DNA from: Methylonatrum kenyense
GTDB taxonomy: Bacteria > Pseudomonadota > Gammaproteobacteria > Nitrococcales > Aquisalimonadaceae
Length of the DNA stretch: 64,000 nucleotides
Assembly (NCBI RefSeq): GCF_023195885.1
Contig: NZ_JALPKO010000004.1
Span: 1-64,000 of the forward strand
Reading direction: 5' to 3'
Shown: positions 1 through 64,000 of the stretch, in pieces
Layout of the letters: every line of letters starts with the position of its first letter
Numbering within the stretch: position 1 is the first letter of the stretch
Program-made: the position numbers and the translations under genes
Notes under the pieces: generated by a model
Databases searched by the model: none
Seen by the model: the letters and a program-made list of their open reading frames with translations, nothing else
Told to the model about the DNA's origin: nothing

Positions 1-145
1 CAGCGAATGCACGCGGTGTGATCCGTTACCATGGCGCCAGCGCGCGCTCGGTCACCGCCGCCGCCAATACCCATCCCGGCCCTGGTTTGTTCGAACACCT
101 TCCTTGTCCGAAAACCTTTGTTCGCCCGCCAACAGATCACACTGC

Positions 146-169
146 GTGGGTCCGCTTCGCTTGACCCAC
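146..169. repeat. REP-like palindrome
   Basis: A 7 bp perfect stem (GTGGGTC / GACCCAC) encloses a 10-base loop, followed by CCTACG. Similar short GTGGGTC...GACCCAC palindromes are, from memory, frequent intergenic repeats in proteobacteria. The first 256 bases hold no convincing gene: the open frames here lack a start with a ribosome site and have no recognisable product. Confidence 0.45.
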
Positions 170-180
170 CCTACGCCTCT

Positions 181-256
181 ACCGAACCGCCACCGCGGCT
201 TGCCAGATGACCAAAACGGGTCTCGGGCGCAGGCGCGCGAATAAAGCAGCGTTTGC
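181..256. repeat. Family A repeat remnant A1 (right end)
   Basis: A degenerate copy of the right end of dispersed family A. It contains the order CGGCTTGCCAGATGACC, AAAACGGGTCTCGGGCGCAG and GCGCGCGAATAAAGCAGCG, then GTTTGCTTA in place of the canonical GTTTCCCTA. Compare the right end of the long copy at 10855-11265. It runs up to the stop codon of the pbpG gene on the minus strand. Confidence 0.7.
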
Positions 257-1195
257 TTAAAGGGAATCCTTGAATTCGGCGCTGCTGACGATGCTGCGTT
301 CGCGGATGCTGGCGGTGCGTGACCGCTCGTAATCCAGGGCGGCGCCAGCGACGCTGCCACGCTCGCCAGTACGCAGCCATTGCCTGGCCCGTGATGCATC
401 TCCCAGCGGGGTGCGTGAGCCGAACGAGTCGAGAAACACCATGGCAGTGGGTTCGCCATCGATATTGGCCACCATCACCAGGCAGCGGCCGGCTTCATTG
501 ATGTAACCGGTCTTGCTCAGGGTGACGCCCCAACTGCCGGCATGCACCAGGGCGTTGGTGTTGCCGTACTGCAGGTCGTACCGCGGCGAGCGGAAACGGG
601 CCTGGAACCCTGGTGTCGTCGAATATTCACGGATGGTCGGGTATTTGTGCGCCGCTCGCACCATGGCCAGCAGGTCGGCGGCCGAGGCAATGTTTTCCTC
701 GGACAGGCCGTGGGGGTCGACGAAGCGGCTGCTGTGCATGCCCAGTTCCGCGGCCTTCTCGTTCATTGCCGCGACGAAGGCATGGCGACCGCCGGGGTGG
801 TGCATGGCCAACACGTCCGAGGCCAGGTTTTCCGAGGACATCAGCGCGATGCGCAGCAAGTCCCCGCGGGTCAGCTCGGAGCCGATACGCATCCTCGAAT
901 AGGCATTGCGGTTGACCGCGTAGTCGCGCTCGCGAATGGTCAACCATTCATCCAGCGGCTCGCCGCTGTCGAGCACGACCATGGCCATCATCAGCTTGGT
1001 GATCGACGCAATCGGTACGACCCGGTTGGCATGTTTGCCGAAGCGTATGCCATCGCCATTCAACGGGCCGACCGCCGCGTTCACCGACGCCAGGTTCGGC
1101 CCGCGGTCGCCGGCATTCGCGGCGTGAGGCGTGCTGCTGAAGAAAAGGAGCAGCGCGAGTGCGCTGGCGAGGCAGAATCGGACCGGTCTCGACAT
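257..1195 (-). CDS. pbpG: D-alanyl-D-alanine endopeptidase, PBP7 type (peptidase S11)
   Basis: A 312-residue secreted penicillin-binding protein that would cleave D-Ala-meso-DAP cross-links of peptidoglycan in the periplasm. An N-terminal hydrophobic signal peptide ends near residue 28 (ANA-GD). The three serine-acyltransferase motifs are present: SITK (S64-K67), SEN (121-123) and KTG (228-230). Length and the lack of a large C-terminal domain fit PBP7/PbpG better than PBP5. It is a single gene read leftward, with family A remnant A1 directly behind its stop. A PBP5/6-type carboxypeptidase is a less likely alternative. Confidence 0.88.
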   Translation of the reverse strand: MSRPVRFCLASALALLLFFSSTPHAANAGDRGPNLASVNAAVGPLNGDGIRFGKHANRVVPIASITKLMMAMVVLDSGEPLDEWLTIRERDYAVNRNAYSRMRIGSELTRGDLLRIALMSSENLASDVLAMHHPGGRHAFVAAMNEKAAELGMHSSRFVDPHGLSEENIASAADLLAMVRAAHKYPTIREYSTTPGFQARFRSPRYDLQYGNTNALVHAGSWGVTLSKTGYINEAGRCLVMVANIDGEPTAMVFLDSFGSRTPLGDASRARQWLRTGERGSVAGAALDYERSRTASIRERSIVSSAEFKDSL

Positions 1196-1377
1196 GGCAG
1201 AATTCCGTTCAGGACCGGTTTGGCAGTGCAGCCATCCGGCCGTTTTTTGTCTGCACCGATTACTTCATACTCCGGGGCGGCATTCAAGCCCTTTGCGTCA
1301 CAAGTCCGCGTCCTGGTTTGTGACCAGAAAACGGCTGCGGCTGCCGCCTTACAAGTCATCAGCAGGGGAGGCGATTC

Positions 1378-2049
1378 ATGCAACGCATCGTGATTACCGG
1401 CGCAAACCGCGGCATCGGACTGGAACTGGTGCGCCAACTGCAGGCGAGAGGTGATGAGGTGATTGCCTGCTGTCGTCGGCGCAGCACCGAACTCGAAGCC
1501 ACCGGTGCGCGGATCGAGGACGGGCTGGACGTCGCCGATCCCGGCTCCATCCGCGGGCTGCGCCGGCGGCTTGATGGACAGAAGGTGGACATGCTGCTGA
1601 ATGTGGCAGGCATCATGCGGCTGCAGCAGTTCGGCGCAATCGACGATCAGGCGCTGGAGGCCATGCGCGAGCAGTACGATGTCAATGCGCTGGGCCCCCT
1701 GCTGATGACGCAGGCGCTGGCGGACCTGATGCCTGACGGTGCCAAGGTCGGTATCGTCACCAGCCGCATGGGCTCGATTGCCGACAACACCTCGGGTGGA
1801 AGTTACGGCTACCGGATGTCCAAGGTCGCCGTGAACATGGCCGGCGCCTCACTGGCGCATGATCTGCGGGACCGCGGTATCGCCGTCGCCGTTCTGCACC
1901 CGGGCTTTGTTCGCACCGACATGACCGAGGGGCGCGGCATGATAGATCCGCCCGAGTCGGCGGCGGGCCTGATCGCGCGGATGGACGAGTTGACCATGGA
2001 GAGTTCCGGCGGCTTCTGGCACACCAACGGCGAACGGCTGCCGTGGTAA
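1378..2049 (+). CDS. Short-chain dehydrogenase/reductase family protein
   Basis: A 223-residue classical SDR oxidoreductase. The N-terminal Rossmann motif TGANRGIG (residues 7-14) binds NAD(P). NVAG (about 75-78) and the catalytic YxxxK (YGYRMSK) follow in the expected order, with a conserved serine in VTSRMGS upstream. HPGFVRTDM is the usual loop after the active site. The product resembles the C-factor/CsgA-like SDR group. The substrate cannot be read from the sequence. The start ATG has GGGGAGGCG just upstream. It is divergent from pbpG. Confidence 0.85.
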   Translation: MQRIVITGANRGIGLELVRQLQARGDEVIACCRRRSTELEATGARIEDGLDVADPGSIRGLRRRLDGQKVDMLLNVAGIMRLQQFGAIDDQALEAMREQYDVNALGPLLMTQALADLMPDGAKVGIVTSRMGSIADNTSGGSYGYRMSKVAVNMAGASLAHDLRDRGIAVAVLHPGFVRTDMTEGRGMIDPPESAAGLIARMDELTMESSGGFWHTNGERLPW

Positions 2050-2080
2050 GGCCGTCGCGGCCACCGGCCGGCGGTGCGGC

Positions 2081-2194
2081 ATGAACACCATTACCCTCTG
2101 GGGCCTGACATTGCCCGGCTGGGCACCCTATCTGCTGGTGTTCGCCGTCGCCGTCGGCATCCTGTTCGCCCTCGCCTGCAGCAGTCGCCACTGA
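2081..2194 (+). CDS. Possible 37-residue membrane peptide
   Basis: A short frame 31 bases downstream of the SDR gene, ATG to TGA. It encodes one hydrophobic segment (about residues 10-33, with WAPYLLVFAVAVGILFALA at its core) ending in a short polar tail. No strong ribosome site is visible. It could be a real single-span small protein co-transcribed with the SDR gene, or chance. I do not recognise it. Confidence 0.3.
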   Translation: MNTITLWGLTLPGWAPYLLVFAVAVGILFALACSSRH

Positions 2195-2212
2195 GCGGGC
2201 GCCTGCCCAGCA

Positions 2213-2914
2213 TTACTTCACGTCGATCAGTTCGACTTCGAAGATCAGCGTGGCGCCGCCGGGAATGGTCGGCGGCGAACCGCGCTCGCCGTAGCCAAGC
2301 TCGGCAGGGATCACCAGTTCGATGCGGCCTCCCGGGGCAATCAGCTGCAGACCTTCTGTCCAGCCGGCAATGACCCGGTTCAACGGGAAGGTGGCCGTTT
2401 CGCCACGCTGGTGGGAGGAGTCGAACACGTCGCCGTTGGTCAGGCGCCCCTCGTAGTGCACCTCGACGGTGTCTCTTGAGCCCGGCTTGTCACCTTCCCC
2501 TTCCTCGAGAATGCGATAGGCAAGACCGCTGTCGGTGACTTCGCCGCCATCGGCGATATACGCTTCGATGTAGGCCTGTTGTTCCGCATGCTGGTCGGCG
2601 TTTTCGGCGCTGGTCGCGGCCTGGCGCTCCTGAACGAAGGCACTGATCAACTGCTGCTGGGTATCCGCATCCACCTGCGGTTCGGCGCCCCGTACCTGGT
2701 CACGGGCCCCGGCCAGCACATACTCCATTTCCGAATCGCTGAGTTCCAGCTCGGCCAGCTGCCGGCCAAGGATCTGGCCCAGGCTGTATAGGGCCCGGTC
2801 CTCATCCGACGTCAGGCTGACGTCGCCGTCAGCGGTGGCGTTGTCTCCGGTACAGGCGGCCACGGTGGCCAGGCTGCCGGCCAGCAGCAGGGCGAGCGGA
2901 AAACGTACTGACAT
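2213..2914 (-). CDS. FKBP-type peptidyl-prolyl isomerase, lipoprotein (FkpA/Mip-like)
   Basis: A periplasmic or outer-membrane-anchored prolyl isomerase/chaperone of about 233 residues. From the chosen start it has a lipoprotein signal ending in the lipobox VAAC (C21). Next comes a helical N-terminal dimerisation region typical of FkpA/Mip, with Q-rich stretches. A C-terminal FKBP domain covers about the last 95 residues (VEVHYEGRLTNGDVFDSS, FPLNRVIAGWTEGLQ, IPAELGYGERG). An upstream in-frame ATG at 2920 and a longer frame to 2950 exist. I chose 2914 because a GGAG lies nine bases ahead of it. Confidence 0.88.
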   Translation of the reverse strand: MSVRFPLALLLAGSLATVAACTGDNATADGDVSLTSDEDRALYSLGQILGRQLAELELSDSEMEYVLAGARDQVRGAEPQVDADTQQQLISAFVQERQAATSAENADQHAEQQAYIEAYIADGGEVTDSGLAYRILEEGEGDKPGSRDTVEVHYEGRLTNGDVFDSSHQRGETATFPLNRVIAGWTEGLQLIAPGGRIELVIPAELGYGERGSPPTIPGGATLIFEVELIDVK

Positions 2915-2970
2915 GGTCATGGGCTCCAGACACGGGAAAGTCCGGAGCATAGCGCAAGCGGCATCCGCGG

Positions 2971-3225
2971 TCAGTCCTTGCCGAGTGTTTCCAGCGCGCG
3001 GTCCAGATCCCGTTCGGCATCACTAACGTTGTCGCTTGCCAAGTGCTGCTCGGCCTGCATATGCAGAGTGCGCACTTCCTGCGCTTCCAGCGGCGTCAGG
3101 CGCGCCAGTACCTCACGGTCGTCCAATGCGTCCTCGACCGTGGCCAGCTTCGTTTCGGCGTCGACCTCGGCCTGGACCAGCAGCGGCAGGCTCAGCAGCA
3201 GGGCAAAAATCAGCGTGCGTAACAT
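2971..3225 (-). CDS. Small secreted protein of unknown function
   Basis: An 84-residue protein with a clear signal peptide (MLRTLIFALLLSLPLLVQA, cut after QA). The mature region is predicted helical and rich in Glu, Asp and Leu (TVEDALDD, LTPLEAQEVRTLHMQAEQHL, DAERDLDRALETL). The start is set by a strong GGAGG six bases before the ATG; the frame continues further upstream but without signals. It lies 56 bases upstream of the FKBP gene on the same strand, so the two may share a transcript. I do not recognise the family. Confidence 0.65.
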   Translation of the reverse strand: MLRTLIFALLLSLPLLVQAEVDAETKLATVEDALDDREVLARLTPLEAQEVRTLHMQAEQHLASDNVSDAERDLDRALETLGKD

Positions 3226-3301
3226 CGGCAACCTCCGGTGTCGGCTAATCATGTGGTGGTCTCGACTACGAGCCTTGCCACGAGTTCCTTGTCGCTGATC
3301 C

Positions 3302-3413
3302 GGTCGGGGCGACAGGAATTCCACTACGGAAACGCTGTAAACCCTTCCCTGGGCGCTCGACGGCCGCGTCCATGCGGCCGACGTTCCTCCGTGTAATGCC
3401 TGTCACCCCGACC
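3302..3413. repeat. Family B repeat B1 (conserved core, copy-specific arms)
   Basis: Outer arms GGTCGGGGCGACAGG (3302-3316) and CCTGTCACCCCGACC (3399-3413) are near-perfect inverted repeats. They enclose the family core GTAAACCCTTCCCTGGGCGC followed by TCGACGGCCGCGTCCATGCGGCCGACG in two parts. The core contains its own stem GGCCGC / GCGGCC. It lies in the 391-base gene-free stretch 3226-3616, which holds this copy, the inverted copy B2 and nothing else I can support. Confidence 0.75.
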
Positions 3414-3468
3414 TGGCGGTGGACCGAGCCTAAGGCGTTAATGCGATCGCAGATGCCACCACACGCAT

Positions 3469-3577
3469 GCCTGGGGCGGGAGACGTCGTTGCGGGATGTC
3501 GGCCGCAGGGATGCGGCCGTCAAGCCCGCATGGATGCGTTTACGGCGGTCCCGTCACGGTGTCTCCCGTCCTCAGGC
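3469..3577. repeat. Family B repeat B2 (inverted relative to B1)
   Basis: The reverse-orientation core (GTCGGCCGCAGGGATGCGGCC, then GTCAAGCCCGCATGGATGCG and TTTACGGCGG) is enclosed by arms GCCTGGGGCGGGAGAC (3469-3484) and GTCTCCCGTCCTCAGGC (3561-3577). These arms pair with each other but share no sequence with those of B1 or B3. It sits just past the stop of the minus-strand protease gene and could act as its terminator or 3' stabiliser. Confidence 0.75.
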
Positions 3578-3616
3578 TCGGAGCCTCGGTATCTATGGTC
3601 TGCTCCGGGTTGGCGG

Positions 3617-4741
3617 CTAGCCGGACAATCCTGCGCGGGCCTGTTTCATCATGTCGCGCCGTGACATGCGCCAGACCGGGTCCGTTTCCGGGTCGAAGGC
3701 CGGATCCAGGGCCTGGATCCGGCGCACCAGTGGCGGGTGCGTCGCTGTCAGGCCGGCGGCCTTCAGGGAGATGCCGTCGGCGAACAGCATGTGGCGCACC
3801 TCCTCGCCATGCGGATTGCCGAGACGCTCGCCGCGCTGGAGCGCGCCAATCTTCTTCAGGGCACGCGCCAGGGCTTCCGGATTGCGGGTGAACTGGGCGC
3901 CGGTGGCATCCGCAAGGTATTCCCGCCTCCGCGAGACCCCGGCCTGGAGCAGACGGCCCGCGAAAACGCCCAGGCCGCCGAGGACGATCAGGGCCAGGCC
4001 GATCGCTATGCCCGCCATCGCCTCACGCTGGTCGCGGTTGCCGCGCAGCATCGTCGCCCGCATGGCCATGCGGCCGGCCACGTACAGCGCCACGAGGCCG
4101 AAGATCATTGCCATCATGCGCAGGTTCAGTCGCATGTCGCCATTGGCGATGTGGGCGAATTCGTGCGCCACCACACCGGTCAGTTCATCCCGGTCCAGCG
4201 AGGCCAGGGCGCCGTGGGTCATGCCGATGGCGGCCGTCTCCGGACGCAGGCCGGCGGCGAAGGCATTGATGCCCTGTTCATGCTTGATCACGAACACCCG
4301 CGGCATCGGCAGATTGGCGGCGATGGCCATCTCCTCGACCACGTTGAAATAACGCCGATGGCTGGGGTTGCTGCTGTCCCGGGTGACCTCCTTGCCGCCC
4401 AGGGAACGCGCCACATTGGCGCCATCCGCCCCCAGCATCATGCTGCGGATGCCGGCGGCGAGCAGGATGACGCCGAACACCGCAAGCCCGGCAATGATCG
4501 CAATCTCCAGATCCATGGCCTGCAGCATGCCGGCGGCCGAGGTCGAATCGGTGGCGGGTGCCGGGGTCTGCTGCTGTGGCCCGGCCGCACCGGTCTCGGC
4601 GGCAAGCATCACGCCGGCGAGGACCCCGATTGCCGCAGCGATCAGGACCGTGATCGCCAGGAAGGCGGCCACCAGCAGCATGGTCTGCCGCCGGGCGCGT
4701 CGCTGATGCTCCGCGAAATTGAAGCTGGCCGGTCGACTCAT
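3617..4741 (-). CDS. Membrane M48 zinc metalloprotease, HtpX/Oma1-like
   Basis: A 374-residue integral membrane protease, presumably for quality control of membrane proteins. The zinc motif HEFAH is at 193-197 (VVAHEFAHIANGDM). A distal EYLAD motif (REYLADATGAQF) supplies the third ligand. Membrane segments are at about 20-48, 78-100, 207-226 and 241-262. The C-terminal segment ATHPPLVRRIQAL is typical of the HtpX group. It follows lemA at a five-base gap on the same strand, and LemA-M48 pairs are common. At 374 residues it is longer than classical HtpX (about 290), so I leave the symbol blank. Confidence 0.9.
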   Translation of the reverse strand: MSRPASFNFAEHQRRARRQTMLLVAAFLAITVLIAAAIGVLAGVMLAAETGAAGPQQQTPAPATDSTSAAGMLQAMDLEIAIIAGLAVFGVILLAAGIRSMMLGADGANVARSLGGKEVTRDSSNPSHRRYFNVVEEMAIAANLPMPRVFVIKHEQGINAFAAGLRPETAAIGMTHGALASLDRDELTGVVAHEFAHIANGDMRLNLRMMAMIFGLVALYVAGRMAMRATMLRGNRDQREAMAGIAIGLALIVLGGLGVFAGRLLQAGVSRRREYLADATGAQFTRNPEALARALKKIGALQRGERLGNPHGEEVRHMLFADGISLKAAGLTATHPPLVRRIQALDPAFDPETDPVWRMSRRDMMKQARAGLSG

Positions 4742-4746
4742 GGCGG

Positions 4747-5334
4747 TCAGAAGCTGACCTGCGGTGCCTGCTGGATCGCTTCGCGATCCTCGAACTCGAG
4801 CATGGTGGCCGGCTGGAAGCCGAACATGCCGGCGATAATGTTGGAGGGCACCGTCTGCACCGCGTTGTTGTAGGTCATGGCGCCGTCATTGTAGGCCTGC
4901 CGGGCATAGGCGACCCGGTTCTCGGTGGCGGTCAGCTCTTCCTGCAGGCTCTGGAAGTTTTCACTGGCCTTCAGATCCGGATACGCCTCGGAGAGCGCGA
5001 ACAACCGGCCCAACACGCCGCCAAGACTGCCCTCGGCGCGCGCCAGCTCAGCCATCGCACCGGCTTCGCCGGCCTGGCCGCTGGCCTGCTGGCGGGCGCT
5101 TTCCGCCTGGTTCCGGGCCTCGATCACCGCGGTAAGCGTCTCACGCTCGTGGGTCATGTAGCCGCGGACGGATTCCACCAGGTTGGGAATCAGGTCATGC
5201 CGCCGCTTGAGCTGTACGTCGATCTGGGCAAAGGCGTTTTTGTAGGCATTGCGCAGCCGCACCAACCGGTTGTAGAGCATGGCCACGAAGGCGCCCAGTC
5301 CGATCAGGACGACCAGTATGATGATCAGTTCCAT
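4747..5334 (-). CDS. lemA: LemA family protein
   Basis: A 195-residue protein with one N-terminal membrane helix (residues 2-20) followed by a long helical domain. The family signature [33 protein letters not shown] is intact near residues 21-55, and the tail [14 protein letters not shown] is characteristic. The function of LemA is not settled. Its regular neighbour is an M48 protease, as here, which suggests an accessory role in membrane protein turnover. It is probably the first gene of the two-gene unit. Confidence 0.92.
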   Translation of the reverse strand: [195 protein letters not shown]

Positions 5335-5403
5335 CGTTCAATCACTCCAGTGATCCAGTGTTTGTCCTGTTGCACGTATGCTGCGGGATGCGGAGTGCGG
5401 TTG

Positions 5404-5706
5404 TCAGTCGTCGTCGCCGAGGCTGGGGTCCCAGCCTGCAGCCCTGGCTCGTTCGATGGCTTGCCGATGAATCCGTTCATGGCGCTCCCGGATCGGCTCG
5501 GGCAGGTTGCCGACACGAAACCCGTAGCTTCGCCATTGTTCGTGGACCTGGTCCTGCAGCGCATTCAGCCGATCGAGATCCCAGCCTTCGCCGGTCTCGG
5601 TCTCCGGAATCAATTCAAAGATCCAGGCATCCTTGATGATCTGGCCGAGCATGGTCATGCCGCCATGCTGATCGTGGTGAATACCCATGTAGGTTCGCTT
5701 CTTCAT
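5404..5706 (-). CDS. Conserved hypothetical protein (MGIHHDQHGG type)
   Basis: A 100-residue soluble protein with no signal or membrane segment. The N-terminus carries a histidine-rich stretch, MGIHHDQHGGMTMLG, which could bind a metal, then IIKDAWIFELIPETETGEGW and a charged helical C-terminus rich in Arg and Glu. The start ATG is preceded by CAGGACC. It lies 69 bases upstream of lemA and 15 bases downstream of the DUF4124 gene, all on the minus strand. I believe similar proteins occur as unnamed genes in other gammaproteobacteria, but cannot name a family. Confidence 0.7.
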   Translation of the reverse strand: MKKRTYMGIHHDQHGGMTMLGQIIKDAWIFELIPETETGEGWDLDRLNALQDQVHEQWRSYGFRVGNLPEPIRERHERIHRQAIERARAAGWDPSLGDDD

Positions 5707-5721
5707 ACGATCCGGTCCTGA

Positions 5722-6066
5722 TTAGCTCCTGCACCATTCGCTGATTCCGTCACGCGCTACCTGCTTGGCGGCGCGCCAGTCCTGCTCGTTGCCATCGATG
5801 TCGTCCAGTTCCAGCAGTTGTTCCAGCGCTCCCTGGAAATCGCGGCAACGGATTTCGCGGACGCGTTCCGAGGGCGCAGCGCTGCGGCTGACAGCCGATC
5901 CCGGGACCTCCAGCGTGCGGAACGATACACCGTCTGGTGGTCGCTCGTCGCTGTAATGCCGGTTGCCGCGGTCATCGGTCCAGATATAGACCGTGGTGGC
6001 CATGGCCAGTGATACCTGCAGCAGCAGGCCTGACGTCAGCAGGGCAAGGAGAATGCGGATCGTCAT
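5722..6066 (-). CDS. DUF4124 domain-containing secreted protein
   Basis: A 114-residue protein with an N-terminal signal peptide (hydrophobic residues 3-22, cut near AMA-TT). The DUF4124 hallmark YIWTDDRGNRHYSDERPP (about 27-44) comes right after the signal. The second half is helical with two cysteines (C74 and C112) that could pair. DUF4124 proteins are exported envelope proteins of unknown function. It is the first gene of a leftward group (DUF4124, hypothetical, lemA, protease). Confidence 0.82.
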   Translation of the reverse strand: MTIRILLALLTSGLLLQVSLAMATTVYIWTDDRGNRHYSDERPPDGVSFRTLEVPGSAVSRSAAPSERVREIRCRDFQGALEQLLELDDIDGNEQDWRAAKQVARDGISEWCRS

Positions 6067-6120
6067 CGTGCTGCAACGCGTGACCGATTGATGATTTATC
6101 GTATCGTGTCGGACAGTAGC

Positions 6121-6176
6121 TAAGGAAACGCTGATCTATTCGGGCGCAGACGCGCGAATAGATCAGCGTTTCCCTA
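6121..6176. repeat. Family A repeat A2 (short palindromic form)
   Basis: Two perfect 19-base inverted arms, GGAAACGCTGATCTATTCG (6124-6142) and its complement (6155-6173), flank a 12-base loop GGCGCAGACGCG. The outer TAA/TTA bases nearly extend the stem. This is the two ends of family A brought together with the middle missing. It lies in the divergent gap between the DUF4124 gene and the telA operon, ending 26 bases before the chosen start of the next gene, so it probably falls in that promoter or leader. Confidence 0.85.
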
Positions 6177-6202
6177 AACACGGGTTGTGTGGGCGTGACG
6201 CG

Positions 6203-7135
6203 ATGCTGAATTTTCTGCAGGGGTTTTCCTATGGACTGTTCCTGTCCTGCATCCCGTGGTTCATCATCGGGCTGCTGAACCCCCGGCTTGCCGTGCCGAC
6301 CCTGGAGCCCTCGCGCTGGCAAGTGGTGCTGCGCTACTGGTTGCTGTTGCCGGGCGCCGCGTTCCTGCTCTGGCTGACTTCGCTTTGGGGCGGTTTCGGG
6401 CCGACCCTGGGCGGTTGGCTTGCCGGCCTCGCGGCGGTAGCGGTGGCCTTGCCGGTGGAGCGCTGGTGGCACCGCTGGCGGGCGCGCCGTGCCGAACGCC
6501 GTCGGCAGGCTGCCGCGGCAGCGGCCGACCGTGCCGAATCGGAACGTGGTGTCGCGCGCCTGAATCCGGATGCGCCACCGGCCGATGCGGATGATCTGGT
6601 CAAGGCGCTGTGTCGTGCCAAGGGTGTCCTGCTGGCGGCGGAATGCCGGCAGCACGCCGGCCAGGCGGACCGGCTCTACAGTCGTTACCGGCGGCTGCAA
6701 GGCTTGCTGGATCGCCGGTTTGGCGAGGGTGAGCTGGCCGCGCAGCGTGGCCATGCGGTGGTTCGGGAAGTGGTGGCCGCGGCCACCGAGCGGCTGCAGG
6801 CGATTGCGGCCCAGGCCGAGGGGCTTGCCAGCCTCGATGAGGCCTATGCCCGGCGCCGGCTGGATGCTGCCGAGGATGTCGATCAGACCGAGATTGCAGC
6901 CCTGCAGCGCCGGCTGCAGTTGATTGCGGAAACCCGGGCGCGGCTTGATCGAATGGCCTCGCAGAACGAAACCGCGTTGACCGCTCTCGATGAACTCGCC
7001 ATCGCCTTGGCTCGCCTTGATACCTCGAAACCGCGGCATGCGGTATCCACCGAGCAGGCCTTGCTCGAATTACAGCGGTTTCTGGACCGCACCGATGACT
7101 ACACGCATTCCGCCCGGCGTGCAGAGGGACAGTGA
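6203..7135 (+). CDS. Membrane coiled-coil protein preceding TelA (possible XpaC-like partner)
   Basis: About 310 residues. The N-terminus has three hydrophobic segments (about residues 5-24, 43-66 and 70-90), then an Arg-rich patch. The remaining 200 residues are Ala/Glu/Arg-rich and predicted coiled coil. I chose ATG 6203; a TTG at 6185 is possible, and neither has a strong ribosome site. The stop overlaps a possible GTG start of telA, so the two are translationally coupled. In Firmicutes the gene beside telA encodes XpaC, so an analogous partner role is an inference from position and topology only. Confidence 0.6.
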   Translation: MLNFLQGFSYGLFLSCIPWFIIGLLNPRLAVPTLEPSRWQVVLRYWLLLPGAAFLLWLTSLWGGFGPTLGGWLAGLAAVAVALPVERWWHRWRARRAERRRQAAAAAADRAESERGVARLNPDAPPADADDLVKALCRAKGVLLAAECRQHAGQADRLYSRYRRLQGLLDRRFGEGELAAQRGHAVVREVVAAATERLQAIAAQAEGLASLDEAYARRRLDAAEDVDQTEIAALQRRLQLIAETRARLDRMASQNETALTALDELAIALARLDTSKPRHAVSTEQALLELQRFLDRTDDYTHSARRAEGQ

Positions 7136-7137
7136 TC

Positions 7138-8328
7138 ATGAGCAAGGATCGGAACCAGTCACCCCCGGACAATCGGCCACTGGCGCTGGAGGTGCCGGAT
7201 GCCGCCGATGCCCCGGCGGCAGGCGACGAGACGATTTCCGACCCCGAGCTGGAGGCGCGGGCACGGGCCTTCGTTGACGAAATCCTCCGTGGTGTCGATA
7301 CCCATGCCGGGGCCCGGCAGCGAATCGACGGCATGGGCATCGAGGTCCAGCGGCAGGCAGCCTACCGCAGCGACATGTTGCGCGCACCGATACGCCAGCT
7401 GGCCGGCCAGGGCAGTGATCAGGGACCGGTGTCGGATGGGCTGAACACCTTGCGCCAGCAGATGACGCGCCTGGATCCCGCGCGGCAGGCGCCGCAGGGC
7501 GGACCGCTGGCACGTCTGCTGGCGCGGATTCCGGGTGTCCCCAGTCCCTTGCAGCGCTATTTCCGGCGTTTCGAAACCGCCCAGGACGCGCTGGATGCGG
7601 TGATCCGGGACCTGGAATCGGGTGCGGAACGGCTGCAACGGGATAATCTGACGCTGGCCGATGATCAGCAGGCGTTTCGCAGCATCGGCTCCGACCTGGA
7701 GGAACAGATCCGCCTGGGGCGGCTGATCGATGGCCAGCTGGTCGAGGCATCCGATGACGAAGCCGTTGCGCCGGACCAGCGGCGGTTCATTCGCGAGGAA
7801 TTGCTGTTTCCCTTGCGGCAGCGGATTACCGATCTGCAGCAACAACTGGCAGTGACCCAGCAGGGTGTGCTCGCGCTGGAAGTCCTGATTCGCAATAACC
7901 GGGAACTTGTCCGCGGCGTCGAGCGCGCCATCAATGTCACCACGTCGGCGTTGAATGTCGCCGTTACGGTTGCGCTGGCGCTGGCCAACCAGCGCCTGGT
8001 GCTGGAGCGGGTGGACGCGGTCAACAGGACCACGTCGGATCTGATTTCCGGCACTGCCACGGCGCTGAAACAGCAGGGTGCGGAGATCCAGAATCGTGCC
8101 GGCAGCGCCACGCTGGACATGGAACAACTGGAGCAGTCGTTCCGCCAGGTGCTGGATGCGATCGAGGATGTGTCACGTTACCGGGAGGAGGCACTGCCGG
8201 TGTTGGCGCAGCAGATCCAGCGCATGGACGCCATGGCGCGGGAGGGCCAGGCGGCCATCCACCGGCTGGATGAGGGGAGTGCCGCCAATCGCGAAACCCG
8301 ATCCGGCGAGGACGATTCCGCCCATTGA
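7138..8328 (+). CDS. telA: TelA family (toxic anion resistance) protein
   Basis: About 396 residues, all helical, without membrane segments. TelA-family blocks are present: PLQRYFRRFETAQ, LESGAERLQRDN, EELLFPLRQRI, DLQQQLAVTQQGVLALE, IRNNRELVRGVERA and VALALANQRLVLE. Members were named for tellurite resistance, but the molecular role is unclear; envelope stress is often suggested. A GAGGGA eight bases before ATG 7138 favours that start over the overlapping GTG at 7132. It is co-transcribed with the preceding membrane coiled-coil gene. Family A copy A3 lies between its stop and convergent cysH. Confidence 0.85.
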   Translation: MSKDRNQSPPDNRPLALEVPDAADAPAAGDETISDPELEARARAFVDEILRGVDTHAGARQRIDGMGIEVQRQAAYRSDMLRAPIRQLAGQGSDQGPVSDGLNTLRQQMTRLDPARQAPQGGPLARLLARIPGVPSPLQRYFRRFETAQDALDAVIRDLESGAERLQRDNLTLADDQQAFRSIGSDLEEQIRLGRLIDGQLVEASDDEAVAPDQRRFIREELLFPLRQRITDLQQQLAVTQQGVLALEVLIRNNRELVRGVERAINVTTSALNVAVTVALALANQRLVLERVDAVNRTTSDLISGTATALKQQGAEIQNRAGSATLDMEQLEQSFRQVLDAIEDVSRYREEALPVLAQQIQRMDAMAREGQAAIHRLDEGSAANRETRSGEDDSAH

Positions 8329-8360
8329 CGGCAATGAGCGGAGCGGCGACACGGTCCGCC

Positions 8361-8431
8361 TAGGGAAACGCTGACCAGATGACCACAACCGGTCTCGGGC
8401 GCAGGCGCGGGAATAATTCAGCGGTTCCCTA
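8361..8431. repeat. Family A repeat A3, overlapping the cysH stop codon
   Basis: Begins TAGGGAAACGCTGACC and ends GAATAATTCAGCGGTTCCCTA, with the internal segment GGTCTCGGGCGCAGGCGCG shared with copies A1 and A5. It lies between convergent telA and cysH. Its right terminal TAG, read on the minus strand (8431-8429), is the stop codon of cysH. Confidence 0.85.
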
Positions 8432-9151
8432 AAGGTGCAGGCCGCACTCCGTCTTCGGCTTGCCCTGCCAGCGGCCGCTACGTCCCTCGCCCTTGACGGT
8501 GCAGTGCGAGCATCCGATGGAGTGATAGCCCTCGGACACCAGCGGGTGGAACGGCAGGTCGTGTTCGCGGATGTAGGCGTCCCGTTCCTCGCGGGTCACG
8601 TCGATCATCGGGTTGAACTTGATGATGCCGCGTCGCTCCTCGAAAACGTCCAGTTCGGCCCGGTGGTCGGTCTGCCAGCGCATCAGGCTAGAGGTCCAGA
8701 CGTGGTAGTCGCCCTTGACCTCTTCCAGCGGTTGCACCTTGTTTACCGAGCAGCACAGATCCGGGTCGGACTCGTAGAGCTTCTGCCCCTTGGCGAAGCG
8801 GAAATGGTGCGAATCCGGACGGATATCCTCGACGGTCAGGCCGAACAGTTTCGCCAGATAATCCCGGTATTCCAGGGTCTCGCGGAAATGAAATCCGGTA
8901 TTGATGAAGTGGATCACCTGTTCCGGCCGAATCCGCGAAATGATGTGCAGGAAGTAGGCCGATGTCGCCGCGAACGACGAGGTCACCAGCACCTTGTCGG
9001 GGTCAAAGTCCTGGTACACGCGCCGGATGCGCGCCTCGAAGTCCAGTGGCGCATATTCCGCGTTGAGGTCGGCTATGGCCTCCGCGGTGAGTCCGGCGGA
9101 ATTGGTCACCGGCTCGGCTTCTTCGGTTACCGTCTGCAGCGTGCTTTGCAT
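8429..9151 (-). CDS. cysH: Phosphoadenylyl/adenylyl-sulfate reductase with iron-sulfur motif
   Basis: A 240-residue assimilatory reductase that reduces activated sulfate to sulfite with thioredoxin or glutaredoxin. SSFAATSA is the nucleotide loop. The 4Fe-4S ligand set CC (133-134) plus CxxC (C214, C217) is present, which in this family usually marks APS rather than PAPS reductases. The catalytic C-terminal ECGLHL (C236) is intact. I chose ATG 9151; a TTG start at 9190 would add 13 residues. The TAG stop is contributed by family A copy A3. It is divergent from hemH. Confidence 0.92.
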   Translation of the reverse strand: MQSTLQTVTEEAEPVTNSAGLTAEAIADLNAEYAPLDFEARIRRVYQDFDPDKVLVTSSFAATSAYFLHIISRIRPEQVIHFINTGFHFRETLEYRDYLAKLFGLTVEDIRPDSHHFRFAKGQKLYESDPDLCCSVNKVQPLEEVKGDYHVWTSSLMRWQTDHRAELDVFEERRGIIKFNPMIDVTREERDAYIREHDLPFHPLVSEGYHSIGCSHCTVKGEGRSGRWQGKPKTECGLHL

Positions 9152-9228
9152 CGTTCCGGGTATCGCTGATGGCTTCTCTGAGACAGGCAAGGATACGGAT
9201 TAACTCGGCAGGAAAAAGGAATATGTAA

Positions 9229-9256
9229 TTGTATGGATATGCTGCGGCGGCATAAT
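9229..9256 (+). promoter_or_regulatory. Possible hemH promoter
   Basis: TTGTAT (9229-9234), a 16-base spacer and CATAAT (9251-9256) resemble a sigma-70 promoter reading toward hemH. The -10 region lies inside a GC-rich hairpin (GGCGG ... CCGCC). Confidence 0.35.
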
Positions 9257-9373
9257 CAGCCCGCCGCCGGGCCGACTGGCGTATCGGTTGACGACCGGAA
9301 CCCGATTCGGCAGATGCTGTCTCGGGAAGGGCATCGCCCACGCCATCCCATCATTGAAAGGAGTCTCGGTACT

Positions 9374-10474
9374 ATGCGGTATTCCGCAAAGCAAGGATTC
9401 ACGCATGAGGATACGCCCCGGCTTGGCGTGCTGATTGCCAACCTGGGGACGCCGGACGCGCCCACGCCGAAGGCCTTGCGTCGCTATCTGGGTGAGTTTC
9501 TCAGCGACCCTCGGGTGATCGAGGTGCCGCGGATCCTGTGGCGGATCATCCTGCACGGTATCGTGTTGCGCACGCGGCCGGCGAAGTCCGCCAAGGCGTA
9601 TCAGGAAGTCTGGACCGAGGACGGCTCGCCGTTGCTGCAGATTGCCAGGGCACAGACGCGCGGCATTGCGGAACGGCTAGCAAAGCGGGTCAGTGGGCCG
9701 ATTGCCGTCGAGCTGGGTATGCGCTACGGCAATCCGTCGATCGCCTCGGCACTGGAGTCGCTGCGCGACCAGGGCGCCGAGCGGCTGATTATGCTGCCGC
9801 TGTACCCGCAATATTCCGGTTCGACCACGGCATCGACCTTCGACGCCCTGGCGGACACCATGAAGGGTTGGCGCTGGGTGCCGGAGTTGCGGATCATCAA
9901 CCAGTATGCGGACGACGAGGCCTATATTGCGGCGCTGGCCAACTCGATTCGCGAGCATTGGGAGCAGCGCGGCCGCGGTGAAAAGCTGCTGTTCTCGTTT
10001 CACGGCACACCACGCCGCTACCTGTTGAATGGTGACCCGTACCACTGCCAGTGCCACAAAACGGCGCGGCTGGTGGCTGAAAAGCTGGAGCTTTCCGCCG
10101 ACAGTTGGCAGGTGTCATTCCAGTCGCGTTTCGGCCGTGAGGTCTGGCTGCAGCCCTACACCGACGAGACGGTGATGGCGCTGGGCAAGCAGGGGCTGAA
10201 GACCTTGGACGTGATCTGCCCGGGTTTTTCGGCAGACTGCCTGGAGACAATCGAGGAAATCGAGGGCGAGAATGCCGAATACTTCGAGGAATCCGGCGGC
10301 AAGGAGCTACGCTACATCCCGGCGCTGAATGCGCGGGGCGATCATCTCGACATGCTGACCAACCTGATCCTCGATCACGCCCAGGGCTGGCCGGAAACCG
10401 GCTCGCGCACCCGCGGCGTTCGTGATGAGGCTGCCACCGGTCGGCGCGCACGCGAGATGGGCGCCGAGGCCTGA
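9374..10474 (+). CDS. hemH: Ferrochelatase
   Basis: A 366-residue enzyme that inserts Fe(II) into protoporphyrin IX, the last step of heme synthesis. The start is LGVLIANLGTPDAPT, typical of the family. LPLYPQYSGSTTAS and FSFHGTPRRYL (metal-side H210) follow, then ICPGFSADCLETIEEI with the catalytic acidic residues. I chose ATG 9374 because AAAGGAG lies about 10 bases upstream; the frame is open back to 9233, which would add 47 poorly conserved residues. The C-terminal tail after RGDHLDML is Arg-rich and probably disordered. Confidence 0.95.
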   Translation: MRYSAKQGFTHEDTPRLGVLIANLGTPDAPTPKALRRYLGEFLSDPRVIEVPRILWRIILHGIVLRTRPAKSAKAYQEVWTEDGSPLLQIARAQTRGIAERLAKRVSGPIAVELGMRYGNPSIASALESLRDQGAERLIMLPLYPQYSGSTTASTFDALADTMKGWRWVPELRIINQYADDEAYIAALANSIREHWEQRGRGEKLLFSFHGTPRRYLLNGDPYHCQCHKTARLVAEKLELSADSWQVSFQSRFGREVWLQPYTDETVMALGKQGLKTLDVICPGFSADCLETIEEIEGENAEYFEESGGKELRYIPALNARGDHLDMLTNLILDHAQGWPETGSRTRGVRDEAATGRRAREMGAEA

Positions 10475-10528
10475 GCAAGTGGTTCCCGGGTTCCGCTTTG
10501 TCGAAAGCTCCAGTTAGACTGGCGCGCT

Positions 10529-10544
10529 TTAGGAAACACTGATG
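10529..10544. repeat. Family A terminal fragment A4
   Basis: TTTAGGAAACACTGAT matches the family A terminus (TAGGGAAACACTGAT) with one base missing, and no further family sequence follows. It sits 23 bases before the parvulin gene, in its leader. Confidence 0.5.
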
Positions 10545-10566
10545 CACACAGCAGCGAGGGCATGAC

Positions 10567-10848
10567 ATGGCGAAGGCAAGCGCACGACACATTCTGGTGG
10601 CTGATGAGGCCCTGTGTCAGGAACTGAAGACCCGTATCCAGAATGGCGAAGGGTTCTCCACCCTGGCGCAGGAATATTCCAGTTGCCCCTCGGGGCGCGC
10701 TGGCGGTGATCTGGGAAGCTTTGGCCCGGGTCAGATGGTGCGGGAATTCGACGAGGTTGTGTTCTCGGCGCCGCTGAACCAGGTCCAGGGTCCGGTGAAG
10801 ACCCAGTTTGGCTATCATCTGCTGGAAGTCACCGAGCGCAGCGACTGA
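10567..10848 (+). CDS. ppiC: Parvulin-type peptidyl-prolyl cis-trans isomerase (PpiC)
   Basis: A 93-residue single-domain rotamase without a signal peptide, so cytoplasmic. The parvulin fold is clear: ARHILVADEALCQEL, GEGFSTLAQEYSSCPSGRAGGDLG and FGPGQMVREFDEVVFSA, then FGYHLLEVTER. Length matches E. coli PpiC (93 residues). It stands alone between fragment A4 in its leader and long copy A5 seven bases behind its stop. Confidence 0.93.
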   Translation: MAKASARHILVADEALCQELKTRIQNGEGFSTLAQEYSSCPSGRAGGDLGSFGPGQMVREFDEVVFSAPLNQVQGPVKTQFGYHLLEVTERSD

Positions 10849-10854
10849 AGGCTT

Positions 10855-11265
10855 AGGGAAACACTGATTTATTCGCACGCCTGCGTTGGAGTCCGCATTT
10901 TTCTCCGAGGCAAGGCGCGGTGCGCCGCGTGAGGGTGATTCCCTCGTCCAGCGCCGCAACGCCGCAGGGCAGTGAATCCGGCGGTCACCCGCGGGGCTCG
11001 GGCCGTTCTTCCGCCTGGCGGTGTCGCAGGCCACCCCGGGTAGCACCACTACCCAAGGTGACCTGCTCCTGGCCAGCCGCAAGAACGGCACACGAGCGCG
11101 GCAGCGTGCGACGGTGCATGCTTGCCTCTGGTCGGGCCGGTTTTGGCCCCTGGCTGTGTTGCGCTACCGGCCCGGTAGCTACGGCTACCGAACCGGCACC
11201 GCGCCTTGCCAGATGCCCAAAACCGGTCTCGGGCGCAGATGCGGGAATAAATCAGCGTTTCCCTA
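10855..11265. repeat. Family A repeat A5 (long form, about 410 bp)
   Basis: Terminal inverted repeats TAGGGAAACACTGATTTATTC and GAATAAATCAGCGTTTCCCTA bound a GC-rich, non-coding middle. Internal blocks include GGCAAGGCGCGGTGCGCCGC, GTGATTCCCTCGTCCAGCGC, GTAGCACCACTACCC, GCGTGCGACGGTGCATGCTT and AAAACCGGTCTCGGGCGCAG. The same blocks occur in inverted orientation in A8. No frame with start signals runs through it. It fills the 420-base gap between ppiC and the palindrome behind imuB. Confidence 0.85.
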
Positions 11266-11318
11266 GGCGGGAACCGACCAGTGTCCGCCGATCGGCGGAC
11301 ACTGGTCGGTTCCCGCCT
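11265..11318. repeat. Perfect 54 bp palindrome behind imuB
   Basis: The arms (27 bases each, AGGCGGGAACCGACCAGTGT-CCGCCGA and its exact complement) meet with no loop at 11291/11292. The palindrome ends three bases from the imuB stop (11322) and its first bases coincide with the right terminus of family A copy A5. No T-tract follows on either strand, so a simple intrinsic terminator is not obvious. It could be a cruciform, a very strong RNA hairpin or a protein-binding site. Confidence 0.9.
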
Positions 11319-11321
11319 GTT

Positions 11322-12752
11322 TCAGCCGAAGTAGCCATGCAGAAACCAGCGCCCGGGGTGTCGCCGATCCCGGAAGACCCATAGCCGGCTGCCGTCCGCA
11401 GCCTGTGCCTGATAATAGTCGCGGCTGATGTCCTGGCCGTCCCACCAGCCTCCTTCGATGCGCTCCGGTCCCTGGCAGAGCTGCAGCCGGCCACGGTGTT
11501 CGGGCAGGCCGTCGCGGCATGCCAGTGGTTTCGGCTCGGGCAACAGCCAGAGTGGTCTGTGCGGGCTGGCGGTCTGCTGTCTGTCGCCGGCGGGTGCCGG
11601 CATGTGCCAGGCCCGTTCGGGGCGGTGATCCGGAGCCGTGCCGAGACCACTGATAGCGGTGTCGCCCAGGCGCGCACCCAGACGTTCGGTCAACTGCTGC
11701 CACGACATCCGGGCGGCTTGTCCCTGCTGCAGCAAATCGGCGGGCCGTGCGGCCAGTGGCAGCAGATGCCGGGCCTCCAGGATCAGGCCGGTCACCGGGG
11801 CCTTTAGCGGCGTGCGCTGCAGCCGCTCGTTTGCCACGGCAAGCAGGCGTTCAACATCACGACTCGGGTCCTGCAGACCAAGCAGCAGCAGGGTTGCGGC
11901 ATGATCTTCGTGCTGCAATTGCAGGTGCACCCGCTGCACGCCGGCCTGCAGGCTGATCAGCAATGCCCGCAGATCCTGCAGCAGACGTTGCAGGGCGAAG
12001 AGCACGGCGGTGCTGTCATGCGCGGCTGCCGGCAGGGCCAGTTCGCCGTGAAAAACCGGTCGTGGGCGGTGACTCGGGCGCGGGTCCGGCCGTTCGCCCA
12101 GGGCGCGTTGCAGTTGCTCACTCAGTGTTCCGCCCAGCCGTCGGCCCAGTTCCGCAGACGGCAGTCGCAGGCAGTCACCCAGGGTTTGCAGCCCCAGTCC
12201 GCTCAATGCCCTGGTCTGCTCGGGCGTGAGTTCCAGTACCTGGATGGGCAATGCGGCCAGTTGTTCTGCCAGTGCGGCACGTTGTGTCAGCAGGGTGCCG
12301 CCCCCGGCCCGGCAGAACAGACCGGCCGCGGCGGCGGTGGGTGCGACTGCGGTTTGCCAGTGCAGCCCAAGTTGCTGCAAATGCGCATTCAGCTGCTGCT
12401 GCAGGCCGGTCATGCCACCGAACAGTCGCAAGCTGCCGCCGATCTCCAGCACCAGTTCCAGGGGCGGTTGACGGCTGACCCAGCCGCTGAACTGCAACAG
12501 ACCGTCGGCCAGCCGGCGCAGACTGTCCTGTTCCAGATGCGGTTTGCGTTGCACCAGTTGCAGCTCCGGGCACAGGCTGCGTGCCTGGGCCGGGCGCATG
12601 CCGGGGCATACGCCTTCGGCGGCGGCCGTGCGACTGACGGCGAGCAGGCGCTGTCCGTCGATTACCGCCATCAGGGGCTCGTCGGCACAGCCGCGGCGGA
12701 ACACGTCCAGCGGCAGCTCGGGAAAGCGCAGTGCCTGCCAGAGCAGGGCCAT
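11322..12752 (-). CDS. imuB: ImuB, Y-family DNA polymerase-like mutagenesis protein
   Basis: A 476-residue protein related to DinB polymerases but catalytically inactive in known members. It acts as the hub of the ImuA-ImuB-DnaE2 mutasome in SOS translesion synthesis. The N-terminus FPELPLDVFRR and LELVLEIGGSLRLFGG correspond to polymerase motifs; the acidic SxDE motif is replaced by GGS. AVAPTAAAAGLFCRAG and the little-finger-like segment with MSWQQLTERLGARLG follow. The C-terminus RDYYQAQAADGSRLWVFRD is typical of ImuB. It follows imuA at a 20-base gap. No dnaE2 is present in this window. Confidence 0.93.
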   Translation of the reverse strand: MALLWQALRFPELPLDVFRRGCADEPLMAVIDGQRLLAVSRTAAAEGVCPGMRPAQARSLCPELQLVQRKPHLEQDSLRRLADGLLQFSGWVSRQPPLELVLEIGGSLRLFGGMTGLQQQLNAHLQQLGLHWQTAVAPTAAAAGLFCRAGGGTLLTQRAALAEQLAALPIQVLELTPEQTRALSGLGLQTLGDCLRLPSAELGRRLGGTLSEQLQRALGERPDPRPSHRPRPVFHGELALPAAAHDSTAVLFALQRLLQDLRALLISLQAGVQRVHLQLQHEDHAATLLLLGLQDPSRDVERLLAVANERLQRTPLKAPVTGLILEARHLLPLAARPADLLQQGQAARMSWQQLTERLGARLGDTAISGLGTAPDHRPERAWHMPAPAGDRQQTASPHRPLWLLPEPKPLACRDGLPEHRGRLQLCQGPERIEGGWWDGQDISRDYYQAQAADGSRLWVFRDRRHPGRWFLHGYFG

Positions 12753-12772
12753 GACAACACGCCGGCAGCCAG

Positions 12773-13582
12773 TCAGTGCATATGGTCCAACTGCCGTTCG
12801 CCATCCAGCGGCAATTGCAACTGCGGTACACGGCTGTGCGTGCCGCGGGGTTGCGGATACAGTGGCCGGACGATCGCCTTGCGGGCTGGTGTCGCCTCCG
12901 GCGCCGGCCCCCGCCGGCGAACAGCAGACGCTGTGCGGGATACCGGCAGGGCCCGCACCCGGGGAGTGCCCAGGTCAAGTTGCAGCGATTGTGGGCCCAC
13001 GCTGCCGCGGCACTTGATCAGGTCCAGCTGGTTCCCGCCATCCGTCTCGCGTCGCAGCCGGACCCGCAGGGTGGCCGGGGAGGGTTGCGCCGCATCGGCC
13101 TCGCTGCGGAACAAAAAGCCCATGCAGTCACCGGTTTCGGCCGCCAGTTGCAGTCGGCGCAGGGCGCTCGCATCCGCCTGGCCGGGCCAGCAGATCACCG
13201 CGGCGCAGGTGCCTGCCCGCAAGGCCTGTTCCACGGCCCACAGGATGTCGACATGGCGCTGCGGGCGGACCAGCAGGACCCGGGACAAATCAATGCCGCG
13301 TGCCGCCAGTGCCGGCGCATAGGGGATATGCGGCGGCGCAATCAGTGCAATCCAGCGGTTGTTCCGGCTCAGACGGGCCAGCGCCGGCATCAGCAACTGC
13401 AGTTCGCCAATGCCCTGTTGTGCATGGATCACCTCGGTCAGTGCCGCCCGGGGCCAACCGCCACCAGGCAGCCGGGTATCCAGCTCGGCAAAGCCGGTGG
13501 CGGTGGCCGCAGTGCCGGCGGGTGCCGAGGTGGCGCGCCAGATATGGGGTTCGCGTAGCAGCTCGTGCAGGGCATCAGTCAT
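12773..13582 (-). CDS. imuA: ImuA, translesion synthesis-associated protein
   Basis: A 269-residue RecA/SulA-like protein of the SOS mutasome. The core GFAELDTRLPGGGWPRAALTEV is the family opening. The nucleotide-loop region HAQQGIGELQLL is degenerate, and LRVRLRRETDGGNQLDL is in the expected place. The C-terminus reads QLQLPLDGERQLDHMH and contains a QLPLD segment resembling a beta-clamp-binding pentapeptide. A ribosome site GAGG lies before the ATG. No separate SOS box is seen in the 38 bases between lexA and imuA, so expression is expected from the lexA promoter. Confidence 0.9.
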   Translation of the reverse strand: MTDALHELLREPHIWRATSAPAGTAATATGFAELDTRLPGGGWPRAALTEVIHAQQGIGELQLLMPALARLSRNNRWIALIAPPHIPYAPALAARGIDLSRVLLVRPQRHVDILWAVEQALRAGTCAAVICWPGQADASALRRLQLAAETGDCMGFLFRSEADAAQPSPATLRVRLRRETDGGNQLDLIKCRGSVGPQSLQLDLGTPRVRALPVSRTASAVRRRGPAPEATPARKAIVRPLYPQPRGTHSRVPQLQLPLDGERQLDHMH

Positions 13583-13620
13583 GGCGACCTCGTCGTGTTG
13601 TTCTGGTCTGCGGGAAACGA

Positions 13621-14244
13621 TTACAACGGTGTGCCGTTGCGGATCAGGCCGACGCCCAGTCCCTCGATGTCGAGCGGGTCCCGGCGCAGATCCAGTTCCA
13701 GGGTCCGGAACTCCGGGTTCTCCGCCTGCAGCCAGACCCGGTGCCCATCGCGGCGGAAGCGCTTCACGGTGACCTCGTCCTGCAGTCGGGCGACCACGAT
13801 CTGGCCGTTGCGGGCCTCGCGGGTGCGGTGCACTGCCAGCAGGTCGCCATCGAGGATGCCGGCGTCCCGCATGCTCATGCCGCGTACCGCCAGCAGGTAG
13901 TCAGCCCGGGGCGAGAACATGTCGGCGGCGGCATGACAATGTCCGCGCACGTGTTCCTCGGCCAGTATCGGGCTACCGGCCGCGACCTGACCGATAATGG
14001 GAAGACCCTGGTGGGATTCTGTCACCGGTTCCTCGTCCAGCAGGCGTATGCCGCGGGAGGAGCCCGGCGTGAGTTGCAATGCGCCCTTGCGCTCCAGGGC
14101 ACGCAGGTGGCTTTCCGCCGCATTGGGTGAGCGAAACCCCAGTGCCCGGTTGATATCGGCGCGGGTCGGGGGGTAGCCGGTTTCGGTGATGAAACGCCGA
14201 ATCAGGTCCAGAATTTCCTGCTGGCGTGTCGTCAGCGATTGCAT
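13621..14244 (-). CDS. lexA: LexA repressor
   Basis: A 207-residue SOS repressor. The N-terminal winged helix ([15 protein letters not shown] ... [32 protein letters not shown]) binds the operator. The self-cleavage site is A89-G90 (QVAAGSP), with catalytic S124 (GMSM) and K161 (VTVKRF). The start ATG 14244 has GGAGA seven bases upstream; the frame stays open far upstream, antisense to relA, but that part has no homology. First gene of lexA-imuA-imuB, controlled by the SOS boxes just upstream. Confidence 0.96.
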
Positions 14245-14281
14245 GGCTGGTCTCCATCGGAGGAATGCTGAAGCGCGATGA

Positions 14282-14315
14282 CTGTCACTATAGACAGTGT
14301 TTTTTTGTACAGCAA
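14282..14315 (-). promoter_or_regulatory. lexA-imuAB promoter with two SOS boxes
   Basis: Box 1 is CTGT-CACTATAG-ACAG (14282-14297), a perfect CTGT-N8-ACAG. Box 2, GTGT-TTTTTTGT-ACAG (14297-14312), has one mismatch and abuts box 1. On the minus strand a promoter reads TTGCTG (14315-14310), 17-base spacer, TATAGT (14292-14287). Box 1 covers the -10 element and box 2 the spacer and -35 edge, so LexA would block its own promoter. Confidence 0.9.
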
Positions 14316-14357
14316 TAGTGTTTTTCTTTCGACCGGGCGGCGTAGAATGCCGGCCGC

Positions 14358-14389
14358 TAGGGAAACACTGATTTATTCGCACGCCTGAG
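14358..14389. repeat. Family A half-copy A6
   Basis: TAGGGAAACACTGATTTATT followed by CGCACGCCTGAG is identical to the left end of A5, but no right end follows. It lies in the untranslated leader of relA, downstream of a possible -10 TAGAAT at 14343. Confidence 0.75.
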
Positions 14390-14448
14390 CCGTGACCGGT
14401 TCCGCTCATCCGGTGGAATGGTCTGGCGCCGTATGTATCAGGAGCAGC

Positions 14449-16650
14449 ATGGTTAGCGTCACCGATGACCTCAGTGAATTGTTCGCCAGCGGTGAACTGA
14501 CTCTGGATCGCTGGATGGAGATGATCCTGCCGCAGGCGTCGGCGGATGAGCGCCGCCCGGTGACCGTGGCCTGGGAACTGGCCCAGGTCAGTTACGGCAC
14601 GACCTGTCGGGCATCCGGTGAGAGCTATTTCGAGCATGCCGTATCGGTGGCCACGATCCTGGCCGGCCTCAAGCTTGACGTGCATACCCTGGTTGCCGGC
14701 CTGCTGCACGATGCGCCAACGGTCAGCCCAAGGGTCTGGCATGCCCAGCGGGAACGCTGCGATGCCGAGGCCCTGGTAATGATCGACGGTGTCTCGCGGA
14801 TGGACCTGATCAGCGAGTTGCATGAATCGCCGGGCAACGACCGCGAGGGGCAGTCCGAGGCCCTGCGCAAGCTGTTGCTGGCCATGGCCCAGGACATCCG
14901 AGTGGTGTTCATCAAGCTGGCCGAACGGCTGCATGACCTGCGTACGCTGAAAACCCTGCCCGAGCCGGTACGGCAGCGGGTAGCGCGCGAGGCGGCCGAC
15001 ATTTACGCGCCGCTGGCCAATCGCCTGGGTATCTGGCAGGTGAAGTGGGAGATGGAGGATCTGAGCTTTCGTTACCGGGAGCCGGAGACCTACAAGCGGG
15101 TTGCCCGCCTGCTGCGCGAGAAGCGCCAGGACCGTGAGCGTTACATCCAGACAATCACCGGCGAGTTGAAGGCGGCGCTGGAAAGCGCCGGCATCGATGC
15201 GGAGGTGCATGGCCGGCCCAAGCATATCTACAGCATCTGGAAGAAAATGCAGCGCAAGGGGCTGGGCTTCCATGAGCTGTTCGACCTGCGTGCCCTGCGC
15301 GTCCTGGTGCAGGACGTTGCCGCCTGTTACGCGACCCTGGGCGTGGTGCACAGCCTCTGGAAGCACATCCCGAAGGAATTCGACGACTACATCGCCACGC
15401 CCAAGGAAAACGACTACCAGTCATTGCACACGGCGGTGATCGGCCCCGAGGGCAAGACCGTCGAGGTGCAGATCCGCACCCACGAGATGCATGAACAGTC
15501 CGAGCTGGGTGTGGCTGCGCACTGGCGGTACAAGGAGGGCGGTGCCCGCGATGCGCGTTTCGAGCAGCGCATCACCTGGTTGCGGCAGTTGCTGGAGTCC
15601 GGCCGCGACGAGTCGGCGCCGGAGGACTTCATCGACCGCTTCAAGGCCGAGGTGTTCGAGGACCGGGTTTACGTGATCAGCCCCCGCGGCGATGTCATGG
15701 ACCTGCCCCGCGGCGCGACGCCGCTGGATTTCGCCTATTACGTACACAGCGATGTCGGGCATCGCTGCCGTGGCGCCAAGGTCAACGGCCGGATGGTGCC
15801 GCTGACCACGACCCTGAAAAACGGTGATCAGGTGGAGATCCTGACCGCGCGCAACTCGGTGCCCGGACGCGACTGGCTGAACCCGGCGCGTGGGTACGTC
15901 ACCACCAGCCGCGCGCGATCCCGTATCCGGACCTGGTTCCGACAACAGGATCACGAAAAAAACGTTGCAGCCGGCCGCCAGGAACTGGATCGGGAACTGC
16001 ATCGCCTGGGCTTGCGCGACATCAATCTGGAGAAGCTGGCGCAACGCACCCGGTTCCCGCAGACCGAAGAGTTTCTGGCAGCGCTTGGCCGCGGCGACAT
16101 CACTGGTGGCCAGATCGCCGGCCTGCTGCGCGATCAGGTGTTGCCACGGGACGAGGAGCAGCCCCGGTCACTGGAGCGCCAGGCCACCTCGGATGGCTCC
16201 GGCGACGTTTCGATCTACGGTGTCGGCAATGTGCTGACGCGCCTGGGCCGTTGTTGCCAGCCGGCACCCGGTGATCCGGTGATCGGTTTCATTACCCGGG
16301 GCCAGGGGGTGACCATCCATCGCCAGGATTGCCCGAATCTGCGCAAGGCACTGGAAACCGATAGCCACCGCCTGGTGGAGGTGAGCTGGCGAGCCGGCTC
16401 GGAGAAGAAGTATCCGGTGGATATCCAGGTGGACGCCTATGACCGGCAGGGACTGTTGCGTGACATTACCGCGATCCTGACCAACGAAAAGCTGAACGTG
16501 GTGGGCGTCAATACCAGTACCGGGCGGGACGATCACATGGCACGCATGACCCTGACTGTCGAGATCAACGATGTCGAGCAGATGAGCCGCCTGATGGAGC
16601 GTATTGCGGGGCTGCGCAATGTCGTGGATGTCCGCCGCGCGGCGAGTTGA
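14449..16650 (+). CDS. relA: (p)ppGpp synthetase RelA
   Basis: A 733-residue long RelA/SpoT homologue that transfers pyrophosphate from ATP to GTP or GDP. The N-terminal hydrolase domain keeps FEH and LLHD, but HDxxED is replaced by HDAPTV, so hydrolase activity is probably lost. The synthetase domain has [19 protein letters not shown] and EFDDYIA; the acidic ExDD form marks monofunctional Rel[21 protein letters not shown], the TGS domain ([22 protein letters not shown]) and a C-terminal ACT domain follow. ATG 14449 follows CAGGAGCAGC. Confidence 0.95.
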
Positions 16651-16782
16651 CCCGGTTTCCCCGAGGCCTGCCTTGGAGTACACTTCGCAGCGGTTTTGGG
16701 GACACTGCTCACGCCTACGGATGACTGACGGGGACTTCATCGAAGCCCCCGGATTTCGTGCGCCCGCATTCAGGAGAAGCTG

Positions 16783-17925
<1,143 letters not shown>

Positions 17926-17953
17926 ATCCGCCTCTGGCAGAAAGCGAGACACC

Positions 17954-21171
<3,218 letters not shown>

Positions 21172-21175
<4 letters not shown>

Positions 21176-21651
21176 GCAGCAAGGTGCCGCTGACCCTGCG
21201 GGGTGCCGAAAAGCTTCGCGAGGAACTGAATCGACTGAAGTATGAAGAGCGGCCGCGCATCATCGAGGCCATTGCCGAGGCGCGTGCCCACGGTGATCTT
21301 AAGGAAAACGCCGAATACCATGCGGCGCGGGAGCAGCAGAGCTTCGCCGAGGGCCGGATCAGGGACATCGAGGGCAAGCTGTCGAATGCCCAGATCATTG
21401 ACGTGACCAAGCTGAACGCCAACGGCAAGGTGGTGTTCGGTGCGACGGTGGATCTGGTGGATGAGGACTCCGGCGAGGAATTCACCTACCGCATCGTTGG
21501 CGAGGATGAGGCGGACATCAAGCAGGGCCTGATTTCGGTGCAGTCACCGATCGCCCGTGCCCTGATCGGTCACGAGGAAGGGGACATCGCCTCGGTGGAT
21601 GCGCCGGGCGGCACCCGTGAGTACGAAATTCTGGCGGTGAAGTACATCTGA
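21172..21651 (+). CDS. greA: Transcription elongation factor GreA
   Basis: A 159-residue factor that enters the RNA polymerase secondary channel and stimulates cleavage of backtracked transcripts. The N-terminal coiled coil carries the tip acids in [17 protein letters not shown] (D42, E45). The C-terminal FKBP-like domain includes [18 protein letters not shown]. It is the last gene of carA-carB-greA; family B copy B3, a large inverted structure 70 bases behind its stop, may terminate it. Confidence 0.97.
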
Positions 21652-21721
21652 ATGTGGTGTCGCTATGCCGTTGGCCGTTGAACGGGGGTAGGTGACTGCG
21701 GGGGTGCCGTGCAGGCGCCGC

Positions 21722-21831
21722 GGGAAGGTGGCCGGAACGCGGCTCCGGAACCGCCGTAAACCCATCCATGGGGGCTTGACGGCCGCGTCCATGCGGCCGA
21801 CATTCCTGCGCCGCGTTCCAGCCACCTTCCC
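21722..21831. repeat. Family B repeat B3 between convergent greA and yhbY
   Basis: Arms GGGAAGGTGGCCGGAACGCGG (21722-21742) and CCGCGTTCCAGCCACCTTCCC (21811-21831) pair with one mismatch in 21. They enclose the core CCGCCGTAAACCCATCCATG, GGGGCTTGACGGCCGCGTCC and ATGCGGCCGACATTCCTG. The position between two converging genes suits a bidirectional terminator or stabiliser. Confidence 0.8.
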
Positions 21832-21878
21832 ACGGCTGTCGGGCGCCGATAGGAATGAAAACTCCGATCAGCGTTTGT

Positions 21879-22181
21879 TCAGGGCAGCGCGATGCGGCGC
21901 TTCTTTTCGATGCGGGAGCGGCGGAACAGCAGGATGATGTTGCCCACGGCCTGGACCAGGGCGGCGTCCTGTTCCCGGCTGATCCGTTCACCGAGTTCGC
22001 GGCGCTCGGTACGGTCGTCGGCCACCAGTTTGACCTTGATCAGTTCGTGATCGTCCAGTGCCTGGTCGATTTCGGCCATCACGCCATCGCTCAGGCCACC
22101 GGCGCCCATTAGCACTACCGGTTTCAGCGCATGGCCCAATCGGCGCAGGTGCCGTTTCTGGTCTTCGTTGAGGCTTTTCAT
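21879..22181 (-). CDS. yhbY: CRM-domain RNA-binding protein YhbY
   Basis: A 100-residue protein, the length of E. coli YhbY, associated with large ribosomal subunit assembly. The CRM-domain fold is evident: LNEDQKRHLRRLGHALKPVVLMGAGGLSDGVMAEIDQAL in sequence, with the GxxG loop read as GAGG rather than the usual GKNG, then LIKVKLVADDR and VGNIILLFRRS. It is convergent with greA and divergent from the downstream small membrane gene. Confidence 0.92.
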   Translation of the reverse strand: MKSLNEDQKRHLRRLGHALKPVVLMGAGGLSDGVMAEIDQALDDHELIKVKLVADDRTERRELGERISREQDAALVQAVGNIILLFRRSRIEKKRRIALP

Positions 22182-22182
22182 G

Positions 22183-22479
22183 ATGCAGCAATCAGACTCC
22201 GGAAATCACAGGCGCGGGAGTGTAGCACGCGGCGGCGGCGCCACTCAGACGATCCTGCTGCCGGCGGTGAAGCTGGACTTGGGGGTGCTGGTGCTGGCCT
22301 TGCTGTGTCTCTGGTTCGGCGTCATGATCGCGCCGCTGAGCCGGCCGCTGGAACTGCTGACGTTGTTCGGCGGTTCGCTGCTGGGTGCCGGCTGGCTGGC
22401 CTGGCGTATTCGCCGGGCGCTGGCGCGGGCGCGGCAGGAATTGGCACGGGAGGCGGATGATGGCACGCAGCAAGAGTAG
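22183..22479 (+). CDS. Two-span small membrane protein, unrecognised
   Basis: About 98 residues from ATG 22183 (TGAGG is nine bases upstream), ending inside the start of rlmE with a 20-base overlap, which suggests coupling. Two hydrophobic segments ([20 protein letters not shown] and [17 protein letters not shown]) are separated by a short SRP turn. An Arg-rich amphipathic C-terminus follows. Another ATG at 22180 would overlap the divergent yhbY start. It is hypothetical; the overlap and clean topology argue for a real gene. Confidence 0.5.
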
Positions 22480-23080
22480 CGGTCGCTGGCTGCGCGAACA
22501 TTTCAACGATCCGTTCGTCAAGCAGGCGCAGCGCCAGGGATACCGCTCGCGGGCGGTGTTCAAGCTTCAGGAGATCGACGCCAAGGATCGCCTGCTGCGG
22601 CCAGGCATGGTGGTGGTCGACCTGGGGGCGGCCCCCGGCGGCTGGAGCCAGTTTGCGGCCGAAAAGGTGGGCAGCGCGGGCCGCGTGGTGGCGCTGGACA
22701 TTCTGCCCATGGACGCGCTGGCCGACACCACGGTGCTGCAGGCGGATTTTACCGAGGATGAGGCGCTGCAGCAGCTGCGTGATGCGCTTGGCGGTCGACC
22801 GGTGGACCTTGTGCTTTCGGACATGGCCCCCAATATCTCGGGAATGAAGGCAGTGGACCAGCCGCGCGCCATGTACCTGGTGGAACTAGCGCTGGATTTC
22901 GCCCGCGACGTGTTGAAACCGGGCGGCGATTTTCTGGTCAAGACTTTTCAGGGCGAGGGTTTTGACCCGTTCTTGAAAACACTGCGAAGCGAATTCGACC
23001 GGGTCGTCTCACGCAAGCCGGAGGCGTCGCGGGGGCGCAGCCGCGAAATTTACCTGCTGGCCCGGGGCCGGCGGCTGTAG
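22460..23080 (+). CDS. rlmE: 23S rRNA (uridine-2'-O-)-methyltransferase RlmE
   Basis: A 206-residue FtsJ-family enzyme that methylates U2552 of 23S rRNA with SAM. The K-D-K-E tetrad context is present: K35 ([10 protein letters not shown]), D in [13 protein letters not shown] in [11 protein letters not shown] and E in SREIYLLA. The SAM loop is [14 protein letters not shown] (51-64). ATG 22460 is favoured over the adjacent 22457 by GGGAGG six bases away. ftsH follows at 97 bases, the classical rlmE-ftsH pairing. Confidence 0.97.
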
Positions 23081-23177
23081 TACCGTCGAAGGTTACCCCG
23101 GCGGTCATTGCAGTGACTCCAAATGCTATCGCGTGAGTGGCTTGCGCCGATGGCTTCAACGACCGAGGTGAACCACC

Positions 23178-25115
23178 TTGAATGATATGGCCAAGAACCT
23201 GATTCTGTGGGTGATCATCGCCGTTGTGCTGATGTCGGTCTTCAGTAATTTCCAGGATCGCCAGACGACGACCGACAAGATCACCTACTCCGAATTCCTT
23301 GCCGATGTGGAACGCGGCAATGTGAGCGAGGTGACCCTGCAGGGTCAGGAAATCCGCGGCACCACAACCGGTGGCAATAGCTTCCGCACGATGAGTCCGG
23401 AGACGGACAACCGTGCCCTGATCGGCACCCTGCTGGATAACAGTGTCAGCATTGATGCGGAGGAGGCCGAGGGCCGCAGCATGCTGCTGCAGATCCTGAT
23501 CTCCTGGACACCCTTCCTGCTGCTGATTGCCGTCTGGATCTATTTCATGCGCCAGATGCAGGGCGGCGGCGGTGGTCGCGGTGCAATGTCCTTCGGCAAG
23601 AGCAAGGCCAAGCTCATGACGGAGGAACAGGTCAAGGTCACGTTCAACGACGTCGCCGGCGTCGAGGAGGCCAAGGAAGAGGTTTCCGAGCTGGTCGATT
23701 TCCTGCGCGACCCGACCAAGTTCCAGCGCCTTGGTGGGCATATCCCCCGCGGCGTCTTGATGGTTGGCTCGCCGGGTACCGGCAAAACCTTGCTGGCGAA
23801 AGCGATCGCCGGCGAGGCCAAGGTGCCGTTCTTCAGCATCTCGGGTTCCGACTTCGTCGAGATGTTTGTCGGCGTGGGCGCCTCGCGTGTGCGCGACATG
23901 TTCGCCCAGGCCAAGAAGCATGCGCCTTGCATCATCTTCATTGACGAGATCGACGCGGTCGGCCGACAGCGCGGCGCGGGCCTGGGTGGCGGCCACGACG
24001 AGCGCGAGCAGACCCTGAACCAGCTGCTGGTGGAAATGGACGGCTTCGAGGGCAGCGAGGGCATCATCGTGATCGCCGCCACCAACCGCCCCGACGTGCT
24101 GGACCCGGCACTGCTGCGCCCTGGCCGCTTCGACCGTCAGGTGGTGGTGCCGCTGCCGGATGTGCGTGGCCGCGAACAGATTCTCAAGGTACACATGAGC
24201 AAGCTGCCGCTGGCCCGGGATGTCGATCCGTTCATTCTTGCCCGCGGCTGCCCCGGTTTCTCGGGTGCCGATCTGGCCAACCTGGCCAACGAGGCCGCCC
24301 TATTCGCGGCGCGCAGCAATAAGCGCGAAGTGGATATGGAGGACTTCGAGCGGGCCAAGGACAAGATCATGATGGGCTCCGAGCGCCGTTCCATGGTGAT
24401 GAACGAGGATGACAAGCGCCTGACCGCCTACCATGAGTCCGGTCACGCGATCGTCGGCCGGATCACTCCGGAGCACGACCCGGTGCACAAGGTCACGATC
24501 ATCCCGCGCGGGCGGGCCCTTGGTGTCACCATGTTCCTGCCGGAAGAGGACCGGGTCAGCTACTCCAAGCAGCGACTCAACAGCATGATTACCTCGCTGT
24601 TCGGTGGCCGTATCGCGGAGGAAGTGATCTACGGCGACGACAAGGTGACCACCGGTGCCTCGAATGACATCGAGCGGGCCACGCAGATTGCCCGCAACAT
24701 GGTGACCAAGTGGGGGCTTTCCGATCGGATGGGCCCGCTGGCCTACAGCGAGGATGAGGGCGAGGTGTTTCTTGGCCATTCCATGGCCAAGCAGAAACAG
24801 ATCTCGGATGAGACCGCCCATGCCATCGAGAACGAGATCCGTCGCATCATCGACGACAACTATGCGCGGGCGAAGCAGATCATCACGGACAACATGGACA
24901 AAATGCATGCCATGGCCGATGCCCTGATGAAGTACGAGACCATCGACAAGAGCCAGATCGACGACATCATGGCGGGTCGTCCGGTGGGGCCGCCACGCGG
25001 CTGGAACGACGGTCAGGGCAGCTCCGGCAGCAGCGGTGATAACCGCGAGGCCAGGCCTGCCGATGACAGGCGGGAAGGCGAGGGTGGCATCGGTTCGCCG
25101 GCCGGCGAACACTAG
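23178..25115 (+). CDS. ftsH: ATP-dependent zinc metalloprotease FtsH
   Basis: A 645-residue membrane AAA+ protease that degrades misassembled membrane proteins and regulators. TM1 is about 7-23, a periplasmic domain follows, and TM2 is about 104-124. Walker A is GSPGTGKT (197-204, Ser where Pro is usual), Walker B IIFIDE and the arginine-finger region RPGRFDR. The protease site is HESGH (419-423; usual HEAGH). A TTG start is supported by GAGGTGA six bases upstream; ATG 23187 is the alternative. The TAG stop is the first three bases of family A copy A7. Confidence 0.97.
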
Positions 25116-25166
25116 GGAAACGCTGATTTATTCCCGCGTCTGCGCCCGATAGATCAGTGTTTCCTT
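25113..25166. repeat. Family A repeat A7 (short form), supplying the ftsH stop
   Basis: TAGGGAAACGCTGATTTATT, then CCCGCGTCTGCGCCCG, then ATAGATCAGTGTTTCC: two family A ends joined without the middle, as in A2. It begins exactly with the ftsH stop codon TAG and ends five bases before the ftsH terminator hairpin. Confidence 0.85.
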
Positions 25167-25171
25167 GACGC

Positions 25172-25209
25172 CAGTGCCCGCACGGTCCGCCGCGCGGGCA
25201 CTGTTTTTT
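25172..25209 (+). terminator. Intrinsic terminator after ftsH
   Basis: A 10 bp stem CAGTGCCCGC / GCGGGCACTG encloses a 12-base loop and is followed by six Ts (25204-25209). It separates ftsH from folP, which starts 14 bases later. Confidence 0.88.
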
Positions 25210-25222
25210 AACGGATGCAGGC

Positions 25223-26086
25223 ATGGAACGACAGGACAGGCAGGGGCCGGTGTTGGAGTGCGGGCGGCATCGGCTGGATTTGGCGGCACCGCGGGTGATG
25301 GGCATTCTCAACGTGACGCCGGACTCGTTTTCCGACGGTGGCCACTTCATCGATCCCGCGCGCGCGCTGGACCGGGCGCATGCCATGGTCGAGGAGGGCG
25401 CGGATCTGATCGACGTCGGTGGCGAATCCACCCGGCCGGGTTCCGAGCCGGTGCCGCTCGACGAGGAGCGCGGTCGCATCATGCCGGTGCTCGAGGCCCT
25501 GTGCCCGGCCCTGCCGGTGCCCGTGTCGGTGGATACCAGCAAACCCGAGGTGATGCGCGCGGCGGCCGAAGTGGGTGTCGGATTGCTGAACGACGTGAAT
25601 GGCCTGCGTGCGGACGGCGCGCTGGAGGCAGCGGCGGAGACCGGTCTGCCGGTTTGCCTGATGCATATGCTGGGCACGCCGCGGACCATGCAGGAGGATC
25701 CGCGCTACCGGAATGTCACGCAGGAAATACTCGACTTCCTGCTGCAGCGCGTTGCCGCCTGCGAGGCCGCCGGCCTTCCCAGGCGGCGCCTGCTTCTGGA
25801 CCCCGGTTTCGGCTTTGGCAAGCGCTCGGCCCATAATTTCCAGCTGCTGCGCGAGCTGGATCAGTTTGTTGCCACCGGGCTGCCGGTGCTGGTTGGCATG
25901 TCGCGCAAGGGAATGGTCGGTCAGGCGACCAACAAGCCGCCGCAGGAGAGGCTGCACGGCAGCGTGGCGGCAGCGGTGATGGCGGCGACCCTCGGTGCCC
26001 GCATCATCCGCGTGCACGATGTGGCGGCGACCCGTGAAGCCATGGATTTCGTCGCCGCGGTGCTGGGCGGCAAGGCGGCCGGCTGA
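25223..26086 (+). CDS. folP: Dihydropteroate synthase
   Basis: A 287-residue TIM-barrel enzyme that condenses pABA with dihydropterin pyrophosphate in folate synthesis. Signatures are [60 protein letters not shown] and [10 protein letters not shown]. Position between ftsH and glmM is the usual gammaproteobacterial one. Transcription probably restarts behind the ftsH terminator or results from read-through. Confidence 0.97.
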
Positions 26087-26105
26087 CGCAAGGGGTCAAC
26101 AGGAA

Positions 26106-27443
26106 ATGGCACGACACTATTTCGGCACGGATGGCATTCGCGGCAGGGTCGGCGAACCGCCGATTACCGCGGATTTCATGCTCAAGCTTGGCTGGGCCCT
26201 GGGCCGCGTACTGGGACGCGAGCGCCGGCCACTGGTGATGATCGGCAAGGATACGCGGATCTCCGGCTATATGTTCGAATCGGCCCTGGAGGCCGGTCTG
26301 TCCGCCGCTGGTGCGGATATCCGGCTGCTGGGTCCGATGCCGACGCCGGCAATTGCCTACCTGACCAGCACCTTTCATGCGGCCGCCGGCGTGGTGATCA
26401 GCGCCTCGCACAACCCGCATGAGGACAACGGCATCAAGTTCTTTTCCGGTCATGGCCACAAGCTGGACGATGCCACCGAGGAGGCAATCGAGCGCGAACT
26501 GGAACAGCCGCTGCTGACCGTGCCGTCCGCGGAGCTCGGCAAGGTTGCCCGGCTGGCCGACGCACCCGGGCGGTATATCGAGTTCTGCAAGGGTCGGGTC
26601 AGCCGGACAATGCGGTTCGATGATCTGCGGCTGGTCATCGATTGCGCCAATGGCGCCACCTATCAGGTGGGACCGGAGGTGTTCCGCGAACTGGGTGCCG
26701 ATGTGATTCCCATCGGAGATGAGCCCGACGGCCTGAATATCAATGTCGATTGCGGGTCCACTCATCCGGAACAATTGCAGGCGGCGGTTCGGGAGCACGG
26801 CGCCGATCTCGGCATCGCCCTGGACGGTGATGGCGATCGCGTGCTGATGGCGGATGAGCAGGGCGAGTTGGTGGACGGCGACGAATTGCTGTTCATCATT
26901 GCCAGCGGCCGGCACGCCGCCGGCAAGCTCCGCGGGCCGGTGGTTGGCACGCTGATGAGCAATCTCGGACTGGAACTCGCGCTAAGCGAGAAAGGTATCG
27001 CTTTTCGGCGTGCCAAGGTGGGTGATCGTTACGTCATGGAGCTGCTGCGCCGCGAGAATGGCCTGCTGGGTGGCGAATCCTCGGGTCACCTGGTGTGCCT
27101 GGACCGAACCACCACCGGTGACGGCATCATTTCGGCGCTGCAAGTGCTGGAGATCATGAAGCATACCGGGCGCAGTCTTCATGACCTCAAGCAGGGGATG
27201 CGGCGTTTGCCGCAAACGATGATCAATGTGCCGGTCGAACGGGGCGTCAACCCGGTACAGGACGCATCGGTCCGGCGCGCGGTTGCCGCGGTGGAGGCAG
27301 ACCTCGGTGACACCGGGCGCGTCCTGCTACGTCCGTCGGGAACCGAGCCCGTGGTGCGGGTCATGGTCGAGGGGGTTGACCCGGAGCAGGTCAGCCGTTG
27401 TGCCAGCCGCATTGCCGAGGCCGTGGGCGCGGCGGCCGGTTAG
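26106..27443 (+). CDS. glmM: Phosphoglucosamine mutase
   Basis: A 445-residue enzyme that converts glucosamine-6-phosphate to glucosamine-1-phosphate for UDP-GlcNAc. [12 protein letters not shown] is at the N-terminus, with the active-site phosphoserine S101 in [14 protein letters not shown]. The Mg site DGDGDR is at 240-245, GGESSGHLV determines the sugar, and [15 protein letters not shown] binds phosphate. ATG 26106 is preceded by AGGA. It follows folP at a 19-base gap. Confidence 0.97.
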
Positions 27444-27657
27444 GCGGCGCCCCGTTCCAGGGTGTTCCCGGTTATCATGCCGGCCACCCGGCCGATCCCG
27501 AGTCGTCCTCTCGACAAGACTGGCTGCCTTCCTTACCATTGCCGGCTGATTTTCGGTCGCGCAATGAGGTTTTGTCCTCTGGCGGCCGGCGCGGCCGCCA
27601 TAAGCATTGCAACGGAATCGGCCGCGACCTGGACGGCTTTCTCGGAGGAGCAAGGGC

Positions 27658-28407
27658 ATGCGCAGGAACTTCGTGGCGGGCAACTGGAAGATGCACGGCA
27701 ACCGGGCCATGGTCCGCGAACTGCTTGATGGCATCCTGGCCGAGGTCGACCAGATCGAGGCGCCGCCGGCCATGGCGGTGATCCCGCCGGCGATTCTGAT
27801 TCCGCAGGTGGCCGAGCGAGTGGCCGGCAGCGCGATCGAAGTTGGCGCGCAGAATGTCTGCGACCAGGAGGGCGAGGGCGCCTTCACTGGCGAAATATCC
27901 GGTGCCATGTTGCAGGAGGCGGGCTGTCGTTATGCCCTGGTTGGGCATTCCGAACGGCGCGCCCTTTACGGCGAGTCGGATGCGCTGGTCGGCCAGCGCG
28001 CTCTGGCTGCGCTGGGAGCTGGTCTGACGCCCATCGTCTGCGTCGGCGAGACGCTGGAGGAGCGCGACGCGGATCAGACTGAAGGCGTGGTGCAGCGGCA
28101 GTTGCAGGCCGTGCTGGCAGCGACCGGCGCGGACCGGGCCCGAGACCTGGTCATTGCCTATGAGCCGGTCTGGGCCATTGGCACCGGACGCACGGCGACG
28201 CCGGAGCAGGCCCAGGCGGTGCACGCCTTCCTGCGTACCCAGCTTGGATCCGCCGCACCGGACGTGACGATCCTGTATGGCGGCAGTGTCAAGGCCGACA
28301 ACGCCGACGCATTGTTCGGCATGGACGATATCGATGGCGGTCTAATTGGCGGAGCATCGCTGAAGGCCGATCAGTTTCTGGCAATTTGCCGGGCAGCAGC
28401 AGCCTAG
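27658..28407 (+). CDS. tpiA: Triosephosphate isomerase
   Basis: A 249-residue glycolytic enzyme interconverting DHAP and GAP. Catalytic residues are N9 and K11 (AGNWKM), H97 ([10 protein letters not shown]) and E169 ([11 protein letters not shown]). The phosphate loop is ILYGGSVK. The start is supported by GGAGGAG 9-15 bases upstream. The 214-base leader after glmM contains a strong hairpin GGCGGCCG / CGGCCGCC (27581-27599) without a T-tract. Confidence 0.97.
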
Positions 28408-28436
28408 GCCCGCGCCCCGGTTCGAGAGAGGTCCTG

Positions 28437-28790
28437 ATGGGACAGATCATTCTGGTCATTCATGTGTTGATTGCGGTGGTGCTGGTGGTGTTGGTCCTGC
28501 TGCAGCATGGCAAGGGTGCCGATGCCGGCGCCGCATTCGGCAGTGGCGCATCGGCGACGGTGTTCGGTTCCCGGGGTTCGGCCTCTTTCCTGACCAGGAT
28601 GACCGCCATGCTGGCGACCGGGTTCTTCCTGACCAGTCTGACGCTTGCAATGATCGCAGCGCGACAGGCGGGACCCGGCAGTGTGGTTGATCGGGTGCCG
28701 GACCAGCCGGTCCCGGAAGAGACTGCGCCGGCCGCACCGGAAGACGATGACGCGGCCAACGAACAGGCGCCGCCCGCCCCGGACGAGTAG
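28437..28790 (+). CDS. secG: Preprotein translocase subunit SecG
   Basis: A 117-residue inner membrane subunit of SecYEG with two membrane helices (about residues 2-22 and 55-75). It has the conserved cytoplasmic loop [27 protein letters not shown] proline/acidic tail follows ([14 protein letters not shown]), common in this family. GAGAGG is nine bases before the ATG. It follows tpiA at 29 bases and precedes tRNA-Leu as in E. coli. Confidence 0.95.
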
Positions 28791-28830
28791 GCTGCATTGC
28801 GCCAGATGCTGGTTGATGGCGGTTTCTCTC

Positions 28831-28859
28831 TTGCCGCTGCAGGGGGAGGTTGCTAGACT
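28831..28859 (+). promoter_or_regulatory. Promoter of tRNA-Leu
   Basis: TTGCCG (28831-28836), a 17-base spacer and TAGACT (28854-28859) lie 34 bases before the mature tRNA. The leader contains a small hairpin TTCAGG / CCTGAA that may be removed in processing. Confidence 0.6.
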
Positions 28860-28893
28860 TCGGCCGGCTTTCAGGATCCAACCCTGAACATCA

Positions 28894-28978
28894 GCGGATG
28901 TGGTGGAACTGGTAGACACGCTGTCTTGAGGGGGCAGTGGCGCAAGCCGTGCCGGTTCGAGTCCGGCCATCCGCACCA
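28894..28978 (+). tRNA. tRNA-Leu (anticodon GAG)
   Basis: An 85-base class II tRNA. The acceptor pairs GCGGATG with CATCCGC, with A as discriminator and CCA encoded. The anticodon arm CTGTC-TTGAGGG-GGCAG gives anticodon GAG. A short variable arm and the T arm GCCGG-TTCGAGT-CCGGC are present. The position after secG matches E. coli leuU. Confidence 0.96.
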
Positions 28979-28983
28979 ATTAT

Positions 28984-29006
28984 GCCCGGTCTGTTTCGGG
29001 CTTCTT
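28984..29006 (+). terminator. Terminator after tRNA-Leu
   Basis: Stem GCCCG / CGGGC with an eight-base loop, followed by TTCTT and then a T-rich stretch. It lies just behind the encoded CCA end. Confidence 0.65.
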
Positions 29007-29045
29007 AAGTTTTTGATTTTGTTAAATATTAATCCGTAGTGCTGG

Positions 29046-29075
29046 TTGACGGAGCGATCCGCGCGACCTTATACT
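29046..29075 (+). promoter_or_regulatory. nuo operon promoter
   Basis: TTGACG (29046-29051), an 18-base spacer and TATACT (29070-29075), or equivalently TTATAC at spacing 17. An AT-rich tract (29007-29037, including AAATATTAAT) lies just upstream and could serve as an UP element. The expected start is about 70 bases before nuoA. Confidence 0.75.
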
Positions 29076-29147
29076 GCACTGCGAAATGCGTCTGCGCGCG
29101 TGTCGTCCCGATGCGTGCTCTCGCGGGCGCCGGTCGAGGACGCTCGA

Positions 29148-29504
29148 ATGCTCGAAGCCTACCTGCCAATCCTGTTGTTCATTATCGTCGGTCTGGGCAT
29201 GGGCGTTGTGCTCATCACCGTGGGTTTCGTGCTGGGCCCGCATCGGCCCAACGACGAGAAGCTGTCTCCCTACGAGTGCGGTTTCGAGGCGTTCGAGGAT
29301 TCGCGCATGAAATTCGACGTGCGCTACTACCTGGTCGCCATCCTGTTCATCATTTTCGATCTGGAGATAGCCTTCCTGTTCCCCTGGGCGATCGTGCTGG
29401 ATGAGATCGGCCTGTTCGGCTTCGGTGCAATGGCGGTATTCCTGGGCATTCTGCTGATCGGGTTCCTTTACGAATGGAAGAAGGGAGCGCTGGAATGGGA
29501 GTAG
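29148..29504 (+). CDS. nuoA: NADH-quinone oxidoreductase subunit A
   Basis: A 118-residue membrane subunit of Complex I with three helices (about 6-28, 62-82 and 90-110). The conserved loop is [24 protein letters not shown], whose E and C lie near the quinone site. The frame is open upstream to 29046, but GAGGA ahead of ATG 29148 and family length fix the start. It overlaps nuoB by 10 bases. First gene of the 14-gene operon. Confidence 0.97.
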
Positions 29505-29971
29505 AAGGCGTTCTGGAGAAGGGCTTCGTCACCACCTCGGCGGACAAGCTGATCAACTGGGCGCGCACCGGTTCGATGTGGCCGATGACCTTCGGCCTGG
29601 CCTGCTGCGCGGTCGAGATGATGCACGCTGGCGCCGCCCGCTACGACATGGACCGCTTCGGCGTCATTTTCCGTCCGAGCCCGCGCCAGTCCGACGTCAT
29701 GATTGTTGCCGGTACGCTGTGCAACAAGATGGCGCCGGCGCTGCGCAAGGTCTATGACCAGATGTCCGATCCCAAGTGGGTGATTTCCATGGGCTCCTGC
29801 GCCAACGGTGGCGGCTACTACCATTACTCCTATTCGGTGGTGCGCGGCTGTGATCGGGTCGTGCCGGTGGACGTGTATGTGCCCGGATGCCCGCCGACCG
29901 CCGAGGCGCTGCTGTACGGCATTGTTCAGTTGCAGAACAAGATCCGCCGCACCAACACCATCGCCCGCTAG
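29495..29971 (+). CDS. nuoB: NADH-quinone oxidoreductase subunit B
   Basis: A 158-residue peripheral-arm subunit that carries cluster N2, the last iron-sulfur centre before quinone. Ligands C37-C38 (LACCAVEMM), C102 (GSCANGG) and C132 ([12 protein letters not shown]) are all present. The start is set by AAGGGAG about eight bases upstream; an ATG at 29474 would add seven residues. Confidence 0.97.
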
Positions 29972-29991
29972 CTTCTCAGGATAGTGTGACC

Positions 29992-30729
29992 ATGTCTGAC
30001 GCCCTTGACGGCCTGCTGGAACGCCTGCGCGAGCGCTTTGGAGACCGGATAGTCTCCGCATGCCAGGATGTGGGCGAGTTGACCATCGAGTCGCGTGCCT
30101 CCGATCTGCTCGAAATGATGACCGCGCTGCGCGACGAGGAGCCGTTTCGCTTTGAACAGCTCACCGATCTCTGCGGCGTTGACTATGCCGCCTACGGCCA
30201 GGGTGAATGGATCACCGAACAGGCCTCCAATGCCGGCTTTTCGCGTGGCGTCCAGGGCAACAACTTCGCCCGACTGGGCCTCACCGGCATTTACGGTACA
30301 GATACCATCGAAAGCAATACCGGCCGGCGGTTTGCCGCCGTCTATCACCTGCTGTCGGTGACGCATAACCATCGCCTGCGCGTTCGGGTTTTCTGCGAGG
30401 ACGACAATTTCCCGGTGGTGCCGTCGGTGATCGACATCTGGGCCGGGGTCAACTGGTTCGAGCGCGAGGCCTTCGATCTCTACGGAATCATTTTCGAAGG
30501 GCATCCGGACCTGCGTCGCCTGCTGACCGACTACGGATTTATCGGCCACCCCTTCCGCAAGGATTTCCCGCTGATCGGTAACGTCGAGGTTCGCTACAAC
30601 GAGGAAAAGGGTCGCGTGGTCTATGAGCCCGTTTCCATCGAACCGCGGGTGCTGGTGCCACGGGTGGTGCGCCAGGACAGTCGTTATGCCGACGACGATC
30701 GGCCGCAGGAGGACGCCGGTAATGGCTGA
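29992..30729 (+). CDS. nuoC: NADH-quinone oxidoreductase subunit C
   Basis: A 245-residue 30-kDa subunit. The family signature is in the second half: [34 protein letters not shown] in context, then [13 protein letters not shown]. It is separate from nuoD, unlike the NuoCD fusion of E. coli. It overlaps nuoD by eight bases. There is an insert-like stretch ([20 protein letters not shown] and following) between the N-terminal domain and the signature. Confidence 0.96.
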
Positions 30730-31975
30730 CATTCGCTCCTACACAATGAATTTCGGACCGCAGCATCCGGCTGCCCATGGCGTGCTGCGCCTGGTGCTGG
30801 AGATGGAAGGCGAGACCATTCGCCGGGCCGATCCGCACGTCGGCCTGCTGCACCGGGCGACCGAAAAGCTGGCTGAAAGCAAGCCCTACAATCAGAGCAT
30901 CGGTTACATGGACCGTCTCGATTACGTGTCCATGATGTGCAACGAGCACGGTTATGTGCTGGCCATCGAAAAACTGCTCGGCATCACGCCGCCGCGGCGG
31001 GCGCAGTACATCCGCGTCATGTTCGACGAGGTCACGCGCATCCTGAATCACCTGATGTGGCTTGGCGCGCATGGCCTGGACGTGGGCGCGATGACGGTGT
31101 TCCTGTACTGCTTCCGCGAGCGCGAGGACCTGATGGACGTCTACGAGGCGGTCTCCGGTGCGCGCATGCATGCCACCTACTACAGGCCGGGCGGTGTCTA
31201 CCGCGATCTGCCGGAGCGCATGCCGCAGTACGAGGCGTCCCGCTTCCGCAGCGACAAGGATCTGAAGGACCTGAATGCCGCCCGCCAGGGATCGCTGCTC
31301 GACTTTCTCGAGGATTTCTGCGAGCGCTTCCCGGCCTGCGTCGACGAGTACGAGACGCTGCTCACCGATAACCGGATCTGGAAGCAGCGCCTTGTCGGTA
31401 TCGGCGTGGTGTCGCCGGAGCGTGCGCTGGAACTGGGCTTCACCGGCCCCATGCTGCGTGGTTCGGGCGTGGAATGGGATCTGCGCCGCAAGCAGCCCTA
31501 TGAGGTCTATGACGAGCTGGATTTCCGCATTCCGCTGGGCACCAACGGCGACTGCTACGACCGTTACCTGGTGCGGGTCGAGGAAATGCGTCAGTCCTGC
31601 CGGATCGTCAAGCAGTGTATCGACTGGCTGCGGCAGCATCCAGGCCCGGTGATGCTGGGTGACCACAAGATCGTGCCGCCCAGCCGGGAAGAGATGAAGG
31701 ACGACATGGAATCCATGATCCACCACTTCAAGCTCTTCACCGAGGGCTATACGGTGCCCGCCGGCGAAGCCTATGCCGCGGTCGAGGCGCCGAAGGGCGA
31801 ATTCGGCTGCTACCTGATTTCCGATGGCGCGAACAAGCCTTACCGGCTGAAGGTCCGGGCGCCCGGGTTCACCCATCTGGCGGCGATGGACGAGATGGCC
31901 AGCGGTCACATGCTGGCTGATGTGGTAGCGCTGATCGGCACGCAGGACATCGTTTTCGGGGAGATTGACCGATGA
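30722..31975 (+). CDS. nuoD: NADH-quinone oxidoreductase subunit D
   Basis: A 417-residue 49-kDa subunit that forms the quinone-binding pocket with Nuo[16 protein letters not shown] at the start and [12 protein letters not shown] are conserved, as are [15 protein letters not shown] and [15 protein letters not shown]. The end [22 protein letters not shown]...GEIDR is the family terminus. The four-base overlap with nuoE shows coupling. Confidence 0.97.
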
Positions 31976-32475
31976 GTGCGGTTTCCAACGATGGGCAGCT
32001 GCTGTCCGACGACGTGCGCCGTCAGATCGATCACTGGCTGGCCAAGTTTCCGCCGGAAGGCAAGCGCTCGGCGGTGATCCCGGCCCTGCATGTGCTGCAG
32101 GATGCCAACGGCGGTTACCTGACCAACGAACTGATGGATGCCCTGGCCGAGTACCTGGATCTGCCGCCGGTGCAGATCTACGAGGTGGCGACCTTCTACA
32201 CCATGTTCGATACCAAGCCGGTGGGCCGGCACAAGGTCAATATCTGCACCAATATCTCCTGCATGCTGATGGGTTCGGACGAGATCGTCAGTCACTGCGA
32301 GAAGAAGCTTGGCATCCGTCTCGGCGAGACCACGCCGGACAACCGCATCACGCTGAAGGTCGAGGAAGAATGCCTGGCGGCCTGCACGGGTGGTCCGATG
32401 ATGGTGGTCGATGGCCACTACCACACGCATCTGACGCCGGAGACGGTGGACAAGATCCTGGACGAGCTGGAGTAA
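31972..32475 (+). CDS. nuoE: NADH-quinone oxidoreductase subunit E
   Basis: A 167-residue 24-kDa subunit with a thioredoxin-like domain holding 2Fe-2S cluster N1a. Ligands are C92 and C97 ([12 protein letters not shown]) and C134 and C138 ([11 protein letters not shown]). It starts four bases inside nuoD and is followed three bases later by nuoF. Confidence 0.97.
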
Positions 32476-32478
32476 GCC

Positions 32479-33771
32479 ATGGCGAATGAAGTCTGCTTTC
32501 AGACGCTGGCATTCGATCAGCCCTGGAGCCTGGAAAACTATCGCAAGGTCGGTGGCTACCAGGCCTGGGAGAAGATCCTGGCTGAGAAGACGCCACCGGG
32601 CGAGATTATCGACACGGTGAAAAAGTCGGCCCTGCGCGGTCGCGGTGGTGCCGGCTTTGCCGCCGGTCTGAAGTGGAGCTTCATGCCGCGTAATGCGCCG
32701 GGGCAGAAATACCTGCTGTGCAACTCCGACGAGTCCGAGCCGGGTACCTGCAAGGACCACGACATCCTGCGCTTCAACCCGCATGCGCTGATCGAGGGCA
32801 TGGCCATCGCCGCCTATGCCATGGACGTTACCGTGGCGTACAACTACATGCGCGGCGAGTTCCATCACCTGCCGTTCGAGCGCATGGAAGGCGCATTGAA
32901 GGAAGCCTACGATGCGGGCCTGCTGGGCCGCGATATCCGCGGCTCCGGCATCGACTTCGATCTGCACAACCATTACGGTGCGGGCGCCTACATCTGTGGC
33001 GAGGAGTCGGCGCTGATGGAATCGTTGGAAGGCAAGAAGGGTCAGCCCCGGTTCAAGCCGCCGTTTCCGGCCCAGTTCGGGCTGTACGGCCGGCCGACCA
33101 CGATCAACAACACCGAGACCCTGGCCTCGGTGCCAGCGATCATGCGCGAGGGTGCCGACTGGTTCCTGAATCTGGGCAAGCCCAATAACGGTGGCACCAA
33201 GATCTTCTGCATGTCCGGCCACGTGGCCAATCCGGACAACTTCGAGATTGCCCTGGGCACGCCGTTCCGCGAGCTGCTGGAAATGGCCGGCGGGGTGCGT
33301 TACGGCCGTGAGCTGAAAGCGGTGATCCCCGGTGGCTCGTCGATGCCAGTGGTTCCCGGTGAGATCATGCTGCAGCTGGACATGGATTACGACAGCCTGG
33401 CCGAGGCCGGCTCGGCGCTGGGTTCTGGCGGCGTGATCGTGATGGACGAAGCCACCGACATGGTCAAGGCCATCTGCCGGATCAGCCGGTTCTACTACGC
33501 CGAGTCCTGTGGCCAGTGCACACCCTGCCGTGAAGGTACCGGCTGGATGTACCGCGTGCTGCGCCGCATTCTCGACGGCAAGGGCCGGCCGGAAGATCTG
33601 GAACTGCTGGATGCCGCGGCCGGCCAGATCGCGGGCCACACCATCTGCGCGTTCGGCGAGGCCGCTGCCTGGCCGGTGCAAAGCTTCCTCAAGCATTTCC
33701 GGCACGAATTCGAGTACTACATCGAGCATGGCCGTTCGATGGTGAATGGCGCCGCAGGAGCTGCCGCATGA
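32479..33771 (+). CDS. nuoF: NADH-quinone oxidoreductase subunit F
   Basis: A 430-residue NADH-binding subunit with FMN and 4Fe-4S cluster N3. The NADH/FMN loop [17 protein letters not shown] and [12 protein letters not shown] are present, as is [19 protein letters not shown]. The N3 ligands are in [15 protein letters not shown] plus the downstream [12 protein letters not shown]. It overlaps nuoG by four bases. Confidence 0.97.
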
Positions 33772-36155
33772 GCGAACGGGCCGAAGCCAACAATCCGGGT
33801 CTGGTCACGATCGAAGTCGATGGCGTCGAAATGCAGGCGCCGAAGGGCTCGATGATCATCGAGGCCACCGACAAGGGCGATGTGGCGGTGCCGCGGTTCT
33901 GTTACCACCGCAAGCTGTCGATCGCCGCCAACTGCCGCATGTGTCTGGTGGATGTGGAAAAGGCGCCAAAGCCCCTGCCCGCCTGTGCCACGCCGGTGGC
34001 CGATGGCATGAAGATCCGGACCCGCTCCGAGCGTGCGCTGAAGGCGCAGAAAGGGGTCATGGAGTTCCTGCTGATCAACCATCCGCTGGACTGCCCGATC
34101 TGCGACCAGGGCGGGGAGTGCGAGTTGCAGGATCTGGCCCTGGGTTACGGGCGCGGCGTGTCCCGCTTCAGCGAGCGCAAGCGCGTGGTCAAGGACGAAA
34201 ACCTGGGTCCGCTGATTGCCACCGAGATGACCCGCTGTATCCATTGCACGCGCTGCGTGCGCTTCCTCGACGAAGTGGCCGGGACCTCCGAGCTGGGGGG
34301 CATGTTCCGCGGCGAGCACACCGAGATTTCGACGTTCGTCGGCAGCGGCGTGCATTCCGAGATGTCCGGCAACATCATCGATCTGTGCCCGGTGGGCGCG
34401 CTGACCTCGAAGCCGTACCGCTTCAGCGCCCGCTCCTGGGAGATGTTGAGCCATGCCTCCGTGTCGCCGCACGACAGTGTCGGCAGCAACCTGCAGATCC
34501 ATCATGTGCGCGGCTCGATCAAGCGGGTGGTGCCGCGTGACAATGAAGCGATCAATGAATGCTGGATCGCTGACCGCGACCGTTTTGCCTACCAGGGGCT
34601 CGCCAGTGACGAGCGCCTGAACGAGCCGATGGCCAAGGTTGACGGTCGCTGGCGGACGGTGAGCTGGGACACGGCGCTGGAGCTCACGGTCGACAGTCTG
34701 CGGGCAACTGCGGCCGAGCGCATCGGCGTGCTCGCTGGGCCGCAGGCAACGCTGGAGGAGCAATACCTGCTCGGACTGCTGTTGCGCGGCCTCGGTGGCA
34801 ACAATATCGACAGCCGTCTGCGGCAGAGTGATTTCTCCGACCAGGCCGCGCGGCCGGCATTTCCCTGGCTGGGGCTGCCGCTGGAGTCGCTGGACAACCG
34901 CGACGTAACCTTGGTGATCGGCGGGCTGCTGCGCACCGAGCAGCCGATCCTCAATCATCGCCTGCGCAAGGCGGTGAAGGCCGGGGGACGGGTTGCCTAT
35001 CTGAATCCGTTGGTGCAGGACCTGACCTATCCTGCCGACCAGTTTGCGGTTGCGCCTGAGCGCCTGGTGCCGGCACTGGCGGCGCTGGTGCTGGCCGCAG
35101 CCGAGGCGGCCGGCAAGCCCGCGCCCGACGGGGTCGCCGAACTCGCCGATCAACAGGTGATCGGTGAGACCGAGAAGAATCTGGCAGCTGCACTGGTGCA
35201 GGCCGAGCGTGGCCTGGTGCTGTTGGGCAGCCTTGCGGAAACCCACCCGCAGGCGGCGACACTGCGTTCACTGGCGGCCCACCTGGCAGGACTCGGCGGC
35301 AATGCCCATGGTGTGGTCGCGGAGAACGCGGCCAGCGTCGGTGCATGGCTCGCGGGTGCCGTGCCGCATCGCCGCGCCGGCGGCAAGGATGTGGACTCGA
35401 CTGGACTTGACGTTGCCGGCATGCTCCGCGCACAGCTCGATACCTTCGTATTGTTCGGCACCGAGCCGGAGCTGGACTGCCAGGATAGTGCGGTGGCCTT
35501 GCAGGCCCTGTCCCGGGCCGGGAACGTCATCGCGGTGACGCCGTTTGCCTCCGATGCAATGAAGGAATACGCCAGCATCCTGTTGCCGGCCTCCAGTTTC
35601 GGCGAGAGTGCCGGCACGCTGGTCAATGCCGAGGGCCGTTGGCAGCGGTTCCCTGGTGTCGCGGCGCCGCCAGGCGAGGCCCGGCCGGGCTGGAAAATCC
35701 TGCGCGTGCTGGGCAACCTGCTGGAGCTCGACGGCTTCGGCTACAATGCCGCCGACGAAATCACTGATGAACTGGAGGCGGTATGCGCTGGCGTGAGTCC
35801 GCAGGCGATGGCGCCGGGGCCGCTTGCCGCCAACGCGGCAACGGAATCGGAGGGCCTGCAGCGTATCGGCCTGGTGCCGCTGTATGCCGGTGATTCACTG
35901 GTGCGTCGGGCGACCGCGTTGCAACAGACCGATGCGGCCCGGGACTTGAGGGCACGGATGCATCCCGAGGAAGCCGCGGCCCAGGGGCTGGACGGCGAGC
36001 ACTGGGTTCTGCTGCGCCAGGATGGCGGGGATATCCGCATGCCGCTGGTGCTTGACGATGCGGTGCCACGGGGTGCCGTGGTGGTCCCGGCGGGGGTCCG
36101 CGAGACCGCCGGACTGGGGGCGCAGTTTGGGCGCGTCGCGGTACACAAGGCCTGA
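33768..36155 (+). CDS. nuoG: NADH-quinone oxidoreductase subunit G
   Basis: A 795-residue 75-kDa subunit. The N-terminal 2Fe-2S ligands are C45, C56, C59 and C73. H105/C109/C112/C118 ([14 protein letters not shown]) hold N5, and C157/C160/C163/C207 hold N4. The rest is a molybdopterin-oxidoreductase-like domain without bound cofactor in known homologues. A 136-base gap to nuoH, the longest in the operon, contains hairpins. Confidence 0.97.
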
Positions 36156-36203
36156 ACACGGGCCTTTCGCCGGCAATCGCCGGTACAACGAAAAACGAGA
36201 TTC

Positions 36204-36231
36204 GTGAGGTGCGGGCAGACAGGCGCCTCAC
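36204..36231 (+). promoter_or_regulatory. Hairpin in the nuoG-nuoH gap
   Basis: GTGAGG pairs with CCTCAC, with an inner GC/GC extension, in the only sizeable gap of the nuo operon. CCGGC/GCCGG (about 36170-36183) and TGCAC/GTGCA hairpins flank it. No T-tract follows. Processing, stabilisation or partial termination between peripheral-arm and membrane-arm genes is possible. Confidence 0.4.
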
Positions 36232-36291
36232 GTTGCACGTCCGGTGCACTAATAGCGTGACCGGGACGATGACAGGGGTTGTGAGACACGC

Positions 36292-37314
36292 ATGGCTGAG
36301 TTGATAGAACTGGTCTGGATTCTGACCAAGATTGGCGCCATCCTTGGGCCGCTGATCCTGTCGGTCGCCTATCTGACCTATGCCGAGCGCAAGATCATCG
36401 GCTGGATCCAGAACCGCAATGGTCCCAACCGCGTCGGCCCGATGGGGCTGCTGCAGCCGTTCGCCGATGTCTTCAAGTTGATGTTCAAGGAAGTGGTATT
36501 GCCGTCCAATGCCAACCGCTTCCTGTTCCTGGTTGCGCCGTTATTGTCGTTGATGCCGGCGCTGGCTGCCTGGGCGGTGATCCCGTTTGGTGCGGGCCTT
36601 GTCCTGACGGATATCAATGCGGGTCTGCTCTACGTGCTGGCGATGACCTCGCTGGGCGTCTACGGCGTCATCCTTGCCGGCTGGGCCGCCAACTCCAAGT
36701 ATTCGATGCTCGGCGCCATGCGCTCGGCGGCGCAGATCGTGTCCTACGAGATTGCCATGGGCTTCGCCCTGGTCGGTGTGCTGATGGCCGCGGGCACGAT
36801 GAACATGAGTGGCATCGTGCAATCGCAGGCCGGACCGATCTGGAACTGGTTCTGGTTGCCGCTGCTGCCGCTGTTCGTTGTCTACTGGATTTCCGGTGTG
36901 GCCGAGACCAACCGCGCACCGTTCGACGTGGCCGAGGGCGAGTCGGAGATCGTTGCGGGTTTCCACGTCGAGTATTCCGGCGTCGCCTTCGCGGTCTTTT
37001 TCCTGGCCGAATACGCCAACATGATCCTGATTTCCGGTCTGGCCGTGATCCTGTTCATGGGTGGCTGGTATTCGCCGTTCCACGGGCTGCCCGTACTGGG
37101 CCCGGTGTTTGACCTGGTGCCGGACCTGGTCTGGTTCGTGATCAAGGTGGCCGGCTTCCTGTACCTGTACCTGTGGTTCCGCGCCACCTTCCCGCGCTAC
37201 CGCTATGACCAGATCATGCGCCTCGGCTGGAAGGTGCTGATCCCGGTCACCGTGGTCTGGCTGGTGGTCCTGGCGCTGATGATTCTGGCCGGTTTCGGCC
37301 CCTGGTTTGACTGA
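36292..37314 (+). CDS. nuoH: NADH-quinone oxidoreductase subunit H
   Basis: A 340-residue membrane subunit that joins the peripheral arm to the proton-pumping arm and forms part of the quinone chamber. Conserved blocks are [50 protein letters not shown] and [20 protein letters not shown], the last with loop glutamates. Eight helices are expected. It is the first gene of the membrane-arm half of the operon. Confidence 0.97.
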
Positions 37315-37345
37315 TGGCTCGGCGTGATCGCCTGGAGCGTGTGGC

Positions 37346-37834
37346 ATGACAGCGATTCGTGATTTCTTTCGGACCTTTTTCCTCTGGGAATTGTTGCTCG
37401 GGCTGCGCCTGACCGGACGCAACCTGTTCCGGCGCAAGGTCACGATCCAGTATCCCGAGGAAAAGGCGCCGCAATCGCCGCGGTTCCGGGGGCTGCATGC
37501 GCTCCGACGCTATCCCAACGGCGAGGAGCGCTGCATCGCCTGCAAGCTGTGCGAGGCGGTCTGCCCGGCGCTGGCGATCACCATCGAGTCCGAGGAGCGG
37601 GAGGATGGCCAGCGCCGCACCACCCGCTATGACATCGATCTCTTCAAGTGCATCTACTGTGGCTTCTGTGAGGAATCCTGCCCGGTGGATTCCATCGTCG
37701 AGACACGGATTCACGAGTACCACATGGAAAACCGTGGCGAGAACATCATGACCAAGGACAAGCTGCTGGCCGTGGGCGACAAGTACGAGAAACAGCTCGC
37801 TTCGGACCGCGCCGCTGACGCGCCTTACCGTTAG
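37346..37834 (+). CDS. nuoI: NADH-quinone oxidoreductase subunit I
   Basis: A 162-residue subunit with two 4Fe-4S clusters (N6a, N6b). Ligand sets are C63-C66-C69-C73 ([12 protein letters not shown]) and C102-C105-C108-C112 ([12 protein letters not shown]). The N-terminal amphipathic helix anchors it on the membrane surface beside NuoH. Confidence 0.97.
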
Positions 37835-37848
37835 GGACAGGGGTCGGT

Positions 37849-38460
37849 ATGACGCTTTTTATCTTTTATTGTTTCGCCGCGGTGCTGATCTTCGCCGCCA
37901 CGATGGTGATCACCGCGCGCAACCCGGTGCATGCCGCCATGTATCTGGTGCTGGCCTTTTTCAACAGCGCCGCGCTGTGGATCATGGCCGGTGCCGAGTT
38001 CCTCGGCATCGTGCTGGTGCTGGTCTATGTCGGCGCGGTGATGGTGCTGTTCCTGTTCGTGGTGATGATGCTGGACATTAACCTGGAGAAGCTGCGCGAA
38101 GGTTTCGTCCGGCATCTCTATATCGGCCTGCCGATCGCGGTGGTCATGGTCGTGCAGATGCTGCTGGTGGTGGGTTCCGGGATCATGGATCCGGCGACCC
38201 TGCCCAGCGGCGACCTGCCGATTCCGGAGGATGCCGGGAATACCGCCCTGCTCGGCTCGGTGCTGTACACGGTGTACGTCTACCCGTTTGAACTGGCAGC
38301 CGTGATCCTGCTGGTGGCCATCATCGCCGCGATCATGCTTACCTTGCGCCGGCGCGAGGGCACCAAACACCAGGATCCGGGCCGTCAGGTGAAGGTCCGC
38401 AAGGAAGACAGGCTGCGGACCGTGGATCTGCCGCGCAACCAGCAGAGCGGCTCACGCTGA
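37849..38460 (+). CDS. nuoJ: NADH-quinone oxidoreductase subunit J
   Basis: A 203-residue membrane subunit with five predicted helices. The conserved third helix is LGIVLVLVYVGAVMVLFLFVVMML, which contains the pi-bulge region of NuoJ. The C-terminus is polar and basic (RRREGTKHQD...). It follows nuoI at 14 bases. Confidence 0.95.
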   Translation: MTLFIFYCFAAVLIFAATMVITARNPVHAAMYLVLAFFNSAALWIMAGAEFLGIVLVLVYVGAVMVLFLFVVMMLDINLEKLREGFVRHLYIGLPIAVVMVVQMLLVVGSGIMDPATLPSGDLPIPEDAGNTALLGSVLYTVYVYPFELAAVILLVAIIAAIMLTLRRREGTKHQDPGRQVKVRKEDRLRTVDLPRNQQSGSR

Positions 38461-38485
38461 GCGCTAATCGGGCACAGGGATTTCT

Positions 38486-38791
38486 ATGATCGGTTTATCG
38501 CATTATCTGGTGCTGGGGGCCTTGCTGTTCGCCCTGGGCATGGCTGGCATTTTCCTCAACCGGAAGAATGCCATCGTGCTGCTCATGTCCATCGAGCTCA
38601 TCCTGCTGGCGGTGAATTTCAATTTCATCGGCTTCTCCACCTTCATGGGCGATCTGGCCGGGCAGGTCTTCGTGTTCTTCATCCTGACCGTGGCGGCCGC
38701 GGAGTCGGCCATCGGTCTGGCCATCATGGTGGCGCTGTTCCGCAACCGGAACTCCATCGATGTGGCCGATCTGGACACCATGAAGGGGTGA
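38486..38791 (+). CDS. nuoK: NADH-quinone oxidoreductase subunit K
   Basis: A 101-residue MrpC-like membrane subunit with three helices. The two conserved membrane glutamates of the proton path are in [15 protein letters not shown] and [14 protein letters not shown]. Length equals typical NuoK. It lies 25 bases after nuoJ and 10 before nuoL. Confidence 0.96.
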
Positions 38792-38801
38792 CGGCACAGC
38801 T

Positions 38802-40796
38802 ATGAAGACGATCTATCTGCTCATCGTGCTGTTCCCGCTGGTCGGCGCCCTGATCGCCGGGCTGCTGGGCTCGCGTATTGGCCGCGAAGGCGCGCACTGG
38901 GTCACCAGCCTGAGTGTCGGTATCTCCTTCGCGCTGTCGCTGCTCGTGCTGATCGGCCTGATGGCCGGTTGGGTGCAGCCGTTCAACGGCACCGTCTACA
39001 CCTGGATGGTGTCCGAGGGGATCCGATTCGAGGTCGGTTTCCTGGTCGACAACCTGTCGGCCATGATGATGACCGTGGTGACCTTCGTCTCGCTGATGGT
39101 GCACGTCTACACCATCGGCTACATGTCCCACGACGAGGAAAACTGGCCGGCTGGCAGTCTGGCCGGGGTCAATGCCTATCAGCGGTTTTTCAGCTACATC
39201 GCGCTGTTTACCTTCGCGATGCTGATGCTGGTCATGTCCAACAACTTCCTGCAGCTGTTCTTCGCCTGGGAAGCCGTTGGCCTGGTCTCGTATCTGCTGA
39301 TCGGTTTCTGGTTCAACCGGCCCACGGCGGTGTTTGCCAACCTCAAGGCCTTCCTGGTCAACCGGGCCGGCGACTTCGGCCTGCTCCTGGGGATCGGCGC
39401 GGTGCTGTTTTATTTCGGCAGCCTCGATTATGTCGAAGTGTTTGCCGCCGCCGAGGCGGACCCGGATCGCACCATGAGCATCTTCGGCGGCGCCGAATGG
39501 AAGGTGGTCACGGTGGCCGGCATTCTGCTGTTCATCGGCGCCATGGGTAAATCGGCGCAGGCGCCGCTGCATGTCTGGCTGCCCGACTCCATGGAAGGCC
39601 CGACACCCATTTCGGCCCTGATCCACGCCGCCACCATGGTCACCGCCGGCATCTTCCTGGTGGCGCGGATGTCGCCGCTGTACGAGCTGTCCGAGGTGGC
39701 GCTGTCGTTCATCCTGGTGATCGGCGCCTTCACCGCGTTCTTCATGGGCCTGATCGGCCTGGTGCAGAACGACATCAAGCGCGTGGTGGCCTATTCGACG
39801 CTGTCCCAGCTTGGCTACATGGTCGTCGCACTCGGGGTATCGGCCTATGCCGCCGGCGTGTTCCACCTGATGACCCATGCCTTCTTCAAGGCCCTGCTGT
39901 TCCTCGGCGCCGGTTCGGTGATCATCGCCATGCACCACAAGCAGGACATGCGCGAGATGGGCGGTCTCAAGCAGTACATGCCGGTCACCTACTGGACCAT
40001 GCTGCTCGGCACGCTGGCGTTGATCGGTTTCCCGGGCTTCTCCGGCTTCTTCTCCAAGGACGCGATCATCGAGGCCGTGCATGCCTCGGATCGGGCTGGC
40101 GCCGGTTTTGCGTACCTGATGGTGCTGCTCGGGGTGTTTGTCACCGCGCTCTACAGCTTTCGACTGTTCTTCATGGTGTTCCACGGCGAGGGCCGCATGG
40201 ATCACCACACCCGCGAGCACCTGCAGGAAAGCCCGCGGGTGGTGACCGTGCCGTTGATCCTGCTGGCGGTGCCGTCGGTACTGATCGGGCTGTTCACGAT
40301 CGGACCGATGGTCTTCGGCGGCTTTTTCGATGGCGCCATCTTCGTCCACCGGGCGAATGATGTGCTGGCGTACCTTGGTCAGGATTACACCGGGCCGTTC
40401 GGCTTCATCGCCCACGGCTTTGTCACGCCACCGCTTTATCTGGCCGCCGCCGGTGTTGCCACCGCCTGGTTCCTGTATATCAAGCGGCCGGATCTGCCAC
40501 CGGTGATCCAGTCACGCCTGCGGCCCCTGCATGCGGTGCTCGAGAACAAGTACGGCTTCGATGACCTGTACATCAAGGGCGTTGCCGGCGGTAGCCGCGC
40601 GCTGGGTGGCTTTTTCTCCCGGGTGACCGACGCACGCCTGATAGATGGCCTGCTGGTCAACGGCACCGCGCGCTCGATCGGTTGGGCCGCCGGCGTGATG
40701 CGGCGGCTGCAGACAGGTTACCTGTATCACTACGCCTTCGTGATGATCATTGGCCTGGTCGTGATGCTGACCTGGTTCGTATTCGGGGCACGTTAG
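38802..40796 (+). CDS. nuoL: NADH-quinone oxidoreductase subunit L
   Basis: A 664-residue distal antiporter-like proton-pumping subunit. Key residues sit in FFAWEAVGLVSYLLIGFW (Glu), MGKSAQAPLHVWLPDSMEGP (Lys) and LIHAATMVTAGIFLVAR (His), then VQNDIKRVVAYSTLSQLGYM. The long C-terminal lateral helix and last transmembrane helix follow. The length is full. Confidence 0.97.
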   Translation: MKTIYLLIVLFPLVGALIAGLLGSRIGREGAHWVTSLSVGISFALSLLVLIGLMAGWVQPFNGTVYTWMVSEGIRFEVGFLVDNLSAMMMTVVTFVSLMVHVYTIGYMSHDEENWPAGSLAGVNAYQRFFSYIALFTFAMLMLVMSNNFLQLFFAWEAVGLVSYLLIGFWFNRPTAVFANLKAFLVNRAGDFGLLLGIGAVLFYFGSLDYVEVFAAAEADPDRTMSIFGGAEWKVVTVAGILLFIGAMGKSAQAPLHVWLPDSMEGPTPISALIHAATMVTAGIFLVARMSPLYELSEVALSFILVIGAFTAFFMGLIGLVQNDIKRVVAYSTLSQLGYMVVALGVSAYAAGVFHLMTHAFFKALLFLGAGSVIIAMHHKQDMREMGGLKQYMPVTYWTMLLGTLALIGFPGFSGFFSKDAIIEAVHASDRAGAGFAYLMVLLGVFVTALYSFRLFFMVFHGEGRMDHHTREHLQESPRVVTVPLILLAVPSVLIGLFTIGPMVFGGFFDGAIFVHRANDVLAYLGQDYTGPFGFIAHGFVTPPLYLAAAGVATAWFLYIKRPDLPPVIQSRLRPLHAVLENKYGFDDLYIKGVAGGSRALGGFFSRVTDARLIDGLLVNGTARSIGWAAGVMRRLQTGYLYHYAFVMIIGLVVMLTWFVFGAR

Positions 40797-40863
40797 GCAA
40801 GCCATTCTGTATCGTCGGCCTCCTGAGGCCGGCGGCACCATTTGACGGAAAGGAACACAGCGG

Positions 40864-42378
40864 ATGTTGGAATCATCCTGGCCATTGCTGAGTTTGCTGA
40901 TCTGGCTGCCGATCCTCGGCGCCGTGGTCGTGCTGGCGCTTGGCGACGACCGCGAGGAGCAGGGTCGAATCGTGGCCCTTGGCACCGCCGCATTGACGTT
41001 CCTGTTCAGCCTCGGGCTGATCACGGGGTTTCAGTCGGGCACCGCGGCGATGCAGTTCGTCGAGCTGCGGTCATGGGTCGAGGCGCTGAACGTCAATTAC
41101 CACCTGGGTGTGGACGGTATTTCCATGCCGCTGGTGGTGCTGACCACCTTCTCCACCCTGCTGGTCCTGATCGCCTCCTGGCGCCGGATTACCGTCAAGC
41201 CGGCACTGTTCCAGGCCTGCTTTCTGATGCTCAATGGCATCATGGTGGGCGTGTTCTCGGCACTGGACGCGATCCTGTTCTACGTGTTCTTCGAAGTGAT
41301 GCTGGTGCCGATGTTCCTGCTGATCGGTATCTGGGGCGGTGCCAACCGCATCTATGCCACGATCAAGTTCTTTCTCTACACCTTCATCGGCTCGGTGATG
41401 ATGCTGGTGGCCCTGGTCTACCTGCAGTTCCAGGCCGGCGGTAGTTTCCACATCCTGGATTTCTACGGCCTCGACTTGCCGCTGAATGCGCAGATCTGGC
41501 TGTTCATCGCCTTCCTGATGGCCTTTGCCATCAAGGTGCCGATGTGGCCGGTACATACCTGGTTGCCCGATGCGCACGTGCAGGCGCCTACCGGTGGCTC
41601 GGTGATCCTGGCTGCGATCATGCTCAAGATCGGTGGTTACGGCTTCGTCCGCTTCAGCCTGCCGGTGGTGCCCGAGGCCAGCATGACGCTGGACTGGCTG
41701 ATGATTGCGCTGTCGCTGATCGCGGTGGTCTACATCGGCCTGGTGGCGATGATGCAGCAGGACATGAAGAAGCTCATCGCCTATTCATCCATCGCTCACA
41801 TGGGCTTCGTCACGCTCGGTTTCTTCATTATCTTCGCGATCGCCGATCGTACCGGTGGCAGCGGCATGCTGCTGGCGCTGGAAGGCGGCATGGTGCAGAT
41901 GATCTCGCACGGCTTCATTTCCGCCGCGATGTTCCTTTGCGTTGGCGTGCTGTATGACCGCATGCACACCCGCGAGATGGCCCATTACGGTGGCGTCGCC
42001 CACCGCATGCCGGTTTTCGCCGGCTTCTTCGTGCTGTTTGCGATGGCCAATGCCGGCCTGCCCGGAACGTCCGGCTTCGTCGGCGAGTTCATGGTCATCC
42101 TGGCCGCCTTCCAGGCCAATTTCTGGTATGCCTTCGCCGCCGCCACGACCCTCATCCTGGGGGCTGCCTACACGCTCTGGATGGTGCGGCGGGTGATGTA
42201 TGGCGAGGTGACCAGTGACGATGTGGCCAAGCTCGAGGATGTGGACCGGCGCGAGTTGCTGGTGCTGGCCGTGCTCGCCGCGGCGGTGCTCTGGCTGGGC
42301 CTGTACCCGGCACCGCTGATCGAGATCATGGAGCCGTCGCTGGAGAATCTGCTGGAGATCGTGGCCGCCGGCCTCTGA
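40864..42378 (+). CDS. nuoM: NADH-quinone oxidoreductase subunit M
   Basis: A 504-residue antiporter-like proton-pumping subunit with 14 expected helices. The conserved glutamate is in FFEVMLVPMFLLIGIWG, with the lysine/proline segment AFAIKVPMWPVHTWLPDAHVQAP split across helices 7-8. QQDMKKLIAYSSIAHMGF and GLPGTSGFVGEF are also present. A 67-base gap precedes it with AAGGA before the ATG. Confidence 0.97.
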   Translation: MLESSWPLLSLLIWLPILGAVVVLALGDDREEQGRIVALGTAALTFLFSLGLITGFQSGTAAMQFVELRSWVEALNVNYHLGVDGISMPLVVLTTFSTLLVLIASWRRITVKPALFQACFLMLNGIMVGVFSALDAILFYVFFEVMLVPMFLLIGIWGGANRIYATIKFFLYTFIGSVMMLVALVYLQFQAGGSFHILDFYGLDLPLNAQIWLFIAFLMAFAIKVPMWPVHTWLPDAHVQAPTGGSVILAAIMLKIGGYGFVRFSLPVVPEASMTLDWLMIALSLIAVVYIGLVAMMQQDMKKLIAYSSIAHMGFVTLGFFIIFAIADRTGGSGMLLALEGGMVQMISHGFISAAMFLCVGVLYDRMHTREMAHYGGVAHRMPVFAGFFVLFAMANAGLPGTSGFVGEFMVILAAFQANFWYAFAAATTLILGAAYTLWMVRRVMYGEVTSDDVAKLEDVDRRELLVLAVLAAAVLWLGLYPAPLIEIMEPSLENLLEIVAAGL

Positions 42379-42439
42379 TCGTGCCGTACAACTTGGAGCC
42401 CGCCGCTGCGGGCCCTGATGCAGGACGAAAGGAAACCTT

Positions 42440-43894
42440 ATGACGACCGCTGACGCGTTCGAGACACCGGACCTGATGCTGGCACTGCCGGAAATCTGGC
42501 TGCTGGCGATGGCCTGTCTGGTGCTGGTCGTGGACCTCTTCAGCAAGGATCGGGACCACACGCCGGCTTTCTGGTTGACCCAGTTCGCGCTGGTATCGAC
42601 CGCCGTGATCACGATCAACCTGCAGTGGGGCGTGGACGCGACCACCTTCAGCGGTACCTATGTCGCCGATGACTTCGGCACCATCCTCAAGGTCGCCGCG
42701 CTTGGCCTGGGTTTCCTCGGCTTTGCCTATTCCAGGGATTACATGCGGGACCGCGGGCTGTTGACCGGCGAGTTCTACATGCTGTCGCTGTTCGCGATGC
42801 TGGGCATGCTGGTCACCATCTCCGCGCACAATCTGCTGACCCTGTATCTGGGGGTCGAGCTGATGTCACTGTGCTTCTACGCGCTGGTTGCAATGGACCG
42901 GGATTCGCCGCGCGCCTCGGAAGCGGCGATGAAGTACTTCGTGCTGGGGGCGCTGGCCTCCGGGATGCTGCTCTACGGCATGTCGATGCTGTATGGCACC
43001 ACCGGCAGCCTGGATCTGGCGACCATCCGTGAAGCAGCGGCCACGCTGGAAGACAACCGCATCCTGTTCCTGTTCGGCCTGGTGTTCATGGTGGTGGGCG
43101 TTGCCTTCAAGTTCGGCGCCGTGCCGTTCCACATGTGGGTGCCGGATGTCTATCACGGGGCACCGACACCGGTGACGCTGATGATCGCGACCGCGTCCAA
43201 GGTTGCCGCCGTGGGCCTGTTTCTGCGCCTGATCGGCGAGGGCCTGGAGCCGCTGATAGCGGACTGGCAGCAGATGATCGTCATTCTGGCGGTGCTGTCA
43301 CTGCTGGTGGGCAACACCGTTGCGCTGGTGCAGACCAACATCAAGCGCATGCTGGCCTATTCCACGTTCAACCATATGGGCTTCATCCTGATGGGCCTCC
43401 TCGCCGGAGCGCCTGGCGGCTATGGCGCCGCGGTTTTCTATGCGGTGACCTATGCGATGACGGTTGCCGCGGCCTTTGGTGTCGTCCTGCTGCTCAGCCA
43501 GAAGAACTTCGAAGCGGATCAACTGACTGACTTCAAGGGCCTTAACGAGCGCAGTCCACTGTATGCCTTCATCATGCTGCTGCTGATGATCTCCCTGACC
43601 GGCATTCCCGGCACGGTGGGTTTTTACGCCAAGTGGCTGGTGCTGAAGGCGACTGTCGAGGCCGGCTTCGTTTGGCTGGCCGTGCTCGCCGTGGCGGGCG
43701 CTGTTGTCGGTGCCTTCTACTATTTGCGTATCGTGCGACTGATGTATTTCGACAAGCCCGAGGGTGCCGGTCCGCAGCCCTCCGGCTCGGGCGGCTTCCG
43801 TGCCGTGCTCACGCTCAACGGGCTTGCGGTTCTGGCCCTAGGTATCTTCCCGGGGGCGCTGGTCGCCATCTGCATGGCGGCCTTCGCGCCCTGA
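42440..43894 (+). CDS. nuoN: NADH-quinone oxidoreductase subunit N
   Basis: A 484-residue antiporter-like proton-pumping subunit, last of the nuo set. Blocks YLGVELMSLCFYALVAMDRD, VGVAFKFGAVPFHMWVPDVYHGAPTP in context, QTNIKRMLAYSTFNHMGFIL and LTGIPGTVGFYAKWLVL are all present. GAAAGGAAAC precedes the ATG. Confidence 0.97.
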   Translation: MTTADAFETPDLMLALPEIWLLAMACLVLVVDLFSKDRDHTPAFWLTQFALVSTAVITINLQWGVDATTFSGTYVADDFGTILKVAALGLGFLGFAYSRDYMRDRGLLTGEFYMLSLFAMLGMLVTISAHNLLTLYLGVELMSLCFYALVAMDRDSPRASEAAMKYFVLGALASGMLLYGMSMLYGTTGSLDLATIREAAATLEDNRILFLFGLVFMVVGVAFKFGAVPFHMWVPDVYHGAPTPVTLMIATASKVAAVGLFLRLIGEGLEPLIADWQQMIVILAVLSLLVGNTVALVQTNIKRMLAYSTFNHMGFILMGLLAGAPGGYGAAVFYAVTYAMTVAAAFGVVLLLSQKNFEADQLTDFKGLNERSPLYAFIMLLLMISLTGIPGTVGFYAKWLVLKATVEAGFVWLAVLAVAGAVVGAFYYLRIVRLMYFDKPEGAGPQPSGSGGFRAVLTLNGLAVLALGIFPGALVAICMAAFAP

Positions 43895-43993
43895 GCGAGG
43901 TCGGCACCCGTGGTGCCGGTGGTGACGCGTAGCTGGCCGTAGGCTGCCAACAGGCGGCGGCTTGGCGACCCGGGCACCCTGAATGGAGACGAG

Positions 43994-44347
43994 ATGACTG
44001 AAACCGGAGCCTTTCTGCTGCTGATGCTGGTTGCCGTCGTGGCCGCCAACCTGCCCTGGTTCAGCGAGCGGGTGTTGTTCATTCGCGTGCCGGCCGCCGG
44101 CCGCAAGCGGGAATGGATCCGGTTGCTGGAATGGGGCTTCTTCTACGGTGTGGTGGCAGCGGTCGCCGCGGGGCTCGAGTATCGGGTTACCGGTGATATC
44201 TATCCGCAGGACTGGGAGTTCTGGGTCACCACCTTGTGCCTGTTCATGGTCTTCGCGCTGCCGGGATTCATCTGGTATCACGACCTGCGCCATCACCTGA
44301 AGAAACGTGGCCCGAAAAAGCGTCGCGCCGCCTCCAGCAGCGACTGA
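43994..44347 (+). CDS. DUF2818 family membrane protein
   Basis: A 117-residue protein with three hydrophobic segments (about 6-20, 45-62 and 75-95) and a basic C-terminus (LKKRGPKKRRAASSSD). NLPWFSERVLF, WGFFYGVVAAVAAGLEYR and IYPQDWEFWVTTLCLFMVFA are typical of DUF2818. This family is regularly found right behind nuoN in beta- and gammaproteobacteria, which suggests a role in Complex I assembly or stability; that is inference. It is 99 bases behind nuoN with GGAGACGAG before the ATG. Confidence 0.85.
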   Translation: MTETGAFLLLMLVAVVAANLPWFSERVLFIRVPAAGRKREWIRLLEWGFFYGVVAAVAAGLEYRVTGDIYPQDWEFWVTTLCLFMVFALPGFIWYHDLRHHLKKRGPKKRRAASSSD

Positions 44348-44419
44348 TCAGGGAACCGCTGACGGCGCGTACCGGGGTGCATCGCGTTTTGGCAGCCTGG
44401 CGGGCCGGTGGCATACTCC

Positions 44420-44964
44420 AGGGAAGCACTGATTTATTCCCGCGTCTGCGCCCGAGACCGGTTTTGGTCATCTGGCAAGGCGCGGTGCCGGTTCGGTAGC
44501 CGTAGCTACCGGGCCGGTGGCGCAACGCAGCCAGGGGCCAAAACCGGCCGGGCCACTGGCAAGCATGCGCCGTCGCACGCCGCCGCGCTCTTGTGCCGTT
44601 CTTTCGACTGGCCAGGAGCAGGTCGCCTCGGGTAGTGGTGCTACCCGGGGTGGCCTGCGACACCGCCAGGCGGGAGAACGGCTCGAGCCCTGCGGGTGAC
44701 CGCCGGATTCACCGCCCTGCGGCGTTGCGGCGCTGGACGAGGGAATCACCCTCGCGCGGCGTACCGCGCCTTGCAGGTCAGCGAATCCGACGGTCACGCG
44801 GTGGCGTGCGACGGTGCATGCTTGCCTCCGGTTGGGCCGCATTTTTCCCGACTGCTGCGTTGCGCTGCTTGACCGCAGAACGACTGCGGCGCTTCACAGC
44901 GCGCCTTGCCTCGGAAAAAATGCGGACTCCAACGCAGGCGTGCGAATAAATCAGTGTTTCCCTA
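44420..44964. repeat. Family A repeat A8 (long form, about 545 bp)
   Basis: Ends AGGGAAGCACTGATTTATTC and GAATAAATCAGTGTTTCCCTA. It carries the same internal blocks as A5 in inverted order, including AGTGGTGCTACCCGGGGTGG and GCGTGCGACGGTGCATGCTT. The last block also occurs a second time in inverted form inside A8 (about 44558-44580). It has an additional segment near the right end, GCGCGCCTTGCCTCGGAAAA, shared with A9. It fills the 670-base gap 44348-45017; no credible gene lies in it. Confidence 0.85.
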
Positions 44965-45017
44965 GGGATGCGAATCGTTCTCAAGCAGATCGCCAAGCCT
45001 GCGACGAAGGAGTAGCC

Positions 45018-45461
45018 GTGACCTCTGTCCGCCCGCCCATTCGAGGCCTCTGGGTCCTGTCGTTTTTCCTATTCCCCCTGCTTCTGCTGCTGAACCCGGT
45101 TGCACAGGCGGGCGACCGCCTGTCCCTTGAGTTGAACAAACTCGAGGATACCGACGGTGCCTGCCGTGCGTACCTTGTGCTGGACAATGGTACCAATCAG
45201 GCGGTTGAATCCCTTCGCCTGCAACTGGTGCTGTTCGATCCGGAGGGTGTGATCAATCGCCGACTGGCGGTACAGGCCGGACCGGTCGGTGCCGGCAAGA
45301 CCAGCGTCCGGATTTTCGATGTCAGCGGCCAGCAATGCGGGGAAATCGGTCGAATCCTGTTGAACGACATTGCCGAATGCGAAGGCCCCGATGGCGAAAT
45401 CGCCGATTGTGCCGGGCGGCTTGATATCTCGTCGCGTGCGGACGTGCCGTTTGACGACTGA
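45018..45461 (+). CDS. Small secreted protein, conserved 'Tat pathway signal domain'-annotated family
   Basis: A 147-residue protein with a GTG start set by AAGGAG five bases upstream. A long hydrophobic signal (about 10-29, ending VAQA-GD) has no twin arginine, so Sec export is expected here. The mature part LSLELNKLEDTDGACRAYLVLDNG, RLAVQAGPVGAGKTSVRIFDV and CGEIGRILLNDIAEC resembles a family I recall mainly from alphaproteobacteria. Four cysteines may form disulfides. The function is unknown. It is isolated between A8 and the tRNA-fMet promoter. Confidence 0.75.
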   Translation: MTSVRPPIRGLWVLSFFLFPLLLLLNPVAQAGDRLSLELNKLEDTDGACRAYLVLDNGTNQAVESLRLQLVLFDPEGVINRRLAVQAGPVGAGKTSVRIFDVSGQQCGEIGRILLNDIAECEGPDGEIADCAGRLDISSRADVPFDD

Positions 45462-45518
45462 ATTCTACCGGTCGTCCTGTTGCGCGGAAACTAATGCCCC
45501 GGCGTTGGTCAACGCCCC

Positions 45519-45547
45519 TTGAAAGATGGCGGTCAGTTGACTAAGAT
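45519..45547 (+). promoter_or_regulatory. Promoter of initiator tRNA
   Basis: TTGAAA (45519-45524), a 17-base spacer and TAAGAT (45542-45547) lie 13 bases before the mature tRNA end. Confidence 0.7.
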
Positions 45548-45560
45548 GCGCAGCGTCGAT

Positions 45561-45637
45561 TGCGGGGTGGAGCAGTCTGGCAGCTCGTCGGGCTCATAAC
45601 CCGAAGGTCGCAGGTTCAAATCCTGCCCCCGCTACCA
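45561..45637 (+). tRNA. Initiator tRNA-fMet (CAT)
   Basis: A 77-base tRNA with encoded CCA. The anticodon arm TCGGG-CTCATAA-CCCGA has the three G-C pairs diagnostic of initiators. The first base pair of the acceptor is unpaired, as needed for formylation, but here it is T1 opposite T72 rather than the C1-A72 of E. coli. The T arm is GCAGG-TTCAAAT-CCTGC. Its position before rimP-nusA matches E. coli metY. Confidence 0.97.
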
Positions 45638-45646
45638 GTTACAATA

Positions 45647-45676
45647 ACAACGGGCAGCCCAAGGGCTGCCCGTTGT
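45647..45676 (+). terminator. Hairpin/terminator after tRNA-fMet
   Basis: A very long stem ACAACGGGCAGCCC / GGGCTGCCCGTTGT with almost no loop begins 10 bases after the CCA end. It is followed by CGTTTCTG, a weak T-tract. Confidence 0.7.
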
Positions 45677-45692
45677 CGTTTCTGCCGTCGGT

Positions 45693-45779
45693 TAATGACT
45701 GTGGTGCTGCGCAGCGCGCCTTGCTTCGGAAAAAATGCGGACACCAGAGCAGGTGTGCGAGTGGATCAGTGTTTCCTTA
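45693..45779. repeat. Family A partial copy A9 (right end)
   Basis: GCGCGCCTTGCTTCGGAAAA, AAATGCGGACACCAGAGCAG and GTGTGCGAGTGGATCAGTGT followed by TTCCTTA match the last 80 bases of A8 at most positions. No left end is present. Confidence 0.75.
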
Positions 45780-45788
45780 CCGTTCCGC

Positions 45789-45818
45789 TTGACGGTTTCG
45801 AGCCCGCGAGCGTACCAT
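45789..45818 (+). promoter_or_regulatory. Possible promoter upstream of rimP leader
   Basis: TTGACG (45789-45794), an 18-base spacer and TACCAT (45813-45818). A transcript starting near 45825 would meet the terminator at 45875-45895, giving a short RNA, or read through into rimP. Confidence 0.45.
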
Positions 45819-45874
45819 TTTGCGCTGTTCGCGGCGGAGCGTTGTCCATCGACAGGGCTGCCGTCATAAACGGG

Positions 45875-45895
45875 GGCCGCTTGCGGCCTTTTTTT
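45875..45895 (+). terminator. Intrinsic terminator 1 in rimP leader
   Basis: Stem GGCCG / CGGCC with tetraloop CTTG followed by seven Ts. It stands 136 bases before rimP with no gene directly upstream on this strand except the tRNA. Confidence 0.8.
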
Positions 45896-45983
45896 ATCGC
45901 TGGTGGGAGGTCCCTGGCCGGCGATAGCCAGACCGACTGGCGAAATTGCGGTGAGCGAGTCGGATGGGCATGAGCGGTGCTGC

Positions 45984-46014
45984 AAGGGCGGCATTGTCTC
46001 AGGGCCCTTTTTTT
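45984..46014 (+). terminator. Intrinsic terminator 2 / attenuator just before rimP
   Basis: AAGGGC (45984-45989) pairs with GCCCTT (46004-46009) around a 14-base loop, with a run of seven Ts (46008-46014). It ends 16 bases before the rimP start, so it lies in the leader of the rimP-nusA-infB transcript. The 393-base gap 45638-46030 holds only these signals and A9. Confidence 0.65.
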
Positions 46015-46030
46015 GTTTCCGGGATCGCTA

Positions 46031-46486
46031 ATGGACGCATTGACAGAACGCCTGACTCAGCTGTTCGAGCCTGTGGTTGAGGGGCTCGGTTTCGAGCTGA
46101 TCGGGGTGGAGTATCACCCGGGACGTGGCGAGGGCCTGTTGCGGGTGTACATCGATCATGCGGACGGTATCTCGGTGGACGATTGCGCGCGGGTCAGTCA
46201 CCAGGTCAGCGGTGTTCTGGATGTCGAGGACCCGGTCAGTGGCCGCTACCGGCTTGAGATTTCCTCGCCGGGATTCGACCGGCCGCTGATCCGGGAACGT
46301 GACTATGTTCGCTTTGCCGGGCATGAGGTGAAGCTGAAACTGGCCGGACTCTGGGAGGGCCGCCGCAAACTGCGCGGCATCCTGCAGGGTCTGGAGGGCC
46401 AGGACGTGTTGATCGAGGAGGAGGGGCAGTCGTTGCGTGTGCCCCTGGATCGAATCGAAAAAGGCAATCTGGTTTCGGATCTGTGA
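46031..46486 (+). CDS. rimP: Ribosome maturation factor RimP
   Basis: A 151-residue factor for 30S subunit assembly. The N-terminal domain has FELIGVEYHPGRGEGLLRVYID and DDCARVSHQVSGVLDVEDPV; YRLEISSPGFDRPL is the family hallmark. The C-terminal SH3-like domain follows. ATG 46031 fits family length; the frame is open 54 bases upstream. First gene of the rimP-nusA-infB operon. Confidence 0.96.
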   Translation: MDALTERLTQLFEPVVEGLGFELIGVEYHPGRGEGLLRVYIDHADGISVDDCARVSHQVSGVLDVEDPVSGRYRLEISSPGFDRPLIRERDYVRFAGHEVKLKLAGLWEGRRKLRGILQGLEGQDVLIEEEGQSLRVPLDRIEKGNLVSDL

Positions 46487-46539
46487 GATCCACCAACGCC
46501 GCCGGCCGAAATCGGGCGGGGCGGCGCGGAGCGTAAGGT

Positions 46540-48054
46540 ATGAGCAAGGAAATCCTGCTGGTCGTCGAAGCCATGTCCAACGAGAAGGGCGTGGACAAAG
46601 ACGTGATTGTCGAGGCAATCGAGGCGGCCCTGGCCTCGGCGACCAAGAAGCGGTACCCCGAGGAAATCGATGTGCGGGTGGCGGTGGATCGCCAGACGGG
46701 CGAGTACTCCACTTTTCGCCGCTGGGAGGTGGTCGAGGACGAGGCACTGGACGAGGTCGAGTTTCCGGGACACGTGATGGCGCTGTCGGAAGCGCGCGGA
46801 AGACAGTCGGATGTCCAGGTCGGCGATTTCATCGAGGAACCGATGGAATCCATTGCCTTTGGCCGAATCGCTGCCCAAACCGCGAAGCAGGTCATCGTGC
46901 AAAAGGTCCGCGAGGCCGAGCGGGCCAAGGTGCTGGATGCCTACCGGGACCGGGTCGGCGAACTGATCACCGGCATCGTCAAGAAGGTCGAACGGGGCAA
47001 CGTGATCGTCGATCTGGGTGCCAATGCCGAGGCGATCATTCCGCGGGAATGGGTGATCCCGCGCGAGGCGTTCCGGACCAACGACCGGGTCCGCGGTTAC
47101 TTGAAGGAAGTGCGACCGGAGGCCAAGGGGCCACAGCTGTTCGTTTCCCGCACGGCGCCGGAATTCCTGATCGAGCTGTTCAAGCTGGAAGTGCCGGAAG
47201 TGGGCCAGGAGCTGATCGATATCCTGGGCGCTGCCCGTGACCCGGGATTGCGCGCAAAGATTTCGGTGCGTTCCAATGATCCGCGCATCGACCCGGTCGG
47301 CGCCTGCGTCGGTATGCGGGGGTCGCGCGTGCAGGCGGTGTCGAATGAACTCTCCGGCGAGCGGATCGACATCATTCTCTGGAACGATAACCCGGCCCAG
47401 TTCGTGATCAATGCGATGGCGCCGGCCGACGTCGAGTCCATTGTCGTCGACGAGGATTCGCACAGCATGGATGTTGCCGTGGTCGAGGATCAGTTGTCGC
47501 AGGCCATTGGCCGGGGCGGCCAGAACGTTCGGCTGGCAAGCCAGCTCACCGGCTGGGAACTCAATGTCATGACCTCGGCTGATGCCGAGGCCAAGAGTCA
47601 GGAAGAAGCCCAGAAGACCATTGACACCTTCATGAACACGCTGGGCGTGGACGAGGAGGTCGCGTCGATCCTGGTTCAGGAGGGTTTCAGCACCATCGAG
47701 GAAGTGGCCTACGTGCCGACATCCGAGATGCTGGAAATCGAGGAGTTCGACGAGGATATCGTCGAGGAATTGCGCTCCCGGGCCCGCGATGCATTGCTGA
47801 CGCAGATGATTGCCACCGAGGAGCAACTCGGTGATGCCCAGCCGGCTGACGATCTGCTTGCCATGGAAGGCATGGATGAGGGTACGGCCCGTCGGCTTGC
47901 AGCCGGCGGGGTCGTGACCATGGAAGACCTGGCCGAGCAGGCGGTGGACGACGTGGTGGAGATCGCCGAGATCGAGGCTGAACGTGCTGCGGCCCTGATC
48001 ATGAAGGCGCGCGAGCCGTGGTTCGCGGAACAGCAGGAAGAGAAGGAATCCTGA
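46540..48054 (+). CDS. nusA: Transcription termination/antitermination protein NusA
   Basis: A 504-residue RNA polymerase-binding factor. In order: N-terminal domain (about 1-130), S1 domain ([21 protein letters not shown]), and tandem KH domains with [21 protein letters not shown] and [18 protein letters not shown]. Two C-terminal acidic repeats (about 365-495) are each helix-hairpin-like ([16 protein letters not shown]). NusA autoregulates this operon in E. coli, which is relevant to the terminators upstream of rimP. Confidence 0.97.
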
Positions 48055-48139
48055 TGCGGCACGCCGGGCCTTGACGGCCCGGCCGCACGACCCGTTGCCC
48101 AGTCGGGCAAGAGCCAGAGCAGGATTCAGGGAGATTTGC

Positions 48140-50773
<2,634 letters not shown>

Positions 50774-50805
50774 GCGTGCTTGGCAGCAGAGCGATGTATA
50801 ACCGC

Positions 50806-50832
50806 GGGCCCGCCGACACCGTCGGCGGGCCC
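50806..50832 (+). terminator. Strong hairpin between infB and rbfA
   Basis: A perfect 12 bp stem GGGCCCGCCGAC / GTCGGCGGGCCC with loop ACC lies 33 bases behind infB. Only CGTTGTTT follows, so it may be a partial terminator or a 3' stabiliser within the operon. Confidence 0.6.
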
Positions 50833-50866
50833 CGTTGTTTCGGCAGCAGCGCCGGAGATCGAGAAA

Positions 50867-51265
50867 ATGGCGAGAGACTATCCACGAACGCGCCGGGTGG
50901 CGGACCAGATCCAGCGCGAACTGGCCGGACTGATCCGGGACGCCGTGCGTGATCCGCGGCTGGGCTCGGTGACCGTCTCCGAGGTGAACGTCAGCCGCGA
51001 CATGGGCCATGCCAAGGTCTACATGACAGTGCTCGGCGCCGATGCGGACACGTCTCGCGAGGCGGTCGAGATCCTGAATGGTGCCGCCGGCTTCCTGCGC
51101 CGCGAGCTGGGCCGTTCGATGCGTCTGCGTACGGTGCCGGCACTGCATTTTTTGTACGACGATGTGTTCGATCGCGGCGCCGATCTGAGCCAGCTGATCG
51201 ACCGTGCGGTGGCTTCGGACCGTGGCGACGATGGCCAGGGTGAAGGATCGGATCAGGATCGGTAG
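50867..51265 (+). CDS. rbfA: Ribosome-binding factor A
   Basis: A 132-residue KH-fold factor for 16S rRNA 5' end processing and cold adaptation. RVADQIQRELAGLIRDAVRDPRLG, VTVSEVNVSRDMGHAKVYMTVLG and MRLRTVPALHFLYDD are characteristic. ATG 50867 is chosen by family length and GGAG upstream; the frame is open to 50780. truB follows at 21 bases. Confidence 0.96.
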   Translation: MARDYPRTRRVADQIQRELAGLIRDAVRDPRLGSVTVSEVNVSRDMGHAKVYMTVLGADADTSREAVEILNGAAGFLRRELGRSMRLRTVPALHFLYDDVFDRGADLSQLIDRAVASDRGDDGQGEGSDQDR

Positions 51266-51286
51266 CGGCGGCTGGAACGGATCCTG

Positions 51287-52204
51287 ATGGTCAAGCGAGC
51301 GAACCGCCGGCGGGTCGACGGCATCCTGTTGCTGGACAAGGCGGTGGCAGTCAGTTCCAACCGCGCCCTGCAGCAGATGAAGCACCTGTTCCAGGCGCGT
51401 AAGGCTGGCCATACCGGAAGCCTGGACCCGCTGGCCAGCGGTCTGCTGCCGATCTGTTTTGGCGAGGCCACGAAAATCTCCGGCTTTCTGCTGAATGCCG
51501 ACAAGCGTTATCAGGTGGTCTGCCGGCTGGGCGTGACCACCGACAGCGGTGATGCCGATGGCGAAATCCGGCAACGGCGACCGGTGCCGGAGCTCGAGCG
51601 CGGGCGAATCGAGCAGGCGTTGGCGGCCCTGCGCGGCCCGATCCTGCAGGTGCCGCCGATGGTTTCCGCGCTGAAGCACCAGGGGCAGCGGCTTTACAAG
51701 CTGGCGCGTCAGGGCATCGAGGTCGAGCGGCCACCGAGGGCGGTAACCGTTCACCAATTGCGGCTTGAATCGCGGCCCGAACCAGATTGCCTGGCGCTGT
51801 CGGTGCACTGTTCCAAGGGCACCTACGTCAGATCGCTGGTGGAGAGCATCGGCGAGGACCTTGGCTGCGGCGCGCATGTGATCGCGCTGCGTCGGACCGC
51901 ACTGGGCCCGTTTGCCGGCGAATCCATGGTAACCGCCGACGCAATGCAGGTGCTGGCCGCCCGAGGCGGTCTGGCGGCTCTGGACCGGCAGTTGCTGCCG
52001 GTGGAACAGGGTCTTGCCGGATGGCCGGATGTCCATCTGGCCGAGGAGGCCGCGCACTTTCTGGTTCAGGGACAGGCGGTGTGGACGCCGGGCCTGCCGG
52101 AGCCAGGCCTGGTGCGGGTTTTCGGGCCGACCGACTTTCTGGGCATGGGCCGGGTTGGCGAGGATGGACGGCTGCAGCCGCATCGGCTGATGCGGACCGA
52201 CTGA
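51287..52204 (+). CDS. truB: tRNA pseudouridine(55) synthase TruB
   Basis: A 305-residue enzyme that makes psi55 in the T loop of tRNAs. The catalytic aspartate is D47 in HTGSLDPLASGLLP; YQVVCRLGVTTDSGDADG and SKGTYVRSLVESIGEDLG follow. A C-terminal PUA-like region completes it. Its own promoter is not evident. Confidence 0.96.
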   Translation: MVKRANRRRVDGILLLDKAVAVSSNRALQQMKHLFQARKAGHTGSLDPLASGLLPICFGEATKISGFLLNADKRYQVVCRLGVTTDSGDADGEIRQRRPVPELERGRIEQALAALRGPILQVPPMVSALKHQGQRLYKLARQGIEVERPPRAVTVHQLRLESRPEPDCLALSVHCSKGTYVRSLVESIGEDLGCGAHVIALRRTALGPFAGESMVTADAMQVLAARGGLAALDRQLLPVEQGLAGWPDVHLAEEAAHFLVQGQAVWTPGLPEPGLVRVFGPTDFLGMGRVGEDGRLQPHRLMRTD

Positions 52205-52278
52205 ATGACCGGTGTCCGGGCGCCATCGCCGCGTTGCCCCGGATTTCGGAAAAATCATTGAAAACAACGCGGCTTAGC

Positions 52279-52307
52279 TTGTGACACCGGGGGCGCGTGG
52301 CTACAAT
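52279..52307 (+). promoter_or_regulatory. rpsO promoter
   Basis: TTGTGA (52279-52284), a 17-base spacer and TACAAT (52302-52307), giving a start about 40 bases before the rpsO ATG. Separate rpsO promoters are also known in E. coli. Confidence 0.7.
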
Positions 52308-52352
52308 GTCCGCCCTTGCAAATCCGGCATGGAACCGATCGGGAGCATCTTG

Positions 52353-52622
52353 ATGTCATTGAACGCCGAACAGAAGGCAGAAATCGTGCAGGACTACCGC
52401 CGCAGCGAGACCGATACCGGCTCGCCGGAGGTGCAGATTGCACTGCTGTCCAACCGTATTACCCACCTGACCCAGCATTTCGCCGACCACAAGCAGGATC
52501 ACCATTCCCGGCGTGGTCTGCTGAAGCTGGTCAATCAGCGGCGCAAGCTTCTGGATTACCTGAAGCGCAAGGATCAGAGCCGTTACCAGACCGTCATCGA
52601 GCGCCTGGGCATTCGTAAGTAA
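52353..52622 (+). CDS. rpsO: 30S ribosomal protein S15
   Basis: An 89-residue ribosomal protein that binds the 16S rRNA central domain. [38 protein letters not shown] and [12 protein letters not shown] are the family core. The start follows GGGAG at eight bases; a longer frame to 52281 has no homology. Length equals E. coli S15. Confidence 0.97.
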
Positions 52623-52627
52623 GAGAG

Positions 52628-52657
52628 CGACGCGCAGGGGCGCGTCGTTCGTATTTT
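52628..52657 (+). terminator. rpsO-pnp intercistronic hairpin
   Basis: Stem CGACGCGC / GCGCGTCG with loop AGGG, then TTCGTATTTT. It is in the same place as the E. coli rpsO terminator and pnp leader processing region, and probably gives partial termination. Confidence 0.65.
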
Positions 52658-52684
52658 GGCAGGTGCAAGAGAGGACAATCGCAC

Positions 52685-54778
52685 GTGGAACCTGTTAGCA
52701 AGTCTTTCCAGTACGGTGAACACACCGTCACACTCGAAACCGGTGCCATCGCGCGGCAGGCGACCGGGGCCGTCATGGTCAACATGTCCGACACCGTGGT
52801 TCTGGTTACCGTGGTCGGCAAGAAGGATGAACCGGGTCAGCGCGACTTCCTCCCCCTGACTGTCAATTACCAGGAACGGACCTACGCGGCGGGCCGCATC
52901 CCTGGCGGTTTCTTCAAGCGCGAGGGTCGTCCCTCCGAGAAGGAGACCCTGACCAGCCGCCTGATCGACCGGCCGATTCGTCCGCTGTTCCCGACCGGCT
53001 TCTACAACGAAGTGCAGGTGATCGCCACGGTGATCTCGATGAACCCCGACGTGGATCCGGACATCCCGGCGCTGATCGGGGCCTCGGCCGCACTGGCCAT
53101 CTCGGGGATCCCGTTCGATGGTCCGATCGGCGCTGCCCGGGTCGGATATCGCAACGGCGAATACCTGCTCAACCCGAGCTTCAGCAGCCTGGAGACCTCC
53201 GAGCTTGATCTGGTAGTAGCCGGCACCAGTGATGCGGTGCTGATGGTCGAGTCGGAGGCCAGGGAACTGCCCGAGGACGTCATGCTGGGCGCCGTGCTGT
53301 TCGGCCACGAACAGATGCAGAAGGCGATCGCGGCGATCAACGAACTGGCGGCCGAGGCCGGCAAGCCGCGCTGGGACTGGCAGCCCGTGGAGAAGGATCA
53401 GACCCTGGGCGAGGCGGTGGAATCGATGGTCGGCGACGAGTTGCGCGCCGCCTACAGCATCGCCGACAAGCAGGAACGCAGCGATGCGGTTGCCGCCCTG
53501 CGTCAGCGCGTAGTCGAGGAACTGGTGGATGAAGAGGCCGAGGGCCGCACCGCCAACGACGTCGCAGGCGCCTTCAAGACCGCCGAAAAGGAAATCGTGC
53601 GCGGCCGTATCCTGGCCGGAGAGCCGCGGATCGATGGCCGTGACCGCAGCACCGTGCGGCCGATTGACATCAAGGTCGGCGCACTGCCGCGCACCCATGG
53701 TTCGGCGGTGTTCACCCGTGGCGAGACCCAGGCCGTGGTGGTAACCACGCTGGGCACCGGTCGCGACGCGCAGATCATCGATGCCATCGAAGGGGAGCGC
53801 AAGGAACCCTTCATGCTGCATTACAACTTCCCGCCGTACTGTGTCGGCGAGACCGGTTTCATGGGCGGCCCCAAGCGCCGTGAGATCGGGCACGGCAAGC
53901 TGGCCAAGCGCGGCGTGATGGCGGTCATGCCGCAGCCGGAAGACTGCCCCTACGTGATTCGCGTGGTCTCCGAGATCACCGAATCGAATGGTTCCAGCTC
54001 CATGGCCAGCGTGTGTGGCACGTCCCTGGCCCTGATGGATGCCGGCGTGCCGGTGAAGGCCCCGGTAGCGGGTATTGCCATGGGCCTGATCAAGGACGGT
54101 GAGCAGTTCGCCGTGCTGTCGGACATCCTCGGTGACGAGGACCATCTCGGTGACATGGACTTCAAGGTCGCCGGCACCGAGGGCGGCGTGACTGCCCTGC
54201 AGATGGACATCAAGATCAACGGCATCACCCGCGAGATCATGGAGCAGGCGCTGGATCAGGCCAAGGCCGGCCGCCTGCATATCCTTGGCGAAATGGGCAA
54301 GGCGCTTGCCACGCCACGGACCGAGATGTCGGAATACGCGCCGCGCATGCTGACCATCCGTATCGATCCGGAAAAGATTCGTGATGTGATCGGTAAGGGC
54401 GGTGCAACCATCCGTGCCCTGACCGAAGAAACCGGTGCCAGCATCGACATCAAGGATGACGGCACCGTCACCATCGCCTCGGTGGACAAGGCGGCCGGTG
54501 AGGAAGCGCGTCGCCGGGTGGAACTGCTGACCGCCGATGTCGAGGTTGGTCGGATCTACGAAGGTCGCGTGGTCAAGCTGATGGACTTCGGCGCCTTTGT
54601 CAGCATCCTGCCAGGCAAGGACGGGCTGGTGCACATCTCGCAGATCTCCAATGAGCGGGTCGAGAACGTTGCTGATAAGCTCAGCGAAGGGGATGTGGTG
54701 CGCGTCAAGGTGCTGGAGGTTGACCGCCAGGGGCGTGTGCGCCTTAGCATGAAGGCCGTGGAAGAGGCCGAGGCCTGA
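52685..54778 (+). CDS. pnp: Polyribonucleotide nucleotidyltransferase (PNPase)
   Basis: A 697-residue 3'-5' phosphorolytic exoribonuclease. It starts with GTG, with AGAGGA upstream. Two RNase PH-like domains ([37 protein letters not shown]) are separated by a helical linker. Catalytic acids are in [20 protein letters not shown]. The KH domain ([15 protein letters not shown]) and S1 domain ([21 protein letters not shown]) follow. Last gene of the translation operon. Confidence 0.98.
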
Positions 54779-54804
54779 TTCCTTAGCCCGCACGACGCAT
54801 ACCG

Positions 54805-54832
54805 AAACCCCGCCTGGCGCGGGGTTTTTTTT
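54805..54832 (+). terminator. Intrinsic terminator after pnp
   Basis: Stem AAACCCCGC / GCGGGGTTT, loop CTGGC, followed by a run of Ts (eight in all). A strong classical terminator. Confidence 0.93.
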
Positions 54833-54864
54833 GGCCGCTGGTGTTGCTGTCAATGGAGGACGCC

Positions 54865-55557
54865 ATGAGTTGGAATCCCGCTGAACCGCCGATCCGCGCC
54901 TGTGTATTTGATGCCTACGGCACGCTGTTCGATGTTCATTCGGCGGTCGATCGACATCGCGAGCGTATTGGATCGTCGGCCCAGGCGATGAGCGCGCTAT
55001 GGCGCCAGAAGCAGCTGGAATACACCTGGTTGCGCAGTCTGATGGGGCGATACGTCGACTTCGACCGCTTGACCGCGGATGCCCTGGCCTATGCCATGGA
55101 GACCCATGCAATCGACGATCAGGCCCTGACCCGGGACCTGCTGGAGGCCTATCGGGAATTGTCCTGTTATCCGGAGGTGCCGGCCCTGCTGCGGCGCCTG
55201 CGGCAGGCGGGTTTGCCCACGGCGATATTATCCAACGGCACCGAGGCGACCCTGCATCACGCCAGCCGCAGTGCAGGGCTGGACGATGGGCTGGACCGGA
55301 TCCTGTCGGTAGACACCCTTGGCATCTACAAGCCGGATCCACGGGTCTACCAGCTGGCCGTGGATGCCCTGGAGGTGCCGGCGGACCAGATCCTGTTCCA
55401 TTCCTCGAATGCCTGGGATGTGGCCGGTGCTGCCAGCTTCGGCATGCGCGTGGCCTGGATCAACCGCTCCGGGGCATGCGCCGAACGCCTGCCGGATGGT
55501 CCCGATCTGGAGCTGGCCAATCTGGAGCCGATAGCGGATCTGCTACGGCTTCCCTGA
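54865..55557 (+). CDS. Haloacid dehalogenase, type II (L-2-haloacid dehalogenase family)
   Basis: A 230-residue HAD hydrolase. The nucleophile is D16 in CVFDAYGTLFDVHSA. R47, S123-N124-G125 (ILSNGTEA), K156 (GIYKPDPRVY) and SSNAWDVAGA (180-189) with D185 correspond to the L-2-haloacid dehalogenase site. Activity on haloacids is plausible but unproven, since relatives act on other substrates. ATG 54865 follows GGAGG at five bases. It is monocistronic and convergent with the sensor kinase. Confidence 0.88.
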   Translation: MSWNPAEPPIRACVFDAYGTLFDVHSAVDRHRERIGSSAQAMSALWRQKQLEYTWLRSLMGRYVDFDRLTADALAYAMETHAIDDQALTRDLLEAYRELSCYPEVPALLRRLRQAGLPTAILSNGTEATLHHASRSAGLDDGLDRILSVDTLGIYKPDPRVYQLAVDALEVPADQILFHSSNAWDVAGAASFGMRVAWINRSGACAERLPDGPDLELANLEPIADLLRLP

Positions 55558-55562
55558 CGATT

Positions 55563-58337
55563 TCAGGCGAGCTGCGGCGATGCCTCGCCGATGCGTACGT
55601 CCGAGTGCTCACCCCCAGCCTCGGGCAGCAGGACCACGAATGTCGCGCCTTCACCGGGTGCGCTTTCCAGTGAAATCTTGCCCCAGTGCAGTTCGGCAAT
55701 GCGCCGGCAAATGGCCAGCCCCAGGCCGCTGCCCTTGGGCTTGCCGGCCTGCTGATCGCTGATCTGGTGGAACTTCTCGAACACCCGGTCCTTCTCTTCC
55801 GGTGCCACGCCGGGGCCATGGTCCCTTACCCGCAATTCAATCCCGCGCCGAGTCCGTGACCACGACACCTCGACGTCGCCACTCTCCGGGTCGGTGAATT
55901 TCACGGCGTTGGACAGCAGGTTGATGACCAGCTGGATCAGGCGATCGGCATCGCCCTTGATGTTGCAGGGATAGTCCGGCGACCGGATCGCAAGCCCGAC
56001 CTTGCGATCGCTGAACAGCTGCGAGGTCGCGCGCCGCGCCGAGTCCACGATTTCGCCCAGTTCCAGGTCTCGCAGCCGCCATTCGCCCCAGCCGCTTTCG
56101 ATCTTGGACAGGTCCAGCACCTGATTGATCAGCCGGGTCAGGCGTTCGCTTTCGGCAACGATAACGCTCAGGAACTCTTCCTGTTGCTGCCGCGGCACCT
56201 CGGCGTCGTCCTGCAGGATTTCGGCGAAGGCGCGGATCGAGGTCAACGGTGTGCGCAGTTCATGGCTGACCATGGACACGAACTCGTCCTTCAGTCGATC
56301 CAGCTCCTGCAACCGCTCATTGGCCGCACGCAGTTCCGCGGTGGCCTGCTCCAGCTCCCGCGACTTTTCCTCCAGCCGGTGGCTGTACTCGATGGCCTGC
56401 GAGGTGGCGTCGAGCAGTTCCATCACCCCCTCGAAGGTCAGGGCCTCGCCCTTGACGATGGACGACACCATGACCCGTGCCGATGCGGAGCCGATGTTGC
56501 CGGACAGCAGGCGTTCCGCCTGGTTCAGCAGTTCCGCAGGCACCTCGTCATCGGGGCGCAACGGGTGCTTGCGACGGGCACTGAAGCTGCGAATCGCGCC
56601 TGCGGCCTGGTCCGGTCCGATGAAGCGGGCGAGCAGGGCCTCGAGGTCGCCGACGCTGGTGGTGCCCTGCCAGAAACGCGCATCGCGCTCGGAGCGCAGG
56701 AACACGTCGACGAACAGGGCAGCCTGGATCCGCTCGATATTGCTTTGCCGGTCGTACAGCGAGATCAGCACCAGGCCCCCGATATTGAACAGCCAGCTCC
56801 AGAACAGGGCGTGGGTTATCGGACTCATGCCCTCCACGCCGAACAGGCTGTACGGGGCCAGCCAGGTGATGCCGAACGGACCGTCCTCGACCAGGCTGAC
56901 CGGTAACCAGCCCGGTTCCACCAGCGACGGCAGGAACAGCGTGTACAGCCAGATCAGGAAGCCCGAACCCAGCCCGAACAGGGCGCCGCGCCGGCTGGCG
57001 CCCTTCCAGTACATCCCGATCAGGATCGGAGGCGCGAACTGGGCCACGGCAACGAATGAAATCAGGCCGATGCTGACCAGCGCATAAGCATCGGCGATCA
57101 GGCGGAAATAGGCATAGCCCAGGAACAGCAGCGCAACGATGATGACGCGGCGCAGATTGATGATTAGCCGTTGCAGACCGATGCGTTCGATGATCGGCAG
57201 GTGCTGCATGCGCAGCAGTGCGGGCATCACCAGGTCATTGCTGACCATGATGGCTAGCGCGATGGTGGCGACGATGACCATGCCGGTGGCGGCGGAGAAA
57301 CCGCCCAGATAGACGAACAGGGCCAGCAGTTCGCGACCCTCGGCCAGCGGCAGGGCAAGCACGAAGTTGTCCGGATTCACCGAGCCGTCGCCGAAGTAGA
57401 GCAGGCCGGCCACCGCGATCGGCAGCACAAACAGGTTGATCAGTAGCAGATACAGCGGGAACAGCCATGCGGCGGTGCGGATATGGTCCTCGTTGACGTT
57501 CTCCACCACCGTGACCTGGAATTGCCGTGGCAGGAACATGATGGCCGCCATCGACAGCAGGGTCAGCGCCATCCAGTTGCCATAGCCGCCCGGCAGGCCG
57601 GAAAACGACAACAGCTCCTGCAGCGCCGGCACCGCGGAGGCCTGGAAAAACAGGTCCGCCGGGCCGTTGAACAGCATGAAGGTGACGAAAACACCGACCG
57701 CGAGGAAGGCCAGCAGCTTGATCACCGACTCGAAGGCCACCGCCACCACCATGCCTTCCAGCCGCTCAGTGGCGTCGATGTGTCGGGTGCCGAACAGGAT
57801 CGAGAAGGCGGCCAGCACCACCGCGACCCAGAGTGCCTTGTCCTGGACGATGGGCGCGGTGCTCTCGCCCACCGCATTAGCGGCCTCGGGGAAGGTCAGC
57901 AGCACGTCGAAACTGGCCGAGACCGCCTTCAACTGCAGTGCGATGTAGGGGGTAATGCCGATCACCGCGATGAAGGTGGCCAGCCCGCCCAGCAGCATGC
58001 TCTTGCCGTAGCGCGAGGCAATGAAGTCGGCGATGGAGGTGATCCGGTGCACCTTGCTGATGCGGATCATCTTGCGCAGCACCAGCCACCAGAGTGCCGC
58101 CATCAGCGTCGGCCCCAGGTAGATGGTCAGAAAGCTGACGCCGTCCTCGGCGGCCCGCCCGACGCTGCCGTAGAACGTCCAGGCAGTGCAGTAGACCGCG
58201 ATGGACAGGGTGTAGATGTACGGGTTGCTGACCAGGGAACGCGCCGTGTAGGCGCGCCGATCCGCGTAGTATGCAATTGCGAACAGCAGGCCCAGATAGA
58301 GGAACGGCGTCAGCAGGATGGCCCATTGCGGCAGCAT
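55563..58337 (-). CDS. Sodium/solute symporter-histidine kinase fusion (CbrA/CrbS-like)
   Basis: A 924-residue sensor. Residues 1-530 form an SSS-type symporter module with about 13 helices (RSLVSNPYIYTLSIAVYCTAW in pieces, FLPRQFQVTVVENVNEDH). A PAS-like/coiled-coil linker spans 610-685. HisKA has phospho-acceptor H692 (MVSHELRTPLTSI). The ATPase domain has N-box NLLSNAVKF, DHGPGV (839-844) and GSGLGLAI (869-876). It has no receiver domain. Relatives CbrA and CrbS sense nutrients such as histidine or acetate. Last gene of the minus-strand unit, one base behind the small membrane gene. Confidence 0.92.
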   Translation of the reverse strand: MLPQWAILLTPFLYLGLLFAIAYYADRRAYTARSLVSNPYIYTLSIAVYCTAWTFYGSVGRAAEDGVSFLTIYLGPTLMAALWWLVLRKMIRISKVHRITSIADFIASRYGKSMLLGGLATFIAVIGITPYIALQLKAVSASFDVLLTFPEAANAVGESTAPIVQDKALWVAVVLAAFSILFGTRHIDATERLEGMVVAVAFESVIKLLAFLAVGVFVTFMLFNGPADLFFQASAVPALQELLSFSGLPGGYGNWMALTLLSMAAIMFLPRQFQVTVVENVNEDHIRTAAWLFPLYLLLINLFVLPIAVAGLLYFGDGSVNPDNFVLALPLAEGRELLALFVYLGGFSAATGMVIVATIALAIMVSNDLVMPALLRMQHLPIIERIGLQRLIINLRRVIIVALLFLGYAYFRLIADAYALVSIGLISFVAVAQFAPPILIGMYWKGASRRGALFGLGSGFLIWLYTLFLPSLVEPGWLPVSLVEDGPFGITWLAPYSLFGVEGMSPITHALFWSWLFNIGGLVLISLYDRQSNIERIQAALFVDVFLRSERDARFWQGTTSVGDLEALLARFIGPDQAAGAIRSFSARRKHPLRPDDEVPAELLNQAERLLSGNIGSASARVMVSSIVKGEALTFEGVMELLDATSQAIEYSHRLEEKSRELEQATAELRAANERLQELDRLKDEFVSMVSHELRTPLTSIRAFAEILQDDAEVPRQQQEEFLSVIVAESERLTRLINQVLDLSKIESGWGEWRLRDLELGEIVDSARRATSQLFSDRKVGLAIRSPDYPCNIKGDADRLIQLVINLLSNAVKFTDPESGDVEVSWSRTRRGIELRVRDHGPGVAPEEKDRVFEKFHQISDQQAGKPKGSGLGLAICRRIAELHWGKISLESAPGEGATFVVLLPEAGGEHSDVRIGEASPQLA

Positions 58338-58338
58338 G

Positions 58339-58569
58339 TCAGAGGCGGTCCCTTTGCCGTCCGTTACCGCGATCGTTGCGACCGACGATCCACCAGGTCA
58401 GGCCGATGAAGCATGCCCAGGCCAGGAACAGGTAGGCCACCAGCAACGGGATGCCGAACACTTGTCCGTCCACCGCGAACAGCGAGAGCAGCGGGTAGTT
58501 GAAGGCCAGCGCACCGAGCACGAACAGCGCGATCACCCGTTCCCGTCGACGTCGTGCTGGATCAGTCAT
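58339..58569 (-). CDS. Small two-helix membrane protein before the symporter-kinase
   Basis: A 76-residue protein with an Arg-rich N-terminus and two hydrophobic segments (about 13-32 and 38-62; FGIPLLVAYLFLAWACFIG). The C-terminus is basic. Its stop lies one base from the kinase start, so the two are coupled. Small subunits accompany several SSS transporters (for example the DUF485/DUF4212 types), so a partner role is likely; I do not assign the family. Confidence 0.75.
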   Translation of the reverse strand: MTDPARRRRERVIALFVLGALAFNYPLLSLFAVDGQVFGIPLLVAYLFLAWACFIGLTWWIVGRNDRGNGRQRDRL

Positions 58570-58623
58570 GCTCTGCGGTCCCTCCCGGAGCGCGGTTTTC
58601 CACCGGAGGATCGGAGGTCGGTT

Positions 58624-60744
58624 TCAGAATGCCCCCTGCCGGCGCCGCACCTCCACCATGCGGTCGGCTGCATCAATGGCCTGCTCCAGGGTCAGGATAT
58701 CCCGAGCCGCCAGCAGTTCAATCATGCGTGTAAAGATGCCGGCCGTGACCAGGGCGTCACCCAGTGCCGTGTGCCGGCCCTCGATGTCGACGCCAAGCCG
58801 CCAGGCAATGCTCTCCAGCGTGTGTTCAGGCGTGTGGTCATGCAGGAACACCGAAAGCAGCAGCGTGTCCAGCACCGGGTTGTCAAAGCGGAGGCCGCAG
58901 TGCGCTTCCTTCATTCGCAGGAACTTCATGTCGAAGGCAGCGTTGTGCGCAACCAGTACCGCACCGTCGACGAAGGCATGAAATTGCGGCAGCACCTGCT
59001 CGATGCCGGCTTGGTCGGCGACCTGTTCGTCGGTAATGCCGTGGAAGCGGGTGGAGTTGCGCGGAATCGGTCGGCCGGGGTTCACCAGTCGATCGAATGT
59101 TTCGCCGCGCAGGATGCGACCGTTCATCACCCGCACACCGGCAAGGGAAATGATTTCGTCGCCGCCGGATGGTGACAGGCCCGTGGTTTCGGTATCGAAC
59201 ACGACGAGGTTGAGCCGGTCCAGGCGCTGCTGTGCCAGGACGTCCAGATCGGCCGCCTGGTCCGCCAGCGAGAAATCGTAGAACTCCGGGCGCGCGGGAG
59301 GCGTCGGGCTTGGCGTCTGCCACTGGCGCCGCGAGGCCGGCAGGGGCAGACGCAGCACTGCTCGTCCCCGGTCGACCGGGTGCGGACGGCTCCAGGCGGT
59401 GCTGCCATGGCGTTCCAGGACCTGTTGCGCGGTGCTCGCGCCGGTCAGCGCCGGCAGCGGTTCGGACAGCCAGTGATCCAACGTCGCGGCGGCCACCGGT
59501 GGTCCGTTCCAGAGTATCTCCAGGTAGACGCGCTGATCACCGAGCATGGCTTCGATCAATGCGGCACGCACCCGGTGGTCGCGTCGCAGCCGGCTCAGCA
59601 GGTGATCCAGCACCAGGCTCACCGAATGGATCTCGGCGTGCAGCCAGAGGGGGATGCCGCGTTCCCTCAGGCGCGGCAGTTCGGCGCCGCCCCGCAGGCG
59701 GACGCTGGTGATCAGGTCGGAGGACTGGATGTCGGCCATGGTCCAGGGGGCCGAGACGAAGCGCTGGCTTTCACTGGCCATGTGGTCAAAACGGCGACTG
59801 AGTTCCCGGCTCTCGCGGGCGATCAGTTCCTCGAACATCCGTCGATCGGTCTCGTCCAGATCCGTTTCCAGCACGATGTTCTCGGCCGCGGCGCGCAGAT
59901 TGGCCAGCGGGGCGCGTAATGATTCCACGGCTTCGCGCAGCATCTGGTCGCGACGGGACAGGGCGTGGACCTTGCGGGTGACATCGTCGAACGACAGCAG
60001 GAAGGTCGACCGCAGGGGCGAGTCTGCCGGCAGCAGACTCATCCGGCAGTGCAGCAGCAGGCCGTCGTCGTGCGTGGTGCAGACAAATTCCGCCTCGCGT
60101 TCGGCATCGGCGTCGTCCTGGCAGCGCAGGCGCAGGAGCTGCAGGGTCTGTTCCACAGGTGTACGCGCCCAGATTGCATACAGCGAGCGGCCCAGGCCGA
60201 TGGCCTCGGTACCGTCGAGGATGGCGACTGCGGCCGGGTTGTAGAGCAGGATGCGGCCCTCGTAATCGCAGACCACCACGCCCTCGCGGATGCCGCGCAG
60301 CACGGTCTCCAGTCGTGCCTTCTGGTCCTCGGTGTCGGCAGCGCCGGCCGACATCGCCTTGGTGACTTCCCGCCTGCAGGCGTAGAGTTCGGTGCCCAGG
60401 CCTTGCAGTTGCTCCGGCAGGTCGCCAAGCAGGTGGTGCTCCGGTATTTCCAGCTCATGTGGCGCACGTGCCTGACGCATGATTCCGGCGCCGCGGGACA
60501 GCGCGCCCAGTGGTCTGACAAGACAGTAGTCGATCAAGGCGAAGACGATTGCCAGCAGGGCAATGCCGGCGCAAGCGGCGACGACGGTTAGAAACAGGCC
60601 GCGGGTCTGCTGTTGTGCGCTGTCCAGGGAGGGCCAGATCGAGGCCAGCAGTAGTGAGGTCAGCAGCAACAGGGCCAGCGCCAGACAGCCGAACACCAGC
60701 CACAGCAGCAGGCGGGCCGAGAGCCTGTGACCGGCAAGGGTCAT
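58624..60744 (-). CDS. Membrane pseudo-sensor fused to a DEDDh 3'-5' exonuclease
   Basis: A 706-residue protein. Two membrane helices (about 11-35 and 49-72) are followed by a HAMP-like linker and a PAS domain (about 145-255). A HisKA-like helix reads [13 protein letters not shown] at 273-285, where the histidine of SHELRTPL is replaced by Glu. A degenerate ATPase-like region extends to about 470. A DnaQ-like exonuclease follows with D517/E519 (FDTETTG), D605 ([10 protein letters not shown]) and H658/D663 (HTALGD), so the nuclease is complete. It overlaps the response-regulator gene by four bases. Confidence 0.9.
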
Positions 60745-61124
60745 GCGTCGCCCAGAAGCTGGCGCACCTTGGTCACGACATCCTGGGTGGAAAACGGTTT
60801 GGTGATGTAGTCGTCTGCACCAAGCGACAGACCCTTCTCCCGTTCCACGTCACGACCCCGGGCGGTTAGCATGATAATCCGCAGGTCTGCGGTATCGTCC
60901 CGCTCCCGCAGTATCTGGCAAACCTGATAGCCGTCCTTGCGCGGCATCATCACGTCCAGCAGCAACAGATCAGGCTTGCGTGCCTCGATGGCTGCCAGCG
61001 CTTCCTCGCCGTCGCTGGCGGTGCTCACCTCGTAGCCGCGCCGCCGCATCAGGAATTCCAGCGAGAGCACGATGTTCGGCTCGTCATCGACGATCAGGAT
61101 ATGTTTTGCGGCGTTCTCTGACAT
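60741..61124 (-). CDS. Single-domain response regulator
   Basis: A 127-residue CheY-like receiver with acidic pocket D13/D14 (LIVDDEPN), phospho-acceptor D57 ([13 protein letters not shown]), T87 and K109 (YITKPF). It has no output domain. Its stop overlaps the start of the pseudo-sensor/exonuclease gene. The kinase two genes downstream is the obvious candidate phosphodonor; the target is unknown. Confidence 0.93.
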
Positions 61125-61210
61125 CGGCTCTCCCCGTGTGTCGTTGTTGTCGTCTTTGCGGCTATTTCTGTCCTGCCGACGACCAGTCTGCGCCGGCCGT
61201 CGGTCCAGTG

Positions 61211-63061
61211 CTACAGGCCGAAGCGCGCCTGCAGTGCGTTCTGGAACCGTTTGACCGCGTGCATGCTCATGCGCAGGCTTTCCAGTGCCAGCGGATCAAG
61301 ACTGTCGGTGCGAATTTTCTTGTCGGGCTCCTCGCCGGCCTCCGCCTGACGGATCTGGTGATCCAGTAGCAGGTCCATCAGCTCGGCCTGGGCGGCGATC
61401 ACGGTATCGACGAAATCCGCGTCCAGCACGCCCTGGCGGACGAGCCCGCGGAGCCGCTCCAGGGTGTTCGTGTCGCTGATGCCGGCACTGACGGCGAAAA
61501 TCCGCGCGGCGTTGTCGATCAGTCGCAGTCCCTGGCGTTTGACATCGACGCGGCTACCGGTCTTGTCATCGTCGGTGGTCAGCAGGCGCCGGAACAGGCC
61601 GATGGCCGGGCTGCCCTCGGCATCGTCCGCGGTCATGAAACCCAGCAGTCGCGGGCGTTTCGCCAGGGTCTTCAGGATGTGGCTCCAGAGCCTGCTGTAC
61701 AGCCGCGCATCGCCGTAGAGCAGATCGAAATCCAGCATGATATTGGCCCAGCGGGCCACTTTCTCGTTCGGATGACGGGCCACCTGGTCGATCTGCCGAC
61801 ACCAGTCGCCCAGCGTTTTCTGGTAGGCCGGGTTGCGCGCCATGATGTCGCCGGGGCAGAGGATGTAGCCGGCCGTGTCCAGGTTGCGATTGAAGCGATC
61901 GGTGAATACCTCGAACCAGCGCCGTTCCTCCGCGGAGAGATTGCCGTCCTCGTCATCCAGGATGATGCCGTTGTCCTGGTCCGGATTGAGCAGCATTTCC
62001 CGGCGGCCGCCCGAGCCCATGATAATCAGTGCATAGGCGCGCGGCGCCTCGCCGAGATCCTCGTCCCGCAGTTCCTGCAGGGTCAGTTCCGCGCAACGCC
62101 GCTGGATCGCCAGGTGGAAATCACTGAGCAGCAGTACCGCCCGGTTGGCATCGCGGTTCCGCAGCCAGGCGTCGCGTGCGAACGTGGCCACGTCGTCGTA
62201 GATTCGACGCAGTGCCGCCGGCGAATCACAGGCCGTGATGTCCTCAAGCAGGGCGTTCTGCTGCGCCAGCAGGGCCTGCAGGATGTTGGTCTGCGACAGC
62301 ATGCCCACCGGGCGCTGCTCGTCGACCACCACCAGGTACTTGACGCGACGCCGCTTCTGCACGGCCTCCGCCCGCCAGAGCGGTGTTTCCGGCGTGACCG
62401 TCTCGGCCTCCTGGCAGGCGACCGCGACGCTGGCATCGGTGGAGGCGCCGTCGACCAGCGTCGCACGGGCCAGACTGGCTAGGGTAACGACACCTTGCAG
62501 ATGTCCGTCCTCGTCCAGCACCCCGAGGCTGCCGATCTTGCGCTCGTGCATGGCCTGGAAGGCTTCGATAAGGGTCCACTCGGCAGTGCAGCTTGCCAGC
62601 GGCGCGTTCATCACGCGGGCCACCGTCTGCGCCAGCGCTCCGCGTGGTCCGCTGTCGTTCTGCAGGCTGTGCGCGCGAATCCGCCCGCTGATAATGCGAT
62701 TGAGCGTGCCGGCGATTTCGGGGTGATCGGATTCCAGCGCCCGGATGCGTTCGAAGGGCAGGCGCAGCATTACGCCCGGGCGTAGCGCGATGGCGGCCCC
62801 GTAGTAGCCTGAATCCTGTTCCAGATAGCGGTCCAGGCCCAGCACCAGCCCGGGACCGGAGCGTGTGCGTCCGCCGTCGGCGGCGTATAGCTCCACGGCC
62901 CCGCGCCAGAGAATCAGCAGCTCGTCATTTGCCGGGTCCTGCTCGATGCGTTCGCCGGGTTCCAGCTCGGTTCTCGACGCGGCTGCCAGCAGCGCATTCA
63001 ACGAGTCCTCCGGCAGATGCTGGAAATCCGCTGGTGCGGTTTCTGCTTCGGCGGAATACAT
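61211..63061 (-). CDS. cNMP-binding-like/CBS/DUF294 nucleotidyltransferase-like protein
   Basis: A 616-residue soluble protein. A degenerate cyclic-nucleotide-binding fold spans about 10-135 and paired CBS domains about 150-270. A DUF294 nucleotidyltransferase-like domain has MGSGGRREMLLNPDQDNGIIL (348-368) with D361 and D363, and a DUF294 C-terminal domain follows. ATG 63061 has AAGGAG 10 bases upstream; the frame runs further but only through family A sequence. This family commonly accompanies acetate permease-type transporters. First gene of the leftward five-gene unit. Confidence 0.9.
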   Translation of the reverse strand: MYSAEAETAPADFQHLPEDSLNALLAAASRTELEPGERIEQDPANDELLILWRGAVELYAADGGRTRSGPGLVLGLDRYLEQDSGYYGAAIALRPGVMLRLPFERIRALESDHPEIAGTLNRIISGRIRAHSLQNDSGPRGALAQTVARVMNAPLASCTAEWTLIEAFQAMHERKIGSLGVLDEDGHLQGVVTLASLARATLVDGASTDASVAVACQEAETVTPETPLWRAEAVQKRRRVKYLVVVDEQRPVGMLSQTNILQALLAQQNALLEDITACDSPAALRRIYDDVATFARDAWLRNRDANRAVLLLSDFHLAIQRRCAELTLQELRDEDLGEAPRAYALIIMGSGGRREMLLNPDQDNGIILDDEDGNLSAEERRWFEVFTDRFNRNLDTAGYILCPGDIMARNPAYQKTLGDWCRQIDQVARHPNEKVARWANIMLDFDLLYGDARLYSRLWSHILKTLAKRPRLLGFMTADDAEGSPAIGLFRRLLTTDDDKTGSRVDVKRQGLRLIDNAARIFAVSAGISDTNTLERLRGLVRQGVLDADFVDTVIAAQAELMDLLLDHQIRQAEAGEEPDKKIRTDSLDPLALESLRMSMHAVKRFQNALQARFGL

Positions 63062-63083
63062 GGCGGAGCGACTCCTTGCCTTA

Positions 63084-63126
63084 TGATTTATTCGCACGCC
63101 GGCGCTGGAACAGATCAGCGTTTCCG
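63084..63126. repeat. Family A remnant A10
   Basis: TGATTTATTCGCACGCCGGC followed by GCTGGAACAGATCAGCGTTTCC joins a left end lacking its GGGAAACAC terminus to a right end. It lies in the 478-base divergent gap 63062-63539, directly upstream of the ribosome site of the DUF294 gene. The rest of the gap contains a TTGACA (63326-63331) without a clear -10 and a hairpin GCACTT / AAGTGC (63460-63478); I see no gene. Confidence 0.7.
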
Positions 63127-63539
63127 TATCCGATTCCTGCAAACGGTTTCCAATCTGGTGCCGAAACTCGGGGAACATCTGGCTTTCGCCTCATTATCGC
63201 GTAAGTGCCGGCCTTTCCAAGCCGAGTACCGCCGGTGTTACCAATGGCAACGCTTTTGTCGCTATCGGGTAACGTCTGGGACATTTTGTCTGCCTGTTGC
63301 CAGGCCGCGACGGGCGAAAAACGGCTTGACAATCAGTTTTCGCCGGAACCGGCATGATATTCGCCTTGCCAACGACTAGCCTTTCAGGAAGTGCGGGGTG
63401 ATTGCCGCGTTTTCGTCAGGCGTCCGCACCATGGCAAGGCGCGAACGCGGCAACCATCGGCACTTTGCTGAGAAGTGCGGGTGCCGCGGCGGGTCCCATC
63501 CGCCCGGACGACGATAAGAATGCCGAGGGGGAGAATGTC

Positions 63540-64000
63540 ATGTCAGCTATGGCCTGGTGGCTACTTATATTTGTAGGGCTTTATTGGTCCTACTGTATTT
63601 TCTGGGGCATCAAGGGCGCACTCTGGGCGCGCACCGCGAGTGACTATTTCGTCGCCGGTCGACAGGTCAGCATGTGGGTGTTCATGCTGGCGGCGACGGC
63701 CACGTCATTTTCGGGCTGGACGTTTGTCGGCCATCCCGGCCTGATCTACGTTGACGGGTTGCAGTACGCCTACGCGTCCTTCTACGCCATCACCATCCCG
63801 TTCACGGGCATGGTGTTCCTCAAGCGCCAATGGATGATCGGTAAACGCTGGGGCTATGTCACGCCCGGCGAGATGTTCTCGGATTATTTCCGGTCCGAGT
63901 CCATCCGCATGCTGATCCTGGTGGTCGCGCTGATCTTCGCCGTGCCCTATCTGGGCATTCAGCTCCGAGCCTCGGGCTTCCTGTTCAACGTGCTGACCGA
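63540..64000 (+). CDS. Sodium/solute symporter family transporter (5' part, runs off the window)
   Basis: The first 153 residues of an SSS-family permease, incomplete at the right edge. Membrane segments are about 5-27, 45-65, 75-95 and 122-142. ASDYFVAGRQVSMWVFMLAATATSFSGWTF in context is the SSS N-terminal signature, and WGYVTPGEMFSDYFRSES follows. GGGGGAG lies six to eight bases upstream of ATG 63540. It is divergent from the DUF294 gene. Monocarboxylate or acetate is a likely substrate class by neighbourhood, not by sequence. Confidence 0.9.
   Translation, partial: MSAMAWWLLIFVGLYWSYCIFWGIKGALWARTASDYFVAGRQVSMWVFMLAATATSFSGWTFVGHPGLIYVDGLQYAYASFYAITIPFTGMVFLKRQWMIGKRWGYVTPGEMFSDYFRSESIRMLILVVALIFAVPYLGIQLRASGFLFNVLT

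Follow-up and report, generated by a model that had tools for sequence, protein, structure and literature searches.

A perfect 54 bp loopless palindrome at the imuB 3' end of Methylonatrum kenyense, with a possible origin by fold-back copying

Palindrome at the 3' end of imuB

In a 64,000-nt stretch of the Methylonatrum kenyense genome (hereafter the window; the source genome, G000, comprises 2.95 Mb in 29 contigs), we found that a perfect palindrome of 54 bp lies directly beyond the end of imuB. Most likely, it belongs to an ordinary class, in which it stands out by its length, and its origin is plausibly mutational, with no function demonstrated. Our preferred reading, to which we give a probability of roughly 0.55, is that of a hairpin particular to this lineage, located in the spacer 3' of imuB, that arose by a template switch, has been kept, and now serves as a stem-loop at the end of the lexA-imuA-imuB mRNA, with the adjoining repeat element being a separate entity.

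The 11265-11318 segment is identical to its own reverse complement at 54 of 54 bases (27 + 27, with a spacer of zero), and the symmetry ends abruptly, as the next outward pair is a mismatched T/G. Three bases (GTT) separate it from the imuB stop codon (11322-11324, minus strand), and hence the sequence confirms the exact loopless palindrome that an earlier note had placed at this distance from the stop. Statistically, the palindrome is real: given the window composition, 2.6e-11 loopless palindromes with arms of at least 27 bases are expected in 64 kb, and 1.2e-9 in the 2.95 Mb genome. The runner-up in the window has arms of 9, and no longer perfect inverted repeat (loop of 0-10) is present in the 1,074,130 bases of G000 scanned. 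Moreover, the 54 bp sequence occurs once in its own genome.

As for the surroundings (Table 1), the order is the ppiC-type gene (plus strand), the 408 bp element, the palindrome, GTT, and the imuB stop (minus strand), with imuB being last in the minus-strand run of lexA, imuA, and imuB. Rfam matches in the 64-kb window were limited to two tRNAs. Separately, a hairpin with 14-base arms and a 2-base loop (45647-45676) was seen shortly past a tRNA-Met gene (45561-45637).

Table 1. Features at and around the palindrome (positions in the window)
Feature	Position	Strand	Remarks
Perfect loopless palindrome, 54 bp	11265-11318	.	27-base arms; as single strand, 25-pair stem with GATC loop
imuB, Y-family polymerase-like (Pfam IMS)	11322-12752	-	Palindrome begins 3 bases beyond stop
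imuA (NCBIfam NF033429, above cut-off)	12773-13582	-	Upstream of imuB, same strand
lexA (TIGR00498, above cut-off)	13621-14268 (start approximate)	-	Profile match
ppiC-type peptidylprolyl isomerase gene	10567-10848	+	Convergent with imuB
Repeat-element copy (family A), 408 bp	10856-11263	.	Inverted ends GGGAAACRCTGATTTATTC
CTAG at the right boundary of the element	11263-11266	.	Shares its final two bases with the start of the palindrome; at the left boundary, TTAG at 10853-10856

Comparison with relatives

We scanned 44 imuB loci, of which three were from G000, 29 from the whole genomes of relatives, and the other 12 from named contigs. At the imuB 3' end, all 41 relative loci lack perfect inverted repeats with arms of at least 12; seven of them do carry such repeats, but elsewhere. 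Neither arm of the palindrome (up to 3 mismatches) was found in a search of 53 further genomes of the order, all of other species, or at any second place in G000, and therefore a joint and recent origin of the two arms is probable. Among named relatives, the closest imuB (86% identity) belongs to the metagenome-assembled genome of Ectothiorhodospiraceae bacterium CSBr16_16.

Within the genus, G001 retains ppiC and imuB in this order, and the 36 bp between them contain neither the element nor the palindrome. G002 (locus L174, G002:C100:8600-11400) also has no palindrome, and here three transporter-like genes (ATPase, permease, and binding protein) lie between ppiC and imuB. Since the binding-protein gene has only remote matches in G000 and G001, the ppiC-imuB junction has been rearranged within the genus, and the gene content suggests loss or rearrangement. 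When an ancestral half was sought by local alignment of the arms with four relative spacers, the scores were reached by 36% to 92% of shuffles. On this basis, we rejected a shared ancestry of the arms with the ppiC-imuB spacers of G001, G002, and G003, and, together with the lack of arm matches in relatives, these shuffle-level alignments indicate that the palindrome is recent or fast-changing, with no visible ancestor. A mobile or viral origin was likewise rejected, as there were no matches in plasmids or phages and the exact 24-base arm is absent from viral contigs. An integron attC site was set aside on account of the perfect symmetry and the lack of extrahelical bases.

Other loopless palindromes in the family

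Perfect loopless palindromes with arms of at least 15 number four in 1,074,130 bases of G000, one in 400,000 of G004, and one in 200,000 of G010, with none in 200,000 bases of G006, 119,643 of G002, or 83,899 of G001. At about 0.3 per 100 kb, the class is therefore an ordinary one in the family, and no member in the sample is longer than the imuB case. Of the six, two of 30 bp each share a GTTCCACGTGGAAC core (L086 873-902 on G000:C12, and L134 6468-6497 on G004:C1), which we take to resemble parS, the ParB site of chromosome partition, and another (L076) sits within an element copy.

A further case, perfect, loopless, and 34 bp in length, is centered on the start codon of cobQ (L087 7656-7689 on G000:C12, with the cobQ start near 277,660). 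Its right arm consists of the first codons of cobQ, and its left arm lies upstream, where G002 has unrelated sequence, which suggests for this case a relative with one arm but not the other. Judged by this arrangement, the palindrome looks like an inverted copy of the coding arm. Though a single example in which the copying is itself inferred, it would be the strongest evidence from within this genome for palindromes made by fold-back copying.

Proposed origin by template switching

For the imuB palindrome, a template switch is the most likely origin. A nascent or broken strand would have folded over and used one arm as the template for the other, and this event would have either made the palindrome or made an existing one perfect. 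Arm identity over the whole length and abrupt ends, as looked for in a template-switch product, are both found at 11265-11318, and the exact symmetry with no spacer, along with the palindrome-free spacers of G001 and G002, supports such a switch. Against this, no ancestral half was found in the spacers of G001, G002, and G003, and the copying event is thus inferred. In the most likely order of events, the element, as a separate and common mobile repeat, would have inserted beside the base of the hairpin, at a site of the CTAG/TTAG type.

Precedent exists in Escherichia coli, where template switching that perfects palindromes is established (PMC7202029). Similarly, Ladoukakis and Eyre-Walker proposed that template switching enriches inverted repeats in bacterial genomes (as reported in PMC4060949). 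As proposed for the imuB palindrome, the quasipalindrome-associated template-switch mutations in the lacZ QP reporters of E. coli yield perfect inverted repeats through intrastrand copying and need no sequence conservation, whereas these reporters perfect a pre-existing palindrome (PMC7202029), and the present case has 27-base arms and no known precursor half.

The adjoining repeat element

The element beside the palindrome is one of several family copies in the window (others include 44421-44962 and 6123-6174), the main length being near 272 bp and the minimal form 52 bp. Element ends of family A number 217 in G000 (up to 2 mismatches), and an 18-base version of the end (up to 1 mismatch) is found 97 times in G001, 161 times in G002, and four times in G003. 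In the 1.07 Mb of G000 scanned, TA precedes 97 of 145 ends (up to 4 mismatches). Among 39 paired elements, the common lengths are 270-274 and 52 bp, and YTAR-like 4-mers are found at the left of 22 and the right of 28, being identical on both sides in 16. Going by these features, the element looks like a miniature transposable element, and the YTAR-bounded pairs look like ordinary insertion with target duplication. We presume that the YTAR targets point to an IS5-type driver for the family.

The copy near imuB terminates in GTTTCCC, and its usual bounding TA (11264-11265) overlaps the palindrome by one base; the two are thus adjoined, as had been claimed, with this base shared. Elsewhere in the window (25093-25115), an 18 bp loopless palindrome, GTTCGCCGGCCGGCGAAC, was observed just before another element end, at which the stop codon of an open reading frame ending at 25115 is completed by the first base of the element. 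In G013 (L014), an element-end remnant lies directly at the imuB stop.

Alternative explanations

Since a palindrome of this kind adjoins just one of the 145 sampled element ends, that at imuB (the next-longest neighbors having arms of 12), we rejected it as a part of the family A element, and it is independent of this family. The same count bears on the earlier proposal of recent hairpin copying at the element edge, according to which a hairpin intermediate was copied during insertion or excision. The one-base overlap favors such an element product, whereas its occurrence at 1 of 145 ends, the likeness of the bounding YTAR-like 4-mers to ordinary insertion with target duplication, and a 13-base element-end remnant in G002, which lacks a palindrome although it lies 41 bp from the imuB stop, all argue against it. 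We consider it unlikely; hairpin-templated copying stands as the best available origin, but the tie to the element edge does not. A true intrinsic terminator, possibly bidirectional and shared by imuB and the convergent ppiC gene, is likewise rather unlikely, although the folding would suit it. Either strand of the palindrome folds into a stem of 25 pairs closed by a 4-nt loop; as RNA, the 106-nt region gives z values of -9.0 and -10.8 for the two strands, and the 54-mer as DNA gives -11.9. As in Rho-independent terminators, a stable GC-rich stem-loop with a 4-nt loop is located just past a stop codon between convergent genes, but the stem of 25-27 pairs is far beyond the usual length and has no U-rich tract behind it on the imuB strand, where AGGGAAACGC follows and T is absent from the initial 10 bases; on the plus strand, the stem is followed by GTTTCAG. 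In addition, a terminator scan of the window did not list the palindrome, G000 does have stems with T-runs at other sites, and none of the relative imuB loci scanned conserves it. In favor of the terminator, another element copy (L094) adjoins a terminator-like stem with a T-run, and so hairpins that adjoin elements can be gene-end hairpins. Moreover, hairpins with arms of at least 9 occur within 80 bp of 7 of the 145 element ends versus 1.6 expected from random positions, although the latter are mostly coding, the palindrome is itself among the seven, and some stretches were chosen for element ends, so that this excess mostly reflects elements landing in gene-end spacers. Since there is no U-tract on the imuB strand and no conservation, the functional terminator that had been suggested is unsupported in its canonical form, while it may act as a 3'-end hairpin.

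A binding site for a dimeric or oligomeric protein is highly improbable. The two other long palindromes with the presumably parS-like core imply that long palindromes can be protein sites, but the imuB one is single-copy in G000 and absent from relatives, and we know of no protein site that reaches 54 bp of perfect symmetry. With a comparable imuB 3'-end palindrome in 0 of 41 relative loci, the binding site of the SOS cassette mooted in the earlier note finds no support. We also regard an assembly or library artefact (a foldback chimera) as very unlikely: it would fit with two loopless palindromes of G000 having no counterpart in relatives, but the contig is 274 kb long, the site lies 11 kb from its end, and the genes to either side are intact; moreover, foldback artefacts are normally rare reads rather than consensus.

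Persistence of the palindrome

Under the template-switch reading, the palindrome may have been kept owing to its site between convergent genes and to a genome in which no SbcD-type subunit of the hairpin nuclease was found. The SbcD profile TIGR00619 has no match in G000, G001, and G002, and exceeds the cut-off in one of 54 genomes of the order; in control genomes, it does so in 8 of 14, with some match in 13 of 14. As for the SbcC profile TIGR00618, there is no match in G000 and none over the cut-off in 14 genomes, which says little because only 1 of 14 controls passes. The single above-cut-off genome of the order, together with the incomplete recovery in controls by the SbcD profile, weakens SbcD loss as a genus-specific cause. 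SbcD-type genes are scarce in the order, yet the sampled relatives show no palindrome this long, which counts against the preferred reading, and the missing SbcD match is permissive only for persistence.

In vitro, the lower limit for hairpin cleavage by SbcCD is given as palindromes of 20-36 bp, with natural palindromes being generally below it (PMC4245961), and so SbcCD, in genomes that have it, might endanger a palindrome of 54 bp. The chromosomal palindromes studied in E. coli are likewise perfect and able to form DNA hairpins at replication, but are 246-480 bp in length (PMC4245961). The earlier description of palindromes of such size as unstable and seldom retained holds only in part.

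Biological implications

If the palindrome has a role, that of a hairpin slowing decay from the transcript end is the likeliest, and it may have none. Most likely, the palindrome would form a highly stable stem-loop where the lexA-imuA-imuB mRNA ends, which would slow decay and perhaps weakly aid termination. A broader claim, that long loopless palindromes are generated time and again by fold-back copying and then retained in this lineage, in which SbcD is undetected (imuB and cobQ), the imuB one being a new stability element of the SOS mutagenesis operon, is in our estimate distinctly doubtful. The palindrome reveals no new system. Rather, if its proposed origin is true, it would be a natural snapshot of the birth of a palindrome in a bacterial chromosome, 54 bp long, above the reported in vitro lower limit for SbcCD cleavage, and in a genome where no SbcD was found, and would offer a small model for the origin and persistence of such hairpins.

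Follow-up and report, generated by a model that had tools for sequence, protein, structure and literature searches.

The gene at 58624-60744 of the window (the whole 64,000-nt stretch of Methylonatrum kenyense DNA analysed here) encodes a membrane protein in which a histidine-kinase-like module that has lost its kinase motifs is fused to a DnaQ-type exonuclease with all of its catalytic residues. Judged from its own sequence and those of its relatives, the fusion combines a pseudokinase that has been maintained with a nuclease that appears competent, and across the genes compared retention of its DHp hairpin is tied to the presence of an adjacent receiver gene. We put at about 0.55 the probability that it acts as a membrane-bound, receiver-controlled exonuclease, a reading drawn from sequence, structure models and analogy in which a kinase would phosphorylate the receiver, the receiver would dock on the DHp hairpin, and the exonuclease would be switched so as to tune monocarboxylate uptake with or against a DUF294 nucleotidyltransferase. 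The features of the fusion are as follows.

58624..60744, minus strand: pseudo-histidine-kinase/DEDDh exonuclease fusion, ATG start, 706 aa
60514..60717, minus strand: two membrane helices, residues about 10-77 (sequence and AlphaFold2 model)
59974..60291, minus strand: PAS domain, residues about 152-257 (borderline Pfam PAS_8/PAS_4 and modelled fold)
59758..59979, minus strand: DHp-like helical hairpin, residues 256-329 (model, profile alignment and family alignment)
59923-59925, minus strand: E274 at the phospho-acceptor site, with R277 at +3
59335..59736, minus strand: CA-like domain, residues 337-470, without the N-box Asn and the G1 Asp
59266..59292, minus strand: near-invariant linker motif RPEFYDF-x-L, residues 485-493
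58732..59211, minus strand: DnaQ/PolC-type DEDDh exonuclease core, residues 512-671 (D517, E519, D605, H658, D663)

Read from its N terminus, the protein thus consists of two transmembrane helices, a PAS domain, histidine-kinase-like DHp and CA domains, and the exonuclease. RNase_T is the sole strong Pfam match (residues 514-671, E 7e-38); PAS_8 is borderline, scoring 21.7 bits against a cut-off of 21.8, HisKA reaches only 13.7 bits against a cut-off of 26.9, and the Pfam search returned no match to HATPase_c. Despite these weak scores, a kinase-like fold is seen in an AlphaFold2 model made from 71 aligned sequences (mean pLDDT 85.7), in which helices 10-39 and 43-91, separated by a short loop and with no periplasmic domain, lead into a signalling helix, the PAS domain (residues 155-254 in the model), the DHp hairpin, a CA-like alpha/beta domain and the exonuclease (residues about 500-705), with the placement of these domains relative to each other uncertain at a pTM of 0.50. 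By Foldseek, the kinase-like part resembles the WalK, ThkA and HK853 kinases and the last part resembles PolC/DnaQ exonucleases, the exonuclease superimposing on 9qrn with an rmsd of 1.5 A over 188 columns. The original prediction, made from the sequence alone, had described two membrane helices and a PAS domain, which agree with the modelled helices and PAS fold, a degraded ATPase region, as borne out by the missing HATPase_c match, N-box Asn and G1 Asp, and a full set of DEDDh residues, each of which is indeed present.

Loss of the kinase motifs is family-wide. From a set with one genome per species (84,980 species), eighty relatives were retrieved, which together with the query gave a first alignment of 81 full-length members. 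Profile-profile alignment of the fusion with the cores of the neighbouring SLC5-type kinases (hhalign, 99.6%, E 7e-24) agrees with AlphaFold2 and Foldseek that the DHp and CA fold is retained, places E274 at the phospho-acceptor His, R385 at the N-box Asn and W412 at the G1 Asp, and reveals a shortened F-box/ATP-lid region, so the fusion has neither the H-box His nor the N-box Asn and G1-box Asp of an active HisKA kinase. Among the 81 members, the phospho-acceptor column holds Glu in 62, Arg in 6, Gln in 3, Asp, Val, Met and Ile in 2 each, and Asn and His in 1 each; the G1 Asp column is Trp in 80, and the N-box Asn column is mostly R/Q/H/K. The one member with His at the phospho-acceptor site (L076) is without the G1 Asp, and no homologue retaining both the His and the ATPase motifs was found among the 81. 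The fusion should therefore not autophosphorylate, as had been proposed, and the same three residues are lost in divergent homologues too. The accompanying claim of a His-to-Glu replacement held in part, in that loss of the His is near-universal and Glu is favoured at the site but not universal. Glu as a strict requirement was rejected, as 16 of 81 receiver-adjacent members have other residues, and a tie between Glu and an adjacent receiver (Fisher p 0.001) was not supported by phylogenetically independent pairs. HisKA phosphatases use a Thr or Asn at +4 of the H-box His. This residue is missing from the corresponding position (A278) in at least 79 of the 81 members, a finding that speaks against the pseudokinase acting simply as a phosphatase. 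New residues have become invariant or nearly so, namely W367, W412, W425, H446, R465 and the linker RPEFYDF.

The five exonuclease residues D517, E519, D605, H658 and D663 are each intact in 81/81 members of this first set, with no sign there of an inactive nuclease domain, and with both the D-E-D-H-D set and the DEDDh fold in place the nuclease is apparently competent, as predicted from sequence and model. One small branch (L106/L107) has kept the pseudokinase and lost the exonuclease residues. A small branch represented by L163 (8118-10193) and L164 (662-2737) likewise retains the pseudokinase without the exonuclease catalytic residues, and has no DUF294, receiver or SLC5-type kinase gene close by.

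The fusion gene lies in a cluster with the following neighbours.

60741..61124, minus strand: single-domain response-regulator receiver, directly upstream of the fusion gene
61211..63178, minus strand: DUF294 nucleotidyltransferase with cNMP-like and CBS domains, true start likely near 63061
55563..58337, minus strand: CrbS/CbrA-like sensor histidine kinase of the SLC5 type, HisKA and HATPase_c intact, without a receiver domain
63402..63998, plus strand: divergent SLC5 (ActP-like) symporter, running off the window, true start likely 63540

Two plus-strand genes face the SLC5-type kinase and were identified by eye from their sequence, one polynucleotide phosphorylase-like (52685-54778) and one HAD-family hydrolase-like (54841-55557). 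Where at least 3.5 kb of flank was available in both directions (54 loci), a receiver gene was present in 45, an SLC5-type kinase in 40 and DUF294 in 38, and DUF294 was found in 19/20 later loci. The co-located, near-complete SLC5-type kinases carry the H-box, N-box and G2 motif in 51/51 cases, a strict G1-box pattern missing 3 of them, and no receiver domain follows the HATPase domain in the C-terminal tails examined, which leaves the stand-alone receiver as their natural target. Alpha-, beta- and gammaproteobacteria share this layout, as do a few MAGs that carry Nitrospirota or Desulfobulbaceae labels (labels as given, binning unchecked). With shortened forms included, the family was matched in 22/369 sampled Gammaproteobacteria genomes and in 51/398 sampled Pseudomonadota genomes. 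On plasmid 1 of Paracoccus denitrificans PD1222, DUF294 (PDEN_RS25395), an 81-aa two-TM protein, the SLC5-type kinase (25405), the receiver (25410) and the fusion (25415) form a tight operon, in which the fusion is annotated 'exonuclease domain-containing protein'. The 81-aa protein (L183, 5018-5263), which lies between DUF294 and the kinase and has no Pfam match, is possibly a small symporter-accessory subunit. The M. kenyense genome itself has a second copy (L160, G000:C3:10500-30000, 4658-12229) in the order DUF294, SLC5 symporter, DUF294 and pseudokinase/exonuclease, the last a 43% identical paralogue of the fusion with no receiver beside it, and a further DUF294 gene that overlaps a stand-alone DEDDh exonuclease gene (L159, G000:C24:114500-130500, 7155-9814). 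The conserved neighbours (SLC5-type kinase, SLC5 symporter and DUF294) point towards monocarboxylate uptake as the process under control, and the distribution of the fusion loci suggests a widespread signalling system for organic-acid uptake.

The pairing of DUF294 with exonuclease genes bears on what the exonuclease may cut. DUF294 genes were surveyed in 143 gammaproteobacterial genomes, and a DEDDh exonuclease gene lay next to DUF294 on the same strand in 20 of the 30 best loci (19 stand-alone and 1 fused paralogue), each viewed with flanks of only about 1.5 kb. In L143-L162 the exonuclease gene is directly downstream of DUF294, and the pair is often accompanied by another DUF294 gene and by an SLC5 symporter. 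The module DUF294-SLC5-DUF294-exonuclease is recurrent, and in L160 the fused pseudokinase-exonuclease occupies the exonuclease slot. Both Asp residues (DxD) of the DUF294 catalytic motif GSxGRxE...DQD are present in 110/110 sequences. In an exonuclease tree with modest supports and few reference exonucleases, most stand-alone DUF294-paired enzymes separate from the fused ones; two exonuclease lineages appear to have joined DUF294, and their common pairing favours a joint nucleotidyltransferase/exonuclease function. L161 (7448-8059) belongs to the fused-type clade but encodes a stand-alone exonuclease of only 203 aa, flanked by an SLC5 symporter and DUF294. Its entire sensor appears to be gone, and the motif at its third catalytic residue is AYHAGFD in place of AHNAAFD.

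The pp_0354/pp_0353 operon of Pseudomonas putida likewise pairs DUF294 with a downstream exonuclease gene of the RNase_T family, and is linked to acetate/pyruvate use and to ActP, ErdR binding the pp_0354 promoter (PMC9927547, PMC8402216); unlike at the fusion locus, no pseudokinase or receiver is described there. At the window locus the receiver gene stands between DUF294 and the exonuclease. The fusion as a simple orthologue of pp_0353 was rejected on the exonuclease tree, whose set did not include the pp_0353 sequence itself, and the pp_0353 phenotype serves as an analogy only, because the DUF294-paired stand-alone exonucleases appear to be another lineage. As such an analogy, the pyruvate growth defect common to the pp_0353 and actP-I mutants (PMC9927547) speaks for the receiver-controlled exonuclease reading.

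A credible alternative, to which we give roughly one chance in three, keeps the receiver control proposed above and has the exonuclease act at the membrane to degrade short oligonucleotides, RNA or DNA, in line with the original prediction, with DUF294 as a separate metabolic regulator. The closest solved relatives, the exonuclease domains of PolC, DnaQ epsilon, ExoX and DinG, all cut nucleic acid, and the authors of the pp_0353 study suggested that this enzyme acts in mRNA decay (PMC9927547). However, nucleic-acid decay would leave unexplained both the frequent DUF294-exonuclease gene order and the pairing common to two lineages, and when given external DNA pp_0353 mutants grow like the wild type. 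A more specific proposal, which we regard as unlikely, is that the exonuclease is a de-nucleotidylase: DUF294 would modify a protein, which might be the SLC5 symporter or the kinase, with a nucleotide or a short tail, and the DEDDh domain would remove this mark, under the control of receiver phosphorylation through the pseudokinase. The invariant DxD of DUF294, the two-lineage pairing and the fused form in the exonuclease slot of L160 are points in its favour. Oligoribonuclease, itself a DEDDh enzyme, hydrolyses the phenolic nucleotide ester pNP-TMP, which is similar to Tyr-NMP (PMC6390093), making nucleotide removal from Tyr chemically conceivable. In P. putida, pp_0353 and actP-I mutants grow poorly on pyruvate and the pp_0354 mutant grows normally (PMC9927547), phenotypes that fit DUF294 imposing, and the exonuclease lifting, an inhibition of the symporter. 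A priori, ordinary nucleic-acid cleavage is more likely than de-nucleotidylation.

Evidence for a receiver partner comes from gene order and from the fate of the DHp hairpin. The fusion and receiver ORFs overlap by four bases (ATGA), as noted at the outset, and the suggestion that a regulatory partner was likely has gained ground: a single-domain receiver gene lies directly upstream on the same strand in 80 of the 97 loci whose upstream sequence is long enough to tell, the two genes usually overlapping by 4 nt, and the receivers retain the phosphorylatable Asp (81/82) and the Lys (82/82). R277 is present in 83/83 receiver-adjacent genes, and A286, F304 and E311 are nearly invariant, indicating that the DHp is constrained despite the missing His. 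If the DHp is kept for receiver binding, it would be expected to degenerate in loci that lack the receiver gene. A DHp profile built from the receiver-adjacent members of the first set was scored on 49 newly fetched genes, and gave a median of 67.6 bits with an adjacent receiver (n=36) versus -1.4 without one (n=13). In the combined 144 genes, which include the training members of the profile and related, non-independent genomes, the DHp is recognisable in 113/114 receiver-adjacent but in 15/30 receiver-less genes, receiver-less meaning that no receiver is adjacent within the stretch seen. The CA domain is found in 114/114 and 24/30, respectively. Phylogenetically independent pairs on supported branches gave 1.9 concordant versus 0.0 discordant of 5, and the other count 4.5 versus 0.1 of 8, with almost no counter-example and too few pairs for significance. 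The single opposite case, L223, has an adjacent receiver and no recognisable DHp, and ten members of the first set retain a good DHp signature with no receiver gene beside them, the M. kenyense paralogue L082 among them, though their genomes may encode a receiver elsewhere.

The pseudokinase might instead be a PAS/membrane scaffold and dimeriser only, with the receiver acting elsewhere and the genes merely co-operonic. The PAS domain is present in 144/144 genes, even where the DHp is gone, and L165 (a shortened gene at 8184-9692) and L214-L218 encode TM-PAS-exonuclease forms of 465-508 aa without DHp and CA, each adjoining DUF294. Yet DHp decay or deletion occurs almost only without an adjacent receiver gene, the PAS and exonuclease domains remaining, as in the receiver-less L213, L231 and L232, where PAS, CA and exonuclease are present and the DHp is gone, and we consider a mere scaffold improbable. 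That the fusion is a decaying histidine kinase of no particular function, as its missing kinase motifs and the additional loss of exonuclease residues in L106/L107 might suggest, is very improbable and was rejected on the conservation pattern, given the near-invariant new residues (W412 80/81, H446 81/81, R485 81/81) and a gene order kept across three proteobacterial classes.

In the favoured reading of a receiver-controlled exonuclease, the SLC5-type kinase next door would sense the transported organic acid and phosphorylate the stand-alone receiver, which would then dock on the DHp hairpin of the pseudokinase much as DivK~P does on DivL. The resulting conformational change, together with the state of the PAS domain, would switch the C-terminal exonuclease on or off, and the exonuclease would act with or against the DUF294 nucleotidyltransferase to tune monocarboxylate uptake. 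Beyond gene order and motif retention we infer every step, from phosphotransfer and docking to which ligand is sensed, which way the switch works and what substrate is cut.

Receiver-reading pseudo-histidine kinases (DivL), SLC5-type kinases (CrbS, CbrA) and DEDDh exonucleases are known already. In literature searches whose coverage left out most subscription journals, we found no description of a pseudo-histidine kinase fused to an exonuclease, of DUF294 together with an exonuclease, or of the receiver link of the fusion and the broad DUF294-exonuclease pairing. If the proposal is right, this two-component pathway would end in an exonuclease controlled by way of a dead kinase, instead of in transcription or a cyclic nucleotide. 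About one in eight of the sampled Pseudomonadota genomes has a match to the family, and the protein carries no annotation beyond 'exonuclease domain-containing protein'. The proposal would also offer a testable answer to the role of the DUF294-exonuclease pair in the acetate/pyruvate regulon, which earlier work left open.

The exonuclease shares its fold and five catalytic residues with DnaQ epsilon and PolC-type enzymes (2p1j, 9qrn, 1j53), but these serve replication, whereas the exonuclease here is attached to a membrane sensor module. The CrbS/CrbR (MxtR/ErdR) acetate switch also has an SLC5-type sensor kinase, with an SLC5 symporter and DUF294 in its surroundings or regulon. CrbS is, however, described as a hybrid kinase and CrbR as a LuxR-family DNA binder, whereas the window kinase has no receiver of its own and the local receiver no DNA-binding domain, so that the window locus lacks the CrbS/CrbR combination of an SLC5-type kinase with its own receiver and a LuxR-type CrbR. 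The closest likeness in mechanism, rather than by orthology, is to DivL-DivK of Caulobacter, in which the His is replaced, the histidine kinase fold is kept, a PAS input is present and the partner is a stand-alone, phosphorylatable receiver (PMC4211667), the putative partner of the fusion being identified by gene adjacency. DivL differs in having no fused enzymatic output, in acting on CckA and in carrying Tyr at the phospho-acceptor site, compared to mostly Glu, a fused exonuclease and an organic-acid locus for the fusion; the CA domain of the fusion is moreover shortened, and its G1 Asp is replaced by Trp. DivL requires an Arg at +3 of the replaced His for binding of DivK~P (PMC4211667), and the fusion has an Arg (R277) at the same position; the DivL principle of a dead kinase that reads a receiver would thus, if the proposal holds, extend to a fused enzyme.
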